Part shown: one piece after another, positions 1-64,000 of the stretch
Layout: each line of letters begins with the position of its first letter
Position numbering within the stretch: the stretch's first letter is position 1
Origin: Alphaproteobacteria bacterium
Lineage (GTDB): Bacteria > Pseudomonadota > Alphaproteobacteria > UBA3830
Assembly (NCBI GenBank): GCA_017649895.1
Contig: JAGCFW010000003.1
Location: 1 to 64,000, forward strand
Length of the DNA stretch: 64,000 nt
Direction: 5' to 3'
Position numbers and translations under genes: made by a program
Notes under the pieces: model-generated
Database searches by the model: none
The model's input: the letters and a program-made list of their open reading frames with translations, nothing else
What the model was told of the DNA's origin: nothing

Positions 1-1
1 T

Positions 2-142
2 ATCGACGCGTATAATTTTGCAAAGCGATTAAAATCTCTAAACGGTCTAACTCCCTGGGAATTTATCATTAAGGAGTGGAAATCTGAACCGACATTGTTT
101 AAAATTAAACCTAATCCCTACAATGTGGGACTGAACATCTAA
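2..142 (+). CDS. IS481-family transposase, C-terminal end (runs off left edge)
   Basis: The first 141 bases are open in frame 2 and encode a 46-residue tail containing YNFAKRLKSLNGLTPWEF and ending PNPYNVGLNI. This is the typical ending of IS481-family DDE transposases, which contain the phrase YNxxRLKxLxGLTPxE just before the stop. The rest of the gene lies outside the window, so it cannot be said whether the element is intact. The stop overlaps by a few bases the 3' end of the convergent ATPase gene, so the insertion seems to have landed at, or trimmed, that gene's end. No terminal inverted repeat could be delimited. Confidence 0.7.
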   Translation: MDAYNFAKRLKSLNGLTPWEFIIKEWKSEPTLFKIKPNPYNVGLNI

Positions 143-1074
143 GCGTTACCAGCTACGAGTTTCTCAGTAGCATTATCGTACTCTAATTTAAATTTTTCCT
201 TAGCCAATTTTTTAATCTTATCCCAATAAATCCTTTGAGAATCCCAAATGACTTTACTTTTCGATCTTTTTAATTCACTAATAAGCTTTTCTAAATCACT
301 AGCTGTTTCTACTAATGCTAACTTATCGTCTTGCTCCAATAACAATTGTTCGTACTCTCGTACAAGATTATCATGCTCAACCTTTCTCTCATGCAGTTTT
401 TCGATTAACTTTGTAAAAAAAGTGTTATCCAAGAATCCCTTAAGGTTTAAACAGTTTTTTGCAATGACAGTAGCGTCAGGTTCAAAAGTTATTAGACGTG
501 TATCGTTAACTATTTTCATATATCCAACCAAATCAATCCTTTTGATTAATTCATTAATGCAACTTCCTTTAGAACCAGGTCTTACACCGTGCGGGTATTC
601 TCTAACATGTGCCGTAAAAATAAGATGCTTATCTAACTTTAACTTAAATAATTCATTTAAAAAATTTTGAATATTACATTTGATCGCGCTCCATCCAGTT
701 ATAGTAGGCTCTCCGTTGTCCTTTTTTAGCTTTGGATCTTTTTCTGATAAGTTATCGAATACATATGTTACCAAGTCATCAAATGTGTCAATAATGATTG
801 TATCATAGTTGTTTAACGTACCTGATTTTAAAACCTCCAACAACCTATCATAGGAACTTATAGTGATAATATTATCTTGTTGATGTGTTGTCGTAACTCG
901 ACCACCTAAGTTTAATAGTATTGGGTTTGGTGCAGAAAGAGCAAACGTCGTTTTACCCACACCACGCCGTCCGTATATCAAACATGATATAGTAGAAAGC
1001 GGAGGGAAATCCTTTGGATGTATTACTTTTATACTAGAAGATGTGCGTGTATCTTTTGTATGTGTTATTTCCAT
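139..1074 (-). CDS. Sak4-like / AAA_24 phage-type ATPase
   Basis: A 311-residue protein with a Walker A motif GRRGVGKTT at about residues 35-43, and a Walker B-like strand TIIIDTFDD at about 92-100. This matches the compact RecA-fold ATPases (AAA_24, Sak4 type) that phages and plasmids use for single-strand annealing recombination. The last ~90 residues are lysine-rich and probably helical, longer than in the minimal family. It lies just downstream of the OB/HD gene at 1092-1964 on the same strand (17-bp gap), so the pair forms a small operon. A second ATPase of the same type lies in the phage early region at 58.0 kb but is clearly divergent. The family call is good; the physiological role is inferred. 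Confidence 0.7.
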   Translation of the reverse strand: MEITHTKDTRTSSSIKVIHPKDFPPLSTISCLIYGRRGVGKTTFALSAPNPILLNLGGRVTTTHQQDNIITISSYDRLLEVLKSGTLNNYDTIIIDTFDDLVTYVFDNLSEKDPKLKKDNGEPTITGWSAIKCNIQNFLNELFKLKLDKHLIFTAHVREYPHGVRPGSKGSCINELIKRIDLVGYMKIVNDTRLITFEPDATVIAKNCLNLKGFLDNTFFTKLIEKLHERKVEHDNLVREYEQLLLEQDDKLALVETASDLEKLISELKRSKSKVIWDSQRIYWDKIKKLAKEKFKLEYDNATEKLVAGNA

Positions 1075-1091
1075 TGTTTAATCTCCGGTTG

Positions 1092-1964
1092 TTAGTTTAG
1101 TCTGCATTCTTTTTTATCATTTACGGTTATCTTTCCGAATTTAGCCGAAAGATCGTCAATATGATGAAGTAAATAACAGAAAGGCTCTAGATCTTTTGTG
1201 TTTAAGTCGATTACAGCTCCCCATTCACTACGAGCGTGATGTGCTGCTATCATTTTTGCGACTTTTTCAAAGCCTCTCGACATGCACTGAGTAAATGCCC
1301 ATAGTGAATGATTTACCCATTTTGCAGGAAACTCGTCATTGTAACTTATTTCACCGTTCTCTAAATCTATTTCATACTCCCACAGCTTTCCGAAGTCATG
1401 AAGAATACAGGCAGCATAAACTTCTCCTTTACTTACTGAAGGTACGTTTAAGTAAACTTTTAAAAGATCATCTCCAATTTTCAAACATTCATACGTATGC
1501 TGTAATAAACCTCCGATATAGTCATGATGGTGTGCTTTTGCAGCTGGATTTTTCTTGAATTTTTCGGCATGTTCCTGTACTAAAGAGAAAACAAATTCTT
1601 TAAGTTTTTCATCTTCGATTAACTCTATATATTTCAGAATAGCTTGGTAGAGCTTTTCTATTTCGTCGTCTTCCAGACCAATTTTTCCTTTTCGGATTAG
1701 CTCCAAGCCTTTAATAGTATAAGAGCCATATTGTCTAGAATATTCAGAATTAAAAACCTTCACGATATTTCCTTTTCGAAAGATGGTTTTATCACTGATA
1801 TTTCTTAAAGTATCCGGCCAAATTTTTACAACAAACTCGATCCCATCAATCGAATTTTTTAATTTCAACTCTCTGTATTTTTCACTCTTTTTTGTTAATT
1901 TCTCTTCTGAAGAGCAAATCAGTAAATCCATATTATCTATATCTCGAGCCTCAAAATCAGCCAC
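1092..1964 (-). CDS. OB-fold plus HD-domain protein, YhaM-like 3'-5' exoribonuclease family
   Basis: 290 residues beginning at GTG, preceded by an AGAGAGG ribosome binding site. The N-terminal ~90 residues look like an OB-type nucleic-acid-binding domain (FVVKIWPDTL, GNIVKVFNSEY). The rest carries HD-phosphohydrolase signatures: HHHDYIGGLLQHTYECL, then ILHDFGKLWEY, then KMIAAHHARSEWG with further histidines and an HHIDDLSAKFG end. This order is that of YhaM/CBF1-type exonucleases, which degrade RNA or ssDNA from the 3' end using a two-metal HD centre. Phages and integrative elements carry such proteins beside recombination ATPases, which agrees with the neighbour at 139-1074. Substrate preference cannot be told from sequence. 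Confidence 0.7.
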   Translation of the reverse strand: MADFEARDIDNMDLLICSSEEKLTKKSEKYRELKLKNSIDGIEFVVKIWPDTLRNISDKTIFRKGNIVKVFNSEYSRQYGSYTIKGLELIRKGKIGLEDDEIEKLYQAILKYIELIEDEKLKEFVFSLVQEHAEKFKKNPAAKAHHHDYIGGLLQHTYECLKIGDDLLKVYLNVPSVSKGEVYAACILHDFGKLWEYEIDLENGEISYNDEFPAKWVNHSLWAFTQCMSRGFEKVAKMIAAHHARSEWGAVIDLNTKDLEPFCYLLHHIDDLSAKFGKITVNDKKECRLN

Positions 1965-2064
1965 TTAAACCTCTCTGTTTGAAATTAATGCTATCTATCT
2001 AAGGCTGACACTATATTATTCCTAACCTTTTGTCAATAATAAAATACACAAAACAGCAAGTTCT

Positions 2065-2238
2065 TTATTCCATATAGACCAAGAACCATTCTTTTTTCAA
2101 TGCTGCATTATCTTCTCCATAAGTATCTATATGTTCTTCTGACTCTAAGTCTCCCACAAAACATGTTACATTATCCAAAACCACAGAACCTTTGTCGTTG
2201 CTATGACTCGGTACAGAGATGATCTTTCTTTTGGTTTC
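2065..2238 (-). pseudogene. Possible C-terminal remnant of a small gene
   Basis: In the 312-bp gap between 1965 and 2276 one minus-strand frame is open for 57 codons, running from just after a TAG to a TAA. It reads like ordinary protein (ISVPSHSNDKGSVVLDNV, later LKKEWFLVYME). There is no ATG and no ribosome binding site at a sensible place; the only start-like codon is an internal GTG. I take it as a decayed 3' end of a phage-like gene but cannot name the family. The rest of the gap is AT-rich with nothing recognisable. Confidence 0.25.
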
Positions 2239-2276
2239 CTAATCTATTATTCACGTTATATGCATGGTTTTCTGCA

Positions 2277-4346
2277 TTACGTGTCTACACTTAAGTATTT
2301 CCAATGATAGCCACGAACGGTTTTGGAATGCCCATTGCAACAAACTCGGATGGGTTTATTATCTTTTAACCCTATAGATTTTGCTGCTTCTGTAGCATTT
2401 TCAAAAACTTCACCAGTATCAATGTTTAACACTTTAGGACTTGTTTTTTCTTTGCTGCAACGGGGGCAGTTTTGTCCAGCGTTTCTACAATTAACTTCCG
2501 CCTGCCATTCATGTCCTTTCTTACATATCCACCATACTTTTTTCTTTGAGCCATATGAAACACTTGTAGGTAATAGGCTGCCATTTTTTTCATAGTTCCA
2601 TTCCGCTAGTAATTCAGGATGAACTGTTGCTAAATCAGTTTCGCCTTGAATAGCAAATCTACCTGAACAATGAGGACAACCATGATTCCTTGACCTAGAG
2701 CAAATCGTGGTCTTCCACTCGTGTCCTTTTGAGCATTTCCACCATACTTTTTGATTGCTTCCCGCAGTAACATCTGAGGGTTTTAAATCACCATTTCTGG
2801 TTGGATGCCATTCAGCAGCGAGTTTGGGATTAGTTGTTTCTATGTCATTAAAGCCTTGTAATAAAGTACCCTTATTACAGTAAGGGCAACCGTTCCCTCT
2901 GTTTCGAGCACTTATACATGCCGGCCATTCATGTCCACATTTACCAAGCCACCAAACTCGTTTATTACTGCCGTAAACAATATTATCCGGTGATAAATCC
3001 CCATTTTTGGTTGGATGCCATTCAGCGGCAAGTTTGGGATTCTTTGATAATAAATCATTATAACCAACCCATACATAATCATTTGCGCAATGTGGACAAC
3101 CTCTTCCTTTGTTTCTGCTGGCAACAACCGCCTTCCATTCATGCCCATTTTTACACTTCCACCATACTCTCTTTCCGCTTCCGGTAGTAACGGCTTCAGG
3201 TTTTAAAGAACCATTTTTTCCATAATTCCATTCTGATGCTAATTGAGGGTTTTGAGACTTTAAATCATTAAATCCAGGTAGTACTCTCAATCCACGGCAA
3301 CACGGGCATTGCGTAAGCATACCTGTTCTATGTTTTATTGAATCCGTCCATTCGTGACCACATTTACCAAGCCACCAAACCACTTTGTTTGAACCATAAT
3401 CGACGAGATCAGGTGTTAGCACTACATTCTTAGTAGGATGCCATTCTTTGGCTATTTCGGGATTCCGTACTAACAAACTGTTTTTTTTCTTATGCCGAAT
3501 ATAATTACTCATTATTTCAGCTCTGTCTTTCTGTACGTCTACTTCAGGATTAGCAACGCCCAAATAACGTAAGACAGAAATAATAGTATCAGTTAATGAT
3601 TTATCTGAATTAGGATCGTCTATATAATGTTCGATACAAGAACTTAAGCGAGCTAGTCCCAGTTCTCTGATTCGTACCATTTCAACACTATTGTCACTAC
3701 ATATTTTGTTTTTTTTAATATCGTTGGCAGTTCTTGACTTTGATTTGTGCCAATGGTATCCGTCATATTCCAACGCAACATTCTTTGATGGAATGAAAAT
3801 ATCCAGTTCAACTCCCATATGCATATCACCATTGACGGCATCTGAGAAATACTTGGAAATATAATAAAACAAAGACTGCTCAGGAAAAGAAGATTTCATT
3901 TCCTTGGAGCAAACAGGACAACCAGTACAATATTGCACTCTATCTTTAATTGAAACTTGCCATTCATGACCCAATTGACATCTCCACCAGACTTTCTTAT
4001 GGCTTCCGATAGTAACGGCTTCAGGTTTTAAAGAACCGTTTTTTTCGTAATTCCATTCTAATGCTAATTGAGGCTTTTGAGATTTTAAATCATTGAATCC
4101 TGGATAAACTTTGTGACCAGACAAATGGGGACACCCTTGATTCCCATGAGCGCGCTTAACAATTTTCGCTTGCCATTCAAATTCAAAATGCTTGCCAGTT
4201 CTTGGATCAGTATATGGCTTCATCCACCAAACTATCCTGCTGCTTCCAGAAGTAACCATTTCAGGCGTAAGATCACCGTTCTTTGTTGGATGCCATTCCT
4301 TGGCAATGTCAGGATTGGTCCTTTTTAAACTGTTTTTAACACCCAT
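2277..4346 (-). CDS. Zinc-ribbon repeat protein with embedded VSR-like nuclease and NUMOD1-like tail
   Basis: About 689 residues. The start at 4346 is preferred because GAGGTAA lies about 9 bases upstream; an in-frame ATG at 4391 lacks this. Seven copies of a ~60-residue unit are visible, with the pattern EWxxxKNGxLxPxxVxxGSxKxVWWxC, GHEWxA, GCPxC, typical of the probable zinc-ribbon domain (DUF4379). Unit 1 has lost most cysteines. Units 1-2 are separated from 3-7 by ~140 residues containing VELDIFIPSKNVALEYDGYHWH followed by KNKICSDN, the layout of VSR/PD-(D/E)XK-like endonucleases. The last ~50 residues (VLNIDTGEVFENATEAAKS, then RGYHWKYL) resemble NUMOD1, a DNA-binding module of homing endonucleases. 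This suggests a selfish or defence nuclease with modular DNA readers; the target is unknown. Confidence 0.75.
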   Translation of the reverse strand: MGVKNSLKRTNPDIAKEWHPTKNGDLTPEMVTSGSSRIVWWMKPYTDPRTGKHFEFEWQAKIVKRAHGNQGCPHLSGHKVYPGFNDLKSQKPQLALEWNYEKNGSLKPEAVTIGSHKKVWWRCQLGHEWQVSIKDRVQYCTGCPVCSKEMKSSFPEQSLFYYISKYFSDAVNGDMHMGVELDIFIPSKNVALEYDGYHWHKSKSRTANDIKKNKICSDNSVEMVRIRELGLARLSSCIEHYIDDPNSDKSLTDTIISVLRYLGVANPEVDVQKDRAEIMSNYIRHKKKNSLLVRNPEIAKEWHPTKNVVLTPDLVDYGSNKVVWWLGKCGHEWTDSIKHRTGMLTQCPCCRGLRVLPGFNDLKSQNPQLASEWNYGKNGSLKPEAVTTGSGKRVWWKCKNGHEWKAVVASRNKGRGCPHCANDYVWVGYNDLLSKNPKLAAEWHPTKNGDLSPDNIVYGSNKRVWWLGKCGHEWPACISARNRGNGCPYCNKGTLLQGFNDIETTNPKLAAEWHPTRNGDLKPSDVTAGSNQKVWWKCSKGHEWKTTICSRSRNHGCPHCSGRFAIQGETDLATVHPELLAEWNYEKNGSLLPTSVSYGSKKKVWWICKKGHEWQAEVNCRNAGQNCPRCSKEKTSPKVLNIDTGEVFENATEAAKSIGLKDNKPIRVCCNGHSKTVRGYHWKYLSVDT

Positions 4347-4869
4347 AATGCTTACCTCACTCAACAAGACCATCATAATATCATTAATCAATAACGCAAC
4401 GATAAAGATGATTTATTCGTTTTTTAGCATTGATTTACGAAGGAGGGTCGAACTTCTGCCCTGCAGGTAGTTGTTCTGAAACATCAGTATTTGCTTACTG
4501 TTTAGTCATTTTTCTAAGAAACTCCATAGTTTTATGATTTTTGCTAACTTATTGATTTACTTAGATTTTAAAGTTCGTTTTTACCATCACCCGCTACTCC
4601 AATTGTTTTTTGCGAAAAAAATATTAACGATTTTACGAAAACTTGATTTAAATCTCAAATTTGAGCGGAAATAACGATGTTCTCTCTAACCCCTGATTTG
4701 GAGATTTTTTGGCGTTTGGAGACAGATTTTTCGCAAAACATGTAGATTGGAGACTAATCAAATGCATTTAATCTTTGAAATGAATTGATGATAAACCGCC
4801 TGTGTTTGGCAAATTTCTTTATCAAGTTTTCGCAAAATATCCTTATAAAACAACGAATTACAAACAACC
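4347..4869. other. Intergenic region upstream of the zinc-ribbon gene
   Basis: AT-rich, with no convincing gene. It contains the leader of the minus-strand zinc-ribbon gene and, at 4570-4595, one inverted copy of a motif, GTGATGGTAAAAACGAACTTT-like (read on the minus strand), that recurs on the other side of the tRNA. The run TTTTTCGCAAAA near 4729-4740 and similar TTTTCGCAAAAT near 4839-4850 are short repeats of unknown meaning. Confidence 0.4.
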
Positions 4870-5172
4870 TGGTGGACATTGCAGGGTTCGAACCTGCGAC
4901 CCCCACGATGTGAACGTGATGCTCTACCACTGAGCTAAATGTCCAGTCCTTAAAATTTGAATGGTGGAGCGAATGACCACAAAAACATAACTAGTATTGG
5001 AGACAGCAAATCCCGATTTTTCTTTGTTTTTCAACAACTTGAATTAAAACAAAATCATTCACTAACCAAGTGATACTAAAAACGAACTTTTCGTTAAATT
5101 TTTAAATTCTCTTTGTAATTCAAGTAGTTACGCTAAATTAGTGTTTTTGGTAAGCGAGTGATAGTAAAAACG
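4570..5172. repeat. Three copies of an AGYGRGTGATRSTAAAAACG motif around tRNA-Val
   Basis: Copies lie at 4570-4595 (minus strand), 5068-5090 (plus) and 5153-5172 (plus). They share GTGATRSTAAAAACG. The first two also share GAACTTT directly after it. They flank the tRNA gene and are not part of any visible coding sequence. They could be remnants of a small repeat or element ends, or operator sites. Confidence 0.4.
4870..4944 (-). tRNA. tRNA-Val(CAC)
   Basis: Read on the minus strand, all arms form. The acceptor GGACATT pairs with AATGTCC. The D arm is GCTC/GAGC around AGTGGTA. The anticodon stem TCACG/CGTGG encloses the loop TTCACAT, giving anticodon CAC (valine, codon GUG). The T arm GCAGG/CCTGC encloses TTCGAAC. 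A discriminator A and a genomically encoded CCA complete 75 nucleotides. Flanking sequence looks like mobile-element debris, so this tRNA could have served as an integration site, but I see no direct repeat of its 3' end in the window. Confidence 0.95.
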
Positions 5173-5375
5173 GAAAATGCTCTAGTTTATAAAAGTGGTC
5201 ATTTAGCCATGAATATAAAATAGGATTGAAGTCTATGTATGAGATAAACTCTCCTGACATTTCTTTATACGAATGTTCTTACATACTCCTGTAAAATCTA
5301 CACTAACTTTTGAGAGACTTTGCGATGTAACTTGGGAAGTGGCTTCGATTAAACCGTCATCGATCATTTTGTTTT
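4945..5375. other. Intergenic region between tRNA-Val and the first ATPase iterons
   Basis: AT-rich. It carries two of the GTGATRSTAAAAACG motifs. One minus-strand frame (about 5232-5369) is open for 45 codons from an ATG, but without a ribosome binding site or recognisable product, so I do not call it a gene. Confidence 0.3.
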
Positions 5376-5436
5376 TACCAAATCACCGAACAAGTCTTTA
5401 CCTTTTCACCGATTAAAAACTTACCAAATTACCGAA
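5376..5436 (+). promoter_or_regulatory. Triple 15-bp iteron array upstream of ATPase copy 1
   Basis: Three direct repeats start at 5376, 5399 and 5422, exactly 23 bp apart. The outer two are TACCAAATCACCGAA and TACCAAATTACCGAA; the middle one is TACCTTTTCACCGAT. The array ends 57 bp before the ATG at 5494. The same arrangement, with the same pitch, same weak middle unit and same distance to the start, precedes the paralogue at 21200. A 23-bp pitch places sites on one face of the helix, so this is probably an operator bound cooperatively. The binding protein is unknown and could be the ATPase itself. Confidence 0.75.
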
Positions 5437-5493
5437 TTATTCTTGATTTCTTCTTAAAATCTATTAAAGTATTTATATTAAAAGGGATTAGTC

Positions 5494-6768
5494 ATGCGAA
5501 AATATAGACCTAGAATTGCTGATGAGATTTTAAAAGAGAAACTGGAAGGCAAAGGCGCTGTTTTAATCGAAGGAGCCAAGTGGTGCGGTAAAACGACTTC
5601 AGCATCACAAATTGCAAAAAGCATTCTCTATATGCAAGATCCTGAGAAGGTGAAGCAAAATCTCGAGTTAGCAGAGATAAAGCCCTCGAAGTTATTGGAA
5701 GGAAATACTCCTCGTCTGATTGATGAGTGGCAAATGGCCCCTCAATTATGGGATGCGATTCGTTTTTCTGTTGACAAAAGAGACGCGTTCGGCCAATTCA
5801 TATTGACGGGATCATCTGTTCCCGCTGATATGTCCAAGGTCTATCACTCTGGAGCCGGAAGAATTACCAAAATGCTCATGCGACCTATGAGTTTATTTGA
5901 GTCAGGAGATTCTAACGGAACAGTCTCTCTTCAAGAGTTGTTTAACGATCATCTTGATATAGATGGTACCAATTCCATAGACATAGATAAGCTGTCTTTT
6001 TTGATTTGTAGAGGAGGCTGGCCAAAATCGCTGGGTTGTCCCGATAAAGTCGCTCTACAACAAGCCTCTGATTACTACAGCGTTATTATCGATACTGATA
6101 TATCAAAAGTCGACAATGTTCACAGGAACAAAGGGAGAGCTCATCGTTTGATGCGAACTTACTCGAGATTTATCGGATCTCAAGCCACTTTGCAATCGAT
6201 CAGCAGTGATTTACAAACCAACGAAGCACAAACCATATCTGATGACACAATAAGCTCATACATAAATGCTTTGAAAAAAATATTTGTAATCGAGGATTCT
6301 TTGGCTTGGAATCCTAATTTGCGTTCTAAAACAGCAATACGTTCTTCTGATACCAGGTACTTCACTGACCCATCAATCGGAGTTGCCGCTTTGGGTCTCG
6401 GACCACAAGATTTAATCAACGACCTAAACACATTAGGGCTATTTTTTGAAAATTTGTGTGTACGAGATTTAAGAGTATATGCGGAATCTCTAGATGGGAA
6501 TTTATATCATTACCGAGACCGAAACGGTCTTGAGTGCGATGCTGTCGTTCACTTACGCAATGGCTTGTATGGATTAATTGAAATCAAATTGGGTGGAGAA
6601 ACTCGCATTCTAGAAGGAGTAGAAACGCTAAATAAATTGGAATCAAACATTGACACTTCCAAAATGAAAGCTCCTTCATTTAAGATGGTTCTAACGGGAA
6701 CAGGCTCTTATGCTTACAAACGCTTAGACGGTGTGTTAATTGTTCCTATTGGTTGTTTGCGAAATTAA
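5494..6768 (+). CDS. AAA_14/DUF4143 family ATPase, copy 1
   Basis: 424 residues, the usual length for the family of ATPases with an N-terminal AAA_14 domain and a C-terminal DUF4143 domain. Walker A is GAKWCGKTT (about residues 27-35). RLIDEWQMAP is the Walker B region and FILTGSS the sensor-like strand. The C-terminal ECDAVVHL...GLIEIKLG has the D-x(n)-ExK spacing of a PD-(D/E)XK-like fold. Cellular function of this family is not established; many genomes carry several copies, often with mobile DNA. The start follows AAAAGGGA. It stands alone as a single-gene unit behind the iteron array. A paralogue at 21200-22474 differs at about 35 positions. Confidence 0.8.
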   Translation: MRKYRPRIADEILKEKLEGKGAVLIEGAKWCGKTTSASQIAKSILYMQDPEKVKQNLELAEIKPSKLLEGNTPRLIDEWQMAPQLWDAIRFSVDKRDAFGQFILTGSSVPADMSKVYHSGAGRITKMLMRPMSLFESGDSNGTVSLQELFNDHLDIDGTNSIDIDKLSFLICRGGWPKSLGCPDKVALQQASDYYSVIIDTDISKVDNVHRNKGRAHRLMRTYSRFIGSQATLQSISSDLQTNEAQTISDDTISSYINALKKIFVIEDSLAWNPNLRSKTAIRSSDTRYFTDPSIGVAALGLGPQDLINDLNTLGLFFENLCVRDLRVYAESLDGNLYHYRDRNGLECDAVVHLRNGLYGLIEIKLGGETRILEGVETLNKLESNIDTSKMKAPSFKMVLTGTGSYAYKRLDGVLIVPIGCLRN

Positions 6769-7010
6769 ATCGATCACCTGGATTTTTGGTTCGTAGCTCA
6801 TCACATTGGTTAACCTCCTTTTCCTATCCTGTGCTCACAATTTCAAGTGGGTAGTGTGACTACCCGGTTCATTATCTTCCTTTTTCAATTTTGCTTTCAG
6901 ATACTTCTAGTAATTTATGCAAAACCATCTGATAAGGTTAATCCTGTGGCGTAGGATAGCGCTTCTTCCTCGGTGTCCGCCTGCGAAATTGCGTAGGTTA
7001 CTGAAACTTT
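6769..7010. terminator. Gap between convergent genes with a candidate hairpin
   Basis: Within this 242-bp gap, GGGTAG and CTACCC (about 6849-6866) form a perfect six-base-pair stem around a five-base loop, followed on the plus strand by a pyrimidine-rich stretch. It lies between the 3' ends of the convergent ATPase and immunity-like genes and may terminate either. The U-run is imperfect. Confidence 0.35.
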
Positions 7011-7907
7011 CTATTGATTTTCTGGTCTGTCTTTCCACGGAATTATTTTTATCTGATCTTCGGGTCTGACTCCGTAATCATATCTATGCGGATTTTCTCT
7101 GTTTACACACAAACATATGTCCGACTTCGCCAGTGCCACCGTCACATCTTCGAGATCGGCATCTTCAATTGTCCATGCCCATAGCTCATCCGTAACTTGC
7201 TCCAGTTTCCCCCTATGATCTTCTGCTAATATCCAATCTTTAAGAGCGATTCTCGGAAAAATTTCATATTTCAAATGATTTTCATTGATGAAGTTTATTG
7301 GATATACTTCGCGAAGACATCCTGAGGAACAATTATCAACGTACTTATCAAAGTTAACCCTCCATCTCCGTCTTCTTTTTACGGCATCCACATGTTTCTC
7401 GTTATACAATTTACTATATTCTTCTGTGTCAAATTCGCCATTTCCCATCCCATCCACATACAGATCTGGAGAATATACAAAAGGCATATCATAAAAAATT
7501 CCATATTTCGGCTGGATAATTTCACACAATCTTTTTCCAATTTTGAACATAAAATCGCGACTTACGAAATCACGGCGCATTCCCCAAAAACTTTCTTTAT
7601 TTTTGTTTTCAAATGAGGCGTAAGCTTCTCCATAAGAGCCAATATCCTCATCAGTTGATGACCTTAGTTCTACGTATTCAACTCCGTTGATATTCCGATC
7701 TAAAGCTTTTTTACAACTTTTCATTAATACATATTCTGCGTTACCCGGATTACAACAACCTTCGTCAAAATATGGGCCTATCTTCTCTGCGGTAGATAAG
7801 CAATAATTAAACCATGCTCTCGCCCCATCCCCAACAAGGGGTTCGAAACCATAAAACGCAAAAGATGAACACAATATGTGGGCTCTATTTATTGTGTAAA
7901 CACTCAT
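7011..7907 (-). CDS. Candidate immunity protein for the adjacent toxin-like protein
   Basis: 298 residues, no signal peptide or membrane segment, acidic and rich in aromatic residues (WAWTIEDADLEDVTVALAKS, WGMRRDFVSRDFMFKIGKRL). The start codon overlaps the stop of the giant upstream gene as ATGA, so the two are translationally coupled. Position, size and cytosolic character are those of immunity genes in polymorphic toxin systems. The alpha/beta style with many conserved-looking tryptophans recalls the Imm52 family often paired with Tox-REase-5 toxins, but I cannot confirm this from reading alone. It could also be an unrelated accessory protein. The pairing is inference from context. Confidence 0.5.
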   Translation of the reverse strand: MSVYTINRAHILCSSFAFYGFEPLVGDGARAWFNYCLSTAEKIGPYFDEGCCNPGNAEYVLMKSCKKALDRNINGVEYVELRSSTDEDIGSYGEAYASFENKNKESFWGMRRDFVSRDFMFKIGKRLCEIIQPKYGIFYDMPFVYSPDLYVDGMGNGEFDTEEYSKLYNEKHVDAVKRRRRWRVNFDKYVDNCSSGCLREVYPINFINENHLKYEIFPRIALKDWILAEDHRGKLEQVTDELWAWTIEDADLEDVTVALAKSDICLCVNRENPHRYDYGVRPEDQIKIIPWKDRPENQ

Positions 7908-10900
7908 ATTTTCCTTCCTTCCACATCAAATACATCACTAACTCCTTCTAGATCTCTTCTATTCTCAGGTAAAGACTTTTGCATTTTATCGATTTTGTCC
8001 CTTAATTCTGTCTTTGTTTGGCTTTTTGATTTTACCTCGTGTGTAATGATTCGCCCATCCTTTCTCACTACTGTCACATCAGGTCTCTTACGAGAATTTA
8101 TCTCTCCATTTGTAACATCCTTCAATGATTTATCCATGTATATAACCTCAACATCCGACTTTTTGCTCTCCTCTACGGCTATTCTCATCGATCCGATTTC
8201 GTGTCCTGGAGTTTTTGTCACCTGTGCTTTTCCCTTTATCTTGGCTTTTCTGACCTGCCAACTTTCAGCGCCTGATTTTACATTATTTTTCTCCAACATT
8301 TCAACGGATACATTTGGACTCCCTTTAAATCTCCCTGCAACTCTGTTGATAACTCCGTTCTTTACGGATCGAACCTTTTGATAAAATTTTACTACTATTT
8401 TGGCTTTTGTGAACTTGCTCAAACCATAACCAATTGCTGCTGTCTCTCCCACAGCAACTGCTTGCCTTATCGCATTGTCCTCAGAAGAAATTTCTCCGTG
8501 CAACTGCTCATTTGCCGCGCTTACATCAAACGGCGTCAACAAATCTAACAATCCGCTTGTAACATTAAGTGTTGTTTTATCCACACTTTCCCTTATTTTT
8601 TCCCTCATCTTGCTCGGATCGCCACAAGTGAACGCTTCCACCATTTCTGGCGATGGCTTTGTTAGTTCATCTACAAAATATCCGACATATTCCTGAGCTT
8701 TTTCTCCAAAGGACATTTTTTCTAACCGTCTCGCTGCTTCTTGATATGCTTCTTGTTCCTCCATGTTCGCTATAATGCACTCTCTCACAAACTCTTGAGC
8801 TAAATTATCATCATGTGACTCCGTGTAATTCACCATAAACAATGCAAACTCTCCGTCGCTCATCTTTGAAGTTTGTTCTGCTATTTCTGAAGATTCCTTA
8901 GCGACCTTTGTTTTTATTTTTTGAAGACGTTCTTTTCTTTTTGATTGAACTTTAATTTCTGTTTCTGCCACAATTTCAGCAGCTTTATTTGTCTCTTCAA
9001 CAGTAGATTTCGCTTCTTCCGTCGTAGCTCCTTCTTCGATGGCGTTATCGAAGACTGTCTGCTCGATTGCTCCCGCTACCTGATATAGATCTCCTATCGA
9101 TACATTGTAGGAACCATCCTTGTAACTATATTCATCATCCAGTATGTTATGGTGAGCTTTTCCTTTTATTTTTACCTGTTCCTTCGGATTATTTGAATCC
9201 AAATGCGCTCTCGGCGCGGTGATCGGTTCGTCTAATTTTTTCTGTCCGTAATAGGCTGAGGTCGCCTCTAGATTTCCTCCCACTTCGAGCTCAAAACTAT
9301 CCTCTGCTGTCAGTGCTGAAAAATTATTCACCCGATTGTTTTTCTCATGTATATCTGTTACCCCTCGGCTTGTACCGGTCACCAGCGAAACGGCTGCTTG
9401 CGCTCCGTTCTTGGCTGCCATAAATCCCAGGCTCGAGGAATAACTTCTTCCCTCCACATCATTCGAGTACTCGTCTCTTGATGATTCTATTTTCAGGTCA
9501 TCTTTTACGTGAACTTTTCCTCTTTTCCCTCTGATTTGCGTGTCCTTTAAGTGAGCTTGTCCTACATTGATGTCGTAATCCTCTGCAATCATCATCGTCG
9601 GAGCATGTGTTTTTTGGTGTATATTCTGTGACTGATGCATCACTGACACCGAACTTGCGCATGCTATCGCTTGTCCTGCAGTTAATGTTTGTCCAACAAC
9701 TGCTCCTACCCCTGGTATTGCGTATGTTAAGAGTGCTGTAACCGGATTTATCGAATAAGACCACCCTGTTACTTTGCTTTCAACATCACAAGTATTAACT
9801 ATTCCTTCGCTCGTTAATTTCGGGGTATTTATTTCTAATTTCTTTGTTTGGTGCAATCCCTGCAAATGAACTGAATCCGAGCAATCTAACTTTATCCTCT
9901 CTGCATTCATCATCATCGTCGGAACTTGCTGAGTCTGATTTTTTTCGGTAACCTCCGTCTTATTTCCTATCGTTATCGAAGCATTTACAAATCTTTTCCC
10001 CGCTACTCCCGCGGCCATCGATAACGGATTCGATACTGCCGGCGAAGTTAAAGCTGTACCGATCAACATTGCGTCATCTATTGTCTCTTTTGCTTTCGCC
10101 ACCGCAGATATTGCTGACCAAGCCTGGGCTTTTGCATTGTTTGCCTGCGCCGCTGCCATGCACGCATCTGCCAACGGATCTGATATGCTCATTTTTCCGA
10201 ATGATATTCCTCTGCTCTTTACCGTCGTTTTATCGTGATATTCCAGCGTTGCTGCTGTTTCATTAAATACCGGTTTCGAACATATAAATCTTTTCACTCC
10301 GTTTGCGTTGACCGATTCAAATGTTATTCCATGTCCTCCTGAACTGTTCACTGTCTCACAATCAATCTCTGAGAATGTTCCAACGTCCATATATCCTTCT
10401 CGGTGTATCGTTTTAGATGAAAACAGTCCTTCTTTTTTATCTTTACCCCAAAAGTGCAGTCTTGTTTTGTCCGCTCCTATGCGCATATTGGTAGTTTCAT
10501 CATTGAAGACGCGAGACTTAAATTTTGTCCCTCCTATATCAGTATCCCCTCCGGAAATCGTTATTCCGTTTTTTGCTCCTATCATTGAAGGAGTCGCCTT
10601 TAACTCTTCCCAATAAACCTCTTTATTTCCGTTTCTGTGATAATGCGATATTACATCCCTTCTCGAATGAATACTCGAACCATTATCTGCATGAAGATTC
10701 ACATTATCTTCGGTAGCCATAATAACCGCCCCGGTCGCAGAAAATCTTCCGGTTCCTTGCCCTTTTTCTTTTACATTGATTTTCACCGAGGCTCCCACTA
10801 CCGCAGAATCCTCTACATTCATTTTGGATGCTTCTGCATCGACTTTTCCTTTTACAGAACGCAAACCTGTAAACACTTCTCTTTCCGGAATATGCAACCT

Positions 10901-13900
10901 GTCTAACTCTAATTCTGTTTCATCAAGATTCCAGTTGTTCAAACTGAAAGAAAATCTTAATTGACCATCATTATCAGACTTTACTAAAGCCGTTGTATTT
11001 TCGGTACTTTCTCCTGATAATAACTTCAGGATGGTGTTTCCCTCAAATTCAGATTTTAATATTCCATATTTCGAAAATATTATCGGAAGCAATTTCGGGT
11101 AGTTCGAGCTAATCACCATTTTTTTTGACGGATCAAACTGTGCTCCTCCCAAAAAAGAAGTAATACTTGGAAGTATTTCCTTAGGGATATCTATCATCGG
11201 ACTCTTACTTTCGAAACTCCCCCAGTCTAAAATACCGCGCAAGCTCTGCATTTCTTTTTTTACATCTATATCAATTGCAGGTCTCTTTATTGTACGACGA
11301 TCATCATTGGTTATAGATATTTGTCCATCCGGTGTTTTTACTGCTATATCTTGCATTGCCGAAAACACAGAACTCCTTATATTTAAATCTCTTCCGTTTA
11401 GATATATTTTCTCTCCGGCTCTTATTTGTGATGAGTTATCAAGTTCATTGATTACATTCATGGATGTTTCCGGAAATTCCAAATATATAGATTTTTCACT
11501 TGAAATATCCGAACCTCTTACAATCGGCGCCTGAGCTGACTTTAGGAAAAGATTTCCTACGCTGTATATATTAGAGTTTCCAGAAGGATTATATGAAGAA
11601 TAAATAGGAGTAGACCATTTTAGCCACAAAAACCAGTGATCTCGCATTCCTACCTGAACGGCTGTTTGAGGTATACAAGTGTTCTCAAACTGTTTTGCAT
11701 CAATCTTTGAATCTTCTTTACCTACGGAGATAATATCCCCCAAATAATTACTTACTTTTCCGTTTTTAGATTCCAAATTAAACTTTTTACCCGATATAAT
11801 TCTGGAGTACTCGTTTCTGACACCATCTTCTCCCTTTAAAGAGACTGCTCCGTTACGCGAACGAATGAAGCCATCCCCTATTGAATAATGATCAACAAAA
11901 ACATCGTCATAACAAGCCCAAGTTATTTCTCCTTCTCGCTGCACATGTCTTCGACTGATCTGTCTCAACTCCTTTTTTGGTGTACTTGTATTTAAAATGA
12001 ACTTACCATCGACATCTAGATCCTTATCTATATCTACATGCCCATCCACATTGCTAAAAATAAATGCTTCTTCTACTTTCAACTTTCCGGAAAGAAAATC
12101 CGCCCTTCTATTTCTCCAATTATGACCATGCATTCTCATTGTGATATACACATCTTTATAGTCTCTATCGGTTTGATTTGTATAGTCTTCGCTCATATCA
12201 ACGTTTAATTGAAGATTTCCATCTCCATGAAACGGCATTCGACACGGATCAGGCATATTATCCACTGATATTCCAACATTTCCTTTTACCACAAATGCTG
12301 TCGGTATTACTTGTTTATATGAATGATATTCTGCGTCAATTGTTCCTGTCCCTTTAAGTTTATCCACAGAAACAACAACTCCCTTATCTTTTAATGTTAT
12401 AGGAGCATCTGTGTTTTTGTTATCATCTGTTTCTGTTGCTTTCTCTTTTCCTTTGACGTTCAACTTAGAATCCGCAGATATATATTCTTTCAATTGATGT
12501 TCCCCGTCTGCATAAGTAGATTCTCCACGATCAGAAAATTTTTCAACAGACGTTTTTCCTTTAAAAACAATTTTATTGTTGTTTTCAATTTTTTCTACTT
12601 CCATATCTTTTAGTTCAAGCTCTGCTCTATTATTGATATAGGCTGCTTTCCCTTTACGGAAGAAATGCTTTCCTCCCAACAAAAATGCCTCTTTTGAATT
12701 AGAATCACTTATCCTTGTTTGAGCACCTTTTTTCGCGACTAAAGATAAATTCTCTACGTGATTCGCTTCAAATTCAGAGGTCCCGGCAATTGATGCTGTT
12801 GATTTTCCTTTTAAATTACCAACTTTCAATTTTGCATCATCGGAATACATAAAGTTCTCCGGTGTGTTCGCATCCTTTATTGTTGTGCTACTTCCTGCCT
12901 GCGCGGAAAAAACAGTTCTTTTTCTCGAATTTAGTTTCTTTACTGTTAATCGACTTCTTCTTCCTTCACTTGATATAAACTCTGCTCCATCCTCTATATT
13001 GCCTATTTCCGCCTTTGCTCCCCCTTTCGATTCCGCTATTGCGATTTCACCGCCAATCTTGTTGACTACCGCTCGTTCTCCTAATACCTTCAGATCCGAA
13101 TTTCGAGAAAAAACCAAATGATGTATATATGTTTCCCCAGAACTTTCCAGGCTGCAATCAAAAAACGCTTGATCTTGAACGGATAACGTTCCTTTTTGCA
13201 AAAAGTTTAATAAACGCCTTCCCTGAACAAAAAATCTATCAAATGTGAGCTTACCAAAGTTCTGAAATCGTCCTCCGAATCCCATTTGGAAATTCCCTTC
13301 TTCGGCTTCAATCCGTCCGTTTTCTCCATTGATAAAGCTAGCCACCGAACAAGATATAGTTTTGGTTCCCGATGAAATTTCTCCGTTATTCACTACATTT
13401 ACTTTTGAAATGGTTCTGGTACTTATCTTGAAATCGTCTTCTGACTCCAACTTTCCATTCACCGTTAAACTAAAAACTCCGGGTCTTCTAAAATTCAAAC
13501 TTCCGTCTTTTTGAATAAATATTTCTCCGTTTATTTCTGAAGAACCCCATAGGTGGAGATTTCTGGTTACCAATTTCCCGACAACATCTAATATGTCTTG
13601 TTTTGGTCTTTTAAATTCAGCGATAAGCTCATTTACCTGAGTATTTCCCCATACTTCTAATCCTGGTGAATAAACTTTGCACTGTGAAGACAGAAAAGAG
13701 TCAAATATTACCGGCATATCCCCTGATGAAATCTCCACACCACCATCAGATAAACTTCCTTCTGTCATAAAAAAGCTGGTCCCATCCCAAAGACCAACCC
13801 CAATTCCATCGAGTACAATCGGTTCATCGGCACTTAGTTCTGTGGTAATTTTATTGTGACGAACTTTCACTACATCCGTGCCACTTTCTTTTCGCACATC

Positions 13901-13972
13901 GATATAGCACGTCGTCGCTAAAATCGCATCAATCAGACAAAACGCTACCGTCGTAAATATGACTCTTTTCAT
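7904..13972 (-). CDS. Giant filamentous-haemagglutinin-like exported protein with C-terminal REase-fold toxin-like domain
   Basis: 2022 residues. A signal peptide is visible (MKRVIFTTVAFCLIDAILAT). The N-terminal two-thirds is rich in short beta strands with recurring G, N and D turns, as in right-handed beta-helix adhesins. Residues ~1300-1700 carry haemagglutinin-repeat-like stretches (GWSYSINPVTALLTYAIPG, later YSSSLGFMA). A charged helical region follows. The last ~130 residues contain GHEIGSMRIA, then RPDVTVVRKDGRIITHEVKS, with D1965, E1979 and K1981 in a D-x13-ExK spacing and a Q shortly after. This is the core of restriction-endonuclease-fold nucleases found at the tips of CdiA-like toxins. 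It lies 13 bp below the coiled-coil gene and overlaps the immunity candidate. No TpsB/FhaC transporter is present in the window. Confidence 0.7.
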   Translation of the reverse strand: MKRVIFTTVAFCLIDAILATTCYIDVRKESGTDVVKVRHNKITTELSADEPIVLDGIGVGLWDGTSFFMTEGSLSDGGVEISSGDMPVIFDSFLSSQCKVYSPGLEVWGNTQVNELIAEFKRPKQDILDVVGKLVTRNLHLWGSSEINGEIFIQKDGSLNFRRPGVFSLTVNGKLESEDDFKISTRTISKVNVVNNGEISSGTKTISCSVASFINGENGRIEAEEGNFQMGFGGRFQNFGKLTFDRFFVQGRRLLNFLQKGTLSVQDQAFFDCSLESSGETYIHHLVFSRNSDLKVLGERAVVNKIGGEIAIAESKGGAKAEIGNIEDGAEFISSEGRRSRLTVKKLNSRKRTVFSAQAGSSTTIKDANTPENFMYSDDAKLKVGNLKGKSTASIAGTSEFEANHVENLSLVAKKGAQTRISDSNSKEAFLLGGKHFFRKGKAAYINNRAELELKDMEVEKIENNNKIVFKGKTSVEKFSDRGESTYADGEHQLKEYISADSKLNVKGKEKATETDDNKNTDAPITLKDKGVVVSVDKLKGTGTIDAEYHSYKQVIPTAFVVKGNVGISVDNMPDPCRMPFHGDGNLQLNVDMSEDYTNQTDRDYKDVYITMRMHGHNWRNRRADFLSGKLKVEEAFIFSNVDGHVDIDKDLDVDGKFILNTSTPKKELRQISRRHVQREGEITWACYDDVFVDHYSIGDGFIRSRNGAVSLKGEDGVRNEYSRIISGKKFNLESKNGKVSNYLGDIISVGKEDSKIDAKQFENTCIPQTAVQVGMRDHWFLWLKWSTPIYSSYNPSGNSNIYSVGNLFLKSAQAPIVRGSDISSEKSIYLEFPETSMNVINELDNSSQIRAGEKIYLNGRDLNIRSSVFSAMQDIAVKTPDGQISITNDDRRTIKRPAIDIDVKKEMQSLRGILDWGSFESKSPMIDIPKEILPSITSFLGGAQFDPSKKMVISSNYPKLLPIIFSKYGILKSEFEGNTILKLLSGESTENTTALVKSDNDGQLRFSFSLNNWNLDETELELDRLHIPEREVFTGLRSVKGKVDAEASKMNVEDSAVVGASVKINVKEKGQGTGRFSATGAVIMATEDNVNLHADNGSSIHSRRDVISHYHRNGNKEVYWEELKATPSMIGAKNGITISGGDTDIGGTKFKSRVFNDETTNMRIGADKTRLHFWGKDKKEGLFSSKTIHREGYMDVGTFSEIDCETVNSSGGHGITFESVNANGVKRFICSKPVFNETAATLEYHDKTTVKSRGISFGKMSISDPLADACMAAAQANNAKAQAWSAISAVAKAKETIDDAMLIGTALTSPAVSNPLSMAAGVAGKRFVNASITIGNKTEVTEKNQTQQVPTMMMNAERIKLDCSDSVHLQGLHQTKKLEINTPKLTSEGIVNTCDVESKVTGWSYSINPVTALLTYAIPGVGAVVGQTLTAGQAIACASSVSVMHQSQNIHQKTHAPTMMIAEDYDINVGQAHLKDTQIRGKRGKVHVKDDLKIESSRDEYSNDVEGRSYSSSLGFMAAKNGAQAAVSLVTGTSRGVTDIHEKNNRVNNFSALTAEDSFELEVGGNLEATSAYYGQKKLDEPITAPRAHLDSNNPKEQVKIKGKAHHNILDDEYSYKDGSYNVSIGDLYQVAGAIEQTVFDNAIEEGATTEEAKSTVEETNKAAEIVAETEIKVQSKRKERLQKIKTKVAKESSEIAEQTSKMSDGEFALFMVNYTESHDDNLAQEFVRECIIANMEEQEAYQEAARRLEKMSFGEKAQEYVGYFVDELTKPSPEMVEAFTCGDPSKMREKIRESVDKTTLNVTSGLLDLLTPFDVSAANEQLHGEISSEDNAIRQAVAVGETAAIGYGLSKFTKAKIVVKFYQKVRSVKNGVINRVAGRFKGSPNVSVEMLEKNNVKSGAESWQVRKAKIKGKAQVTKTPGHEIGSMRIAVEESKKSDVEVIYMDKSLKDVTNGEINSRKRPDVTVVRKDGRIITHEVKSKSQTKTELRDKIDKMQKSLPENRRDLEGVSDVFDVEGRKI

Positions 13973-13985
13973 TTTTGTTGTTCCT

Positions 13986-15773
13986 TTAGACCGTCTTTTT
14001 TATGAATTCGTTACATTGCTTTACCAAAGCATCAATCTCCGTGGACGGAAAATCTATGACCGAAGGATTTATCTTCCCTGATTCTCGATAAAGCCTCTGT
14101 AACGGTGATTCCGGGTTCGTTTCAAAATCAAACAAAAGCTTTGCTCTATCCTGTATTGCAGCAATTGTCGCATTTAAATCTCTCTGAAATGCATTTTTAG
14201 CAATGTTCTGCCATGCCGTACTTGGACTCTCAACTCTAGCATGCCAGTCACGTCCAACGTTACCAAATATTCCCCAAGAATGCCCCCAATATCTACCTTG
14301 ATATTCCTTCCAATACTCTCCTAATTGAGCACCGTTTTTGTGATAATACATCACGTAAATATGTTGACGCCAATGCCAAGGACGCGTCAGCTTTGCTTCT
14401 ACAACATCATCCGCTGCATTTCTTTGAAAAATGGTAGCCAACCGAGCTGAAACCACGTCTCGATCTGTTCCATTAAGGGAACTAATTTGTCCCTCCAATC
14501 TTCCCTTCGCATTTAACAAAGGTCTACCTATATCTGAACCGCTAAAAGCATTTGTTTTTTCCCAAGACATATCAGAAAATAAACCATCAACGTTTATTGA
14601 AAATGGAAAATTCCCGTATTTAGCCAATACAGCATTTCTACTTGTTCTATCTAACCACACTCTTATTGCTTCTAAATCAGACGGTTTTGCTTCGACACCC
14701 AAATCTTCTCTTCCCAATAACTCCGAAAATAATCTGACCTTATTGTATATGTCTTCTACTCGACTCCTTCTAACAAACAGATCCCCTATGCCTCTTATTT
14801 CCTGCGCATTACCTGAAATAAAAGAATGGCTTCTTATGAATTCATTATCCGGATTGGACCTGTATACACCATTGATAAGACTCAGTAATTCCTTATCCTT
14901 TTCCAGCTGAACATTAAGTGCCATAAATTCATTGATCTTGTCGTTCATTATAGCTATCTGGCGATCATACGCTTTTGCCAGATTTTTTTTCTGATCTTTG
15001 TAGCTCTTTTCAACCTCTGTTATAATGTCATCGTATCTGTACTCCAGATTCTCAAGCAAGGTATTTGTACTATCTTCGTACTGCTTCTGCGTTTTTTCAA
15101 AAACCTCTCTTAACGTCTTCTCTAAATTATCTTTACCTTCCTGTACTTCATTTTGAATGTCATTCAGTTTCTCGTTAAAACGTTCAAAAGTCCTGGTAAT
15201 TTGTTTTTTCTTGATTAACTCATATTCTGAAACATCAAAATTTTCCGTCTCTTCTTTTGTGGTTCTTATGTCTTCTTCCGCTCTTTGGATAATTTTATCA
15301 AAACTGCTCAAACTCTCCGCAGTTTGAGGAGCTCCTTTCAACAATTCATCTAATCTTCCCTGCAATCTGATAATCTCTGCTTCCTTGAGCGCAATTTCAT
15401 CCTGCATAATATTTTTCGTGCGCGCGGCCAACACATGCAGAAAAGCTTCATTTGCTTTGTCTCTATTCTTGTCAAATTCGTCTTTACAAAAAATATTTAA
15501 AGTTTCGAATTCATCAATTACCGTCAACAATTTGCGATTTTCTCTCTCTTCATCATCAAGTTCTGCCAAAGCATTCAACTTACAAAACTCACTAGCTACG
15601 CTTTGAGATGATTTTTTCAACTGTTCCCAGAATTTCGCCTTGCTGTTATCAAAGAAATTAAGCGGAACCAAACTCTGACTTGCTTTCTTAGTTACTTCTG
15701 TAAATTCCGGTACTCCTTCTACTCCATAACTAAATTGAAATAATAACGCTACTCCTAAAATTACTTTTTTCAT
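13986..15773 (-). CDS. Exported coiled-coil protein, first gene of the toxin-like operon
   Basis: 595 residues with a signal peptide (MKKVILGVALLFQFSYGVEG). Residues ~60-300 are almost continuous heptad-rich helix (for example EYELIKKKQITRTFERFNEK and EVEKSYKDQKKNLAKAYDRQ). The C-terminal third is globular and rich in tryptophan and tyrosine (RPWHWRQHIYVMYYHKNG, YWKEYQGRYWGHSWGIFG). I do not recognise the family. An AGAGGAGA ribosome binding site precedes the start. It is followed after 13 bp by the giant haemagglutinin-like gene, so the two are probably co-expressed. A periplasmic chaperone or surface-anchoring role is plausible. There is no beta-barrel or POTRA signature, so it is not a standard two-partner transporter. 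Confidence 0.6.
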   Translation of the reverse strand: MKKVILGVALLFQFSYGVEGVPEFTEVTKKASQSLVPLNFFDNSKAKFWEQLKKSSQSVASEFCKLNALAELDDEERENRKLLTVIDEFETLNIFCKDEFDKNRDKANEAFLHVLAARTKNIMQDEIALKEAEIIRLQGRLDELLKGAPQTAESLSSFDKIIQRAEEDIRTTKEETENFDVSEYELIKKKQITRTFERFNEKLNDIQNEVQEGKDNLEKTLREVFEKTQKQYEDSTNTLLENLEYRYDDIITEVEKSYKDQKKNLAKAYDRQIAIMNDKINEFMALNVQLEKDKELLSLINGVYRSNPDNEFIRSHSFISGNAQEIRGIGDLFVRRSRVEDIYNKVRLFSELLGREDLGVEAKPSDLEAIRVWLDRTSRNAVLAKYGNFPFSINVDGLFSDMSWEKTNAFSGSDIGRPLLNAKGRLEGQISSLNGTDRDVVSARLATIFQRNAADDVVEAKLTRPWHWRQHIYVMYYHKNGAQLGEYWKEYQGRYWGHSWGIFGNVGRDWHARVESPSTAWQNIAKNAFQRDLNATIAAIQDRAKLLFDFETNPESPLQRLYRESGKINPSVIDFPSTEIDALVKQCNEFIKKTV

Positions 15774-16409
15774 GAAAAAATCTCCTCTTAAAAATTAAAA
15801 TTTATTGCTCATATCAAAGGGCAAAAATACAACCTCTGTTAGTCATTCCTCACGGACAAATTATTCTCAAAGCCCTATTTTCTTATTGGCTCTATGCGAC
15901 TACCTCTCATCAAAAAAAGACATTAGTTCCTCCATATTTGCAAATCCCAACCTCTCCAAGAAACCGCTCCTTGGAGTAAGGTACGCCTAAACCACAAATA
16001 CTACAAAAACTAACGGATTCAGTGTATCAACACATCTTGGGCTTGTCCATAGTCTTTGTTAATATTTATTAATATTTTATTAACATTCTATATTTTTTTG
16101 TCTTTAATGCTTTTATTTTCTTTGCTCACCTTTTTTCTTCATGGGTACAGATCTACAAAAAACAGTCCAATAAATCAATCTCTAGTTGTATCCCTAAGAA
16201 AAAACGCCCTACCCTCTCTCTGAACCAGCGAGTTTCTATTTTCAGACTATGGTAAATTTTTCATTTTCTCGGTTTTTTACCAAACTAGCTTTGCCGATTT
16301 TGGGGACTAACCCCAATATCTTTTTGCATTTTTAGGGACATTTTTTTTGAAAAAATTGAAGATTTATGTTTGCATGACTAATTTTGGATGTTTCTACACA
16401 TCGATTTCG
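15774..16409. other. AT-rich intergenic region upstream of the toxin-like operon
   Basis: About 640 bp. It holds the presumed promoter of the minus-strand operon. At 15900-15986 a minus-strand fragment reads LTPRSGFLERLGFANMEELM and then ends, which looks protein-like but has no start and no recognised family. Runs of TTAATATT occur at 16060-16085. A perfect hairpin TTGGGG/CCCCAA with a five-base loop lies at 16300-16316, followed by T-rich sequence on the plus strand. No complete gene is seen. Confidence 0.35.
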
Positions 16410-16718
16410 CTATTTCAATGCTATTCCCAAGTACCGAGCGTATCCGTACCCTTCGGCGTTGATTAATAAGGTAGGTCGATCTTTACATTTGATTTCTATA
16501 GTCAGCATTTTCCCGTCTTCTATTCCTCCCTGATTCTTCAGGAATCCGAATACCTTTGTCATTGGATTGTCGATCAGTTTCCGATATGCGGCATCTGTCA
16601 ATTCAACCGTTTTTTCCACGATCACGCTTTCGGCTTTTTCGATGTATTTCTTCGTGATCTTTAAAACTTCCTCAAAGTTACTTGGCTTTCTCACCATCAG
16701 TGCTTTTGCTGTTTTCAT
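16410..16718 (-). CDS. DUF6329-like small protein
   Basis: 102 residues beginning MKTAKALMVRKPSNFEEVLK and ending RPTLLINAEGYGYARYLGIA. The N-terminal MVRKPxNFEE, the central AESVIVEKTVELT and the C-terminal RPTLLIxxxGYxYARY agree with my memory of the DUF6329 family of small, uncharacterised proteins common in gut bacteria and their mobile DNA. No motif indicates a reaction. It is monocistronic, with an AT-rich leader containing GAGGATAA before the ATG. Confidence 0.55.
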   Translation of the reverse strand: MKTAKALMVRKPSNFEEVLKITKKYIEKAESVIVEKTVELTDAAYRKLIDNPMTKVFGFLKNQGGIEDGKMLTIEIKCKDRPTLLINAEGYGYARYLGIALK

Positions 16719-16829
16719 TTTATTATCCTCTTACTTTTTCTGACACACAAATATTGCGCAACCATCTGCTTATCAACTATTTTTTGAAATATTTTTGCTT
16801 TTATGGAAAGATTTGTTTGAAAGAGAAAA

Positions 16830-16845
16830 GCGGGAGAATTCCCGC
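16830..16845 (-). terminator. Hairpin terminator left from an HU-type gene
   Basis: GCGGGA and TCCCGC form a perfect stem around GAAT, followed on the minus strand by CTTTTCTCTTTC. The hairpin is identical to that below the intact HU gene at 22541-22556, which suggests the two loci once shared a longer segment. It now probably ends bioB transcription. Confidence 0.65.
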
Positions 16846-16852
16846 CTGTTAA

Positions 16853-16894
16853 TTAGTTGTTGGCTGCTTCTTTCAGAGATCGGAAAGTTTGCTC
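16853..16894 (-). pseudogene. HU C-terminal remnant downstream of bioB
   Basis: Immediately below the bioB stop, the minus strand reads FRSLKEAANN and stops, matching the KSLKEAANG ending of the intact HU at 22564. Downstream come the same GCGGGA hairpin and a similar spacer. Only about ten codons of homology survive, fused to unrelated sequence. This looks like a deletion or recombination scar that removed an HU paralogue and placed bioB against its terminator. Confidence 0.55.
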
Positions 16895-16896
16895 CA

Positions 16897-17835
16897 TTAA
16901 TCATTAGGCTTTTCCAAACCGATATTCAATTTTTTAAACAGAATTCCGTCACTGCCGTCGATGATATTATCAACGGTTAACAATTTTTCTCCTGAAAACA
17001 ATGCGTTAGCTCCTGCAAACATACACAATGCCTGAGTTGATTCATTGAGTGTATTTCGTCCTGCTGCGATTTTTACGTATGATTTAGGCATCAAAATTCG
17101 CGCCGTCGCAATCAATCTTACAAAATCAAAATCGTCAATTGGCTTGGAATCATCAACGCGCGTTCCCGGGATTTTTACCAATTTGTTTATCGGAACACAG
17201 CGAGGAGGAGTTTTCAGATTTGCCAGCAATACCAGCATTTTTACGCGATCTTCATTAGTTTCTCCCATTCCCACAATTCCGCCTGAACAGACATTTATAC
17301 CTGTAGCCTGAACTATTTCGATGGTTTTGATGCGATCATCAATTGTGCGTGTCGAAACAATGTTCGGATAAAACTCAGGTGACGTATCAACGTTATGGTT
17401 GTAATAATCCAATCCGGATTCTCTTAATTTCTTCGCCTGCTCTTCTGTTAAAAATCCGATCGTGACACAAGTTTCCATTCCCAGTTCATGAACGGCCTTT
17501 ACCATTTCGCATACTCTGTCGAACTCGATTTTTTGAGCTAGACAACGCCCTGAAGTGCTCATACAAAAACGACTTGCTCCGCGTTCCTTCGCTTTTTTGG
17601 CCGCTTCAACCACAACTTCAGGACTGAGCATAGGTTGTTTCGGTGCTTTTGTTCCGTTTTTGGCAGACTGAACGCAATAAGCACAATCTTCGGAACATCC
17701 TCCTGTTCGTACACTTAAGATATCGCTGATTTGTACTGTTTGTTCATCAAAATTTTCTGCGTGAACTTCGTGAGCTCTGCTTAACAACTTAAAAAAAGGA
17801 GATGAAAAAATTTCAAAAGCTTCTTCGAACGTCAT
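16897..17835 (-). CDS. bioB: Biotin synthase
   Basis: 312 residues. This radical-SAM enzyme inserts sulfur into dethiobiotin, the last step of biotin synthesis. The [4Fe-4S]/SAM motif is CSEDCAYC (C47, C51, C54). Further cysteines at 90 (RFCMSTSGR), 122 (METCVTIGF) and 182 (INVCSGGIVGMGE) correspond to the ligands of the auxiliary [2Fe-2S] cluster. YYNHNVDTSPEFY and the KIAAGRNTL arginine region are also as expected. No other bio genes are in the window, so the cell must make or import dethiobiotin through genes elsewhere. Its 3' side abuts the HU remnant. Confidence 0.93.
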   Translation of the reverse strand: MTFEEAFEIFSSPFFKLLSRAHEVHAENFDEQTVQISDILSVRTGGCSEDCAYCVQSAKNGTKAPKQPMLSPEVVVEAAKKAKERGASRFCMSTSGRCLAQKIEFDRVCEMVKAVHELGMETCVTIGFLTEEQAKKLRESGLDYYNHNVDTSPEFYPNIVSTRTIDDRIKTIEIVQATGINVCSGGIVGMGETNEDRVKMLVLLANLKTPPRCVPINKLVKIPGTRVDDSKPIDDFDFVRLIATARILMPKSYVKIAAGRNTLNESTQALCMFAGANALFSGEKLLTVDNIIDGSDGILFKKLNIGLEKPND

Positions 17836-18164
17836 TTTTTATAACCCCGTAAAACTATTAGTACTCAGACTATAGAGAAAAGTTAATAAAGTTTCAATGA
17901 ACGCCGAAAGGCACATATATTTTTTCCGATTGAAATCCTCAGAGTTCAGTATGTAATTAACTGCAGGCCGATAAAAATCTTAAATTGACATTTCCTCACC
18001 GATGTTTTCTTTCATCGATGTTCGGGTTATTAGTTTTATGTGCTCAATTAGAGGATTGACAACTCATGCATATGATGCATATTATGTTTGTCTTGCATTT
18101 AGCCATATATTATTGGTGACTTGTTTTTCAACAAGATAATAAAAGTGAGTGAGGTGATATTGTC
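17836..18164. other. Divergent intergenic region between bioB and the symporter
   Basis: 329 bp separating divergent genes. It contains the symporter promoter at 18056-18085. It also has a dyad ATGCATATGATGCAT (about 18066-18080) lying in the spacer of that promoter, a likely operator position. A further short inverted pair CGATG/CATCG occurs near 18000-18022. No ORF of note. Confidence 0.4.
18056..18085 (+). promoter_or_regulatory. Sigma-70-type promoter for the symporter
   Basis: TTGACA at 18056-18061 and TATTAT at 18080-18085 are 18 bp apart, about 80 bp before the symporter ATG. The spacer contains the dyad ATGCAT-ATG-ATGCAT, which would place a bound repressor across the polymerase site. 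Confidence 0.6.
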
Positions 18165-19424
18165 ATGAATAAAGAAGTTAGAACTATTTCTGATGAAAAA
18201 TTGCGGAGCGGAAATAAATATCAATTTTTGATTTGGGTAAGTGCATTAATTAGTGGTGCTTTGTTAGGATGCTTAAAAGTTGATACGTTAAACACTTTGT
18301 TTAATTTTATAGCGACCGTATTTACCAGATTGTTTCAATTTGTCGCTGTACCAACTATAGCTCTCTCTGTTATTACAACGTTATCAGAATTAGGAACTAA
18401 AAAGAATACTGGTCAAATCTTTTTCCGCACGTTAATTTATACGTTACTTACAACCTTCTTGGCGGCAATAGTTGCGTTAGGTTTTTATATTTTATTTGAA
18501 CCTGAAAATATTTCTCATGTTTCCATCCAAAGTTCAAATACGAATTTAAAAGATTTTTCTACTCTATCCTATTGCGAATACATACTTTCAATTATTCCTG
18601 ATAATATTTTACAACCACTGATTTCCGGCAACATTCTTTCTGTAATGATAACCGCTGCTGGTATAGGAATAGGGTTATCGTTTGCTCCAGAAACGGAAAA
18701 TAAAACAACTCTATTGAGGTTTTTCCATGGGTTCCAAGAGTTACTTTTTACTTTTATTCGTGCATTAATATACATTTTACCTTTAGGGATAATGGCCTTT
18801 TCTGCTCAATTATCAGCACAAATAGCTTCCGGATCTGTCATCGGCGCTCTTGGTAAATATATAGCCATCATTTTGTGCTCTAATCTCGTGCAAGCGTTAA
18901 TTATAATTCCTATGTTACTGTTGATTCGTGGACTTAATCCGATTTATGTTTTTCGAAAAATGCTCCCCGCTGTTATCATAGCTTTCTTCTCAAAAAGCTC
19001 TGTTGGGACGTTACCTGTTACTTTGGCTTCAGCTGAAAATAGTCTAAATATCAATCCGAAAATTTCGCGATTCGTTCTGCCTATTTGCACCACTATAAAC
19101 ATGAATGGATGCGCTGCTTTCATTTTGATCACGTCCCTTTTTGTTATGCAAAACGCAGGAATACCTCTAACTACGAGTTTAACTGTAAGCTGGATTTTTA
19201 TCTCTGTATTCGCAGCTATTGGTAATGCCGGAGTACCTATGGGATGCTACTTTTTAACAATGTCGCTTATGTCATCGATTGGTGTACCGCTAGGGCTTTT
19301 GAGCGTGATTCTGCCAATATATACCATTATAGATATGGTAGAAACAGCTGAAAATGTGTGGTCAGACTCTGCCGTATGTGCTATGACTAATAAGGACTTA
19401 TCGAGAAAATTCAACCTCGATTGA
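18165..19424 (+). CDS. Dicarboxylate/amino acid:cation symporter (DAACS family)
   Basis: 419 residues, with about eight hydrophobic segments. DAACS/GltP-type hallmarks are visible: an early FTRLFQFVAVPTIALSVIT segment, the serine-rich hairpin region FFSKSSVGTLPVTLASAE (about residues 273-290), the CTTINMNGCAAFILIT motif (compare TxNMDGTA), and AAIGNAGVPMGCYFL followed by IYTIIDMVETAENVWSD. The family couples uptake of glutamate, aspartate, C4-dicarboxylates or serine/threonine to Na+ or H+. The substrate cannot be fixed here; the N-M-N-G variation and SSVGT signature differ slightly from canonical GltP. A GTGAGGTGA site precedes the ATG. Single gene. Confidence 0.85.
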   Translation: MNKEVRTISDEKLRSGNKYQFLIWVSALISGALLGCLKVDTLNTLFNFIATVFTRLFQFVAVPTIALSVITTLSELGTKKNTGQIFFRTLIYTLLTTFLAAIVALGFYILFEPENISHVSIQSSNTNLKDFSTLSYCEYILSIIPDNILQPLISGNILSVMITAAGIGIGLSFAPETENKTTLLRFFHGFQELLFTFIRALIYILPLGIMAFSAQLSAQIASGSVIGALGKYIAIILCSNLVQALIIIPMLLLIRGLNPIYVFRKMLPAVIIAFFSKSSVGTLPVTLASAENSLNINPKISRFVLPICTTINMNGCAAFILITSLFVMQNAGIPLTTSLTVSWIFISVFAAIGNAGVPMGCYFLTMSLMSSIGVPLGLLSVILPIYTIIDMVETAENVWSDSAVCAMTNKDLSRKFNLD

Positions 19425-19802
19425 AGTTTTTGTGCATTACATTTGCCGAAGCAAATGTTCTGTCTTTGCAAAGTTTATGACTTGGATTCTGCCGATTTTT
19501 CGATTTCGACAGATATTCGTTTCGCACTTTATGTTCCAGCTCCAAAAACTCCAATTACTGGCCAGAAACAGAAGGCTTAGTCGATTTATAAAAGGTGATT
19601 TCGTCGTTTTTTTCCCATCTTCGATATAACAATGGTAGTTGTTATGTTGACCAAACAGGAAGATCAAGAGGAAGCTGCTTTAATTCCGTCGATATCTTTA
19701 CCCCAAAACAAGAATTATTCGATGAAACTCTGCCGCAATAATTTTGATAATTCCGAAATTGGTATTGTTGAAAAATTTGTCCCATTTCGCGGATCTTTCA
19801 TG
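19425..19802 (+). pseudogene. Probable decayed coding sequence upstream of mnmA
   Basis: Protein-like stretches appear in different plus-strand frames separated by stops. One reads STDIRFALYVPAPKTPITG (about 19455-19580). Another reads FIKGDFVVFFP (near 19586-19620). A third reads DIFTPKQELFDETLPQ (about 19690-19748). The GDFVVFFP phrase resembles the YhcH/YjgK/YiaL family, but the match is too short to be sure. I interpret the region as a gene broken by frameshifts. A minus-strand 76-codon frame also spans it, so the strand is not certain. Confidence 0.25.
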
Positions 19803-19808
19803 TATAAT
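19803..19808 (+). promoter_or_regulatory. -10 element of the mnmA promoter
   Basis: A perfect TATAAT lies 39 bp before the mnmA ATG. No good -35 box sits 16-18 bp upstream; the nearest TTG-containing hexamers are further away. The -10 call is therefore on sequence and position alone. Confidence 0.45.
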
Positions 19809-19846
19809 GCCCTACGATTTAAAATGCGAATTACGGAAATAATAAA

Positions 19847-20914
19847 ATGAAAAAGATTCTGGTGGGATTATCAGGAGGAGTTGATTCATCGACGACAGCT
19901 GCACTTTTGAAAAAGCAAGGTTATGATGTCATTGGAGTGACCATGGCGATCTGGGGAGATCGAAAGGTCAAACCTTCCACGGGAATTCACGGCGCGTGTT
20001 TAGGTCCCGATGAAAAAAAAGACATCGAAGCGGCTCAGAAAGTCGCGGATTTCATCGGAATTCCTTACCGAGTAATTGATTGCTCGAAAGAATACGATGC
20101 GATTGTTCTGAAATATTTCAAAAACGAATATTTATCCGGAAGAACGCCCAATCCGTGCATTCGCTGCAATTCGCTGATAAAATTCGGCGCTCTGCCATTA
20201 ATTGCGAGAGAAAAAGGAATAGAATTCGATAAATTTGCGACGGGACATTATGCGAGAATCGTTGAAAAAGACGGAGTTTATCATCTTGCGCGCGGAAAGG
20301 ATAAATCGAAAGATCAGTCGTATTTCTTGTACAAATTAACTCAGGATCAGCTGCGAAATTCGCTTATGCCTTTGGGAGAATACGAAAAAACTGAAGTCAG
20401 AAAGATGGCACGAGATTTCGGACTGGACGTTTCCGACAAGCCCGACAGTCAGGATTTTTACGAAGGTGATTACAACGAACTTCTGGAAGTCAGCGAAAAA
20501 GAAGGCAACATCGTCGATACCGACGGAAAAGTTTTGGGAAAACACAAGGGCATCTGGAATTTTACCATCGGCCAAAGAAAAGGAATGGGTATTTCGTCGA
20601 ACGAACCTCTTTATGTAATCAAGTTGGACGAGAAAACCAACACCGTTGTCGTGGGAAATATCGATGAGACATTCAAAAAAAAGCTGATCGCCGTGGAAAT
20701 CAACTATCCGTCAGGGACGCAAGTAAAGGACGGAAAATATTTCGCGAAAATCCGATCATCTCAACCATTGAAAGAATGCCAAGTTGAAGTTATCGACGGA
20801 AAAATCAAGGTCGAATTTGCTGATTATCAAAAATCGATAACCCAAGGACAGTCTGTGGTGATATATGACGGAGAATTCGTCGCTGCTGGCGGAATTATCG
20901 ACGAAGTTTTTTAA
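19847..20914 (+). CDS. mnmA: tRNA-specific 2-thiouridylase
   Basis: 355 residues. MnmA adenylates and thiolates U34 of tRNA-Lys, -Glu and -Gln. The PP-loop is GLSGGVDSS (residues 8-16). NPCIRCNSLIKFG holds C104 and C107. ATGHYARI, DQSYFLY and FTIGQRKGMGI are family blocks. In the E. coli enzyme a second catalytic cysteine lies in DSTGICFIGER. Here the equivalent stretch reads PDSQDFYEGDY, without cysteine, while an extra cysteine occurs early (HGACLGPDEKKDIEAAQ, C51). That C51/C104/C107 pattern is seen in a non-E. coli branch and may bind an iron-sulfur cluster. Monocistronic. Confidence 0.9.
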   Translation: MKKILVGLSGGVDSSTTAALLKKQGYDVIGVTMAIWGDRKVKPSTGIHGACLGPDEKKDIEAAQKVADFIGIPYRVIDCSKEYDAIVLKYFKNEYLSGRTPNPCIRCNSLIKFGALPLIAREKGIEFDKFATGHYARIVEKDGVYHLARGKDKSKDQSYFLYKLTQDQLRNSLMPLGEYEKTEVRKMARDFGLDVSDKPDSQDFYEGDYNELLEVSEKEGNIVDTDGKVLGKHKGIWNFTIGQRKGMGISSNEPLYVIKLDEKTNTVVVGNIDETFKKKLIAVEINYPSGTQVKDGKYFAKIRSSQPLKECQVEVIDGKIKVEFADYQKSITQGQSVVIYDGEFVAAGGIIDEVF

Positions 20915-20961
20915 TAAATTTAGAGTATAGCTTTAAGTATTAAAAAGTACAAACTATGTTT

Positions 20962-21019
20962 TAGGAGAAATACTCAAAAAACTTCAATCTCTTGATACGC
21001 TTATATTAGTATTCTCCTA
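20962..21019 (+). terminator. Inverted repeat below mnmA
   Basis: TAGGAGAAATACT (20962-20974) and AGTATTCTCCTA (21008-21019) are complementary apart from one bulged A, enclosing ~33 bases and followed by TTTT. Position below mnmA suggests a terminator, but the long loop is atypical. Confidence 0.35.
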
Positions 21020-21081
21020 TTTTTCAATCAAAAATATAAAAATTCCCGTATATGATCGACAGACATAAAATATCGTGTTTT

Positions 21082-21142
21082 TACCAAATTACCGAACAAA
21101 TTATTACTATTTCACCGATTAAAAATCTACCAAATCACCGAA
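21082..21142 (+). promoter_or_regulatory. Triple 15-bp iteron array upstream of ATPase copy 2
   Basis: Repeats start at 21082, 21105 and 21128, again exactly 23 bp apart. They read TACCAAATTACCGAA, TACTATTTCACCGAT and TACCAAATCACCGAA. The array ends 57 bp before the ATG at 21200, as in copy 1. The linker bases between units differ from copy 1 while the units are kept, which points to selection on the sites. Confidence 0.75.
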
Positions 21143-21199
21143 TTATTCTTGATTTTTTCTCAAAACTCAGTAGAGTATTTATATTGAAAGGAATCAGGC

Positions 21200-22474
21200 A
21201 TGCGAAAATACAGACCTAGAATTGCTGATAAAATTTTAAAAGAGAAACTGGAAGGCAAAGGTGCCGTTTTAATTGAGGGAGCCAAGTGGTGCGGTAAAAC
21301 AACTTCTGCCTCACAAATAGCTAAAAGCATTCTCTATATGCAAGATCCTGAAAAAGTGAAACAAAACCTCGAACTGGCGGAAATAAAGCCGTCCAAGCTG
21401 TTGGAAGGAAATACTCCTCGTCTTATTGATGAGTGGCAAATGGCTCCTCAGTTATGGGACGCTATTCGTTTTTCCGTAGATCAAAGAGACGCGTTCGGTC
21501 AGTTTATACTGACGGGTTCCTCTGTTCCTGCGGACACGTCCAAGGTCTATCATTCCGGAGCTGGAAGAATCACTAAAATGCTTATGAGACCCATGAGTCT
21601 GTTTGAATCGGAAGATTCCAGTGGAACAGTCTCTCTCCGGAAACTATTTGGTGGTAATCTTGATGTAGACGGAACCAACTCCATAGATATAGAAATGCTA
21701 TCTTTTTTGATTTGCCGAGGAGGTTGGCCTAAATCGCTGGATTGCTCCGAAAAAGTTGCTCTGCAACAAGCCTTTGATTATTACAGCGTTATTGTCGACA
21801 CTGATATATCAAAAGTTGATAATGTTCACCGAAACAAAGGAAGGGCTCATCGTTTGATGCGGGCTTATGCCAGATTCATCGGATCTCAGGCTACTTTACA
21901 ATCAATTAGTAATGATTTACAGATCAACGAAGCGCAGACCATATCCGACGATACAATAAGCTCATATATAAACGCGTTGAAAAGAATATTTGTAATTGAA
22001 GACTCTTCGGCTTGGAATCCTAATTTGCGTTCTAAAACAGCAATACGTTCTTCTGATACCAGGTACTTTACTGATCCGTCGATTGGAGTTGTCGCTTTGG
22101 GTCTCGGTCCGCAAGACCTGATTAATGATCTAAATACAATGGGGTTATTTTTTGAAAATCTATGTATACGTGATTTAAAAATATATGCGGAATCATTGAA
22201 TGGAAATGTCTATCATTACCGGGATCGAACTGGTCTTGAGTGTGACGCTGTTGTTCATCTGCGTAATGGTTTATATGGATTAATTGAAATCAAGTTGGGA
22301 GGAGAAACTCGTATTCTGGAAGGAATAGAGACCTTGAATAAATTAGAATCGAACATCGATATTTCTAAAATGAAAGCTCCTTCATTTAAGATGGTTTTGA
22401 CTGGAACAGGATCATATGCGTACAAACGTCCAGACGGCGTATTAATTGTTCCGATTGGATGTTTACGAAATTAA
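21200..22474 (+). CDS. AAA_14/DUF4143 family ATPase, copy 2
   Basis: 424 residues, the same length as copy 1 at 5494, with about 35 amino-acid differences clustered around residues 133-195. Walker A GAKWCGKTT, RLIDEWQMAP, LTGSS and the C-terminal ECDAVVHL/GLIEIKLGG elements are all intact. DNA differs at many synonymous sites, so the duplication is not recent and both copies appear to be under purifying selection. It stands alone between mnmA and HU, in the same orientation as copy 1. Function is as uncertain as for the rest of the family. Confidence 0.8.
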   Translation: MRKYRPRIADKILKEKLEGKGAVLIEGAKWCGKTTSASQIAKSILYMQDPEKVKQNLELAEIKPSKLLEGNTPRLIDEWQMAPQLWDAIRFSVDQRDAFGQFILTGSSVPADTSKVYHSGAGRITKMLMRPMSLFESEDSSGTVSLRKLFGGNLDVDGTNSIDIEMLSFLICRGGWPKSLDCSEKVALQQAFDYYSVIVDTDISKVDNVHRNKGRAHRLMRAYARFIGSQATLQSISNDLQINEAQTISDDTISSYINALKRIFVIEDSSAWNPNLRSKTAIRSSDTRYFTDPSIGVVALGLGPQDLINDLNTMGLFFENLCIRDLKIYAESLNGNVYHYRDRTGLECDAVVHLRNGLYGLIEIKLGGETRILEGIETLNKLESNIDISKMKAPSFKMVLTGTGSYAYKRPDGVLIVPIGCLRN

Positions 22475-22540
22475 TTTATTCGTACTCTTACGTGATAATT
22501 TTTGTTGTTTTGGGATTCAATGACAGATTTTAAAAGAAAA

Positions 22541-22556
22541 GCGGGAGAATTCCCGC
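22541..22556 (-). terminator. Terminator of the HU gene
   Basis: A perfect GCGGGA/TCCCGC stem with a four-base loop lies just below the HU stop and is followed on the minus strand by TTTTCTTTT. Its twin is the hairpin at 16830. Confidence 0.8.
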
Positions 22557-22563
22557 CTATTAG

Positions 22564-22839
22564 TTAGCCGTTAGCAGCTTCTTTTAAAGATTTTCCAGCT
22601 TTGAATTTTACCGATTTCATCGCAGGCACTTCCATTGGCTTACCAGTTTTAAAATCTCGCGCCATTCGAGCTGCTCTCTCTGTGACACAGAACTGCCCAA
22701 AGTCTACTATGGACACATCATTTCCTTTTCCTACGGCCTCTTTTACTACCGCTACAAAACCATCTAAAAAGGCGTGAGCATCCTTTTGCGCCAGTCCTGT
22801 TTTTTCTGCTATTTCAGCTACAATCTCTTTTTTATTCAT
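22564..22839 (-). CDS. hup: HU-family DNA-binding protein
   Basis: 91 residues when started at MNKKEIVAEIAEKTGL, where GGGGGAA lies 3-4 bases upstream; an in-frame ATG 24 bases earlier is less well placed. The classic HU order is present: helical dimerisation N-terminus, VSIVDFGQFCVTERAARMAR (G/F core and start of the DNA-binding arm), FKTGKPMEVPA (arm tip with the intercalating proline region), and FKAGKSLKEAANG. HU bends and compacts DNA and is needed by many phages and site-specific recombinases. It lies at the chromosomal side of the phage block. Confidence 0.9.
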   Translation of the reverse strand: MNKKEIVAEIAEKTGLAQKDAHAFLDGFVAVVKEAVGKGNDVSIVDFGQFCVTERAARMARDFKTGKPMEVPAMKSVKFKAGKSLKEAANG

Positions 22840-22961
22840 GATTTCCCCCAAATTTTCGACCATCCTAGCACACTTATTTTCCTCTTACCAGATACAAAAG
22901 CCTTGTGTTCCTCAGATTCGAGCTGTTATCTTATATTATTTTACTTTTTGGATAATTTTAG

Positions 22962-22990
22962 TTGACATATCTCTCAACCTAAGTGATATA
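22962..22990 (+). promoter_or_regulatory. Promoter of the 143-aa gene
   Basis: TTGACA at 22962-22967 and GATATA at 22985-22990 with a 17-bp spacer, starting the 5' side of the gene at 23020. The segment CTAAGTGATATATACA around the -10 is nearly repeated before the next gene at 23517. Confidence 0.65.
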
Positions 22991-23019
22991 TACACACACT
23001 TAGACATGGAGTACTGAAA

Positions 23020-23451
23020 ATGGACGTATTAAGCTGCTATATAAGCCACAAACTGATGAGATTAAACACCGCTTCGATTTTTAGGGTTTTGCCAAAATTA
23101 CAGGAAGTAACTTACGACCGCGCCATATTCGAAGAGTATATTTCATTTCTCGTTTTCGATCTTTTCGGCGAATGCGAAACTGTTGATGAAATTATTGATT
23201 TAGCTGATAAGTTACAAAAAGATATTCACGATAAAAAGAAGCACATTTTTGATAAACTTATACCTGATTGTTTGTTCGATGACTTGTATTGGGAGCCACT
23301 TGTTAAAGACATCGCTGAGAAAAATAAGAAAAAAGCTTTCAGAAAAGTCTGCGATCAACTATGTTCCCAATTAATTGGGTATATTCACCCATATTACTCC
23401 GGCGTGCTGGGAAGAAATTCTATTTTGTGCAAAATATTCAAATATTCGTAA
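23020..23451 (+). CDS. Unknown 143-residue protein, likely phage moron
   Basis: A helical, mixed-charge protein without signal peptide or membrane span (for example EIIDLADKLQKDIHDKKKHI, LYWEPLVKDIAEKNKKKAF). I do not recognise it. It lies on the plus strand just beyond the end of the minus-strand lysis and late genes and has its own promoter, which is the usual setting of a moron or lysogenic-conversion gene. GGAG lies about 8 bases before the ATG. Confidence 0.6.
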   Translation: MDVLSCYISHKLMRLNTASIFRVLPKLQEVTYDRAIFEEYISFLVFDLFGECETVDEIIDLADKLQKDIHDKKKHIFDKLIPDCLFDDLYWEPLVKDIAEKNKKKAFRKVCDQLCSQLIGYIHPYYSGVLGRNSILCKIFKYS

Positions 23452-23459
23452 GAAATGAT

Positions 23460-23488
23460 TTGACTAATAAACGGAACTAAGTGATATA
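23460..23488 (+). promoter_or_regulatory. Promoter of the 117-aa gene
   Basis: TTGACT at 23460-23465 and GATATA at 23483-23488 with a 17-bp spacer. The -10 region AACTAAGTGATATATACA matches that at 22979-22994 almost perfectly, while the spacers otherwise differ. Confidence 0.65.
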
Positions 23489-23516
23489 TACAACACTGAA
23501 ATTAGAGGAACTTACT

Positions 23517-23870
23517 ATGAACGAAACTATAAATTACCGCATTCAGGAATTCGATAAAATCTTGACCGAAAAAGGTGAGATCACTCAAAATATAAACCGC
23601 ACTCTTTTCATGGCGTATGACGACAGCATCGAAAATAAAAACTCTCTGATCAATTTTGATAGGACGATCTGGTCAAAAGACGTAGCACCAATTGTAGACG
23701 CTTTCAGGGAAAACGGCATCAAGGAATTCTCCATTTCCAACACCGCTTCAGGTCTTACAAATATTCTCGAGGCTTTTGAATCTCTCGGATGCAAGGTTTG
23801 CGGATTAACAAAGGCCAAATTGGCTTATGGCCAGAAGACTGTGCCTGCTGTGAAGTTGCAAGTGCTGTGA
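23517..23870 (+). CDS. DUF7698-like small phage protein
   Basis: 117 residues. The ATG at 23517 follows AGAGGAA; an upstream GTG in the same frame lies inside the promoter and is rejected. The protein ends with FSISNTASGLTNILEAFESL, then CKVCGLTKA, which resembles small phage and plasmid proteins of the DUF7698 type (FSxxxxxxxLTxxLxxFxxxGCxVxG). Biochemical role unknown. It is paired by promoter sequence with the preceding gene and probably shares its regulation. Confidence 0.6.
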   Translation: MNETINYRIQEFDKILTEKGEITQNINRTLFMAYDDSIENKNSLINFDRTIWSKDVAPIVDAFRENGIKEFSISNTASGLTNILEAFESLGCKVCGLTKAKLAYGQKTVPAVKLQVL

Positions 23871-23885
23871 TTGAGTGACGCTTTG

Positions 23886-24047
23886 TCACTCCTTCTCCTT
23901 CAACACCAGCTTTTGAATTCCAAACATAGCAAGCAGTGATTCGATTACCAAATCTACGTGGCTTGGAGTATAGTAAATTACGACCGCTGCAATGACAGCG
24001 ATTATCCCCTTTAGTTTGTCGCTTTCAAGTAAAGATTTTAAATTCAT
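23886..24047 (-). CDS. Small membrane protein, candidate holin
   Basis: 53 residues: MNLKSLLESDKLKG, then one hydrophobic segment IIAVIAAVVIYY, then a second moderately hydrophobic helix (LVIESLLAMFGIQ) and a charged KEKE end. An ideal GGAGGAGAAA site precedes the ATG. It starts 9 bp after the endolysin stop on the same strand and is the last gene of the late operon. A holin or other lysis-timing protein is the natural reading. Family membership is not certain from so short a sequence. Confidence 0.6.
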   Translation of the reverse strand: MNLKSLLESDKLKGIIAVIAAVVIYYTPSHVDLVIESLLAMFGIQKLVLKEKE

Positions 24048-24056
24048 TTTCTCCTC

Positions 24057-24560
24057 CTAAAATAAAATTGATCTGTAAGCCCTGTTCAGCCAGCCTTTTA
24101 AAAATTTTTGCTGGCTTGGATTTTTCGCTGCGATCTGTCGATAATAACCGGCTGCTTCTGACTTGATCGCAGCCAACAGACAACGCGGTTCAGAATTCGA
24201 CACCGCAGAAAGCGTCTGAGGACCTATCAAACCGTCTTCCTGGACATTTATACCCACTGAACGCAAAGCCCTCTGTAAAACGCTCACAGCGGCTCGGATT
24301 CCTAAATTTACAGACAAATCAAAGACTTGCGTTGCTACTTTTTCGTCATCAATTTCTTCGAATTTACCCTTCTGCCAGAAATCTCGGTAATAGATTTTTT
24401 TCGCGTCCTCAAGCGTCAAATCCTTGATATTCAAAGACGGATAGCTTCTTTTCGAAATCCCAAATTTGGTTTCACCTCCGGGATCATTTTTATCGAAAAC
24501 ATAACCTCCTTCATTTTCGATTACATATGCGAATGCTTTTTCGAATTTTGGGCTGTACAT
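24057..24560 (-). CDS. Endolysin, glycoside hydrolase family 108 type
   Basis: 167 residues. The N-terminal FEKAFAYVIENEGGYVFDKN contains the catalytic-glutamate ENEGGY motif of GH108 N-acetylmuramidases, followed by DPGGETKFGISKRSYP and YRDFW, all typical. The C-terminal half (VQEDGLIGPQTLSAV) matches the PG_binding_3 region that accompanies GH108. It cuts glycan strands at lysis. No signal peptide is seen, so release depends on the holin. Lies between the tail gene D and the small membrane protein. Confidence 0.9.
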   Translation of the reverse strand: MYSPKFEKAFAYVIENEGGYVFDKNDPGGETKFGISKRSYPSLNIKDLTLEDAKKIYYRDFWQKGKFEEIDDEKVATQVFDLSVNLGIRAAVSVLQRALRSVGINVQEDGLIGPQTLSAVSNSEPRCLLAAIKSEAAGYYRQIAAKNPSQQKFLKGWLNRAYRSILF

Positions 24561-24563
24561 TTT

Positions 24564-25520
24564 TTATTTCCCTCCGACACATTCGATGTTTGTCGTAAAT
24601 CCATTGGAACTCAACGAATGTTCCACTTTCGAGATCATCCAATTTGTCGGAATTTTTGTTGGAAAACCTCGAAAAATTATCGGACCTTCGGCGAACAAAT
24701 CCGGACGGCCTTCGGTTGTAAATCCGAAAGTCTTGTTATTCTTTTCTACCCGTTTCAACTTGGCTTGTACTGCGATTTGCGCTTCTTTTTCAGATTGAAA
24801 TATTTCATTCAACTCCGTTTCGGGATCACCTGAGCCCGCGTGAACCAAGAGATATTCTGCTGTTTTCGAGTCATACCAGCTTGCGTATACGGTTCCTGTT
24901 GCTCCGCTTGTTTCCGTTTCTTTAAAATTGCAGGAATAAGTCGCGACCTCGGAGGCATCGATGTATTTGGTTGGCAACTGTTTCCCAGATACTGATTTAC
25001 CCGTCATATCTTCGGAAAAAATCAAGTGATTATCTATTGGTTTTGTGACCGCTCCGACTTTATTAGCAATTCTTGTTAGATAGTTGATATCACTTTCACC
25101 AAATTGCGGATTATCTGATAAATCTATACCTTCGTAATCTTCAGACAATTCGGAATCTAAATCTACCGATGCCATATACTCGTTTAGTTTTACATCATTA
25201 GTTTTCGTTTTCTGAGATCTCATAGACTTGGGCAAGGCATTTGCGACAATTTTTATCACGCGCCGCGCTCCGTCAAATGTTATTTCCTTTACATAATAAG
25301 TGCCGATTTTCGTCAGGCCTTTTTCTTGATAGCCAAGAGAGATTGTCACCTTCGCTTCGGTGTTCGGAAACTGTAATGCGTTATCAAAATCATCTAATTC
25401 GATTTCGCAAGAATCGGAAACAAAACCCGCTTGGTCCGTAGTTCTAATCGAAATAACTCGATCTTTCGGAAAATCAGACTGCCCGTTGATTGAAATCGCA
25501 AAGTCCGGAGTCAGCTCCAT
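24564..25520 (-). CDS. Phage late control D / tail hub protein (P2 gpD-like)
   Basis: 318 residues. The beginning PDFAISINGQSDFPKDRVIS with SCEIELDD and the IGTYYVKEITFDGARRVIKI block correspond to the P2 gpD/VgrG-like hub fold, and TYSCNFKETETSGATGTVYA is the usual central block. In contractile tails it caps the baseplate hub and connects to the spike. It overlaps the X gene by 10 bp, matching the P2 order U-X-D. Confidence 0.85.
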   Translation of the reverse strand: MELTPDFAISINGQSDFPKDRVISIRTTDQAGFVSDSCEIELDDFDNALQFPNTEAKVTISLGYQEKGLTKIGTYYVKEITFDGARRVIKIVANALPKSMRSQKTKTNDVKLNEYMASVDLDSELSEDYEGIDLSDNPQFGESDINYLTRIANKVGAVTKPIDNHLIFSEDMTGKSVSGKQLPTKYIDASEVATYSCNFKETETSGATGTVYASWYDSKTAEYLLVHAGSGDPETELNEIFQSEKEAQIAVQAKLKRVEKNNKTFGFTTEGRPDLFAEGPIIFRGFPTKIPTNWMISKVEHSLSSNGFTTNIECVGGK

Positions 25521-25711
25521 AGTTTGACCTCATTATCAATTTTTTGGGTTGCATCAATGTATGGAAGTTTGATTTCAATTCCGGCAGAAAGCACTTCATT
25601 GGTGATGTTCGGGTTTGCTTTCATGACTTGCTCGAGAGCGGACATGGTTCCGTAGTGTCGCCAAACAATCCAGTCCAACACGTCGCCTTCTTTCGTTATA
25701 TATGTCACCAT
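25511..25711 (-). CDS. Tail protein X (LysM-like, P2 gpX)
   Basis: 66 residues. MVTYITKEGDVLDWIVWRHYG and later NPNITNEVLSAGIEIKLP are the standard gpX pattern, a single LysM-like fold with a WxxYG motif and an LPxI end. It is a small baseplate or tail component. It overlaps both its neighbours by a few bases, indicating translational coupling. Confidence 0.9.
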   Translation of the reverse strand: MVTYITKEGDVLDWIVWRHYGTMSALEQVMKANPNITNEVLSAGIEIKLPYIDATQKIDNEVKLWS

Positions 25712-26238
25712 TTTAAGTAGCTCCTTGCTATGTTTGTGGCTGTATCAACAATTGAATTTTCAGAACTGCTCCACGCAATCGAATTAGCCGTACCGGGAGA
25801 ACGTTTCAAAATTAAAGTGAATTCGACTTTCTGCGGCTTTCCGTTTCGATCGAAATAGCTTTGAGTTTCCTTAATGGAGGCGATAACAAATTTCCCCAAA
25901 ATTTCGCCGTTGTCGTTGATCAAATTGCTGGCAATTTTACACAATTCAGACGATCGAATTGCATCAATACTGCTATATCCCGAATTTTCCGAAAGATTCA
26001 GAAAGTTCATAATTTTCGACGTTACACTGTTTCCGACGGTGTTGATTACGGAATTTTCTTTATTGAATTTCGGATAAAAAACGCCTTCGATTTCAATTTG
26101 ATCTTTCGCCACTCCGAGATTCTGCAGGTTCGGAAGATCTCCGACTCGCTCGGTGTCCGACCAATTATATTCGGTCGTTCGAGTCATCGAGTTCGGAGTC
26201 ATCGTTTTCAAATTGAACTGAAAATCACCTAGAATCAT
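25705..26238 (-). CDS. Tail protein U (P2 gpU-like)
   Basis: 177 residues. The opening LGDFQFNLKTMTPNSMTR, TEYNWSDTERVG and the FVIASIKETQSYFDRNGKPQ/VEFTLILKR block are diagnostic of gpU, the tail completion or tail-end protein of P2-like myophages. Located between tape measure and X as in P2. Confidence 0.88.
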   Translation of the reverse strand: MILGDFQFNLKTMTPNSMTRTTEYNWSDTERVGDLPNLQNLGVAKDQIEIEGVFYPKFNKENSVINTVGNSVTSKIMNFLNLSENSGYSSIDAIRSSELCKIASNLINDNGEILGKFVIASIKETQSYFDRNGKPQKVEFTLILKRSPGTANSIAWSSSENSIVDTATNIARSYLKW

Positions 26239-26253
26239 TTTCTTCTCCGTTCA

Positions 26254-29082
26254 CTATATCGCCTCCGCCGCCTCGTCATACAAAAACGTTTTGCTGTAAT
26301 CCGAGACTCGATTCACGACTTTGTTTGCGATCATCTCCGGATTATCATTTTTGTTTGCATTAATCGTGATCGAAAAGTTGTTGTTTTGATTTCGAGTTAC
26401 ATTCGAATTAGCCGGTTTTAATTCGGTCGGGATTTTTAACTGAGAAGATGTTTTTTCACCTCCGATTTTCGGAAGCCAGCCTTTTAATTTATCTAACATT
26501 TCTAACGATGGCTTGAAGAAACTTTCCAACGGACCTTTGATCCAATCGAAAAAGCTTTTCAAATAATCTTTCAGTTTTTCCCAACCGGATTTTACTTTTT
26601 CACCAACATTTAGCGCATCAACGTATTTCAAAAAACCATTCCAGGACGGGGCTACATCCTTCCAAATATTTTTGAAGAAATTCTTCACTGATTCCCATGC
26701 CGGTATTACGGAGTTGCCGCCGAAATAAAGTCTATCAATAATCGCGGTCACATTTTCCCAAACATCACCGAGAATACTTCCGACTTGTGCTATAAATTTC
26801 CCTCCGAATTTCAAAAACTCGAAAAACTCTTTAAACTTACCCATCGCGATATTTGTCCAGCCTACGATCGTATTCCACGTTTCACTTATCCAATTTTTGA
26901 AGTCGCCCCATACTTGCTGAGGTTCATTCCACAATTTGATGAAAAACCCTTTGATCGGTTCCCAATTTTTGTATATCAAATACGCGGTGGCGGCTATTGC
27001 AGCACCTATCGCAATGATCGGATTAGAGACCCAAAATCCCCAAATTACGCTTAACCCCCTAATAACCAGTGGAATTACTGTCTTTCCGATCGACCACAGT
27101 CCACTGCTAAACGAAGCAATTCCTTTAAATACGAACGGCAAAATCGTTGATGCGAAAAACCAGCTGATTTGGCACAACCATCCAAACGCGTTTACTCCGA
27201 ATTTCACGATGTTAAAACTGAATCTAAACAGCAAACCGAAGGCTTTTAACCCCGATCCGGCAATCGATAATGTCTCGCCTAACAATGCAATCGCCCCTCT
27301 CAGCACACCGCCTATCAGTCTCGAAGCCAGCCAGAAACCAGCTGTCGCTACCCCAATATTTGCTGAAAGTTGACCGAATTCCGCAGTTGATTCTTTTGTG
27401 AATCTGGTCTTTACGGACATGTTCGATAGCTTAAACTCATTAAAGATATCCGACAATTTCTTGCTTTTTATGGATTCAAAGAAAGATTTTATCTTTGTCT
27501 TTCCGGAACTGCTGAGCCATTTCACTCGATCAATCAATGTTTTGAAACTAAATTGTATTTTCCCGTCTAAGGTTTGAGATAGGCCAAGAAAACCGCTGCT
27601 GATTCCTACGATTCCACCAACCAACTTTAAAAATCCGACTAACAGAGCTTTTCCCGCAATTCCGGTAGCGGTCAATCCAAGTAATAATCCTTTACCAACA
27701 ATAACCAGTCGATTAAAACCTCCTAATAAAAATGTTGATGCGTATCCGAGCGCAAATATTCCTATTTTAAGACCTACAAGTGCACTGATTCCGAGTATTA
27801 CGTTTTTTACCAGCTCCCCATTTTTATCAATGAATTTTGAAAATCTATTCAGTCCATTGGTCACTATGCTCAAAAATCCTTTAAACGGACCAATTAAAAT
27901 ATCACCGATCTTTCTTGTTACATTTTCGAGCGAAGATAAAAATGTTTTCAAACTTCCTGAAGCAGTGGCCGTAGCATGCGAATAATCACTTCCAAATGAT
28001 CCGCTCACATTTTTCATATTGGTTGCCGCATGCAGATTTTCTTTATATGTTTTCAGATGCTGAACCAACAAGCCAACATTCATTGCTGCTCGCTTACCGA
28101 AAATATCATTCAGAGCTGTTCGGCGCGCAACGTCATCAAGTTTTGAAAGCCCCTCCAATAATTTCATAATGGCTTTTTGCGGTGACTCTCCGACTTCTTT
28201 TGCAAAACCATGAATGCCAATTCCCATTCTATGGAAGGCTTTAGCTCCGGCCTGTCCCAAGCTGCCGGTAACAGAAAGTTTTTGAAGAATTGTATTCAAC
28301 GTTCCGCCTGCTTCGTCTGCCGTTTGCCCCATGGATTTAAAAGTAGAAACAAGCGCGCCGACTTCAGCTGTCGTAAATTTGAAAGCAGATAATCCGGAAG
28401 ATGACTTTATGATTGATCGCACAATTTCGTTCGCGGTTGCTCCCGTACGATTGCCCAACTCATTTATTGTATCAAATTGTTTGTCCAGTTCCTGAGTTGA
28501 CCATCCCATGATTTTCATGAGATTGCTGATTTTTTCCGCCCCTTCGTCTGCAGTGAATCCCCAAGTATAAGTTGCTTTCCCAATCTTTTCCGCAAACGAA
28601 CCAAGTTGATTTTCAGCGACTCCAAAGCGTCCGCCAACAGCTGCAATATTCGCCAGCTCCGTAGCACTTATCGGAAGTTTAGTCGAAAGTTCAGACAGCG
28701 TATTACCGAGTTTTTTCAAACCATCAGGCTCTTTAAAATTTACAACAGAACGGACACCGTCCATCGCCTTTTCGAAATCTATGGCTTTTTTTACCGGAGC
28801 AGCAAGTGCTGCCCCTAAGGCGACAATCTCCATAATTTGAGAACGATAAAACGCGCGTTTTTGAATAATCGCTTGTTGCTTGTTTATCGAACCGAGCAAG
28901 GAATTGTATCGAAGTTTCAGCTTGTCCACCGCCGAAGCGCTCAAAATGGATTGGCGTTCCATATTTTTGATGACACTTCCGACTTCTTTTAATTTCGATG
29001 TGCTGCCGGAAATAACTGAATTGAATCCGCCACTTAACGCTGCTCCAATTGTGATAAGCAGTTGATGCCTATTTTCCGCCAT
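26254..29082 (-). CDS. Tail tape measure protein
   Basis: 942 residues. The N-terminal third contains the TP901/P2-gpT core (FEKAMDGVRSVVNF, AAVGGRFGV, AGGTLNTILQKLSVTGSLGQ, FHRMGIGIHGFAKEVGESPQ). The centre has several long hydrophobic segments (residues ~430-690) that would form the channel in the host membrane. The C-terminus is rich in aromatic and charged residues. Length determines tail length. The start ATG overlaps the end of the frameshifted E' product. Confidence 0.9.
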   Translation of the reverse strand: MAENRHQLLITIGAALSGGFNSVISGSTSKLKEVGSVIKNMERQSILSASAVDKLKLRYNSLLGSINKQQAIIQKRAFYRSQIMEIVALGAALAAPVKKAIDFEKAMDGVRSVVNFKEPDGLKKLGNTLSELSTKLPISATELANIAAVGGRFGVAENQLGSFAEKIGKATYTWGFTADEGAEKISNLMKIMGWSTQELDKQFDTINELGNRTGATANEIVRSIIKSSSGLSAFKFTTAEVGALVSTFKSMGQTADEAGGTLNTILQKLSVTGSLGQAGAKAFHRMGIGIHGFAKEVGESPQKAIMKLLEGLSKLDDVARRTALNDIFGKRAAMNVGLLVQHLKTYKENLHAATNMKNVSGSFGSDYSHATATASGSLKTFLSSLENVTRKIGDILIGPFKGFLSIVTNGLNRFSKFIDKNGELVKNVILGISALVGLKIGIFALGYASTFLLGGFNRLVIVGKGLLLGLTATGIAGKALLVGFLKLVGGIVGISSGFLGLSQTLDGKIQFSFKTLIDRVKWLSSSGKTKIKSFFESIKSKKLSDIFNEFKLSNMSVKTRFTKESTAEFGQLSANIGVATAGFWLASRLIGGVLRGAIALLGETLSIAGSGLKAFGLLFRFSFNIVKFGVNAFGWLCQISWFFASTILPFVFKGIASFSSGLWSIGKTVIPLVIRGLSVIWGFWVSNPIIAIGAAIAATAYLIYKNWEPIKGFFIKLWNEPQQVWGDFKNWISETWNTIVGWTNIAMGKFKEFFEFLKFGGKFIAQVGSILGDVWENVTAIIDRLYFGGNSVIPAWESVKNFFKNIWKDVAPSWNGFLKYVDALNVGEKVKSGWEKLKDYLKSFFDWIKGPLESFFKPSLEMLDKLKGWLPKIGGEKTSSQLKIPTELKPANSNVTRNQNNNFSITINANKNDNPEMIANKVVNRVSDYSKTFLYDEAAEAI

Positions 29083-29454
29083 TTTTGGTCAATTCCTTCA
29101 GTTCATCAATCCACAAAACGAATTCATCCGTTTCCATTTCGAGCCATTCTGAAATTCCTCCCTTGGAATGTGATGCAATGATCAAAATTGCTCGCCTCAG
29201 TTCTTCCCCGTTGAAGCTGATAAAAAATCCCTCAACCATTCTTGAATTTTGATATAGTCTCGCAAATCGAGTTCCTGTACGGTTTCAGGAGAGATTTCTC
29301 CCAAATTAGCGATTAGATTGACTTCTTTCTCTGCTTCGTCGATATTTTTCTTGCTCGATGCAATTAGGTCTCGAACTTTTGGCGGTCTTAGCGAAATCTC
29401 ATTTACTTCAACTCCATCGATTTTGATCGGGTTTTCTAATTTTATTTTCTTCAT
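29069..29454 (-). CDS. Tail assembly chaperone E+E', produced by -1 ribosomal frameshift
   Basis: The E frame contains a canonical slippery heptamer T TTT TTA (TAAAAAA on the plus strand, 29221-29227) nine codons before its stop. Slipping by -1 gives 50 additional residues beginning ISFNGEELRRAILIIASHS and ending LKELTKNGGK, with the stop overlapping the tape-measure ATG. The full product is 128 residues. P2 makes its E+E' protein in the same place and manner, and lambda G/GT is analogous. The frame, heptamer and exact fit to the downstream start make this well supported although expression is not shown. Confidence 0.8.
29197..29454 (-). CDS. Tail assembly chaperone E (short form)
   Basis: 85 residues, KKIKLENPIKIDGVEVNEIS, then LRPPKVRDL, a typical phage tail E protein opening. 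The short protein ends WLRDFLSASTGKN just past the slippery site. It is expected to act as a chaperone on the tape measure together with the longer E+E' form. It lies between tube and tape measure genes. Confidence 0.85.
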   Translation of the reverse strand: MKKIKLENPIKIDGVEVNEISLRPPKVRDLIASSKKNIDEAEKEVNLIANLGEISPETVQELDLRDYIKIQEWLRDFLSASTGKN

Positions 29455-29583
29455 TTTCTTTCTCCTTCATAATTAAAAATCTAAAATTACACATGTGTTG
29501 GGTGTTGCGACATCGGAGCAACTTGTGTTCTTTTTCTATACACTTGGACTGCCCTCAATACCGAGTGCAGGAATCATTCCTGC
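29455..29583. repeat. Intergenic palindromes including a repeat-family copy (G)
   Basis: The gap between E and the tube gene carries GTTGC/GCAAC around nine bases (about 29499-29517). At 29557-29583 the sequence AATACCGAGT is followed by the perfect palindrome GCAGGAATCATTCCTGC, with eight-base arms around one base. The AATACxGxGT head and the one-base-centred GCA...TGC palindrome match the repeat units in baseplate gene I, here on the plus strand. It abuts the tube gene's stop codon and may also act as a terminator or processing site. Confidence 0.55.
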
Positions 29584-30084
29584 TCACACTTGCAGGATTT
29601 CTTTTATTTTTGATAACTGATCAGATCCATTTATGTTGCGAATCATGTTGATCGGATCAATCTCAATTAGTTCGACTCCGTCAATTGTGAGCTTGTAATA
29701 ATTACAAGTAACCGAACATTTGAGAGTTGCCTTTTCCGCCGGCTTCCAGGAATCAAAATCCATCTCTTTAAAATATCCCCGAACATTGATAATTACCGGC
29801 GAACTATCTCCTGTACCCTGCAGCGCACCTCGAATGGTCAACGCGAATTCCGATCCGTTGGTTAAGCCGAAAAGTTTGAACAATTCCTGATCATACTCCG
29901 AAAAAGTCAGATCCATCTCCAATTTTTCCATCCCCATATCGATTTCAACCGGCGCAGACATTCCCGCACCTTGATATTCTTCCGTCTTGATCGTTAGCTT
30001 CGGCAAAGTGATTTCTTCAACTCGGCCGGCATAACCTCGACCATCCACAAACACATTAAAGTTCTTTAAAATTTTTGGCAGCAT
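29584..30084 (-). CDS. Major tail tube protein (P2 gpFII-like)
   Basis: 166 residues. The opening PKILKNFNVFVDGRGYAGRV and LPKLTIKTEEYQGAGMSAPV with DMGMEKLEMDLTFSEYD are the standard FII blocks. It forms the inner tube of the contractile tail. GGAGGAATAA precedes the ATG. It follows the sheath gene with a short gap, as in P2. Confidence 0.92.
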   Translation of the reverse strand: MLPKILKNFNVFVDGRGYAGRVEEITLPKLTIKTEEYQGAGMSAPVEIDMGMEKLEMDLTFSEYDQELFKLFGLTNGSEFALTIRGALQGTGDSSPVIINVRGYFKEMDFDSWKPAEKATLKCSVTCNYYKLTIDGVELIEIDPINMIRNINGSDQLSKIKEILQV

Positions 30085-30120
30085 AATTTATTCCTCCTTA
30101 TTTTCTGTATGGATTATCCT

Positions 30121-31305
30121 CTAACTTGCGAGATTTTCCAGTAGTATTGACTCTATATTATCTTCTGAAAGATAAGCTCTGAACGTGACCTGTTCTGCCG
30201 GATACGCAGGAGTGAACTCAAAATCAAAGTAAACTTTTCCCTCAGTAATATTGGCTGCTGTGTTCAACTCTCTGTTAGCCACACATTTTCCGGCAAGAAT
30301 TGCTCCTTGAGATTTTAGAGCGGCCAAGAAGGCATTTACGCTCTCCGTTACATCCGTCAGATAATTCTTCACAACGTTTCGGTCAACTGCCCATAGATGT
30401 GATTGCAAAATCGAATCCGAAATAACATCAGCCGTCCTTCTTACACAGAGAAATTGATAAGATCCTGTACCGGCTGTCGACCTATTGCCCCAGAGCTTGT
30501 ATCCGTTTTGATTGATGATGGTCGCGATGTTTTGTTCGTTTAGATAATTGGCTCGACACGAAGCATCGCCCAAAGCGAAATCAATTGGCTTGCTGAGTCC
30601 GATAATTCCGTTGATTGCTTTGTTTGAAGGAGATACCCAAAATCCGTCATCGTTGTCAGTTCGCGCAATAACTCCCGCAACATAAGGACTTGCCGGCACT
30701 GCTTCGTTTTTGGTATTTAGTACTTGCGGGCATACAGCATAGATTCTTTCACTTGCACAATCCGATACAAACCTGATCAAATTTTCATTCGTTTCATTGG
30801 CCGGGCAATCCGCAACAACTATTGCTCTTAAACGATTTGCAATTATGTTGAGTTCAGTTACGACCTCTTTCACGGAAAATCCGGGAGCGCATAAAATTCT
30901 CGGAGTGACTCCTAAAATACTTTTTGAAGCCAAGAAAGAGTAGACTCCGCTGTAAGTTCCATCTGCCGAAACCGAGCCAATGACATTATTTATCGTGGCT
31001 TCAGCAGCAGTGATTGCGTCATTACCTTCGCCGCTTGCGACTCCTTCAGCGATTCGGACAACTACAACCATTGCTCCGGTTTGAGCTAAAATTCCTTCTA
31101 ATGCAGCAGGAAGAGTCCCTGTGTTTCCAAGTTTAGCCGCCTCTGTGTAAGATCCCGCAATTAACACCGGAGTGTTCAATGGAAAATTCTCCGTTGCTTC
31201 AGGCGCAGTCCCGATTACTCCGATAACCGAGCTTGAACTCGTCTTTACTTTCTTTATTCCTTGGTTGATTTCTGCAACCGCTACTCCGTGCAAAAAACTA
31301 GGCAT
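30121..31305 (-). CDS. Tail sheath protein (P2 gpFI-like)
   Basis: 394 residues. PSFLHGVAVAEINQGIKKVK, VIGVIGTAPEA, FPLNTPVLIAGS, GNTGTLPAALEGIL, then LWGNRSTAG and LWAVDRN identify the contractile sheath. The sheath polymerises around the tube and contracts at infection. GGAGAAGAAAA precedes the start. The gene overlaps by 8 bp the small ORF upstream. Confidence 0.93.
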   Translation of the reverse strand: MPSFLHGVAVAEINQGIKKVKTSSSSVIGVIGTAPEATENFPLNTPVLIAGSYTEAAKLGNTGTLPAALEGILAQTGAMVVVVRIAEGVASGEGNDAITAAEATINNVIGSVSADGTYSGVYSFLASKSILGVTPRILCAPGFSVKEVVTELNIIANRLRAIVVADCPANETNENLIRFVSDCASERIYAVCPQVLNTKNEAVPASPYVAGVIARTDNDDGFWVSPSNKAINGIIGLSKPIDFALGDASCRANYLNEQNIATIINQNGYKLWGNRSTAGTGSYQFLCVRRTADVISDSILQSHLWAVDRNVVKNYLTDVTESVNAFLAALKSQGAILAGKCVANRELNTAANITEGKVYFDFEFTPAYPAEQVTFRAYLSEDNIESILLENLAS

Positions 31306-31468
31306 TTTTCTTCTCCTTTTTCTTACTCTCTACCTTTATTTCCAAAATCTTATCCGCCATTTCAGAAAGTGATGCTCCTTCTTTTACCACAACTCCTTTC
31401 GAGATAATTGCTTGCCGGATTTTTTCCTTGATCTCCTGAAAATTTTCTATCGTCTTCGAAATTTTCAT
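31298..31468 (-). CDS. Small tail-region protein
   Basis: 56 residues: MKISKTIENFQEIKEKIRQA, then GVVVKEGASLSEMADKILEI and a lysine-rich end. Small proteins with an xxxxPLSEYADKIxxI-type motif are common next to phage tail fibre genes, but their role is unknown. GGGGAGGAA lies just before the ATG. The stop overlaps the sheath start by 8 bp, supporting translation. Confidence 0.65.
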   Translation of the reverse strand: MKISKTIENFQEIKEKIRQAIISKGVVVKEGASLSEMADKILEIKVESKKKEKKNA

Positions 31469-31477
31469 TTCCTCCCC

Positions 31478-34447
31478 TTAGTATTCCTGAATTGATTTCT
31501 TTTCAAACAAATCCCACCTGGCAAACGTCAACACGCTCGAATTTGGGTTTGCTATATTTAACTTATAAAACTTGTACGACACATTTCGATTCAAATTGTG
31601 AGTACGAAGCTCGCTCCTTGAAAAGGTTGAACTGTTCGAAACTGAAAACAACTGAGTCCAACTTGTCCCGTTATTAGAACCATGCAAAGTGTAATCACAG
31701 GGAGCCGCACTGCACCAATCATCACTTCTTGATCCTATACTGAACGCGTTAATAGTTTTTGCCGCCGGCAATTCGACCTGAATCCACCCGGATGTTTCGC
31801 CACTCAACTCAAAGCGAGTATCAAATCTCCTATCAAACAGATATATCCTTTTATGACTTGAATGCTCCGTGCTTGAAGATAATTTGTAAACTCCATCCGA
31901 ACCGGAAGTCGTATCAGACGTCATTGTCGGAACAATATACACATATTGATTTATATTTCTCTTGTAGTCGTAAGAAGTTCTTCCGAGAATGAAGCAACTG
32001 CATCCGTTGTAGGCTGACCCCTGATTTGCTGTTATATACAATCTGTAGTACAAGTATGCGGTTTCATTCTCGAATAGAAATACCCGTAATTCTCCGAGAG
32101 TTGACCATGATATGCCCGTTTCAGAATCCAATACATCCCAGTTTTCTCCATCGTTCGATCCTTGAATTTGAAATGCGGAGGGTGCCTGATCAAGATATCC
32201 GTCTCCGCGTGGTGCAATCTTCACTGCATTAAAAGCCATCGCCGTCGGAAGTTTTACCTGCAGCCAAGAATTGCCCTCGTTCGCCGCTGAAGCCCAGCGA
32301 GTTTGAGTATTGTCATCGAAAGCTAAATATCCCGCATGACCTCCATCGCACTGACTGCTTTCTGTAACTTCGTATCCGTCTTGATTCGCTGATGATAACT
32401 TTGGAACACCACGATTGATGTTATGCTTGCCTATACTTTGTTGATATAGTTTGAACCCGCTTAATCCCCACTCACCGGCAGTACTGTTAGTTCCTAAACA
32501 TGTAAATTTATAGTATTTGTACGCAGTCTCATTTTTAAAATCGAAAAATACAACGTTGTTATCATAAGCCCAATAGCTGCCCAGATGACTTCGCTCCAAC
32601 AACAAGGTCCAGTTTTCATCATCGTTAGAACCTTCTAATTTAAACCAGTTCGGGTGTCTGTCTCCGTAGAAACCGTAATATTCTCCCGTGCCTCTAAAAT
32701 GCAGCTCTAAAACATTCGCTGTTTTCGCTTCAGTAAATTCGTATTTGATCCAATCATCACCCGTTTTATTCATTTTGAGTAATGAATTGCAGTCCGTATC
32801 CGTTAAATTAGCAGCAGAACCATTGGTAATGTTATTGGCTGTCATTGTCACAGACTCGCCTATGTTTGACGACATATAGGGCGTCAATAGAGTTATCTCA
32901 CTTTCATTGTTATCTATTTGAGTACCCCACAGCGTTATGCCTCTAAGTGCGTTATACTCATTCGTATAACCCAAATTGATTTCAAAGATTCTGAAACACC
33001 CTTTAACATCCGTGTAGACTTTCTCTTCAATAATCTCATTAGTCTTGTAAATTAACGTTGTCCAATTTTTCCCGTCCACACTCGCTTTTACCGAAAACTC
33101 AGTCATCGCATGTTCACGATTCCAAGTCATATACTTTACGTAATCTACGCAAACCAACGTTGTAAATTCGAAACGAACGCACGGGGGATAAACTTCACCG
33201 CTAACGTAATCTCTTATTACCTCCCAAGGAATCCAACCGCACCCCTTTGGCGTAGTTACTCTAAAATTATCACTAATCAATACCTGATTCCTGGGAGTAA
33301 GCAACTGAGGCTTCGGACAATCGAGCCGTGAAACAACGACCTCGAAAAACGGAACTCCAAGCTTTTTTGTTACGGACATGCGTGTCGTACCTCTGTTTAC
33401 TGTCAGATTCTGAGATATAGGCATCATCTTATCTGAAAAATGTATTAAATGTGTGCCATCAGAAACTATTTCCAGAATAAACGACATATCCGACTTTGGC
33501 TCAAAATTAAAATTAAACGAAAATACGATATCCTCACTAACAAAAACTCTGTAAATGAGCGTTTTTTCTTCTAAATCGATATTGCCGTTAAAAACCGCTT
33601 TAGACTGACATAGTTTATAAATTATTTCTGCATCTGCCATATCCGCCAACTCCATTGCCCCATCGGCGTTTTTTTGAAACTCACGCCCCAGTTTTACAAC
33701 GCCGAAATTTGAACTGCTCGCCTTTAAAATTTCTTTCGCTGAAATTGTGCCGTCCGCTATTTCAATTCCGTTTCCGGCTTTCACGATTCCAAACCGACTC
33801 TTACACGCATTTTTGATTTCTTTCGCGGAAATTACTCCATCAGCGACGGTTACACCGTCCCCGGGTTTCACAAGCCCGTAATTTGCCTTTGTCGCTAAAT
33901 CCACGGTATCTGGAGATAACTCAATATTATTACTTATAATTACGGATTCGTTGGACAAACTTTCGAAACTGCCGTTAATTTGTTGATTAATAACATTATT
34001 TTTAGGCAAAGACTCATCATTATTTATTTCGTTATCATCAGAAAATATGTGGCACTGCCCGCATTGTCCGTTTCCATCATTAGCTTTTAACACTGTTCCG
34101 TCTTTAGCAATATCGAATATCTCTCCGTAAGCCACATCAAATGAAGCATCGGATTTCTTTAAATTGCATTGACCTGTAATGCCTCCCGAAGCTCCGCCAC
34201 CTTCAACACACGTGAAACCATCACCGTCACTGTTAACGGTCAAAAAGCGATTCGGAGCTATATCTTGTATTTCCCCATCTTCAATTTCAGCCTGAATTGA
34301 ACTTCCGCTTAATCTATCAACTAAATCAGAAACATTTTGAGCCGATTCTCCGACAGAGCAAATATCATCATCAATTTGCTGCAGAGTAACAGCAAGTTGT
34401 TCGATATCTTCAACAACATCATTATGCTTGTTCGGCAATTTGTACAT
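31478..34447 (-). CDS. Tail fibre with discoidin-like (F5/8 type C) domains, fibre 1
   Basis: 989 residues. A helical N-terminus (VEDIEQLAVTLQQIDDDICS) probably trimerises. Two or three short fibre repeats follow (KSRFGIVKAGNGIEIADGTI, SSNFGVVKLG). Then come about five discoidin-like units, each with an SANQDGYEV- or SSxxGxSV-like start, WIxxELPxAKxxN, GSNDGxNW and YKFYKLxI strands. Such domains bind sugars or membranes, so this is likely a host-recognition fibre. It is a paralogue of the fibre at 34779. It follows the intermediate gene by 8 bp. Confidence 0.8.
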   Translation of the reverse strand: MYKLPNKHNDVVEDIEQLAVTLQQIDDDICSVGESAQNVSDLVDRLSGSSIQAEIEDGEIQDIAPNRFLTVNSDGDGFTCVEGGGASGGITGQCNLKKSDASFDVAYGEIFDIAKDGTVLKANDGNGQCGQCHIFSDDNEINNDESLPKNNVINQQINGSFESLSNESVIISNNIELSPDTVDLATKANYGLVKPGDGVTVADGVISAKEIKNACKSRFGIVKAGNGIEIADGTISAKEILKASSSNFGVVKLGREFQKNADGAMELADMADAEIIYKLCQSKAVFNGNIDLEEKTLIYRVFVSEDIVFSFNFNFEPKSDMSFILEIVSDGTHLIHFSDKMMPISQNLTVNRGTTRMSVTKKLGVPFFEVVVSRLDCPKPQLLTPRNQVLISDNFRVTTPKGCGWIPWEVIRDYVSGEVYPPCVRFEFTTLVCVDYVKYMTWNREHAMTEFSVKASVDGKNWTTLIYKTNEIIEEKVYTDVKGCFRIFEINLGYTNEYNALRGITLWGTQIDNNESEITLLTPYMSSNIGESVTMTANNITNGSAANLTDTDCNSLLKMNKTGDDWIKYEFTEAKTANVLELHFRGTGEYYGFYGDRHPNWFKLEGSNDDENWTLLLERSHLGSYWAYDNNVVFFDFKNETAYKYYKFTCLGTNSTAGEWGLSGFKLYQQSIGKHNINRGVPKLSSANQDGYEVTESSQCDGGHAGYLAFDDNTQTRWASAANEGNSWLQVKLPTAMAFNAVKIAPRGDGYLDQAPSAFQIQGSNDGENWDVLDSETGISWSTLGELRVFLFENETAYLYYRLYITANQGSAYNGCSCFILGRTSYDYKRNINQYVYIVPTMTSDTTSGSDGVYKLSSSTEHSSHKRIYLFDRRFDTRFELSGETSGWIQVELPAAKTINAFSIGSRSDDWCSAAPCDYTLHGSNNGTSWTQLFSVSNSSTFSRSELRTHNLNRNVSYKFYKLNIANPNSSVLTFARWDLFEKKSIQEY

Positions 34448-34455
34448 ATATTACT

Positions 34456-34776
34456 CTAGCTTTCTAACGCGGCAATGCGCGCCTCAAGTGCTTTTAACTT
34501 CGAATACAACGCTGTATCTTCCACAACCCAAGTATGAGTATTTTTTACTGAAACACATCTGAAGCCATAAACGATATTCGCGTCCGTTATTGTTGTAATT
34601 ACGGTATTTCCATCTGCCACACCCGTATATATTTGATCTCCGAAATAAATCGTAATGTTTTTTCCAGCCTCTGAATTGCCAACGATATTTATCGGCAATT
34701 TGCTTGCAGAAACTCCCACAATCTCAATTCGATCTCCTATTTTTGGACTTTTCGGAAATGTGAATTTTGTAGCCAT
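34456..34776 (-). CDS. Small protein between the two fibres
   Basis: 106 residues, beta-rich: MATKFTFPKSPKIGDRIEIV, later GKNITIYFGDQIYTGVADGN, ending with a short coiled coil YSKLKALEARIAALE. The C-terminal heptads suggest trimerisation, as in fibre-tip or fibre-accessory proteins. Tightly placed between the fibres (8 and 2 bp gaps). No family recognised. Confidence 0.65.
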   Translation of the reverse strand: MATKFTFPKSPKIGDRIEIVGVSASKLPINIVGNSEAGKNITIYFGDQIYTGVADGNTVITTITDANIVYGFRCVSVKNTHTWVVEDTALYSKLKALEARIAALES

Positions 34777-34778
34777 AA

Positions 34779-37700
34779 TTAATACTCCCTGATTATTGCG
34801 TGGTTTACTAATTGAAATTCAGAAATTGTGACGAAATTTTTCTTCGTATTTACTGCCTCAATTTTATAAAACTTGTATGCTGTTTCTCCTTCTAAATCCC
34901 AAGTTTTGGTTTCGTTATGAGTCCAAGTAAGCGTACCGGAATCCAGAAGTTGTATATAATTTTCTCCGTCGTTTGAGCCATAAAGAATAAATGAGTCCGG
35001 CTCTTCGTTCGCAAATCCTCCCGTCATTTTCAGCATGTTAGCTTTCTTTGCTCTCGGTAGTTCGATTTGCAGCCAGCCGGACTGATTTCTTGTTGACCAC
35101 GAATCAGAGTCTGACACAACATTGTTGAAAGCCAAGTACGGGTAATAAACTCGTCCTCCAGAATAAGTATCACTTGCCGTTACAACGTATCCATCTTGAG
35201 AATTTGACGTCATTAACGGAACAAGTCGTTCGTATTTATTCAAGTCTTTTTTGTAATCCTTAACTATTCGACCGAACTTAAGAATACCTATAGCAACAGT
35301 GCTTCCTCCGTTATTTGCTGTAACATAAAGGCGATAGTATTGATATGAGTTTTCATTATCAAAATCAAATAACTTGGTTTCGTTTTGATTGAACCCTACA
35401 CCGGATTCAGAACTCAAAGCGTCCCAAGTCGTACCATCGTTCGAAGCCTGAATTGTAAAATCACGCGGAGCTTGGTTATAAGAACCGTCATTACGAGAAG
35501 TAATCTCAACAGCATTACACTCAACCGCTTCAGGAAACTTTATGCATATCCAATCGGGAGCGGATCCACTGGAAGACCATCTTGTATTAGCATTTTCATC
35601 AAAAGCATAAAAAGCCGCATGCCCTCCATCCCACTGAGAATTGGCGGAAACTTCATAACCATCTTGAGATGCGCTCAGCATCTTTGGGATGAAATTATCA
35701 ATTTTTCGTATTCCGTCCTCTGTTTTAAATAATCTCCAACGATATATTCTGCAATAATTAGCATCTTCCGTTTCGTGAATCGTAAGTTTGTAATATTTGT
35801 ATGCAGTCGTATTCTCAATGAAGTATTGCTCTCCATGACATCTGCGCAGAGTGTGTTCGTATTGCCTTTCAACTAACAGTGTCCATTCACTATCATCATT
35901 TGATCCTTCAATTTTGAACCATTTGGGAGCCAAATCCAAACGGTCATTACCATGCCCAAAATCAATAAAATCAACGACTTTTGCTTCAGGTAATTCATAT
36001 TTAATCCACCAATCTTGATTTTCATCACGAGAACTAAACTGAGCATACTGACCTAAATCATTGTTGGTAATATTGTAAAGATTTCCCCCATCAACTCCGA
36101 CATGAGAAGTCAGCTTGAATCCGTTAGTTGAATTAGTGAACATTCTCGGAGTTATTTTTCTCAACTCGAACAGTCGGTCATCTACATCATAACCGTAGAA
36201 TTTAATGCGGCCAAAATACATATTGTCGGAATGCCTGAAACGATAGTAGCGGTATAACCCCTTATTGTTCAGCTCTATGTTGTAGGTATCGCCCAATTTT
36301 TGATTTAAGACGCTGTACAACCTTATCCAATTAATACCGTCCTTAGACCCCTCGATATAAAAAAATCCAATAACCCAATCAGAACCAATTTTCGCGTTTA
36401 TTCTTTGAACATAAGTGGATCTCATAAACTCTGTTTGCAATATGCCGTAGCCATCAGAAGAGATATAACTCCAATACCAATTCCCATCCGGATTAAAGTA
36501 ATCACCGGCAGACCAAGCTCCATCCAAAATATTACATTTATAATTTTTCCCGATATCGTCTCCGCCGTTATAAACCGTAAGATATTTTTCCGGGTATTCG
36601 TCCTGTTCAACCATAGTTGCGTTCATAAAAGTTGTATTAAAATTCTTACTGAATCTTACGACTGTTTTTCCCGGAACTACCGCTGTGCATGGAACCTCCC
36701 ACATAATTAACTGCGAATCCGAAAATGAAATCACATGATTATCAGACGCATATAATTCGACATCAAAAGCTATATCATCCTGAGGAGTAATCAACGACCA
36801 GTCGAAAGTTATCACACTGTCTTCACTTATAAATAACCGATATCTTGCGCAATTCTCCTGAACAACAACAGTATTTCCGCTGCATACATTCAATCTGGCG
36901 GACTGATAAATGATCGGTTCAATATCTTCGGACAATTGAGCCAAACGCAATTCGCCGTTGCTTCCAACCATGAAATCATCACTTAATTTTACCGTGCCGA
37001 ATTCTTCACTCGTTGCTTGTTGATATTCCGGAACAGAGATAACACCTCTCGATACATCAATTCCATCACCGATTTTTACAAGACCTAATTCATCCCTTGA
37101 CGCCACACCGATTGTCGGGACAGATATAACTCCGTTTTCAACGTTAATACCCGAACCAACTTTTACACGTCCGAATTTTTCTTTGGACGCAAAATCATCA
37201 TCTTCGACATCGCCTTCAATTTCGTCCGTAAGTATGTAGCCGGAAAAGGAATCCGCAGTTACATCTTCGGTAATTTGTCTGGGCGATATTCCCACCCGCT
37301 GCACTTGTTCAGAATCGCAATCTATTTCGTCATTTATTCTAGAAAGAGTGTTGGACTCTCCGTTAACATCGGTATCATAAGTCCTAACTTTAAACGCCTT
37401 CGATAAAATTGCACGAGGATCAATCCACGCAGTATCGAAATTTTCGTCGCTCTTTTTTATGAGAATTTCGCCCTTTTTCCCGCCTTCGCCTCCGCCACCT
37501 TCAACTGTCGTGAATCCCGTACCGGCAGAATTAACTGTAATATATTTACGTGCCTCTAAATTCTGAAGTTCTGTGTTAACAATTCCGACTTTATCCTCAG
37601 GAATGCGCAACGCCCTGCTATTTATCGATTGAACATTTGTATCCATGTTGCCAATAGAAGTGTTGATCGATGAAATATCCTCATCAATCATCGAAATCGC

Positions 37701-37787
37701 GATTGCAATTCTTTCAACATCCTGGCTTGCGATATTGCTTGGATGAGGCAGAGGATAATTCTTATTCTCAGTGACTTGATCTACCAT
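34779..37787 (-). CDS. Tail fibre with discoidin-like domains, fibre 2
   Basis: 1002 residues, built like fibre 1. The N-terminus is helical (SQDVERIAIAISMIDEDISS), then come fibre repeats (FGRVKVGSGINVENGVISVP, LGLVKIGDGIDVSRGVISVP), then about five discoidin-like units with WWIKYELPEAK, GSNDDSEW, NARWSS-type loops (ENANTRWSSSG) and YKYYKLTI strands. The paralogues are conserved in the N-terminal and repeat parts but diverge in the sugar-binding units. That would allow two receptors to be recognised. Confidence 0.8.
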   Translation of the reverse strand: MVDQVTENKNYPLPHPSNIASQDVERIAIAISMIDEDISSINTSIGNMDTNVQSINSRALRIPEDKVGIVNTELQNLEARKYITVNSAGTGFTTVEGGGGEGGKKGEILIKKSDENFDTAWIDPRAILSKAFKVRTYDTDVNGESNTLSRINDEIDCDSEQVQRVGISPRQITEDVTADSFSGYILTDEIEGDVEDDDFASKEKFGRVKVGSGINVENGVISVPTIGVASRDELGLVKIGDGIDVSRGVISVPEYQQATSEEFGTVKLSDDFMVGSNGELRLAQLSEDIEPIIYQSARLNVCSGNTVVVQENCARYRLFISEDSVITFDWSLITPQDDIAFDVELYASDNHVISFSDSQLIMWEVPCTAVVPGKTVVRFSKNFNTTFMNATMVEQDEYPEKYLTVYNGGDDIGKNYKCNILDGAWSAGDYFNPDGNWYWSYISSDGYGILQTEFMRSTYVQRINAKIGSDWVIGFFYIEGSKDGINWIRLYSVLNQKLGDTYNIELNNKGLYRYYRFRHSDNMYFGRIKFYGYDVDDRLFELRKITPRMFTNSTNGFKLTSHVGVDGGNLYNITNNDLGQYAQFSSRDENQDWWIKYELPEAKVVDFIDFGHGNDRLDLAPKWFKIEGSNDDSEWTLLVERQYEHTLRRCHGEQYFIENTTAYKYYKLTIHETEDANYCRIYRWRLFKTEDGIRKIDNFIPKMLSASQDGYEVSANSQWDGGHAAFYAFDENANTRWSSSGSAPDWICIKFPEAVECNAVEITSRNDGSYNQAPRDFTIQASNDGTTWDALSSESGVGFNQNETKLFDFDNENSYQYYRLYVTANNGGSTVAIGILKFGRIVKDYKKDLNKYERLVPLMTSNSQDGYVVTASDTYSGGRVYYPYLAFNNVVSDSDSWSTRNQSGWLQIELPRAKKANMLKMTGGFANEEPDSFILYGSNDGENYIQLLDSGTLTWTHNETKTWDLEGETAYKFYKIEAVNTKKNFVTISEFQLVNHAIIREY

Positions 37788-37794
37788 CTGCAGC

Positions 37795-38979
37795 CTACAC
37801 AGTTGTTACCTTCAAATTCTTTACGTAAGGTCGGTACATCACATTTCCTTCCAGCACGAGTTTAATTCTTACCGTTGCTTGGTTGTAATTTTGGAGAATA
37901 TGCGTACGCTCTTCCAATCCGTCTCCAATCGGAGCTCCTTCAGTTAACGGAATTAATGTCCAAGTGGAATCCGGCTGTTGGAAATATACTTTCACCTGAG
38001 AATTTCCCGGTGTATATGCATCGTAAACTACACGAACCGTTGAGTTTGTTCCCGCAGAAATCGCGCGTGTTACGTAATCCGCCGAAGGTGCTACCTTTCC
38101 CAACAGCAACTGAATCCCTTTATAGACCAACGGCGAATGTTTCCTCGATCCCTTTAGTCTCACCTTCAAAGTACTGTTTCCCGTCATCTCTTCCTGCAGC
38201 GATACCGTGGATTCCTCCGCGATTACATTTTCCTTACCACCGGAATCCGTAACAACAAACTCAACATCCGTATCCGTCGAGACTCTCTCCACCTGACCTA
38301 AAATTAGAAGGTCAGTATGATCGTTCGCCTCAAATCCGCCTAAACCAATTTCGGAATTAGTCTCCGTAAACTTGCACGCTAACAACCTAAACGTTAGGTC
38401 CATATTTTGATGCGCGGTCCACGTACTTGCGTTGGATGATGATAACAAAACTCCTGTTTGATACGGCTGTTTCGTCACATATTTGCGATGAACCGAATCG
38501 TACTGCCCCAACTCGCTTATCGCTACGGCTGTCGTTGAATCGTCTGTAAGAACAACTATTGCATATTCCGTGTCTGATTCCAGCCAAACTGGCTTAAATG
38601 TAAATCTTGTTGCTGTCCCATTTGTTTTTATGCTGCTTGGATACAGGGTTGCTTGAGCGATAACATTTTTGTTCGGATATCCTACCGTTGTATCTCGAAT
38701 CTGTACAGTTACTCTGGAACTTCCTTTCGCTGTGAACCATAATTCAATTCCGCCGACATAGCGACCTTCGGTAAGAGAAAAAGTTTCAGCCAATGGATCA
38801 TAATACCTGCTTACTGTCGTAACTACTCGTCGAGTTTCCGTGGTCACCGAGTGAGAGCCGGTATAGGTCGCAGATCCCGTACTTCCCTGATCTCCGATAA
38901 TTTGCAGCGTTGCTGTTCCCGTCGGCTGATTTGCCGGTACAGTAAAAGTTCCGCTTTGAGTTGTTGATGCTTCTGCCAT
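37795..38979 (-). CDS. Tail/fibre structural protein
   Basis: 394 residues, beta-rich and low in cysteine. The N-terminus is threonine- and serine-rich (ATLQIIGDQGSTGSATYTG). A jelly-roll-like central part includes FSLTEGRYVGGIELWFTAKG and VTVQIRDTTVGYPNKNVIAQ, and the end reads TVRIKLVLEGNVMYRPYVKN. These blocks are shared with DUF4815-associated tail proteins in other phages. Sits between fibre 2 and the DUF4815 gene with 5-7 bp gaps, so it is part of the adsorption apparatus. Specific role unknown. Confidence 0.65.
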   Translation of the reverse strand: MAEASTTQSGTFTVPANQPTGTATLQIIGDQGSTGSATYTGSHSVTTETRRVVTTVSRYYDPLAETFSLTEGRYVGGIELWFTAKGSSRVTVQIRDTTVGYPNKNVIAQATLYPSSIKTNGTATRFTFKPVWLESDTEYAIVVLTDDSTTAVAISELGQYDSVHRKYVTKQPYQTGVLLSSSNASTWTAHQNMDLTFRLLACKFTETNSEIGLGGFEANDHTDLLILGQVERVSTDTDVEFVVTDSGGKENVIAEESTVSLQEEMTGNSTLKVRLKGSRKHSPLVYKGIQLLLGKVAPSADYVTRAISAGTNSTVRVVYDAYTPGNSQVKVYFQQPDSTWTLIPLTEGAPIGDGLEERTHILQNYNQATVRIKLVLEGNVMYRPYVKNLKVTTV

Positions 38980-38984
38980 TTTTT

Positions 38985-40943
38985 TTACGCTCCCGTGTTA
39001 GTGCTTGTGATATCTATCCCGTTGAACAAAATTTTCGACACTCTTTCTCCGGGCTTCAATCCCTCAACCGTAAACCGCTGAGTTGCCCTGCGCATATATT
39101 GTTTCTTGGTTGTATTGCTGGAAACCAAAGCATTTGTAGAAGACACCGCATACACATGCTCCCAACCTCTGCGATTGTAATTGTAATAATACTGCGTGAT
39201 TGGACTGAGCCACTGAGTCTGAACTTCCGTCCAGTTGTCGATATTCACCTTCAAAGTAACGTCTGCCGGTATCGGATCGAAGGCGTTATATGGATTGACT
39301 TTCATGTAACCTGTTCGTGTTTCCTGAGAAATTACCGGCTCGAGTTCATACGGCAGAGTCAGATCCTCTTCTTTCAAAAAATCCAATACTGTTATCGCGA
39401 CCGGCAACTGCAGGCTTTCATTTATAATCGCACCCGTTTGTTCGATTCCCTGATCTCTCATGTCATCGTCGTAAAACGGGTCAACAAAAACTCCCTTTTT
39501 GGTCGACGGATCAGTGGCGTTAGCATCTATTTTCAGATTCTGCTGTGCTACCAAATAATATAAATTATTAATCATGGTTTTTATCCATTCGATATCTGCC
39601 ATTGTCGTTACTCTCACGGCATTGTTGGTAATCACTGGCATGGAATCGCTTTCCCATGTCTGATGAATATTTGCTAAGATCAATTGTCCGCTCGGTGCTT
39701 TCGGAATTGACGGAGACCACGGATGTGCGAGGCCTTTCACCCTTCGAATTATTCCCTCAGAATCAATTGTTATTAAATCATATCTCGGCATCTTCCATGT
39801 GTAGGTCACCAAAACCATCGAACCATCTACAGCACCTGTAATATCAATACTCGTATCAGTCACATTAGTAGGAGTTACTTGCGTTCGATGGCGATAGGTA
39901 ATTTCATAGGTACTTCCCGGAGATGGTTCTGCTCCGGATAATGACCAGTCGACTTGGCCGGCGGTAAGTTTGTAATCAGTTCCCTTTATATATATTGTAT
40001 TGCCTTGTTTAATCTGAATAATATCCAACACCGCCGTTGAAGGAATCGGATCAAGTGCGCCGGAATAACTTCCGTGTGTTAAATTAACTCTTTTTTCTGC
40101 GGTAACATCAACAGTTATAACTTCATCCAGAGGTGTATAGTTCAGATGTATTGTCATTTTCCCCAGAGCATCAGGTTCAAAAATGTAGGGGTCTGATTCT
40201 ACTCTTTGAACGTCATATTCGTTTTGAAAAACTGATCTCGAAGAATGAGGTAAGCCAACCTCTTGGCCGTTTACGTGAGCTTTTCCTTCATTTACCGAAA
40301 AAATCTGCTCTTCATTATCTGCCGTTAAACAGGTTACCTCCATGCCGTTGACTACGTATGAGCCATTGCTCTCGTTATCGTATCTTGCAAGCGCGGTGCT
40401 GACTGAATCCAACTGAGGCGCAGGAGCTTTTTGAACCAATACTCCTTTTTCGACATTATATATTGTATAGAATTTCCCGGCTTCTTCATTATCACTAGTG
40501 ATACCTTCTGCCTGATATCCCCAGTTGGTTATATATTGTAATCTCGCAGCACCGGCTTCTTGGTAATTCCTTGTGCCAACTGCCGGATCTCTCAACTCGG
40601 GATCCTCCAACTCAGTCAGCGTTTGTTCTTTATAATAAATACCAATTCTTACTGAAATATCAGTCGGTATTACAAAACTTCCTTCGTGTACATCTCGAAT
40701 TGCTCCGTCAAGATAGACTTTTCCTTTTTCTAATGTGACCGAGCCGTCGTCGATGATACATTCGCATCCACTAATCACATCTCCATCCGCAAACAGAGCA
40801 TCTCCGATTCTTTTTATGGCATCACTTGCGTAATCCTGAATTTCGTTTAGCTCAGCCGATTGAAGTCCTTTTCCCGCTAAAAACAGGGATTTTATGTACT
40901 TCTTTTCAGAATTAAATCGATCGTAATATCCCGATAATGTCAT
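38985..40943 (-). CDS. DUF4815 phage tail protein
   Basis: 652 residues when started at MTLSGYYDRFNSEKKYIKSL, where AAGGAGGAAAAG is perfectly placed; the longer frame from 40970 is not needed. The N-terminal YYDRFxxxKxY, FLAGKGLQSAELNEIQ and the VSGCECIIDDG-type block are typical of DUF4815. The end has GLKPGERVSKILFNGIDI. Large proteins of this family sit at the baseplate edge in phages with elaborate fibres, probably linking fibres to baseplate. Confidence 0.8.
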   Translation of the reverse strand: MTLSGYYDRFNSEKKYIKSLFLAGKGLQSAELNEIQDYASDAIKRIGDALFADGDVISGCECIIDDGSVTLEKGKVYLDGAIRDVHEGSFVIPTDISVRIGIYYKEQTLTELEDPELRDPAVGTRNYQEAGAARLQYITNWGYQAEGITSDNEEAGKFYTIYNVEKGVLVQKAPAPQLDSVSTALARYDNESNGSYVVNGMEVTCLTADNEEQIFSVNEGKAHVNGQEVGLPHSSRSVFQNEYDVQRVESDPYIFEPDALGKMTIHLNYTPLDEVITVDVTAEKRVNLTHGSYSGALDPIPSTAVLDIIQIKQGNTIYIKGTDYKLTAGQVDWSLSGAEPSPGSTYEITYRHRTQVTPTNVTDTSIDITGAVDGSMVLVTYTWKMPRYDLITIDSEGIIRRVKGLAHPWSPSIPKAPSGQLILANIHQTWESDSMPVITNNAVRVTTMADIEWIKTMINNLYYLVAQQNLKIDANATDPSTKKGVFVDPFYDDDMRDQGIEQTGAIINESLQLPVAITVLDFLKEEDLTLPYELEPVISQETRTGYMKVNPYNAFDPIPADVTLKVNIDNWTEVQTQWLSPITQYYYNYNRRGWEHVYAVSSTNALVSSNTTKKQYMRRATQRFTVEGLKPGERVSKILFNGIDITSTNTGA

Positions 40944-40953
40944 CTTTTCCTCC

Positions 40954-41436
40954 TTACAGCGACAGTACAAATGCGCAGTTGTATCTCGTATCTCCCGTTC
41001 GAATAATCGGAACTGTGTTTTCCAACATCAGAAGCTCTCCTTGATCCTCTATCTCAGTTGGAAGAAAGTATTTCTGACCGATCGGCAGGTCATCATTTGT
41101 TACGGTATTTAGAAATAACCCGAACTCTCTCACCGTGTATCCGTTGCCGTCTGAAAAATCAAATTCTGCTGAAATATATAAATTATTCGTTGGAGTTTGA
41201 GATATTGTCCAACGTCCCGAGGGTGTTACTAAGTCTCCTTGATCATCTGCGTTTACGAATTGAACATTGTCGATCACTCTTCGTCCGATTTCTCGAAACA
41301 GTGCCGTCTGAGTGGGATTTTCATTCACCTTTGTCGTAATTTCATCGCTTTCGCCTTGTCCCCAAGCTATAAACAACGGACATTGCTTGATACTCCGAGC
41401 CATTCCCGCTCTTCCTGAAATTGTTACTATCGCCAT
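40954..41436 (-). CDS. Baseplate-distal tail protein
   Basis: 160 residues, FIAWGQGESDEITTKVNENP, then ISAEFDFSDGNGYTVREFGL and TGDTRYNCAFVLSL. The REFGLF block recalls the N-terminal (collar-like) domains of P2 gpH-type fibre proteins. The rest of a fibre is missing, so it may be an adaptor. Located between gene I and the DUF4815 gene. Confidence 0.6.
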   Translation of the reverse strand: MAIVTISGRAGMARSIKQCPLFIAWGQGESDEITTKVNENPTQTALFREIGRRVIDNVQFVNADDQGDLVTPSGRWTISQTPTNNLYISAEFDFSDGNGYTVREFGLFLNTVTNDDLPIGQKYFLPTEIEDQGELLMLENTVPIIRTGDTRYNCAFVLSL

Positions 41437-41439
41437 GCT

Positions 41440-42654
41440 TTACTCCACCATCTTGCTGTAATTACTTTGTTGATTCCACGGCACATCGAAATGTCTGTGG
41501 TCGTGCCATGTGTTGTTGCCTCTGTATTGCCCATTTATTCCATGAAACACCTTATCAGTCTTTGATACTTGCGAATCCAATTCCGATTCGTAGACAGAAT
41601 TCGCAGTATAAGTAACGTTCGTTGTTCCTGTTTCATAGTTGTAGGTTCCGTCGAAAATCACATCTTCAAATCTGCGAATATCTATCATTACATTGTCAGG
41701 CCTGATCGCAGTTTCGGACAGATAACTGAAGCCAAGAATGAATTTTGAGTCGTTTTTGTTTTCGTAACTTCCCGAAAAACAGCTTTGTCCGTCTTCCAAA
41801 ACAGAATCCGACAGCACAATCATTGCTCTTGAAAACGTGTTAAGTCTGATTAAGTAATCAGGAACGTTTCCTATCGGCTCCGCGTTTTGAGCTACCTTAT
41901 TCGCTCTGTATATATTGTGTTCGGTAAGCTGTCCGAAGTTCGTATCGTCCAAGACTCCGAAGCTCAATTTGAAGGTATCTTCGATTTTCGCAAAGCTAAA
42001 TTTGGCTGCGAAGTTGAACTTGTTTATGTTGTAGTTCCCAAATGATGCATCACATCTAAGCTTCTTTCCGAAGGATAATTTTAACGCGCCGTTGTAAATT
42101 CCCGAATGATCAGAAAGTAAATCACCCCAACTGGAACCGTCCAGCACAAACCGTCTGATATCGTAGTCATTGTTGTACATTCGAGTCAGCCGAGATCGTA
42201 CTGGAGCAGCAAGTTTAGCAGTTTCCACAATTTTATCGATCAAGGTGCCGTCGGGTATTTCATCGAATCCAACTTGAAATTCCGAAAAATGCCTACCGAC
42301 TTCCTCTTCTTCAATCTTGATATTTGTTAAGCCATACCAAGAAAGTACTTGCCGAAGAGAATACGGAGTACCAGCCATTCTGTGGAATTTAAGACCCTCG
42401 ATAATCCTTTGTTTAAAGTCATCGACATTTATTTGAGCTAAAGAATATTCCCAGCTCAAAGTCAGATTGAGATTGCCCGCCGCCTTGGTTTTAAATCCGG
42501 ACAGAATAGTCGGATTCACATTGTAAACAATCGCTTGCTCAAGGGCTTTTTCTAATTCTGTCGAATTACCTGGCAGCAGGGTGACCCTGCACTCAGTATT
42601 ACGCTGCGGCAGAAAGTTTCTGCACCCTGTATTACGCTGCGCTAGCTCATTCAT
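41440..42654 (-). CDS. Baseplate/tail protein I (P2 gpI-like) with repeat insertion near the N-terminus
   Basis: 404 residues from the ATG at 42654, which overlaps the gene J stop as ATGA. LLPGNSTELEKALEQAI, then FKTKAAGNLNLTLSWEYSLA, FHRMAGTPYSLRQVLSWYGL and DYDIRRF are gpI blocks. Between MNEL and LLPGNST lie about 21 extra residues with the duplicated phrase QRNTGCR/QRNTECR, encoded by two tandem 33-bp repeat units. The C-terminal ~180 residues (from FVLDGSSWGDLLSD) are a phage-specific extension beyond the P2 protein length of about 176. Confidence 0.8.
   Translation of the reverse strand: MNELAQRNTGCRNFLPQRNTECRVTLLPGNSTELEKALEQAIVYNVNPTILSGFKTKAAGNLNLTLSWEYSLAQINVDDFKQRIIEGLKFHRMAGTPYSLRQVLSWYGLTNIKIEEEEVGRHFSEFQVGFDEIPDGTLIDKIVETAKLAAPVRSRLTRMYNNDYDIRRFVLDGSSWGDLLSDHSGIYNGALKLSFGKKLRCDASFGNYNINKFNFAAKFSFAKIEDTFKLSFGVLDDTNFGQLTEHNIYRANKVAQNAEPIGNVPDYLIRLNTFSRAMIVLSDSVLEDGQSCFSGSYENKNDSKFILGFSYLSETAIRPDNVMIDIRRFEDVIFDGTYNYETGTTNVTYTANSVYESELDSQVSKTDKVFHGINGQYRGNNTWHDHRHFDVPWNQQSNYSKMVE
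42576..42641 (-). repeat. Two tandem 33-bp palindromic repeat units inside gene I (copies E, F)
   Basis: Each unit, on the minus strand, has a head GCAGCGTAATACxGxGT of about 18 bp followed by a perfect 15-bp palindrome with seven-base arms: GCAGAAACTTTCTGC in E (42609-42641) and GCAGGGTCACCCTGC in F (42576-42608). Heads agree while palindromes differ but stay self-complementary. They are read in frame as QRNTGCRNFLP and QRNTECRVTLLP. Confidence 0.75.
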
Positions 42655-43466
42655 ACTGATAACTCCATTTCCAGCAAACGGGCACATTCTGTCTCTGATA
42701 CTGAAATATCAGTCATCGGTGTTAGCAACTGCACATCTTTTACTCCGTCAAGAAACAAATTTGAGATAATCCAGCTCCGCGAAATTGAAACTCCCATGCT
42801 CGCGATTTTTGCAAAAGCTTTTCTGAATGATGTTTTGATCGTGCTTAAAAATTCTATTGGAGTAGATGACATCAAACTGATTTTCGCTCTCACATCAATA
42901 TCGATTAAATTACAAGGAATGACTTGAACTGTATCCGTCAGCATTCGAATATCATCTCGTTGCATATAATTATTGACGGATTCAAGCAGATCATCCGAAA
43001 CAACTCCGTTGTTTTCTTTCGAAAGAATCGAAATTCTCACCAAGCCCGGCTCAGGTGAGTCTGCATTGGCTTCTTTCACTCTCGTATCAGCATTTAGCGC
43101 ATGAAATATATAAGCCGCCTTACTACCAGCCGTTGACCAACCTTCGATTTTCGCTTTCGTTCTTTTCCTCAATTCATCGTCGGTTTCGTTTTCCTTTCTT
43201 TCGATTCCGTAGAGTACAGCTAAATTATCAAGATCACTTCCTGTCGCGAAAGCCAGCAAATTAGATTTTGCGACCTGATTAATCCTTTGACGCAGCAATA
43301 ATTCTCTGTAAGCCGCGACTTCGAACAGTTTAATAATCGGGTCACTCTCAAGGTAAGCGGTAAACTCGTTGTTGATTTCAACGAATCGGTCTTTTATTTG
43401 GTTTATAATCTCAGAAAAGCTTAACTCTTCTATAATTTGAGGCGTTTCCAAGTCAGATAAGTTCAT
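42651..43466 (-). CDS. Baseplate assembly protein J (P2 gpJ-like)
   Basis: 271 residues. LETPQIIEELSFSEIINQIK, FEVAAYRELLLRQRINQVAK, LDNLAVLYGIER, then LPEPGLVRISIL-type (SPEPGLVRISILSKENNG) and ARLLEMELSV mark the baseplate J family, whose wedges surround the hub. It overlaps W (4 bp) and I (ATGA). Confidence 0.92.
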   Translation of the reverse strand: MNLSDLETPQIIEELSFSEIINQIKDRFVEINNEFTAYLESDPIIKLFEVAAYRELLLRQRINQVAKSNLLAFATGSDLDNLAVLYGIERKENETDDELRKRTKAKIEGWSTAGSKAAYIFHALNADTRVKEANADSPEPGLVRISILSKENNGVVSDDLLESVNNYMQRDDIRMLTDTVQVIPCNLIDIDVRAKISLMSSTPIEFLSTIKTSFRKAFAKIASMGVSISRSWIISNLFLDGVKDVQLLTPMTDISVSETECARLLEMELSV

Positions 43467-43798
43467 ATCACCAAATTCTCCAAAACGATTTTTTCTTGGG
43501 TAATCAGATACTTTCCGCTCAGCGACAGAGTTATTTTCCCCTCTTTGATCGAATTGATCGTAATTTTTTCCAACTTAAATCTCGGCTCCCATTTGTCTAT
43601 GGCTTCGGCTACCGCGGCGTAGATTCTGGGAATTAATTCCCGATTTACAGGTTGATCGACCAACTCAAATAGGTGCGAACCATAATCTCGGCACATCACT
43701 CTTGAGCCTATCGGAGTGGTTAATATATTAACCAAAGATTGCTTTAAATGCTCTAAATCGCTCAAATATTGTCCGTTTTCACTGCTAACACCCTTCAT
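43463..43798 (-). CDS. Baseplate wedge protein W (gp25-like)
   Basis: 111 residues from the ATG at 43798, where GGAGGGCTCCG gives good spacing and the ATG overlaps the V stop. An in-frame ATG 24 bases upstream is less likely. SDLEHLKQSLVNILTTPIGS and RVMCRDYGSHLFELVDQP are diagnostic of gpW/T4 gp25 wedge proteins. Confidence 0.9.
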   Translation of the reverse strand: MKGVSSENGQYLSDLEHLKQSLVNILTTPIGSRVMCRDYGSHLFELVDQPVNRELIPRIYAAVAEAIDKWEPRFKLEKITINSIKEGKITLSLSGKYLITQEKIVLENLVI

Positions 43799-44364
43799 CG
43801 GAGCCCTCCGCTGCATTTGCACAAAGGAGGACTGGTCGTAATCGAACCTGAACTGAGAGAAATATTTGAAGAAGAGATATCAATACTCGATGCTCCGTTG
43901 CTCAAACTGATTGAATTTTCGCCCAAACTAATCGTTGAGTTTCCGACTTTCAGCGTAATTCCGTGGTCATCTAATGATATTACGCACTTTTCGCTGATAA
44001 ACTTCAATCCCTTGGAAAATGAGGCTTCGTAATTTTCTGAACCATTTAGTTTCACGTTTTTGTCGGTCGTTAGGCTCAAATTATTCACGTTTTCCGGAAC
44101 TTTGTATGTGTCGTAATGAATTGATCTCAATACAAAAGCCTGAGCCATCTCTCCGTAAGGCGCAAATACCGCAACTTGCTCTCCCTCTGAGATCGGAAGC
44201 CATAACGAAGTGTTTCCCGCGTTCGAAACTATAGGCAGCCAGCCTGTTTTTACTCGACCGATTTCTACTCGAACTTGATCTCCGTCAATTTCAGCGATTT
44301 TGCCCAGCCTAATTATGTTGGCCAACTTCCTTACGACCTCCGAAAATGCAAAACTGTTATCCAT
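43795..44364 (-). CDS. Baseplate assembly protein V / spike (P2 gpV-like)
   Basis: 189 residues. IRLGKIAEIDGDQVRVEIGR, the OB-fold block WLPIVSNAGNTSLWLPISEG, EQVAVFAPYGEMAQAFVL, and a repetitive beta-helix end rich in S, I and L (SISLSNGASSIDISSSNISL) match gpV spikes, whose needle pierces the outer membrane. The end PPLCKCSGGLR has a CxC motif, unlike the usual HxH iron-binding tip. Confidence 0.9.
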   Translation of the reverse strand: MDNSFAFSEVVRKLANIIRLGKIAEIDGDQVRVEIGRVKTGWLPIVSNAGNTSLWLPISEGEQVAVFAPYGEMAQAFVLRSIHYDTYKVPENVNNLSLTTDKNVKLNGSENYEASFSKGLKFISEKCVISLDDHGITLKVGNSTISLGENSISLSNGASSIDISSSNISLSSGSITTSPPLCKCSGGLR

Positions 44365-44824
44365 TTACTACCTCATTATTTATATGCAGAAGATGAGGTG
44401 TCGCTCCTGATTCCAACCAAACGGACTGCCCCAAATGAAATTGATGAGACCACTCGACCATCCAGCAAACGAACGCATCGAACTCAGGCTTAAACGAATC
44501 TCTTGAAATTCCAGTAACCTCTCCCGGAGAAACTGCGCAGTTGAAAGTGTTCAGGTGAACCAAATTCGCAATATTGCAAGACAGGGTTTGGCAAGAGATT
44601 TCGGCGTTTTCGATTGTTGAGTCCACAATGATTCTTGCCTCAAGATTTATGTTCAAAGCCAACTCTCCCGTGGCAGGATCATTGCCCGAGGAAAATCCCG
44701 CAACCTCAAGGCATACCGCCGGAGCTGCCAAATCACAGCGCGGTGCCGGATATATAAAACAGCTCTCTATATCAGGTAATTCCAGGATTTTCGATTTAAT
44801 GTTACTCAATAATGGTTGGATCAT
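44357..44824 (-). CDS. Head-tail region protein, possible tail terminator
   Basis: 155 residues. MIQPLLSNIKSKILELPDIE, LNINLEARIIVDST, CQTLSCNIANLVHLNTF and the end SGATPHLLHINN. Length, opening and position between the lambda-Z-like gene and V resemble Mu gp37 or tail-terminator-type proteins. I cannot assign it firmly. Overlaps both neighbours. Confidence 0.5.
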   Translation of the reverse strand: MIQPLLSNIKSKILELPDIESCFIYPAPRCDLAAPAVCLEVAGFSSGNDPATGELALNINLEARIIVDSTIENAEISCQTLSCNIANLVHLNTFNCAVSPGEVTGISRDSFKPEFDAFVCWMVEWSHQFHLGQSVWLESGATPHLLHINNEVVNG

Positions 44825-45342
44825 TTTCTTCTGCCCATTTTTCTAATTTCATAAAGAAATCGCTTTTCAAAAACTTTTGCGACTTCCGCTCCGATCAAAT
44901 ATTCAATGCTTCTTACTGCGTCATCAAAAATTGAAATTGTTACTGATTTTACAGGGGTTCTTTTCTTTGTCGTCCTTCGATAAACTCCCGATTTCCCTCC
45001 TTTTTTGAGAGTCGCGATGAATGCGTGTGGATAAATCTTACCTCCTGCCGAAACTCCAATTGGAGTCTGCCTGACACCGGATAAATCCTTCACAAATACG
45101 CTTTTGAATCTGCATACTAATTGCGCCTGAGGATTTTTTCGATTGGCTCTTCTTATCGAAATGCGATCCCGAATCAGCTTTAATTTTACTCTCTTTTGAG
45201 CAGATATTTCTTTCGACAAATGACCTTTCAGCCATTCCGCTGTTCGATTCAATGCGAAAATAGTCGCAATCAAAGCTTGCTCAGGCAAAGCATCAATCGC
45301 TTTTATTATATTGTCGGTCTGTTTTTGAATTGATGGCTTCAT
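44821..45342 (-). CDS. Minor tail protein Z / virion morphogenesis protein
   Basis: 173 residues, basic. ALPEQALIATIFALNRTAEW, RISIRRANRKNPQAQLVCRF and GVSAGGKIYPHAFIATLKKG match lambda gpZ-like (and Mu gpG-related) proteins that complete the head-tail junction. Overlaps the next gene by 4 bp. Confidence 0.75.
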   Translation of the reverse strand: MKPSIQKQTDNIIKAIDALPEQALIATIFALNRTAEWLKGHLSKEISAQKRVKLKLIRDRISIRRANRKNPQAQLVCRFKSVFVKDLSGVRQTPIGVSAGGKIYPHAFIATLKKGGKSGVYRRTTKKRTPVKSVTISIFDDAVRSIEYLIGAEVAKVFEKRFLYEIRKMGRRK

Positions 45343-45344
45343 AT

Positions 45345-45659
45345 CTACTCACCAATTAAAACCGCATTGAACTTCCACATTTGAGTGATTCCGTCCATTA
45401 AGGGTTCTTCGAAAATCTTGTATCTTCGATCATTAACCAAGATAAAATCGCCAATTCTCGGAGTAGCATCTGCCGACTTGATCGAAACTTCCGCTACTTG
45501 CTCAACAACTTGAGAATCTCCTAAATCATAGGGATTTTCAGGCTGCTTAATTACAGCAATAACTTGCTTCGTTTCACCGTTTCGAGATCTTATCGTTACT
45601 TCCTGTCCCAAGTGATCAAATACATCGTTAATTGCTGTAATTACAGTATTTTTAAACAT
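45345..45659 (-). CDS. Head-tail joining protein (lambda gpFII-like)
   Basis: 104 residues. VTIRSRNGETKQVIAVIKQP, VSIKSADATPRIGDFILVND and a C-terminal FNAVLIGE agree with small lambda-FII-like adaptor proteins binding to the head connector. Start lies at the major capsid stop. Confidence 0.7.
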   Translation of the reverse strand: MFKNTVITAINDVFDHLGQEVTIRSRNGETKQVIAVIKQPENPYDLGDSQVVEQVAEVSIKSADATPRIGDFILVNDRRYKIFEEPLMDGITQMWKFNAVLIGE

Positions 45660-46663
45660 TATGCAGCCGTTAGTTTAACCAACACTCCCGGTCTCAAGCA
45701 CAGCGGCAGTGGGTTAGATTGCGTGTGCAGCTCCGTGCCTCGATCGAACTTCCTCGGACACTGTTTCGCGTAAAGCGGTAATCCCAAAGTGTTTACGGTT
45801 TCGTTGAAATCCGCAGGTGCAAAGTAAGTCACAAAACTCTCTGCCGTACCCGTCGGGAAACAATGACCTTCACCGGAGGCAATAAATCTTCGCGTGTTTC
45901 CGTCAGGATCAGTGGCTTGGCCTCGGTATTCCTCGAAAGTTATTCCGCCGAAAGTAAATCCTGATCTCATATCGTTTCTCAGTGCCGCGCCTTCTTCCCA
46001 TCTCTCATAAGCCTCTTTCACTTTTGAATGAGAGGTCAGAGCATCGAAAAACTCAGGAGAAACCAAACAATGAACGCCGGTCATGAACTCGCCTCGAAGA
46101 TTATCTTCAATATATCTCAGAACTTCCAAACACTTTTTCTTTACATCGGTTGAGGCTGTTCCAAGAGCAAAGTTTACGGTTTTCGGCGTAATCTCAAACT
46201 CATCAAACAAATTGTACAAAGTGCTGCCGTCAGCGTCCAAAATGTTGCCCTTCAACGCTCCCATACGCAGATGCTCGAGGGTTATTGCGTGTTTATTCCT
46301 CATGGACTGCAGGTGATCAGTGACCACGTTGGCCATAGCTTCAAGTTCGTTTTCCGTGCCAAAAGCTCGGATTCCCTGGATTTCCTCCGGCAAAATAACA
46401 TCATCGTGAGGAATATGCGGAATAGTGAACGATCTCATTTTTCTTTTCGTTCTTCCTTCAAAAGTTGCTGTTCCTCCCGGCATTTGAGTCGGAAGTAAAT
46501 TCAATACTCCGTTTTGCTCTTCAACGGCAATATTGCGTGTCCTTACTGATTTTTGAGGAAACAAATTCATCGCTTCCAGCTTTCCGTAAGTGTTAGGCAA
46601 CAAGTTTATGGAAGCCGTCAATGACGTCATATTAAATGCGTCGGTATCGAATGGGTTTATCAT
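45659..46663 (-). CDS. Major capsid protein (lambda gpE family)
   Basis: 334 residues. NPFDTDAFNMTSLTASINLL, LFPQKSVRTRNIAVEEQNG, PRGGTATFEGRTKRKMRSFT-like block, PHDDVILPEEIQGIRAFGTE and the end FDRGTELHTQSNPLPLCLRP are the signature of Major Capsid Protein E. An AGGAGAA site precedes the ATG. Lies just below the decoration protein. Confidence 0.93.
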   Translation of the reverse strand: MINPFDTDAFNMTSLTASINLLPNTYGKLEAMNLFPQKSVRTRNIAVEEQNGVLNLLPTQMPGGTATFEGRTKRKMRSFTIPHIPHDDVILPEEIQGIRAFGTENELEAMANVVTDHLQSMRNKHAITLEHLRMGALKGNILDADGSTLYNLFDEFEITPKTVNFALGTASTDVKKKCLEVLRYIEDNLRGEFMTGVHCLVSPEFFDALTSHSKVKEAYERWEEGAALRNDMRSGFTFGGITFEEYRGQATDPDGNTRRFIASGEGHCFPTGTAESFVTYFAPADFNETVNTLGLPLYAKQCPRKFDRGTELHTQSNPLPLCLRPGVLVKLTAA

Positions 46664-46677
46664 ATCGTTTGTTCTCC

Positions 46678-47070
46678 TTATGCGCTTACTCGAGAGACAA
46701 TGCCTCTTGCTTCAAGACCTTTTTTGATTGCTTTTTTCTGATCCGCCGTTGCTCCCTCCGGGAATATCAACTGAGACTCGATAACAATGGCGTCCCTCGC
46801 GACAATTAATCCTTGTTGAGCTGCCGTGCTTGCATCAACATCCTGCAACAACACTCCAATTGGAGTTTCCGTGCCATCGGTCGTGGCTTCTTCATCAGTC
46901 GGATCAATTAAACTCACCTGTTTGTACGTACCGTCAGCGGTTTTTTCTCCGACAATTGTTCCCATCTTAAGATTCTGCCCTTGAGCAATCGTCACTACCT
47001 CTCGGCAATAGTTCTTTTCTGCTTCATATTTGAGCAAACTAAGCAATCTATCTTTTTCTTCTATATTCAT
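46678..47070 (-). CDS. Head decoration protein (lambda gpD-like)
   Basis: 130 residues. NYCREVVTIAQGQNLKMGTI, VTLIDPTD-like (VSLIDPTDEEATTDGTETPI), GVLLQDVDAS and the C-terminal GLEARGIVSRVSA match the HDPD family that trimerises on the capsid surface. The operon order protease, D, E is as in lambda. Confidence 0.88.
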   Translation of the reverse strand: MNIEEKDRLLSLLKYEAEKNYCREVVTIAQGQNLKMGTIVGEKTADGTYKQVSLIDPTDEEATTDGTETPIGVLLQDVDASTAAQQGLIVARDAIVIESQLIFPEGATADQKKAIKKGLEARGIVSRVSA

Positions 47071-47085
47071 TTATCTTCCTCCCTC

Positions 47086-47184
47086 TTATTTATCCCCTCG
47101 CGGAGCGAATTACTGGATGCAACGACTCGTTGCTTCTTATTTATCCCCTCATGGAGCGAATTTACGGATGCAATGTCACACTGC
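47086..47184 (-). repeat. Two tandem palindromic repeat units between decoration and protease genes (copies A, B)
   Basis: Cores are at 47097-47133 (A) and 47148-47184 (B), 51 bp apart, each preceded on the plus strand by TTATTTATCCC. On the minus strand each core is a 15-bp palindrome, then ATCC, a short variable patch and ATTCGCTCCGCGAG. A's palindrome GCAACGAGTCGTTGC is perfect. B's GCAGTGTGACATTGC has one G-T wobble. Copy B lies within the end of the protease gene and provides its last codons and stop. Confidence 0.8.
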
Positions 47185-48190
47185 CTGCACGCTGCTTTGC
47201 TGCTGCTATTACAGGATTCTCTTTTTGCATTTCTTTGTGATAAACATGGCTCGAGATTTCTTCTTTCGCGTCCATCGAGTTCAACAATGCCTCTTTTACT
47301 TGATCCACTGTAAACTTTTGCTCAATGAACTTAGCCAATTTCCTTTCAGCATGAGCCAACTTACAAAGTTGAGCTATTTCCAGAATTTCAGCTCTGTATT
47401 TCTCGATTTCTTCTTCATTCTTTTCTTCCATCTTTTTCTCCTTTTTCATAATTTCTTCCCATGGATTGCACGTTATCTCATCTGCCAGCCCAACTTCGAT
47501 TGCATTTTCTCCGTAATACGTCGCTGCTTGAGTTTTTCGGATTTTCTCGATATCCAAATTTCGATTGCGAGCCACTGTTGATAAGAACATTTCATAAAGT
47601 CTGTTTACTTCCCTTTGTAATTTGTCTTTCGCGTTCTTAGACAGAGGTTCGTGAGGTGTAAGATCGTTTTTCTCCTCACCTGCAAAAATGGTCGTGTACT
47701 TTACGCCCAGCTTCTTATCTGCCTCTGAAATATCAGTATGAGTTGCAATTACTCCAATGCTGCCGACACCGCTTGTTCGATTCACGAAAATCCTTGAACA
47801 CGCCGAGGCTATTGCGTAGGCCGCGGAAAATGCTGAGTCGTTGGCATAGGCGTAAATCGGTTTCTTATCTCTCGCCCCATAAATAAAGTCGACTAAATCA
47901 AAGAGACCTCCGACTTCACCTCCCGGACTATCGATATCCAGCAAAAGCGACTCAACTTTATCGTCATGTAAAGCTCTGGAAACCGATAAGTAAATATCGT
48001 CATAATTCGTGGTGTAGTAAAATCTCTCGCTTCGCTTTGTCAGTAGACCGTAGACTGGAATTACAGCGACGCCGTTATCAATTGAATACTCAGAGAGTAC
48101 AAATGTTCCCTTCGGAATCCACTCAAAATTCAAGGTAGGTTCAAGATATTCTGATGCCACCAATAAAGGTCTATTCGTTACTCGTATCAT
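47162..48190 (-). CDS. S49 family capsid maturation protease
   Basis: 342 residues. LLDIDSPGGEVGGLFDLVDF, then ANDSAFSAAYAIASACSRIF with the nucleophile serine, and TSGVGSIGVIATHTDISEAD leading to the general-base lysine region. This is the lambda gpC/SppA-like protease. The C-terminal ~110 residues are helical and charged (EKKMEEKNEEEIEKYRAEIL), as in protease-scaffold fusions. The last residues AGSVTLHP and the stop are supplied by palindromic copy B. It overlaps the portal gene by 20 bp. Confidence 0.9.
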   Translation of the reverse strand: MIRVTNRPLLVASEYLEPTLNFEWIPKGTFVLSEYSIDNGVAVIPVYGLLTKRSERFYYTTNYDDIYLSVSRALHDDKVESLLLDIDSPGGEVGGLFDLVDFIYGARDKKPIYAYANDSAFSAAYAIASACSRIFVNRTSGVGSIGVIATHTDISEADKKLGVKYTTIFAGEEKNDLTPHEPLSKNAKDKLQREVNRLYEMFLSTVARNRNLDIEKIRKTQAATYYGENAIEVGLADEITCNPWEEIMKKEKKMEEKNEEEIEKYRAEILEIAQLCKLAHAERKLAKFIEQKFTVDQVKEALLNSMDAKEEISSHVYHKEMQKENPVIAAAKQRAGSVTLHP

Positions 48191-49580
48191 CGTTTTCTCC
48201 GTCTAGTACAGAATCAAATTTCAAGCCCATTTTTTGCGCTCTCTCGTTATCGTTTTTGATTTCTTCATCTATCTCTTCCACGTCGTAGCCAAGCTCCGAA
48301 ACGACTTCCGCTCGCGATTTGAAACCGCATCTTACCGCGTTCATTTGAGCTTTCTGTTCTTTCAAAGGATCAACCCATGCAAACCCTTGCGGAATCCACT
48401 TCACCGCAGCGAAGTTCTTATCGTTTGGTATTTTTATAGAGTTCGAAAGGACCGCAAGCTCAATCCATTTATTCCAGATCGGTCGACAAAACTGATATAC
48501 AATCAGATTGTGCTGTAATGCGGTACAACGTCTTCTAAATTCAAGTAATCCTGCTCTGATAGAAGAGTAATTTACTCCCGACAAGTCTCCAGTCAACTGC
48601 TCATAGGTGATTCCCAAACCAACGGAAATTGCTCGCAGTTGCTGTTTTATAAATATCTCGTAAGTACCGCCAACATCTGCCGGAGTAGAAAATTTGATAT
48701 CCTCTCCGGGATCAAGAAATTGCATCGTGCCTGGCTCTAAGCCGTACAGATCAGAGCCTTCTTCTTGTTTAAAGATTTCAGAATCAGGATCAAGTCGTGT
48801 TACAAATCCCGCAAACATTGCTGCTGTTTTCTTTCTCACAAGTTCGGCATCTTCGTATTGATCAAGTTCGTGCAGCTTCAAAAGAACATTTGACAGCCAA
48901 GGTTCTCCCCGAATCTGTCCGGGACGAAGTGGCTTGTATATGTGCAATATTTCGCTTGCCGGAACTCGAATTGACTCGAAGTTCAGCCCTCTGCAAGAGT
49001 CTCCCGGATGCTCTTTATATAAGTAGTACGCAACCTTCTTCCCGAATTTATCAAATTCAATTCCTGACTTTATAATATGTCCGTTCGGAAGAGGATAATC
49101 TTTGCTCGCATCTAAATGTTCGGCTTCTAAAACCTGTAATTTGAGTGGCACTGTGCCATTTTTTCGATCGGTTTTTATTCTTACGAAACACTCACCGCAT
49201 TCGATAACACTTCGGAGTACGAGGGCTTGCAAGCCGTAAAAGTCACAAATACCGGCGACATCCGCTTCGTCCGTCCATTGCAGCCATAATTCTTGTATCC
49301 TTTTTCGAAAATCCGCGTCCCGTGCTTTAGATTGAGGCTTAATTCCTGTACCGATACAATTTGATACTATCGCTTCAACGGCATTTGCCGCATATGGATT
49401 TTTTCTGATAATATCGTGCGATCGGATTCTCAATGTGCTTAAATTTGAGTCCAGAATTGAGTTGATTGATGATCCCGTAGGATACCAATTGTTCAATCGC
49501 TTTCCGTGTCCCGCTCCGTCGTATGGCGTTTGGGCTTTCTTCTTGAACAGATTTGCAATCGAATTGAAAAGTTTCATCAT
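48171..49580 (-). CDS. Portal protein (lambda family)
   Basis: 469 residues. YDGAGHGKRLNNWYPTGSSI, RIRSHDIIRKNPYAANAVEA, IKPQSKARD, LQWTDEADVAGICDFYGLQA and ILHIYKPLRPGQIRGEPWLS are lambda gpB portal blocks. The dodecameric portal is the DNA gate. It overlaps the methyltransferase gene by 4 bp. Confidence 0.93.
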   Translation of the reverse strand: MMKLFNSIANLFKKKAQTPYDGAGHGKRLNNWYPTGSSINSILDSNLSTLRIRSHDIIRKNPYAANAVEAIVSNCIGTGIKPQSKARDADFRKRIQELWLQWTDEADVAGICDFYGLQALVLRSVIECGECFVRIKTDRKNGTVPLKLQVLEAEHLDASKDYPLPNGHIIKSGIEFDKFGKKVAYYLYKEHPGDSCRGLNFESIRVPASEILHIYKPLRPGQIRGEPWLSNVLLKLHELDQYEDAELVRKKTAAMFAGFVTRLDPDSEIFKQEEGSDLYGLEPGTMQFLDPGEDIKFSTPADVGGTYEIFIKQQLRAISVGLGITYEQLTGDLSGVNYSSIRAGLLEFRRRCTALQHNLIVYQFCRPIWNKWIELAVLSNSIKIPNDKNFAAVKWIPQGFAWVDPLKEQKAQMNAVRCGFKSRAEVVSELGYDVEEIDEEIKNDNERAQKMGLKFDSVLDGENDDTSNE

Positions 49581-50509
49581 ATCGCTTCAAAAAAAGTCTT
49601 TTTGATTTGTTCGGCAATTGCTTTAATCACAGGAACACAAACACTGTTCCCCAGTTGCTTGTAAATCTGTGTTTTCGGAACTTTGTTAATCACGAAATAA
49701 TCGGGAAATCCTTGCAATCGCGCGCATTCTCTTTCAGTTAATCTTCTTGGATTACCTGTCGGATGATTCAATAAAATCTTTTCAGGATGACTCAAATATC
49801 GAGCCACTAACGTAACCGTATATGGTTCTGCTTCATCGAAAATTTTATACGAACACCACCCCGTTGATCCGAATTTCATTCTTTCTTGAATATGCGTCCA
49901 TCGGTGATCCGACAGGCAGTAGCTCTCGCCGACGTTTTCCTCAACTATATCTGAAATGTGAGTCTCTATTCCTAACGGCTTCGGAAATTCAAAATTCTTA
50001 CTTTGATCTAAATGCCCGACGATATACAGTCGTCGTCTGTTTTGCGGTATACCAAAATCTTTTCCGCTTAAAATCTCATAATTAACTTTGTATCCAAGCT
50101 GTTTCAAACGTTCTAATATCAGCTGAAATATTTCTCCGTTGTTTATTCCTTTGAGATTCGGAACGTTTTCAAGCAGAAATACTTTTGGCTTTTTCTCTTT
50201 CAAAATTCTTTCGATTTCAAAGAACGCCTGACCTCGTTCGTCATTGAAACCTTTTCTCAGACCTGCAACGGAAAATGATTGGCATGGAAACCCGGCCAAC
50301 AAAACATCGTGATCAGGTATCTCCGTTTCTGAAATACCCCTGATATCTCCGAAAATATTTTCGTTTCCGAAATTTGCGCTGTATGTCGTGACCGCATGCT
50401 TATCGATTTCGCTCGTAAAGACGCAATCAACGTTCTCTTTCTCGAACGCTTGCTCGAAACCAAGTCGGATTCCTCCGATCCCGGCATACAAATCTGCTAT
50501 TTTTATCAT
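49577..50509 (-). CDS. DNA (cytosine-5) methyltransferase
   Basis: 310 residues with all main C5 motifs: I (DLYAGIGGIRLGFEQAF), IV with the nucleophile in GFPCQSFSVAG (C76), VI (LLENVPNL), VIII (QNRRRLYIVG), and IX/X (RRLTERECARLQGFPDYF, YKQLGNSVCVPVIKAIA). A complete enzyme that probably protects phage DNA from host restriction. It is wedged into the head operon between portal and gpW by ATGA-type overlaps on both sides, so it is expressed late. Confidence 0.93.
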   Translation of the reverse strand: MIKIADLYAGIGGIRLGFEQAFEKENVDCVFTSEIDKHAVTTYSANFGNENIFGDIRGISETEIPDHDVLLAGFPCQSFSVAGLRKGFNDERGQAFFEIERILKEKKPKVFLLENVPNLKGINNGEIFQLILERLKQLGYKVNYEILSGKDFGIPQNRRRLYIVGHLDQSKNFEFPKPLGIETHISDIVEENVGESYCLSDHRWTHIQERMKFGSTGWCSYKIFDEAEPYTVTLVARYLSHPEKILLNHPTGNPRRLTERECARLQGFPDYFVINKVPKTQIYKQLGNSVCVPVIKAIAEQIKKTFFEAI

Positions 50510-50724
50510 TCTACTCCCTTGGACGTCGTAAAAACGATCTGCCTTTTGCTTGAAGTTTTGAGGTTCGCTTTGATCTGACTCCGTAATTTGAGCAATTGCT
50601 CCAAATCCGCTCCGGCATACTGCACATGTACATCGCCGTAAGTCACTGAAGTCACACGCTTTCCTGACTGTAATTCCAGAATTGCTTTCTCTATGATTTC
50701 TAATTTTTCGCTGTCACTTATCAC
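50506..50724 (-). CDS. Head-to-tail joining protein W (lambda gpW-like)
   Basis: 72 residues. EIIEKAILELQSGKRVTSVT, then YGDVHVQYAGADLEQLLKLR is the gpW pattern. The protein plugs the portal after packaging. Overlaps terminase and methyltransferase genes. Confidence 0.88.
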   Translation of the reverse strand: MISDSEKLEIIEKAILELQSGKRVTSVTYGDVHVQYAGADLEQLLKLRSQIKANLKTSSKRQIVFTTSKGVE

Positions 50725-52748
50725 AGAAAACTGCTCCTAATTTTCTTAAGTCTTCTTGTAACCTTTGGTTTTTCCTCCGGGTTACTCAGCTCCATAATTT
50801 GCTGCCATTTCTGATCTGACCAACGGTCGATTCCCAGAGCTATTGCAGCTGCTCTTGCATAAATCCTGCAATCTAGGGCTTCGTTTCGATCTCGAATCTT
50901 CTTCCATTCTCTTTTCGGATATCCTCTGACGATCTTGGTAACCAACTGTTCTGCCGTAATTTGTTTGAAATATTCCGTGTTATACTCCGGAAAATGACAG
51001 TAGGGAGCCCCTACAGGCGATATTTGTCCTCCGGACAGGTAAGCGTGACGCTTAACCCCGTATTTCTCTCCGAGAGGGTTATGATTTACCGCTGGCTGTA
51101 TCTTATTTTCTTCCTTGCGTAGCAGATTTTCGCGCCAAACCTCAGGTTTGAGCCAACCGTAGAATTCGCTCTTTAAGAGTGAAACTCCGACCTTCCACAA
51201 TCTCACTCCGTTGGCGATCTTTTTTCCGTGCTTATTTACATCGACTTTGGTCGGAGCATTCAATGAAACCAGCGAATTATCAACTCCTTTTACAGCCATA
51301 ACGTTGTGAATCGGCTGCTTTCTCACCCAATCGTAGACATGCTGCGTCGCAAATCCTGAGTCCACTGCCATCATGTTGATTTTCCGATAAACCCCGTCTT
51401 CGGATTCAAACTCTTCGTTCAGAATTTCAGATAATTTGTTCCACGGAGTCTGAGTTGTTGGATTCCCGTAAATCACTCGATAATCAACTGACCAATTCTC
51501 GTGGTCCTTACCCCAAGCAACGATTTCCAGCTCAATTCGATCATTTTGAACGTCCACTCCGGCAGTGAGAACGTATCCGCCTTTTGGCACTCGACCGATT
51601 TTGTAATTTTCCCTTCGATCAAACAGCAAACCCCAATCCGGCACGTCACCTTTTTCTTCCCAAGGCAGACCCAAGGTCGTATTCGTCCAAGCTTTCAGTA
51701 ATTGGTCATCTTTTTTCGCTGATTCGTAATTGTGATAGCAGGTTTCCCAACTCATCCAGCCAACCGGTGAATACAACGAACTTAAGTGAAAGCCTATCGT
51801 TCTTCCTTTTTGGCGGTGAACTGGCTGTGTTTTGTTTTTTTGTTGAGTGTTTTCTTCCTCGCGGAGCGAATCTTTGGATGCAACATCATGTTGCCGTTGC
51901 GGTCGCCATTCTCCCTTTTGGAGCATTTCTGTTTTGTATCTTTCATCAATATGTTCTTTACAAAATTCACAAACATAAGACACTTTAGAATCAATTTGAT
52001 CATAGTGAATGTTCTCCCACTTCAGCGTTTGATAGCCGTCACAGAACGGACACGGCACGAAATAATACCTTTGATCCGTCTCACTGAATTCTTTCTCAAT
52101 TCTCGATAATCCCTGAATCGTCGGAGTTGAAACGATAAAAATTTTGCGCCTCGTAAAGGTCGCTGTTCTTTGAATAGCCAAAGTAAGAGGATCTCCCTCC
52201 GAGTCTGCATCAGGAGGATAAGCATCAACCTCATCTAAAAAGAGATATTTCACCGGCATTGAGCGAAGTCCAACAGCTGAATTCGCACCTGTAATTACGA
52301 CCTGACCGCCCGGAAATTCCTTACTTTGGACGGTGTTCCCGGAATCTCTGGTTCGCGGATCTTTCACTTTATCTCGCAAGCACGGAGTGTCCTCAATCAA
52401 AGGAGCTAATCGCCCCTTACTCCAGCGTTTCCCCATTTCCACAGTCGGTTGAACAACTAACATCGGTCCCGGTGCTTGATCGATCATGTATCCGATCCAA
52501 TTGTTTCCGGCCTCTGTTCCGCCAATTTGTGCTCCCTTCATAAAAACCACTTTCTCGTACGGTGATGAAGGTGAGAGCGCGTCCATGATTTCCTTTAGAT
52601 ATGGAGTCCTTGAAGTTCTAAACCTTCCAGGCTCTGAGGATGCCGTTCTTGATAACACTCGGTTAGCGTCTGCCCAGTCCGACACGCTGATCACCGAATC
52701 CGGCTTGATTCCTCTTTCAAAAGATTTCAGAAAATCATCGCAGGTCAT
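50721..52748 (-). CDS. Terminase large subunit (GpA family) carrying a repeat insertion
   Basis: 675 residues. ATPase: FMKGAQIGGTEAGNNWIGYM (Walker A-like), VVQPTVEMGKRWSKGRLAP, LFLDEVDAYPPDADSEGDPL (Walker B). Nuclease: AGVDVQNDRIELEIVAWG and AVDSGFATQHVYDWVRKQ. Normally the zinc-ribbon region CEFCKEHIDERYKTEMLQKG-EWRP is followed closely by GRTIGFHLSSLYSPVG. Here about 30 extra residues intervene, beginning QHDVASKDSLRE, which are encoded by palindromic copy C at 51858-51894 and a short lysine/glutamine-rich tail. Confidence 0.93.
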   Translation of the reverse strand: MTCDDFLKSFERGIKPDSVISVSDWADANRVLSRTASSEPGRFRTSRTPYLKEIMDALSPSSPYEKVVFMKGAQIGGTEAGNNWIGYMIDQAPGPMLVVQPTVEMGKRWSKGRLAPLIEDTPCLRDKVKDPRTRDSGNTVQSKEFPGGQVVITGANSAVGLRSMPVKYLFLDEVDAYPPDADSEGDPLTLAIQRTATFTRRKIFIVSTPTIQGLSRIEKEFSETDQRYYFVPCPFCDGYQTLKWENIHYDQIDSKVSYVCEFCKEHIDERYKTEMLQKGEWRPQRQHDVASKDSLREEENTQQKNKTQPVHRQKGRTIGFHLSSLYSPVGWMSWETCYHNYESAKKDDQLLKAWTNTTLGLPWEEKGDVPDWGLLFDRRENYKIGRVPKGGYVLTAGVDVQNDRIELEIVAWGKDHENWSVDYRVIYGNPTTQTPWNKLSEILNEEFESEDGVYRKINMMAVDSGFATQHVYDWVRKQPIHNVMAVKGVDNSLVSLNAPTKVDVNKHGKKIANGVRLWKVGVSLLKSEFYGWLKPEVWRENLLRKEENKIQPAVNHNPLGEKYGVKRHAYLSGGQISPVGAPYCHFPEYNTEYFKQITAEQLVTKIVRGYPKREWKKIRDRNEALDCRIYARAAAIALGIDRWSDQKWQQIMELSNPEEKPKVTRRLKKIRSSFL
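51858..51894 (-). repeat. Palindromic repeat inside the terminase gene (copy C)
   Basis: 37-bp core with the perfect palindrome GCAACATGATGTTGC and the conserved tail ATTCGCTCCGCGAG, on the coding strand. It is translated as QHDVASKDSLRE at about residues 285-297, in the same frame as copy D in the methylase. Confidence 0.85.
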
Positions 52749-53220
52749 CTCTCGATAATTCCTCCAAAACCGTACGAAACTCTTTCATCAATATTTCATG
52801 GATTTCCGATGGGTCATCTACGCTCGCCAACAATGACGAAAGTCTATCGGCAATTGAAAAAATTCCATCCCTTACAATCCGTGCTTTTGAAAAAAACGCT
52901 TTCTTTACCTCATCGATAGGAACTAATTCGCCTGTTTCTGCCTTTACTCTGGCTTCCAACAGTTTCCCTTTTTCAATTTCATTTTTAAGCTTCGTTTTCA
53001 TCAGAAGCTTGTGCATATCGTCTTGAACAAAGTACGTTCCCTGACTCTTTCTCTGTTTCGGCAGGTGAATGTTTCGGTAATTTTCTAACTCGGCATTTGC
53101 GGTGTATTCGTCAATCATTCCATCAATCAGAGTGATTTTTCCCTGCTTAATCAGCTTGGCTGCGTATTGCTTTGAAAATCCCTGACGTCTTGCCCATTCT
53201 GATTGCGAAATTAATGCCAT
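52735..53220 (-). CDS. Terminase small subunit-like protein
   Basis: 161 residues. An N-terminal helix-turn-helix of the Nu1/elements-of-external-origin type (ISQSEWARRQGFSKQYAAKL) is followed by a helical dimerisation part (ARVKAETGELVPIDEVKKAF). It recognises the packaging site. Overlaps the large subunit by 14 bp, as often in lambdoid terminase pairs. Confidence 0.8.
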   Translation of the reverse strand: MALISQSEWARRQGFSKQYAAKLIKQGKITLIDGMIDEYTANAELENYRNIHLPKQRKSQGTYFVQDDMHKLLMKTKLKNEIEKGKLLEARVKAETGELVPIDEVKKAFFSKARIVRDGIFSIADRLSSLLASVDDPSEIHEILMKEFRTVLEELSRDDLR

Positions 53221-54383
53221 TATTCAATATTCCTTTCGGCTGCAACTTCTTCGAAGGTCTTACCTGTTCCTGCGTGAATAACTTGTTGATCAGTTAAATT
53301 CATCCATCTACGAATTATTGTGTCGCAATATTTCGGATCAATCTCCATCATATAGCACCTGCGGCCGGTTTCTTCAGACGCGATCAAGGTTGTGCCTTTT
53401 CCTCCGAAGGGATCGAGAATTACTTCATTTATGTGAGAGCAATCTAAAATCGCATCGGCCGCCAACTGAACAGGTACTTCATCTGCGCGGTAACTCCAGA
53501 CATTAGTTCGATATCTGCCGGTCTCTCCCAAGCCAAAATTATTGGTGTGTTTTGCTTCACCTTTTTTGAAAACGAAGAATAGTTCTAGTTGGTTTTTATA
53601 CAGTTCAGCTTGCTGTTCGATTCCTTTATTCCAAACGCAAAGCTGCTTGTACTCATCAAAGATCGATCTGCCCGCAAACATAATTTCGTACATGCACTGC
53701 CAATTTGTTCCAATAAAAAACAAAGAACCGTCCTTCGTTTTATTTTTGAGATTTTTGAATACCTGAGGCAGTTGCTCTGTTACCGCTTCTTCCTTGAGAT
53801 GCGTAAAGACCATATCGGCAACTTGATCGGACATGAAACGATTCATTGATGCTTCGTCTTTTGCGTCACCGCACATTAAGCGATGATTTCCCAAAATCCA
53901 AATATCTCCGGGCTTTGTGATTACTTGTTTTCCTTCGATATCTTCCTCGAATTCATCCTCTTGAATGGTTTTGTTTTCTTGAATCAATCGATCTACTTCA
54001 CTCAAATCAAATCCCGTTAAATTGAGATCGAAATCCATTCCTTTCAGATCCAGCAACTCCAACCGCAAAAGGTCTTTATCCCATTCTGCCCAATTTGCTG
54101 ACTGATTCGCTACCAAACGAAATGCTTTGATTTGAGCTTCAGTAAGATCATCGGCCAGAACAACGGGAACTTCTTTTAATCCGAGTTTCTTTGCCGCTTT
54201 TAAACGCAAATGTCCATCAACAACGCTGCCGTCGCTTTTTGCGACAATCGGTATTCGAAAGCCGTATTCTTTTATGCAATCGACCATCTTATCGACTACT
54301 GCATCGTTGTTTCGAGGATTGCGAATGTACTCGATTAGCTTACTTGTTTCAAATGTTTGGTACTTTAAGATGTTTTCAGTCAT
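53220..54383 (-). CDS. ParB-like/DNA methylase fusion lacking the DPPY motif
   Basis: 387 residues. N-terminal ParB/Srx-like domain (RNPRNNDAVVDKMVDCIKEY, VAKSDGSVVDGHLRLKAAKK) followed by an amino-methyltransferase-like domain with the SAM loop ILDPFGGKGTTLIASEETGR. In the adjacent paralogue the catalytic motif reads ADVVFTDPPYNVKV. Here it reads ADMVFTHLKEEAV (about residue 194), and about 26 residues are missing. It should therefore bind DNA and perhaps SAM, but not methylate. The rest of the frame is intact, which argues for a kept non-catalytic role or recent loss. Confidence 0.8.
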   Translation of the reverse strand: MTENILKYQTFETSKLIEYIRNPRNNDAVVDKMVDCIKEYGFRIPIVAKSDGSVVDGHLRLKAAKKLGLKEVPVVLADDLTEAQIKAFRLVANQSANWAEWDKDLLRLELLDLKGMDFDLNLTGFDLSEVDRLIQENKTIQEDEFEEDIEGKQVITKPGDIWILGNHRLMCGDAKDEASMNRFMSDQVADMVFTHLKEEAVTEQLPQVFKNLKNKTKDGSLFFIGTNWQCMYEIMFAGRSIFDEYKQLCVWNKGIEQQAELYKNQLELFFVFKKGEAKHTNNFGLGETGRYRTNVWSYRADEVPVQLAADAILDCSHINEVILDPFGGKGTTLIASEETGRRCYMMEIDPKYCDTIIRRWMNLTDQQVIHAGTGKTFEEVAAERNIE

Positions 54384-55711
54384 GCAGCCAACCTTTCGGA
54401 ACTAATCTCTTCGAAGGTCTTACCGGTTGTAGCATGAATGACTTTTCTTCCCTCGCGGAGCGAATTATCGGATGCAACATCATGTTGCTGCCAGCGGCGA
54501 ATGATTACATCGCAATACTTCGGCTCAAGCTCCATCATGCAGCATTTGCGATTCGTTTCTTCAGCCGCAATTAATGTAGTACCCGAACCTCCGAACAAAT
54601 CCAAAACCAAATCACCTTCATCCGAAGCATCTAATATTGCGTCCTTCACCAATGGTAATGATTTAACCGTCGGGTGCGACGCCAACAATTCATCTCTGTT
54701 TTCCGTGGCAAAGCTGTTCATGCCGGGATAATTCCAAACGTTGCTTCGATTCCCGTGAAACGGTTTTTCTTCTTTTCCGTTTTTAAATACAAAAATCAAT
54801 TCATGCTGACTGCGGTAAAAGTTTCCCATGCCTCCAACTCCTTTGTTCCAAATGCAGAGCTGTTTTAAGGCGTCGTAATTCTTCTTTCCCGCCGTAATAA
54901 TTTCGTAGACATGCTTCCAATCCATGCAAACGTAATGAAGAGAACCGTTTTTAGAGAAGGAAGCTAAGTTGTGAAAAATCTTCGAGAGAAATTCGATAAA
55001 CTCTTCCTCCGTCATCTCTCCCGAAGCCATAAGAAATTCTGCGTGTTTGTGTTCTTTGTTAATCCCCGAAATGTTTGAAACCTTCACATTGTACGGCGGA
55101 TCAGTAAACACAACATCGGCTAATTGATCGTTCATCAGCTTTCGAACATCACTTTCGCTTGTTGAATTGCCGCAAAGAAGTCTGTGATTTCCGAGTATCC
55201 AAAGGTCGCCCAACTTGCTCACAATCTTGATTTCTTTCTGCGGCTCTTCATCATTTGATTCAGACGTACTTTCATCCGTTTTTAAAATTTCGCTGATTTC
55301 ATCTAAATCGAACCCTGTTAAACCCAAATCAAAGTTCATTTCCTTGAGTTCTTCGAGTTCTAACTTGAGTAACTCTTCATCCCATTCTGCCCAATTAGCC
55401 GATTGATTTGCAATCAAACGAAATGCTTTGATCTGTGCCTCGGATAAGTCATCGGCTATCACGACAGGAACTTCAGTTAAACCTAATTTTCTAGCGGCTT
55501 TGAGTCTGAGATGGCCGTCGACAACTGTTCCATCGCTTTTAGCGACAATTGGAATTCTGAAGCCAAATTCCTTGATGCAGCCAACCATTTTGTCTACCAC
55601 TGCGTCGTTTTTTCGAGGGTTTCTCTCATATTCAACGAGGTCGACTGTCTTGAATGTTCTGAATTTTAGATTACTATTGATATTTGAGAGATTTTCAGAG
55701 GCGTTGTTCAT
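54380..55711 (-). CDS. ParB-like/DNA amino-methyltransferase fusion
   Basis: 443 residues. The ParB-like domain occupies about residues 20-120 (RNPRKNDAVVDKMVGCIKEF, DGTVVDGHLRLKAARKLGL). The methylase follows, with TDPPY at 203-207 and DLFGGSGTTLIAAEETNRKC near the C-terminus, the beta-class N6A/N4C layout. Such proteins modify phage DNA, probably against host restriction. Near the end RRWQQHDVASDNSLREGRKV contains palindromic copy D; the paralogue at 53220 has RRWMNLTDQQV at the same place. Confidence 0.9.
   Translation of the reverse strand: MNNASENLSNINSNLKFRTFKTVDLVEYERNPRKNDAVVDKMVGCIKEFGFRIPIVAKSDGTVVDGHLRLKAARKLGLTEVPVVIADDLSEAQIKAFRLIANQSANWAEWDEELLKLELEELKEMNFDLGLTGFDLDEISEILKTDESTSESNDEEPQKEIKIVSKLGDLWILGNHRLLCGNSTSESDVRKLMNDQLADVVFTDPPYNVKVSNISGINKEHKHAEFLMASGEMTEEEFIEFLSKIFHNLASFSKNGSLHYVCMDWKHVYEIITAGKKNYDALKQLCIWNKGVGGMGNFYRSQHELIFVFKNGKEEKPFHGNRSNVWNYPGMNSFATENRDELLASHPTVKSLPLVKDAILDASDEGDLVLDLFGGSGTTLIAAEETNRKCCMMELEPKYCDVIIRRWQQHDVASDNSLREGRKVIHATTGKTFEEISSERLAA
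54452..54488 (-). repeat. Palindromic repeat inside the methylase gene (copy D)
   Basis: 37-bp core with GCAACATGATGTTGC and ATTCGCTCCGCGAG. It is translated in the same frame as copy C, giving QHDVASDNSLRE at about residues 408-420. Comparison with the neighbouring paralogue shows a net gain of nine residues at this point. Confidence 0.85.
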
Positions 55712-56337
55712 GATCGAAGACCTTCGTTTACTGCGTTTTCAAGGATTTTTGAGTAATAGTGAGCTAGGTCAACCCCTAAAAAAGCTCTGCCGCTGGCTAA
55801 ATCCCGGGGGGCTGCCCTCCGCTCTCTCAAATTTGAGGAAGGACCCGACTTTGTTTGACTGAAAATTTTTCGACTATTATGCCCATTCAGTGGTTGACCC
55901 TCCTCCTTGGCGATTGCCAGAAGCAAAATAGCAAGAGCATCCGCCTCGTTATCATCTGCAGGACTGAAGCCGAGATTTGACACCGCTTTGACTACGTCAC
56001 TTTTCGTAGCCCTCCCGTGTCCCGTGATGTACTTCTTGATTTCTCCCACTTCACAACCCTCATATGGTATTTTGAGGTCTTCACATACTACTGCGAGCAA
56101 ATACATGAACGCGCCGTATACGTGTCCGGCCTCAGTTCCCAAGTGTCGGCGAACTCTTTCGAAATATACTTTTTCGATTTCATAGCAATCTAAAATCTGA
56201 TACAGCCATTTGATGAATTTTGAGAATCTCTGACCGAACGTCTTATTCTTCAGCTTCTTCGTGCCGCTTATGATCTTTTCATCAGATAAAATTGCATAGC
56301 CTGTGTGCGTACCCAGATCGAGTGCTAGTATGTTCAT
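55708..56337 (-). CDS. RuvC-like Holliday junction resolvase with C-terminal extension
   Basis: 209 residues from MNILALDLGTHTGYAI. An upstream in-frame ATG is rejected because a TATAAT lies between it and this start. RuvC-fold acidic residues are visible at D7, E60 (VYFERV) and in SPADDNEADALAIL (about 125-136). The core ends near residue 145. The last ~64 residues (SSNLRERRAAPRDLASGRAF, LAHYYSKILENAV) are arginine/alanine-rich, encoded by locally GC-rich DNA, and are not part of the usual phage RuvC-like protein. It probably resolves replication intermediates before packaging. Confidence 0.8.
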   Translation of the reverse strand: MNILALDLGTHTGYAILSDEKIISGTKKLKNKTFGQRFSKFIKWLYQILDCYEIEKVYFERVRRHLGTEAGHVYGAFMYLLAVVCEDLKIPYEGCEVGEIKKYITGHGRATKSDVVKAVSNLGFSPADDNEADALAILLLAIAKEEGQPLNGHNSRKIFSQTKSGPSSNLRERRAAPRDLASGRAFLGVDLAHYYSKILENAVNEGLRS

Positions 56338-56358
56338 TGATCGAAAAATTTTCCCTCT

Positions 56359-56364
56359 ATTATA
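56359..56364 (-). promoter_or_regulatory. -10 element upstream of RuvC, candidate late promoter
   Basis: A perfect TATAAT on the minus strand lies about 22 bp before the RuvC-like start. No clear -35 is at the right distance, as expected for a phage late promoter that needs an activator. Confidence 0.5.
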
Positions 56365-56510
56365 CTTAATCAACAGAAAAGGGTATTTTGTTTAAACTTT
56401 TTTGATTTTTTTTCTGATTTGTTTTTTCAGGAATAAAATTCTACGTATTTTAGGTGTATTTTATTAATATTTAGTTAACATCTGACTCATTTTTTTAGAA
56501 GGAAATGTTT

Positions 56511-56907
56511 ATGTACAAAAAAAATAAGTTCATTCATTACTATCATTCTCATCAATCTTCGTATCTTTTTATTTGATTCTTATTGTGTTCATCTTAAAAA
56601 AGATGGTTTTTATCTGTTTAATGCTAAATTTATTGATTCTTCCTCCAAAATTCAGTTTTCGATTTTTTCTATTCTTTTAAAGCAATATTGCGATGATTGT
56701 TTTCGTTTCAAAAATTCATTCTTAGCTGCCAAGAAGATTCAACAGCTTTTGCTTCGTTACGACATTTCTATAGATGAAAGTGACGTTATCAAAAATATTT
56801 TTTACATTCGACGTTCTCTTAAAAAGTTTTGTTCCGCAAAAATTATTGATCACGATAAAAATAAAGGGTACTTCCTTGTTCGCTCCGTTTCTTTTTCTAA
56901 AAATTAG
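56511..56907 (+). pseudogene. Winged-helix-like early gene with a +1 frameshift
   Basis: MYKKNKFIHYYHSHQSSYLFI runs from an ATG with AGAAGGAA upstream to a TGA at 56574-56576. Skipping one T continues without break as DSYCVHLKKDGFYLFNAKF and on to a TAG at 56905, about 131 residues in all. The C-terminal RRSLKKFCSAKIIDHDKN with KGYFL resembles a winged-helix DNA-binding domain. The slip lies in CTTTTTATTTGAT. This may be a single-base insertion (a broken gene), a sequencing error, or programmed +1 frameshifting at ATT TGA like prfB. It is the first gene of the rightward early operon, a natural place for a regulator. Confidence 0.55.
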
Positions 56908-56912
56908 CACGA

Positions 56913-56998
56913 TAGAATGTTATTTTGTGTTCATAGAATGTCATCACCATTAAAATCCTTTATTTTCAATGGCTTAATTTTTTCAAATAGAATGTCAT
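56913..56998 (+). repeat. Three TAGAATGTYAT direct repeats in the early control region
   Basis: Copies at 56913-56923, 56934-56944 and 56988-56998 (spacings 21 and 54 bp) lie between the frameshifted regulator-like gene and the sigma-like ORF. The 21-bp spacing puts the first two on one face of the helix. Operator sites are likely. Confidence 0.5.
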
Positions 56999-57067
56999 TT
57001 TTATCTCATGCCATGTTCTTTCTTCTTTTTTTCCTCAATACTGGTCTCGGTTTTTGGGAATGTTCGT

Positions 57068-58030
57068 ATGAATAAATATGATGGTATTGATAAATGCATT
57101 GTTGATAACGTTCGTGCTTTTGCTAAACGATTATCTGCTAAATTAGCTTTTCTCTCTCTTGATGATTTTCAGCAGGAACTTATGTTGGCTGTTTTCAAAA
57201 GTCTGCAAAATTTCTCGCATGATATCTCTTTTGATCATTTTATAAGAAAAGTTTTAGCCAGAAAATCTTCTAATCTGCTTAAATATTTTCGTCGGCATAA
57301 AGAAATCCACTCCCTTCAATACAATGATAATTTGGAAATTATTTGCTCCGATTTTCATTTCGATAGGATGATTTTTATTCACTTTCTGCCGTCTAAATTT
57401 AAGTTGATTTGCAAGCTTGCACCTAATCATTCGGCTGCTGAAATCGCTGAGATTCTCTCGATCTCTCGTAGCCAGATATACGCTGATCTTCAACTTTTGT
57501 CGACCTTCGTTCGTTCACATGAAAGTTCTCGTTTGGATTATGTTTCTTTTATAGGGAGAAAATTTAAAATGAAAAATCTATCAACTATCGAAACCATGAA
57601 TACCAAAGAGCTGAGTTCTCTGGAAGTATTTGATCTTGCTGATCTTTCTGATCAGGTGGCCAAGCTTTTAAGCCATGCTAAAGAGCTCAAAGAAAAGCTC
57701 GATGACGCTTTGAACTTACGATTTTCTGAAACCGTTAAGGAAAATCTGCGGCTTGAAAATAAGGACACCGGCACTACGAAATTCATCGAAAATGGATTCC
57801 AAATTATTGCTGAAGTGCCGAAAAAGGTCACTTGGGATTCTCAAAAAATTGAGGAAATCATCAAAACCATTCCTGAATCGCACCGCCGAGACTACATTAA
57901 AACGACTTACTCTATCGACGAAAGAAGGTACGCAAACTTCTCTTACGAATACCAGCAGTTGTTTAAACCAGCTCGCACGGTCACCCCAGGGAAAACTAAG
58001 TTCCAAATTAAATTACCAGAGGAGGCTTAA
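57068..58030 (+). CDS. Sigma-70-like domain fused in frame to a conserved phage early protein
   Basis: 320 residues from the ATG at 57068. Residues 1-167 look like a small sigma factor: a region-2-like helix pair (LDDFQQELMLAVFKSLQNF, FDHFIRKVLARKSSNLLKYF) and a region-4-like helix-turn-helix (NHSAAEIAEILSISRSQIYA). There is no stop after this domain. The frame runs through a good ribosome binding site (GGGAGAAAA) and an internal ATG at 57569 into a 153-residue protein typical of phage early regions. Whether one fused or two separate proteins are made is open. It could control late transcription. Confidence 0.6.
   Translation: MNKYDGIDKCIVDNVRAFAKRLSAKLAFLSLDDFQQELMLAVFKSLQNFSHDISFDHFIRKVLARKSSNLLKYFRRHKEIHSLQYNDNLEIICSDFHFDRMIFIHFLPSKFKLICKLAPNHSAAEIAEILSISRSQIYADLQLLSTFVRSHESSRLDYVSFIGRKFKMKNLSTIETMNTKELSSLEVFDLADLSDQVAKLLSHAKELKEKLDDALNLRFSETVKENLRLENKDTGTTKFIENGFQIIAEVPKKVTWDSQKIEEIIKTIPESHRRDYIKTTYSIDERRYANFSYEYQQLFKPARTVTPGKTKFQIKLPEEA
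57569..58030 (+). CDS. Conserved phage early protein, internal start
   Basis: 153 residues from an ATG preceded by GGGAGAAAATTTAAA. ELSSLEVFDLADLSDQVAKL and AKELKEKLDDALNLRFSE form a coiled coil. The globular end has KVTWDSQKIEEIIKTIPESH and RRYANFSYEYQQLFKPARTV. Similar proteins precede Sak4-like ATPases and DUF669 proteins in other phages, so it probably belongs to the recombination module. Function unknown. Confidence 0.6.
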   Translation: MKNLSTIETMNTKELSSLEVFDLADLSDQVAKLLSHAKELKEKLDDALNLRFSETVKENLRLENKDTGTTKFIENGFQIIAEVPKKVTWDSQKIEEIIKTIPESHRRDYIKTTYSIDERRYANFSYEYQQLFKPARTVTPGKTKFQIKLPEEA

Positions 58031-58032
58031 TT

Positions 58033-58854
58033 ATGAAAATAATTTCTGCTGATGAAAGACTGAAACAGCATACAGGCGTAAAGCTCGCCATTTTTGGTAA
58101 GTATGGTTTGGGGAAAACGAGTCTTCTAAAAACTCTTGATGAACCGACTCTCTGCCTTGACTTTGAGGCTGGGCTGTTAGCTGTGAAAGATTGCTGGGAC
58201 GGAGACGTTATCTCCGTTCGTGGCTGGGAAGAAGCTCGTGAGCTGGCTTGTTTACTCGGAAAGGTTTCTGCGGGATCTCCTGCCTGTTACGGTTTCAGTA
58301 ATTTCTGTTTTAATCCTGCTAAATATAACTATTTGGACTTTTCGAAATATCAGTGCATTTTTATAGATTCAATCACTTTTGCTTCGAAGCTATGCCTTCA
58401 CTGGTGTAAAAATCAGATCGATCCTCAACTAAAAAAAATTGAGGCAGATAAAGCAAATGATGAGCGTTCGAAAAAACTGGAAAGATCGGATAATTGGGCG
58501 ATTTACGGGCTTCTTGCGACTGAAATGAGCGTTTGGCTGAACATTCTGCAGCATATCACAGACAAAGATGTGATTTTTGTAGGATTGCTCGACAGCTCAA
58601 CTGATTCTTACAACAGAATGACTTGGCTTCCTCAGATTGAAGGAGCGAAGACTACTCTCGAATTACCGGGCATTTTGGATGAGGTGATTTCTATGATTCC
58701 GTATAAAAACGAGCAAGGAGAAATTGAGCGTAAATTTGTATGCAAAACCATAAATCGCGGAGGATTCCCAGCCAAAGATCGTTCAGGGCGTTTGGATGAA
58801 ATCGAAGACGCTGATTTAGGAAAATTGTTGAAGAAAATCAAAGGAGGTAAATGA
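58033..58854 (+). CDS. Sak4-like recombination ATPase (AAA_24)
   Basis: 273 residues. Walker A GKYGLGKTS (about residues 21-29), the TLCLDFEAGLLAVKDC strand and CIFIDSITFASKLCLHW as Walker B fit the phage AAA_24/Sak4 annealing ATPases. It works with an SSB-like partner, here the DUF669-like protein directly downstream (ATGA overlap), to promote strand annealing during phage replication. Starts 3 bp after the preceding gene's stop, with AGAGGAGG at the end of that gene. Confidence 0.85.
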   Translation: MKIISADERLKQHTGVKLAIFGKYGLGKTSLLKTLDEPTLCLDFEAGLLAVKDCWDGDVISVRGWEEARELACLLGKVSAGSPACYGFSNFCFNPAKYNYLDFSKYQCIFIDSITFASKLCLHWCKNQIDPQLKKIEADKANDERSKKLERSDNWAIYGLLATEMSVWLNILQHITDKDVIFVGLLDSSTDSYNRMTWLPQIEGAKTTLELPGILDEVISMIPYKNEQGEIERKFVCKTINRGGFPAKDRSGRLDEIEDADLGKLLKKIKGGK

Positions 58855-59354
58855 TGATTGATTTTAACGATGCAGGGGCGCAGTCGAATTACGAATTAAT
58901 TCCTGCTAACACTCTTGCGAAAGCCAGGTTCGTAATCAAAGGCGGAAACGATCCTGTCGACAACTGTATTACTCACTCAAAAAACGGAGACACGTCTTAC
59001 TTAGATTGCGAATTCATCATTCTTGAGGGTAAGTACGCTAAGCGCAAAATCTTCGATAAGATCGGGCTTTCCGGCAACGACAGCTGGGTAATCATGGGGC
59101 GAGCGCGCATTCGTGCGATTCTCGAATCAGCCAAGGGGATTAATCCGAAGGACATAAGCGAAATTGCTCAAAAAGCCAGAACGATCGAGTCTTTTGCTGA
59201 TCTAAATAATCTGGACGTAGTGATAAAAATCGGAATTGAACATGATAAAAACGGCGTTTATCCCGACAAGAACCGAGTGCTGGCAATCATCACGCCTGAG
59301 CATGTTTCGTATTCTGAATTCATGACAGGTCAGGACATTCCGTGGAGTTTGTGA
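58851..59354 (+). CDS. DUF669-like single-strand-binding protein
   Basis: 167 residues. IDFNDAGAQSNYELIPANTL, KARFVIKGGNDPVD, TSYLDCEFIILEGKYAKRKI and GLSGNDSWVIMGRARIRAIL form the OB-like DUF669 pattern. It is expected to coat ssDNA and to cooperate with the upstream ATPase. It overlaps neighbours on both sides by stop-start fusions. Confidence 0.8.
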   Translation: MMIDFNDAGAQSNYELIPANTLAKARFVIKGGNDPVDNCITHSKNGDTSYLDCEFIILEGKYAKRKIFDKIGLSGNDSWVIMGRARIRAILESAKGINPKDISEIAQKARTIESFADLNNLDVVIKIGIEHDKNGVYPDKNRVLAIITPEHVSYSEFMTGQDIPWSL

Positions 59355-59557
59355 TGATTTATCCGGAAAGAGGGCTTTGGAGTGCTGTCATTTTGCAGGC
59401 AATACATGATTTATTCGGAAGATCTTACGAGAATCAAAGACACGCTTTCGTTTGGATTTTCTACAATGATCCTGATTATTTCAGAGTCTGCAATTATGCC
59501 AACATCGATCCAATGCACGTTCGAAAGAAAGCTTTTTACAAGATAATCAACGGGTGA
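59354..59557 (+). CDS. Small conserved phage protein
   Basis: 67 residues from the ATG overlapping the previous TGA. IYPERGLWSAVILQAIHDLF, then RHAFVWIFYNDPDYFRVCNY and DPMHVRKK. The pattern of a short N-terminal helix, R-x-A-x-x-W-I-F, and a C-terminal DPxxVR occurs in small proteins near phage replication modules, annotated only as hypothetical. No catalytic motif. Confidence 0.7.
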   Translation: MIYPERGLWSAVILQAIHDLFGRSYENQRHAFVWIFYNDPDYFRVCNYANIDPMHVRKKAFYKIING

Positions 59558-59707
59558 TGCGATGGTATGTAAACTTGTTCCTCCGTAATAAGTACTGAAA
59601 TTTTAGGTAAAACAACAGAGAAATTTGATTAATGTGTCTGGAATCAAGATGCAATCCCTGGAGTTTTACCTGATTTTTGAAAAGTTTTTTTATTTTGGAG
59701 TTTTTAA
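59558..59707. other. Leader of the antirepressor gene with inverted and direct repeats
   Basis: AGGTAAAAC (near 59603) and GTTTTACCT (near 59662) form an inverted repeat. ATAAGTACTGAAATT (59586-59600) recurs at 61401 as ATAAGTACTGTAATT. These may be phage operator or processing sites. No ORF. Confidence 0.35.
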
Positions 59708-60559
59708 ATGTGTAAATTACAAATTTTTAATTACGAAAATCATGAGGTCAGGACGACCGTAAAGGATGGTGAAATTTATTGGGTGTTGAAGGATGTTTGT
59801 AGAGTTTTAGGATTGAATGCTCCCCACAAAGTAGCATCAAGATTGGAAGGAGATGAGCGGAATCTAATTCCGGTCACCGATAATCTTGGAAGACAGCAAA
59901 AAACCTGCATAATCAACGAGCCCGGTCTGTACAAAGTCATTTTGCGCTCTGATAAACCTGAAGCCAAAAATTTTATGAATTGGGTTACTCACGAAGTTCT
60001 TCCTGCTATTCGGAGACACGGTGCTTATATTTCGTCGGGTAAGTTGGAAGAACTGATGCAGTCGCCTGATACCTGGGTAAAGTTGATTCGAACCTTGCAG
60101 CAAGAGCGTCGCGAAAAAACCATGCTCAAAGCAAAAATCAAGAAGGATAAGTCAAAGGTTGCTTTCGCCACTGCCGTTGAAGCGTCTAAGGACGGAATCT
60201 TAATTCGAGAACTTGCGAAAATCTTAAAAGGCAACGGGATAAATGTTGGACAGAATCGCCTTTTCACCAAGCTACGAAAAGATGGCTTTCTCATTAGGCA
60301 GGAAGGTTCAGACTACAATTCACCAACACAAAAAGCCATGGAATTAGGTCTGTTCAAAATAAAGGAGACAGTTTTCACTGAACCAGACGGAAAGGTCACG
60401 TTGAGACGAACAGCAAAGGTCACTGGGAAAGGCCAGTCTTACTTCGTGAATTACTTTCTTTCAAAGCCGGAAGTTAAAACCGAACAAAAGAAGAAAACCA
60501 CGAAAAAATCGGCTAAATCTAAACAAAAATCACAGAAAAAGGAGACGAAAAATGTTTAA
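59708..60559 (+). CDS. BRO-N / KilAC phage antirepressor
   Basis: 283 residues. The N-terminal BRO domain (EVRTTVKDGEIYWVLKDVCR, RNLIPVTDNLGRQQKT, NEPGLYKVILRSDKPEAKNF, WVTHEVLPAIRRHGAYIS) is followed by the KilAC domain (VEASKDGILIRELAKILKGN, LFTKLRKDGFLIRQ, RTAKVTGKGQSYFVNYFL), with a lysine-rich tail. Antirepressors of this type bind DNA or the repressor and favour lytic growth. A fairly long leader lies upstream. Confidence 0.92.
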   Translation: MCKLQIFNYENHEVRTTVKDGEIYWVLKDVCRVLGLNAPHKVASRLEGDERNLIPVTDNLGRQQKTCIINEPGLYKVILRSDKPEAKNFMNWVTHEVLPAIRRHGAYISSGKLEELMQSPDTWVKLIRTLQQERREKTMLKAKIKKDKSKVAFATAVEASKDGILIRELAKILKGNGINVGQNRLFTKLRKDGFLIRQEGSDYNSPTQKAMELGLFKIKETVFTEPDGKVTLRRTAKVTGKGQSYFVNYFLSKPEVKTEQKKKTTKKSAKSKQKSQKKETKNV

Positions 60560-60710
60560 AAACTCATCTGTGGAGCAACAGGCCGTTGCTCTTTTCAACT
60601 TCCTCATCGTTAAGCATGAACACCAAAAGTGCATCGGCGAACTTTCAATGCGAGATGTTCTTGAATTTGTGAAATTTCTGCAAAAGAGGGATGAGCAATG
60701 CAACAGCTAA
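60552..60710 (+). CDS. Small protein between antirepressor and exonuclease
   Basis: 52 residues: KNSSVEQQAVALFNFLIVKH, then LSMRDVLEFVKFLQKRDEQC. It starts inside the antirepressor end (8-bp overlap), preceded by AAAAGGAGAC, and ends 13 bp inside the exonuclease gene. Helical, unrecognised, but good start signals and tight coupling support it. Confidence 0.6.
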   Translation: MFKNSSVEQQAVALFNFLIVKHEHQKCIGELSMRDVLEFVKFLQKRDEQCNS

Positions 60711-61396
60711 ACGACATTGTGGATTCCAAAATCCTTAAACAGTACAACACTCAGGAAAAACGTTCTTACTTGGGAGCGTCTTCTATTGGTGACGAATGTA
60801 TTCGAAAAGTGCAACTGCAGTACATGCAGAAGGATCAGAAAGTTTCAGCCAAGCAGATTCGAACATTCGATATCGGGCATTGTTTGGAGGATTTAGTCAT
60901 CAAATGGCTCAGGATTGCCGGATTTGATCTGAAAACCAGGAATGAAAATGGCGAACAATTCGGATTTTCAGTAGCTAACGGCAAATTCGCAGGACATGTT
61001 GATGGCTTAATTTACAATTTTCCTGAAGAATTCCCTGATAAACCAGAAGGCCCAGCCTTGCTCGAAATCAAAACCATGAACCATAAAAGCTGGAATGATA
61101 CTCAAAAACGAGGCGTTCTTGTTTCAAAGCCGGTTTATTATTCGCAGGTCCAGCTTTATATGGCTTATCTTGAACTTGATCGATGTCTCTTCGTCGCTCT
61201 GAACAAGGACACCAGCGATCTCTATTTTGAGATAATTCCCTTTGATCCTGGTATGGCTCAGAAATATTCCGACCGCGCTGTTCAGATTATCAAAGCCACT
61301 GAGAATAATGAGCTCTTGCCTTGTGTATCAGGGGATTCCTCGTTCTTTCTCTGCAAAATGTGCGGATTCAGAGATCACTGCTGGAAGGAACCCTAA
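60698..61396 (+). CDS. PD-(D/E)XK nuclease (Cas4/phage exonuclease type)
   Basis: 232 residues. The early YLGASSIGDECIRKVQLQYM with its cysteine, RTFDIGHCLEDLVIKWLRIA, GHVDGLIYN (D of the active site), PALLEIKTMNHKSWND (ExK) and a late CKMCGFRDHCWKEP cluster of cysteines are typical of Cas4-like/RecB-family phage exonucleases with an Fe-S centre. It would supply 3' or 5' resected DNA for the Sak4 annealing system. Confidence 0.88.
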   Translation: MQQLNDIVDSKILKQYNTQEKRSYLGASSIGDECIRKVQLQYMQKDQKVSAKQIRTFDIGHCLEDLVIKWLRIAGFDLKTRNENGEQFGFSVANGKFAGHVDGLIYNFPEEFPDKPEGPALLEIKTMNHKSWNDTQKRGVLVSKPVYYSQVQLYMAYLELDRCLFVALNKDTSDLYFEIIPFDPGMAQKYSDRAVQIIKATENNELLPCVSGDSSFFLCKMCGFRDHCWKEP

Positions 61397-61772
61397 TTTG
61401 ATAAGTACTGTAATTTGAGGATTTTATGTTTTTGTTGATTTTAAATAGGTTATTTTGGGTATGTATTTAGTTATAATTTTTATTTTTTATTTTATTCTTA
61501 TTTCAGTACTTTATATACACTTATATATATACTTATATCTATATATCTATTCTAACTTTATTATACTTATTATAGTAATTTACTATAACACTCCTAATTT
61601 CATTAATTTTATAAATATATATATTACTTTTTTTGGACGGAATTGTGTGTGTTTTCGGATAAGTGACAGCATAAATCCTCGATTAACAGTACTTAGAGTA
61701 TCTCTAATTCCCAACTGGTTTTCTAAAATTTCGGATTGGTTTTCAAAGACTATTATCAAGGAGAAATCACTA
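61397..61772. other. Very AT-rich intergenic region before the primase-helicase
   Basis: 376 bp, with long A/T runs and many TATATA steps (61510-61640). It contains ATAAGTACTGTAATT at 61401, repeated from 59586. The region has no credible gene. Its extreme AT content next to the replication gene makes it a candidate origin or unwinding element, but no clear iterons were found. Confidence 0.35.
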
Positions 61773-64000
61773 TGAATAAGCTTACTGAAGCTCTTACAAA
61801 TGCTAATATTCCAGTACCTTCCAAGGACACAGAGACCTTTAAAATCATACGCTGGGGACGTAACAATCGTTACTGGCTTAAGAAGTTCGATGGAGGATAC
61901 GTCTTTGGTGACTTCGTGACAGGCCTCAACGACCACGTATTCGAGCGAAATCTAAAAGGCGAAAGGTTAAAAAATGCCCAAAATTGCATGCTAAAGGCGT
62001 ATGCCCATGTCGAGCCTTTGTCAATTCCTATTAATGAACATGCCTCCTCGGTCGCCCAAAATATTTTTACATATTCACAACAATGCGCTACCAATCACGA
62101 ATATTTAGCCCAAAAACACGTTTTAGCGCATGGTTTAAAAGAACATAAAGGGTCAATCGTGATCCCTGCGTATGATATTAGCAACAAATTATGGACGTTA
62201 CAATTCATTGATACAGAGGGGAAGAAGCGATTTTTAAGCGGTGGAAAGAAAAAGGGATGCTTCTTCACCATTGGCTCATTGACTGGGGCCGAACGAGTCT
62301 TTATTTGCGAAGGCTACGCAACTGGAGCTACTGTTTACGAGACAATGAATGAGCCTGTTATGGTCGCATTTGATTCCGGGAATTTAAAGCCGGTCGCTCA
62401 GGCTCTCCGAGAAAAACACTCAAATATCAAGATTATCATTTGTGCTGATAATGATTGTTACCATGAAACGGGCATTAATCCAGGCCTCGAAAAAGCGAAA
62501 GAAGCGGCCTTGAACACGAAAGCCATAGTGGTTTATCCGACATTTGAAGATTCTTCAACTCATCCCACAGATTTCAACGATTTACTGATTTTAGAAGGAA
62601 GAGAAGCTGTAAAAGAACAACTCGATGTAGCCATAGAAAAATCAAATGATTCTGGCATTCCCGATGGCTTCGTTTTATCTGATGAAGGTCTATTCTGTCT
62701 CGACAAAAAACAATCTACGACGAAAATTTCAAACTATATAAAAGTAATCGCATTCACCAAAAACAATGACGAAGTCTCTCGGCTTGTTGAGTTCAAAGAC
62801 TACAAAAATAACTTACAGCGAATTCTGATCAAGCCAAAGATGTTCACAAAGGACGGCGACCAGATTCGAGTTCAATTGATCAGCAAGGGCTTTGTGTATG
62901 CCGGAACATCTCTTTCTAAAAGAAAATTGTTCGAATATATCTCCAGCTCCGTACCAAACAGAGAATTGGTGCTTGCATCGCGCACTGGCTTTCTCAACGA
63001 CGTTTACATCAGACCAGATCAAGTAGTCGGTGAATCTGACGACGAAATAATCCTGGACACCGCTGTAAACGATGAATCTTACGGAATTTCAGGCACTCTT
63101 GAGCAGTGGAATGAGCTGGTTGCAAGATGGTGTGTCGGTAATTCCCGATTGATTTTCGCAATCTGTACGGCTTTCGCAAGCGTGTTATTGCGCATTTGCA
63201 ACGTCCAAAATTTCGGATTCCATATAGTCGGAAACAGTTCTTCGGGTAAGACAACCTGTTTGAAGGTTGCTGCTTCGGTGTTCGGCAATTCCAAATTTGT
63301 CGTGAGCTGGAAAGCCACGGATAACGCCATGGAAAACATTGCGTTCAGGAGAAATGATTCGTTACTTATCCTCGATGAGATTTCTGAAATTTCACCATCA
63401 AAAGCAGGCGACGTCGCCTACATGCTCGCAAATGGTCAGGGCAAGAAAAGGCTCGATAAAAACTGCAACGCGAGGGAAACTTATTCGTGGACTCTTATAT
63501 TCCTTTCCAGCGGCGAGGTCGATTTAAGTTCCCATATGGCGGAAGACAGTAAAACCTCCAAAGCGGGGCAGAAGGTGAGATTGCTAAATATTCCTGCGAA
63601 AGCTTCTAAAGACAGCTGCGGCATTTTCGAAAATCTGATGGGCTTTCAGGACGGAGCAGAATTTTCCGATTATTTGAGAGAAAACACTTCAAAATATTAT
63701 GGCATTGCTTCTGTCGAGTTCATCAAACACGTGCTGAATCATCAGGCTGATATCAGAGACGATTATAAGGAGGAATTTCAAAAACTAAAATCGAAATACT
63801 TACCTGCCAAAGCCGAAGGTCAAGACATGCGTGCCTTTGAAAGATTCATGTTAGTTGGTTTCGCTGGCGAATTGGCGATCAAATACGGAGTTGTCTGTTG
63901 GCGACCTGAAACTTCGTACAATTCCGCTGTGGCTTGTTTCAATTCATGGCTTGAGGACAAGGACGGAGTTGGTGACGATGAAAACCGACAAATCATCGAC
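61773..64000 (+). CDS. Toprim and DUF927 primase-helicase (runs off right edge)
   Basis: At least 742 residues, open to the window end. The N-terminal part resembles phage/plasmid primases (FKIIRWGRNNRYWLKKFDGG; later VIPAYDISNKLWTLQFIDTE). A Toprim core reads VFICEGYATGATVYETM, and IIICADNDCYHE supplies its DxD-like acids. The DUF927 helicase-like part has FHIVGNSSSGKTTCLKVAAS (Walker A), SLLILDEISEISPSKAGDVA (Walker B) and WTLIFLSSGEVDLSSHM. This is the main phage replication protein. GGAGAAATCACT precedes the ATG. Confidence 0.9.

Follow-up and report, generated by a model that had tools for sequence, protein, structure and literature searches.

A short, non-autonomous family of palindromic repeats, behaving like the Rickettsia palindromic elements (RPEs), has probably spread as DNA through bacteria and their WO-like phage. 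Judging from their sequence, members of this family lie inside head, tail and packaging genes of a prophage and leave these genes unbroken. The prophage, which is carried by an uncultured rumen bacterium (Alphaproteobacteria), reads as WO-like; its closest named relative is the Wolbachia phage WO, whose terminase is 59% identical. To our knowledge, protein-coding palindromic repeats have so far been found mainly in Rickettsia, in a Wolbachia strain and in a few others. Among open-licence papers, we found no report of such repeats in Holosporales, rumen bacteria or phages.

Copies in the prophage and structure of the unit

In the window, i.e. the whole stretch of 64,000 nucleotides that was analysed, the prophage carries at least seven copies and probably nine, the lower figure counting those with covariance-model or perfect-repeat evidence. 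The covariance model was made from family sequences and run on the window. The two copies of the preliminary description were confirmed: C (51858-51894) and D (54452-54488) both hold the inverted repeat GCAACATGATGTTGC (7-nt arms, one base between), C being read QHDVASKDSLREE within a gpA-type large terminase (TerL) and D QHDVASDNSLREG within a ParB/N6-methylase. Both score E ~1e-15 with the model, in whose building both were used. Element C spans 51852-51894 (minus strand; TerL residues 285-299, read QHDVASKDSLREEE) and element D spans 54446-54488 (minus strand; residues 408-422 of the ParB/N6-adenine methylase, read QHDVASDNSLREGR). The terL gene (50721-52748, minus strand), which also bears the site-2 elements, encodes two Pfam domains, GpA_ATPase (residues 37-281) and GpA_nuclease (317-642). 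Element C is placed in the linker between them, where residues 286-315 have a pLDDT below 50 in the predicted structure; a PDB sequence search with TerL gave no match. Element D lies just past the Pfam methylase domain (residues 199-403) encoded by the ParB-like/N6_N4 methylase gene (54380-55711, minus strand), in the C-terminus of the protein.

Further copies, whose absence would have spoken against the initial proposal, were looked for in the genome, as the preliminary description had proposed, and all those found lie in the prophage, the rest of the chromosome of this 79% complete MAG showing none. The model reported element B (47142-47184, minus strand) at the 3' end of an S49 protease/scaffold gene (gpC-like; 47162-48190, minus strand), which ends within the element and receives from it its last residues and its stop codon (...AGSVTLHP, stop). 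Its tandem partner, element A (47091-47133, minus strand; 51-nt period; also reported by the model), lies between the protease and head-decoration genes. A second loop of TerL (site 2) carries a diverged element detected by the model (51108-51150, minus strand; CAAACCTGAGGTTTG...CTGCTACGCAAGG, read KPEVWRENLLRKEE), an element in opposite orientation (51040-51078, plus strand; TAAGCGTGACGCTTA ACCC CGTA TTTCTCTCCGAGAGG, E 4.5e-5) and a probable second one in that orientation (51000-51038, plus strand; GTAGGGAGCCCCTAC...TTTGTCCTCCGGACAG), seen by eye, not reported by the model and the weakest of the set. Moreover, a tail gene (41440-42687, minus strand), putatively gpI-like from its LLPGNSTELEKAL motif and the gene order, bears a tandem pair near its N-terminus (residues 14-38). 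One unit lies at 42576-42614 (plus strand; GCAGGGTGACCCTGC ACTC AGTA TTACGCTGCGG, E 0.003) and its partner, found by script, at 42609-42648 (plus strand; GCAGAAAGTTTCTGC ACCC TGTA TTACGCTGCGCTAGC).

The unit consists of a perfect or near-perfect inverted repeat of 15 nt (7+1+7), followed on the 3' side by the tag AYYC, by four free bases and by a second, often stem-forming module. It starts mostly with GCA or CCA and measures ~40 nt in the phage versus ~50-70 nt in host chromosomes. Arm sequences vary from copy to copy and their complementarity is kept: 97% of cells are paired across the family, with 29 double changes, and 100% among orthologous TerL copies, with seven double changes, neither being matched by any of 500 shuffles. 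Covariation even in orthologous copies, including the innermost pair around the single base, would fit a functional phage element (an RNA processing site, an antiterminator or a protein-binding dyad) under selection in the late operon. Since this innermost pair cannot pair in a real hairpin, it indicates duplex symmetry. Main-type copies also lie on the coding strand, and copies are found at gene ends and directly 3' of a tRNA gene. However, such a function is an unlikely explanation for the family: positions are not conserved among phages that are over 90% identical, units occur in both orientations at terL site 2, chromosomes hold 75-140 scattered copies of the core, and positions 41000-56500 of the window have no Rfam match at the gathering threshold.

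Copies in bacterial chromosomes

The repeat was initially described as residing in a phage. This holds for the prophage, but the repeat is not confined to phages, being shared with host chromosomes of the bacterial family. Two genomes of the same family, both fragmented drafts, contain 83 (G042) and 75 (G043) core copies, with none in the control, and two genomes of another alphaproteobacterial family contain 140 (G159, mostly intergenic) and 18 (G262). In ~660 kb of G042 and G043, 65 of 106 copies lie within ORFs of at least 150 aa, fewer than the 85 +/- 4 given by random placement; a preference for coding sites was therefore rejected. Chromosomal genes bearing a copy in frame include those for ValRS, CysRS, the Der GTPase, a TilS-like PP-loop protein and DapF-RNase H. 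For instance, the ValRS of G043 is longer by ~50 residues, placed precisely where the element lies and absent in six relatives. A scan of 84,980 species genomes with an exact pattern of 17 fixed bases matched 23 stretches. Three of them, all from rumen-type alphaproteobacterial MAGs, hold the whole unit, and the others were rejected as chance matches to the fixed bases.

REP/REPIN elements with RAYT transposases are short, hairpin-forming, non-autonomous repeats with a GTAG tag. Short hairpin-like repeats are typical substrates of REP-associated or IS200-like tyrosine transposases, and Y1_Tnp genes were found in seven of the 10 genomes tested, yet it is improbable that a RAYT-type system moves the present family. 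These genes do not track copy number (11 copies and no Y1_Tnp found in G008; eight matches and two copies in G056), only one of eight Y1_Tnp loci has a copy within ~1.5 kb, and intact matches lie in frames of ~140-160 aa, an IS200-like length. In contrast to REP/REPIN-RAYT systems, the family lacks a GTAG tag and is not consistently linked to a Y1 transposase.

Filled and empty sites in phage relatives

The blocks flanking element C, said in the preliminary description to be normally close in gpA terminases, are indeed so. Among 42 gpA homologues with a readable GxW..GFH spacer, 38 have a spacer of 11-13 residues (median 12), versus a linker of 34-37 residues in the element-bearing TerLs. The remaining four spacers measure 1, 17, 23 and 34 residues, and the two longest bear an element. 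In L046 and L047, the TerL linker has no palindrome and is still enlarged, which suggests loss of the element there. Furthermore, the segment is absent not only from the adjacent methylase paralogue (53220-54383, minus strand), as already noticed, but also from the true orthologues in L046, L047 and L055, which have 68 nt instead of 98 nt between the shared flanks of site D. QHDVAS-like residues without the DNA repeat, an observation that would have spoken against the initial proposal, were seen in none of the homologues examined. Other places vary likewise: the A/B place holds a single unit in L050/L055 and L115 versus a tandem pair in the window, and the end of gpW carries an element in four loci and is empty in the window, L046, L049, L051 and L052.

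At site D of the phage, 18 nt have given way to 42 nt, and the portal gene in a prophage remnant of G042 shows a net change of +6 nt. In both cases the element stands in place of earlier sequence and is therefore not a simple insertion. That a mutation bias (template-switch correction of near-palindromes) makes and holds the palindromes in hypervariable loops, with no spreading element, would agree with the perfect arms and matched changes of orthologous copies, with the remnant portal copy, which is set apart from its empty allele by substitutions and 6 additional nt, and with the flanking letters GCAAC shared at site D, but it is very unlikely, since unrelated genes have both the AYYC tag and the second, downstream module in common, and phage and host the core, which local correction cannot produce. 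Template-switch correction may be the way in which the arms stay matched.

Proposed mode of spread

The preferred reading is the spread of a short repeat as DNA. C and D are read in the same frame, as first noted, but this tells little, since this arm sequence leaves open two of the three sense frames and other copies use other frames; the frame is not family-wide. Among 63 copies in ORFs of at least 200 aa in G042 and G043, frame use was 32/15/12/3/1/0. Copies make use of all three sense frames, and a stop codon comes from some of them; it is therefore the DNA that spreads and not the peptide, and one conserved peptide as the unit was rejected because of the frame use. Hence, of the mobile or spreading peptide-coding repeat initially suggested, the spread of DNA is supported, what was observed being differences in presence or absence between close relatives rather than movement itself.

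Copies would thus have entered many genes in the bacteria as well as in their WO-like phage. Those inside genes would be retained only where they are in frame and fall in linkers, loops or termini, since the unit can be read through in several frames and encodes a disordered stretch. Such a repeat would be selfish, its placements would be filtered by selection, and phages may carry copies between host lineages. Copying would rely on host or phage recombination or on template switching, with sequence being replaced locally, and not on a linked transposase. More tentatively, a single pool of coding palindromes could be common to tailed phage and hosts, the phage taking up host-type elements in packaging, portal and tail genes, and units could spread by replacing short stretches (copy-and-anneal), the dyad being kept perfect after arrival. 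If so, phages would be vehicles of protein-modifying selfish repeats between bacterial lineages. Many near-identical phages are filled or empty at one site, which makes the insertion step, the frame filter and the phage-carrier idea directly testable.

Comparison with known repeats

The likeness to RPEs that had been proposed is borne out by behaviour. Palindromes are dispersed in intergenic and coding sequences, as in the reduced genome of another alphaproteobacterium, and are placed in frame, in linkers or termini, in unrelated conserved genes whose proteins tolerate them and whose homologues in relatives have empty sites. RPEs comprise several subfamilies (Ogata 2000/2002; reviewed in PMC2229807 and PMC10969869) with units of 105-146 nt (PMC2229807), whereas the present units are shorter (~40-70 nt). 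They also differ by description in that they come from a different group of Alphaproteobacteria, occur in phage genes for head, tail and packaging, use several frames and donate a stop codon. No target-site duplication was seen by eye at the D, gpW and ValRS sites, which separates them from MITEs.

CGTC-type REPs, which include RPE-4, RPE-6 and the Neisseria dRS3, have an unpaired CGTC tag, stems of 8-9 bp that start with A-T pairs and loops of 4-5 nt (PMC3733652). Like the present family, they are short palindromes that are frequent in Alphaproteobacteria and in part intragenic, with heterogeneous stems and no dedicated transposase known (PMC3733652), but the present family has a 7+1+7 structure, mostly a GCA or CCA start and a 3' AYYC, outside the CGTC definition (PMC3733652). 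By description, the Wolbachia WPE repeats are likewise protein-coding palindromes of an intracellular alphaproteobacterium (cited in PMC3733652), and here the phage itself is WO-like. The repeat therefore works like RPE or REP-like selfish repeats while lying outside the definitions of the known RPEs, by unit length, and of the CGTC-REPs, by tag, stem and loop, and with it the behaviour of coding palindromes now covers a further group of Alphaproteobacteria as well as phage genes.

Palindromic units in the prophage genes

The window carries a WO-like prophage (41440-56373) in a rumen-type alphaproteobacterium. The closest named relative of its terminase is that of Wolbachia phage WO (59%), and the gene order TerL-gpW-portal-gpC-gpD-capsid is common to both phages. 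A sequence check bore out the positions and readings that the preliminary description gave for two palindromic copies, C (core, 51858-51894) and D (54452-54488), both on the coding strand of their genes. Copy C corresponds to residues 285-299 of a gpA-type large terminase (TerL), between its two Pfam domains (GpA_ATPase, 37-281; GpA_nuclease, 317-642). Copy D corresponds to residues 408-422 of a ParB-like N6/N4 methylase (Pfam), just past the end of the catalytic domain at 403. A second ParB-methylase paralogue (53220-54383) is without the DPPY motif region of the first (VFTHLKEEA vs VFTDPPYNV) and, for this reason, is probably catalytically dead.

A spreading repeat had been proposed. Besides C and D, the repeat search in the window found two more copies, A (47091-47133) and B (47142-47184), which form a tandem pair (period, 51 nt) where the S49 protease gene ends. 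The covariance model R1, built from 15 copies, gave five strong copies in the window, all five among its building sequences. Its other matches in the window are 51040-51078 (E 4.5e-5), which is oppositely oriented, and 42576-42614 (E 0.003). A script that looked for AYYC behind a 7+1+7 repeat added 42609-42648, and 51000-51038, the least certain copy, was spotted by eye. Elements occur at two sites of TerL, in the linker between its domains and in another variable loop near residues 533-583; both lie at pLDDT <50 (residues 286-315 and 536-581) in an AlphaFold2 model of moderate quality (mean pLDDT 73, pTM 0.53).

The window harbors other repeats: direct repeats of about 144 nt at 2505-4103, the first four spaced 210 nt, and a 300-nt duplication (5353-5652 and 21059-21358; 86% identical, 15.7 kb apart) with more matched pieces at equal offset.

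Structure of the unit

Read on the C/D strand, the unit opens with a 15-nt repeat in which a single base (mostly G) separates two 7-nt arms. AYYC comes next, then four free bases, then ATT or TTT, and finally a second module (for instance CGC-TCC-GCG, GTCC-TCC-GGAC or CTC-TCC-GAG). The letters of the arms differ among copies while pairing is kept: 97% of the cells pair, there are 29 double changes, and none of 500 shuffles is as high. For the orthologous TerL copies alone (seven distinct), 100% are paired with seven double changes (0/500 shuffles); these shuffle counts take no account of relatedness, and slid controls drop to 18-69% paired. Complementarity extends to the pair adjoining the single central base, including in the TerL copies and in 93 of 96 host units. 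Since a one-base loop is impossible in a hairpin, what is kept may be duplex symmetry or an arm-matching copying process.

Filled and empty sites among related phages

Relatives of the window terminase are encoded on ten IMG/VR contigs, and for eight of these the identity is 86-95%. Among the phage loci compared, site D of the methylase is filled in the window, L035 and L117 and empty in L046, L047 and L055, with an identical left flank (ATTCGCCGCTGGCAGCAAC) in both versions. Filled versions are 30 nt longer, with the unit taking the place of about eighteen ancestral letters; this site is therefore not a plain insertion. The end of gpW is empty in the window, L046, L049, L051 and L052, and carries a unit that gives the stop codon (KAT*) in L048, L050/L055, L114 and L116. 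Between gpW and portal, the window has a C5-cytosine methylase gene (49577-50509), whose place is taken by that unit in these four loci. The protease end carries one unit in L050/L055 and L115 and two in the window and L116.

The blocks flanking C had been described as normally close in gpA terminases, which holds: the linker has 11-13 residues in 38 of the 42 homologues whose linker was readable, vs 34-37 in element-bearing TerLs. The TerL of L198 (72% identical) has a 23-residue linker with RQLEAAHKSFASRGE, the translation of a diverged unit found in L058. In L046 and L047, the TerL linker is still enlarged in the absence of the palindrome, which makes a loss of the latter likely.

Copies in bacterial chromosomes

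In the MAG of the window (1.1 Mb, 79% complete), every clear copy is within the prophage. Three genus mates have copies on phage-like contigs. Chromosomal copies exist in some genus mates too; one of these copies starts at the base directly following a tRNA-Ala gene and extends to the next tRNA gene. In L090 (1425-1611), the space separating a tRNA-Ala from a tRNA-Val gene is exactly taken up by a unit. A search across the order found the core CARCGTGACGYTGSANYC 83 times in G042 and 75 times in G043, two genomes of the same family as the window (reversed control pattern, 0). A search across the class found it in another family, with 140 copies in G159 (complete, 1.4 Mb) and 18 in G262; those that were read are mostly intergenic.

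About 660 kb of G042/G043 contain 106 copies, 65 of which are inside ORFs of at least 150 aa vs 85 +/- 4 expected for random points. Coding sites are therefore avoided, yet hold the majority of copies. The 63 copies in ORFs of at least 200 aa are read as QRDVGS (32), antisense GSNVTL (15), NVTLDP (12) or otherwise (4). Unit-bearing genes encode ValRS, CysRS, the GTPase Der, a TilS-like PP-loop protein and a DapF-RNase H fusion. For ValRS, the match with six relatives ends at residue 501-502 and restarts at 553-554, with at most about 10 nt between in the relatives. The extra stretch begins exactly at the palindrome (nucleotide alignment with three relatives) and includes a second unit with different but matched arms, CCAGCTTGAAGCTGG. 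The Der unit, located between the two GTPase domains, is a weaker case because this linker is variable in all relatives. The diaminopimelate epimerase-RNase H fusions of G042 and G043 (L177, 8234-9877; L186, 8413-9981) each have palindromic units inside. In L151 (about 5000-5150), 27-nt units (palindrome and spacer) are in tandem within a 631-aa ORF, giving repeated GSNVTLEEN.

A decayed prophage related to that of the window (L187, G042 contig 118) carries in its portal gene a host-type unit, CCAACGTGACGTTGGATCC (DQRDVGS), that is absent in the window, L049, L050, L114, L116 and L058. Phage genes of this lineage thus seem to have received host-type units, perhaps once the prophage had started to decay. 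The contig has several host-type units, two of them in portal, including one where the reading departs from the conserved sequence.

Proposed spread of the units and comparison with known repeats

The units are most likely selfish, non-autonomous repeats, and placements in linkers and at termini would be those surviving selection. No linked transposase was found: Y1_Tnp presence did not track copy number among the 10 genomes tested, seven of which have Y1_Tnp genes, and one of eight Y1_Tnp loci has a nearby unit. Local sequence is replaced, and some letters of the left edge are shared (GCAAC for site D, CAA for portal); annealing or template switching may therefore be behind the spread.

In a search of open-licence papers, repeats of this kind were not reported from phage genes or from this group of bacteria. 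The initial reading of C and D, as a peptide-coding repeat that behaves like Rickettsia palindromic elements (RPEs), is supported and extended, while its peptide-coding part is reduced. RPEs are palindromes of 105-146 bp that occur between genes and, in frame, within genes of Rickettsia (PMC2229807; PMC10969869). CGTC-REPs, among them RPE-4 and RPE-6, are tagged CGTC, with stems of 8-9 bp and loops of 4-5 nt, and are sometimes intragenic (PMC3733652). The present unit behaves like both but falls outside the definition of CGTC-REPs (PMC3733652) and, in a comparison with their published description, outside that of RPEs.
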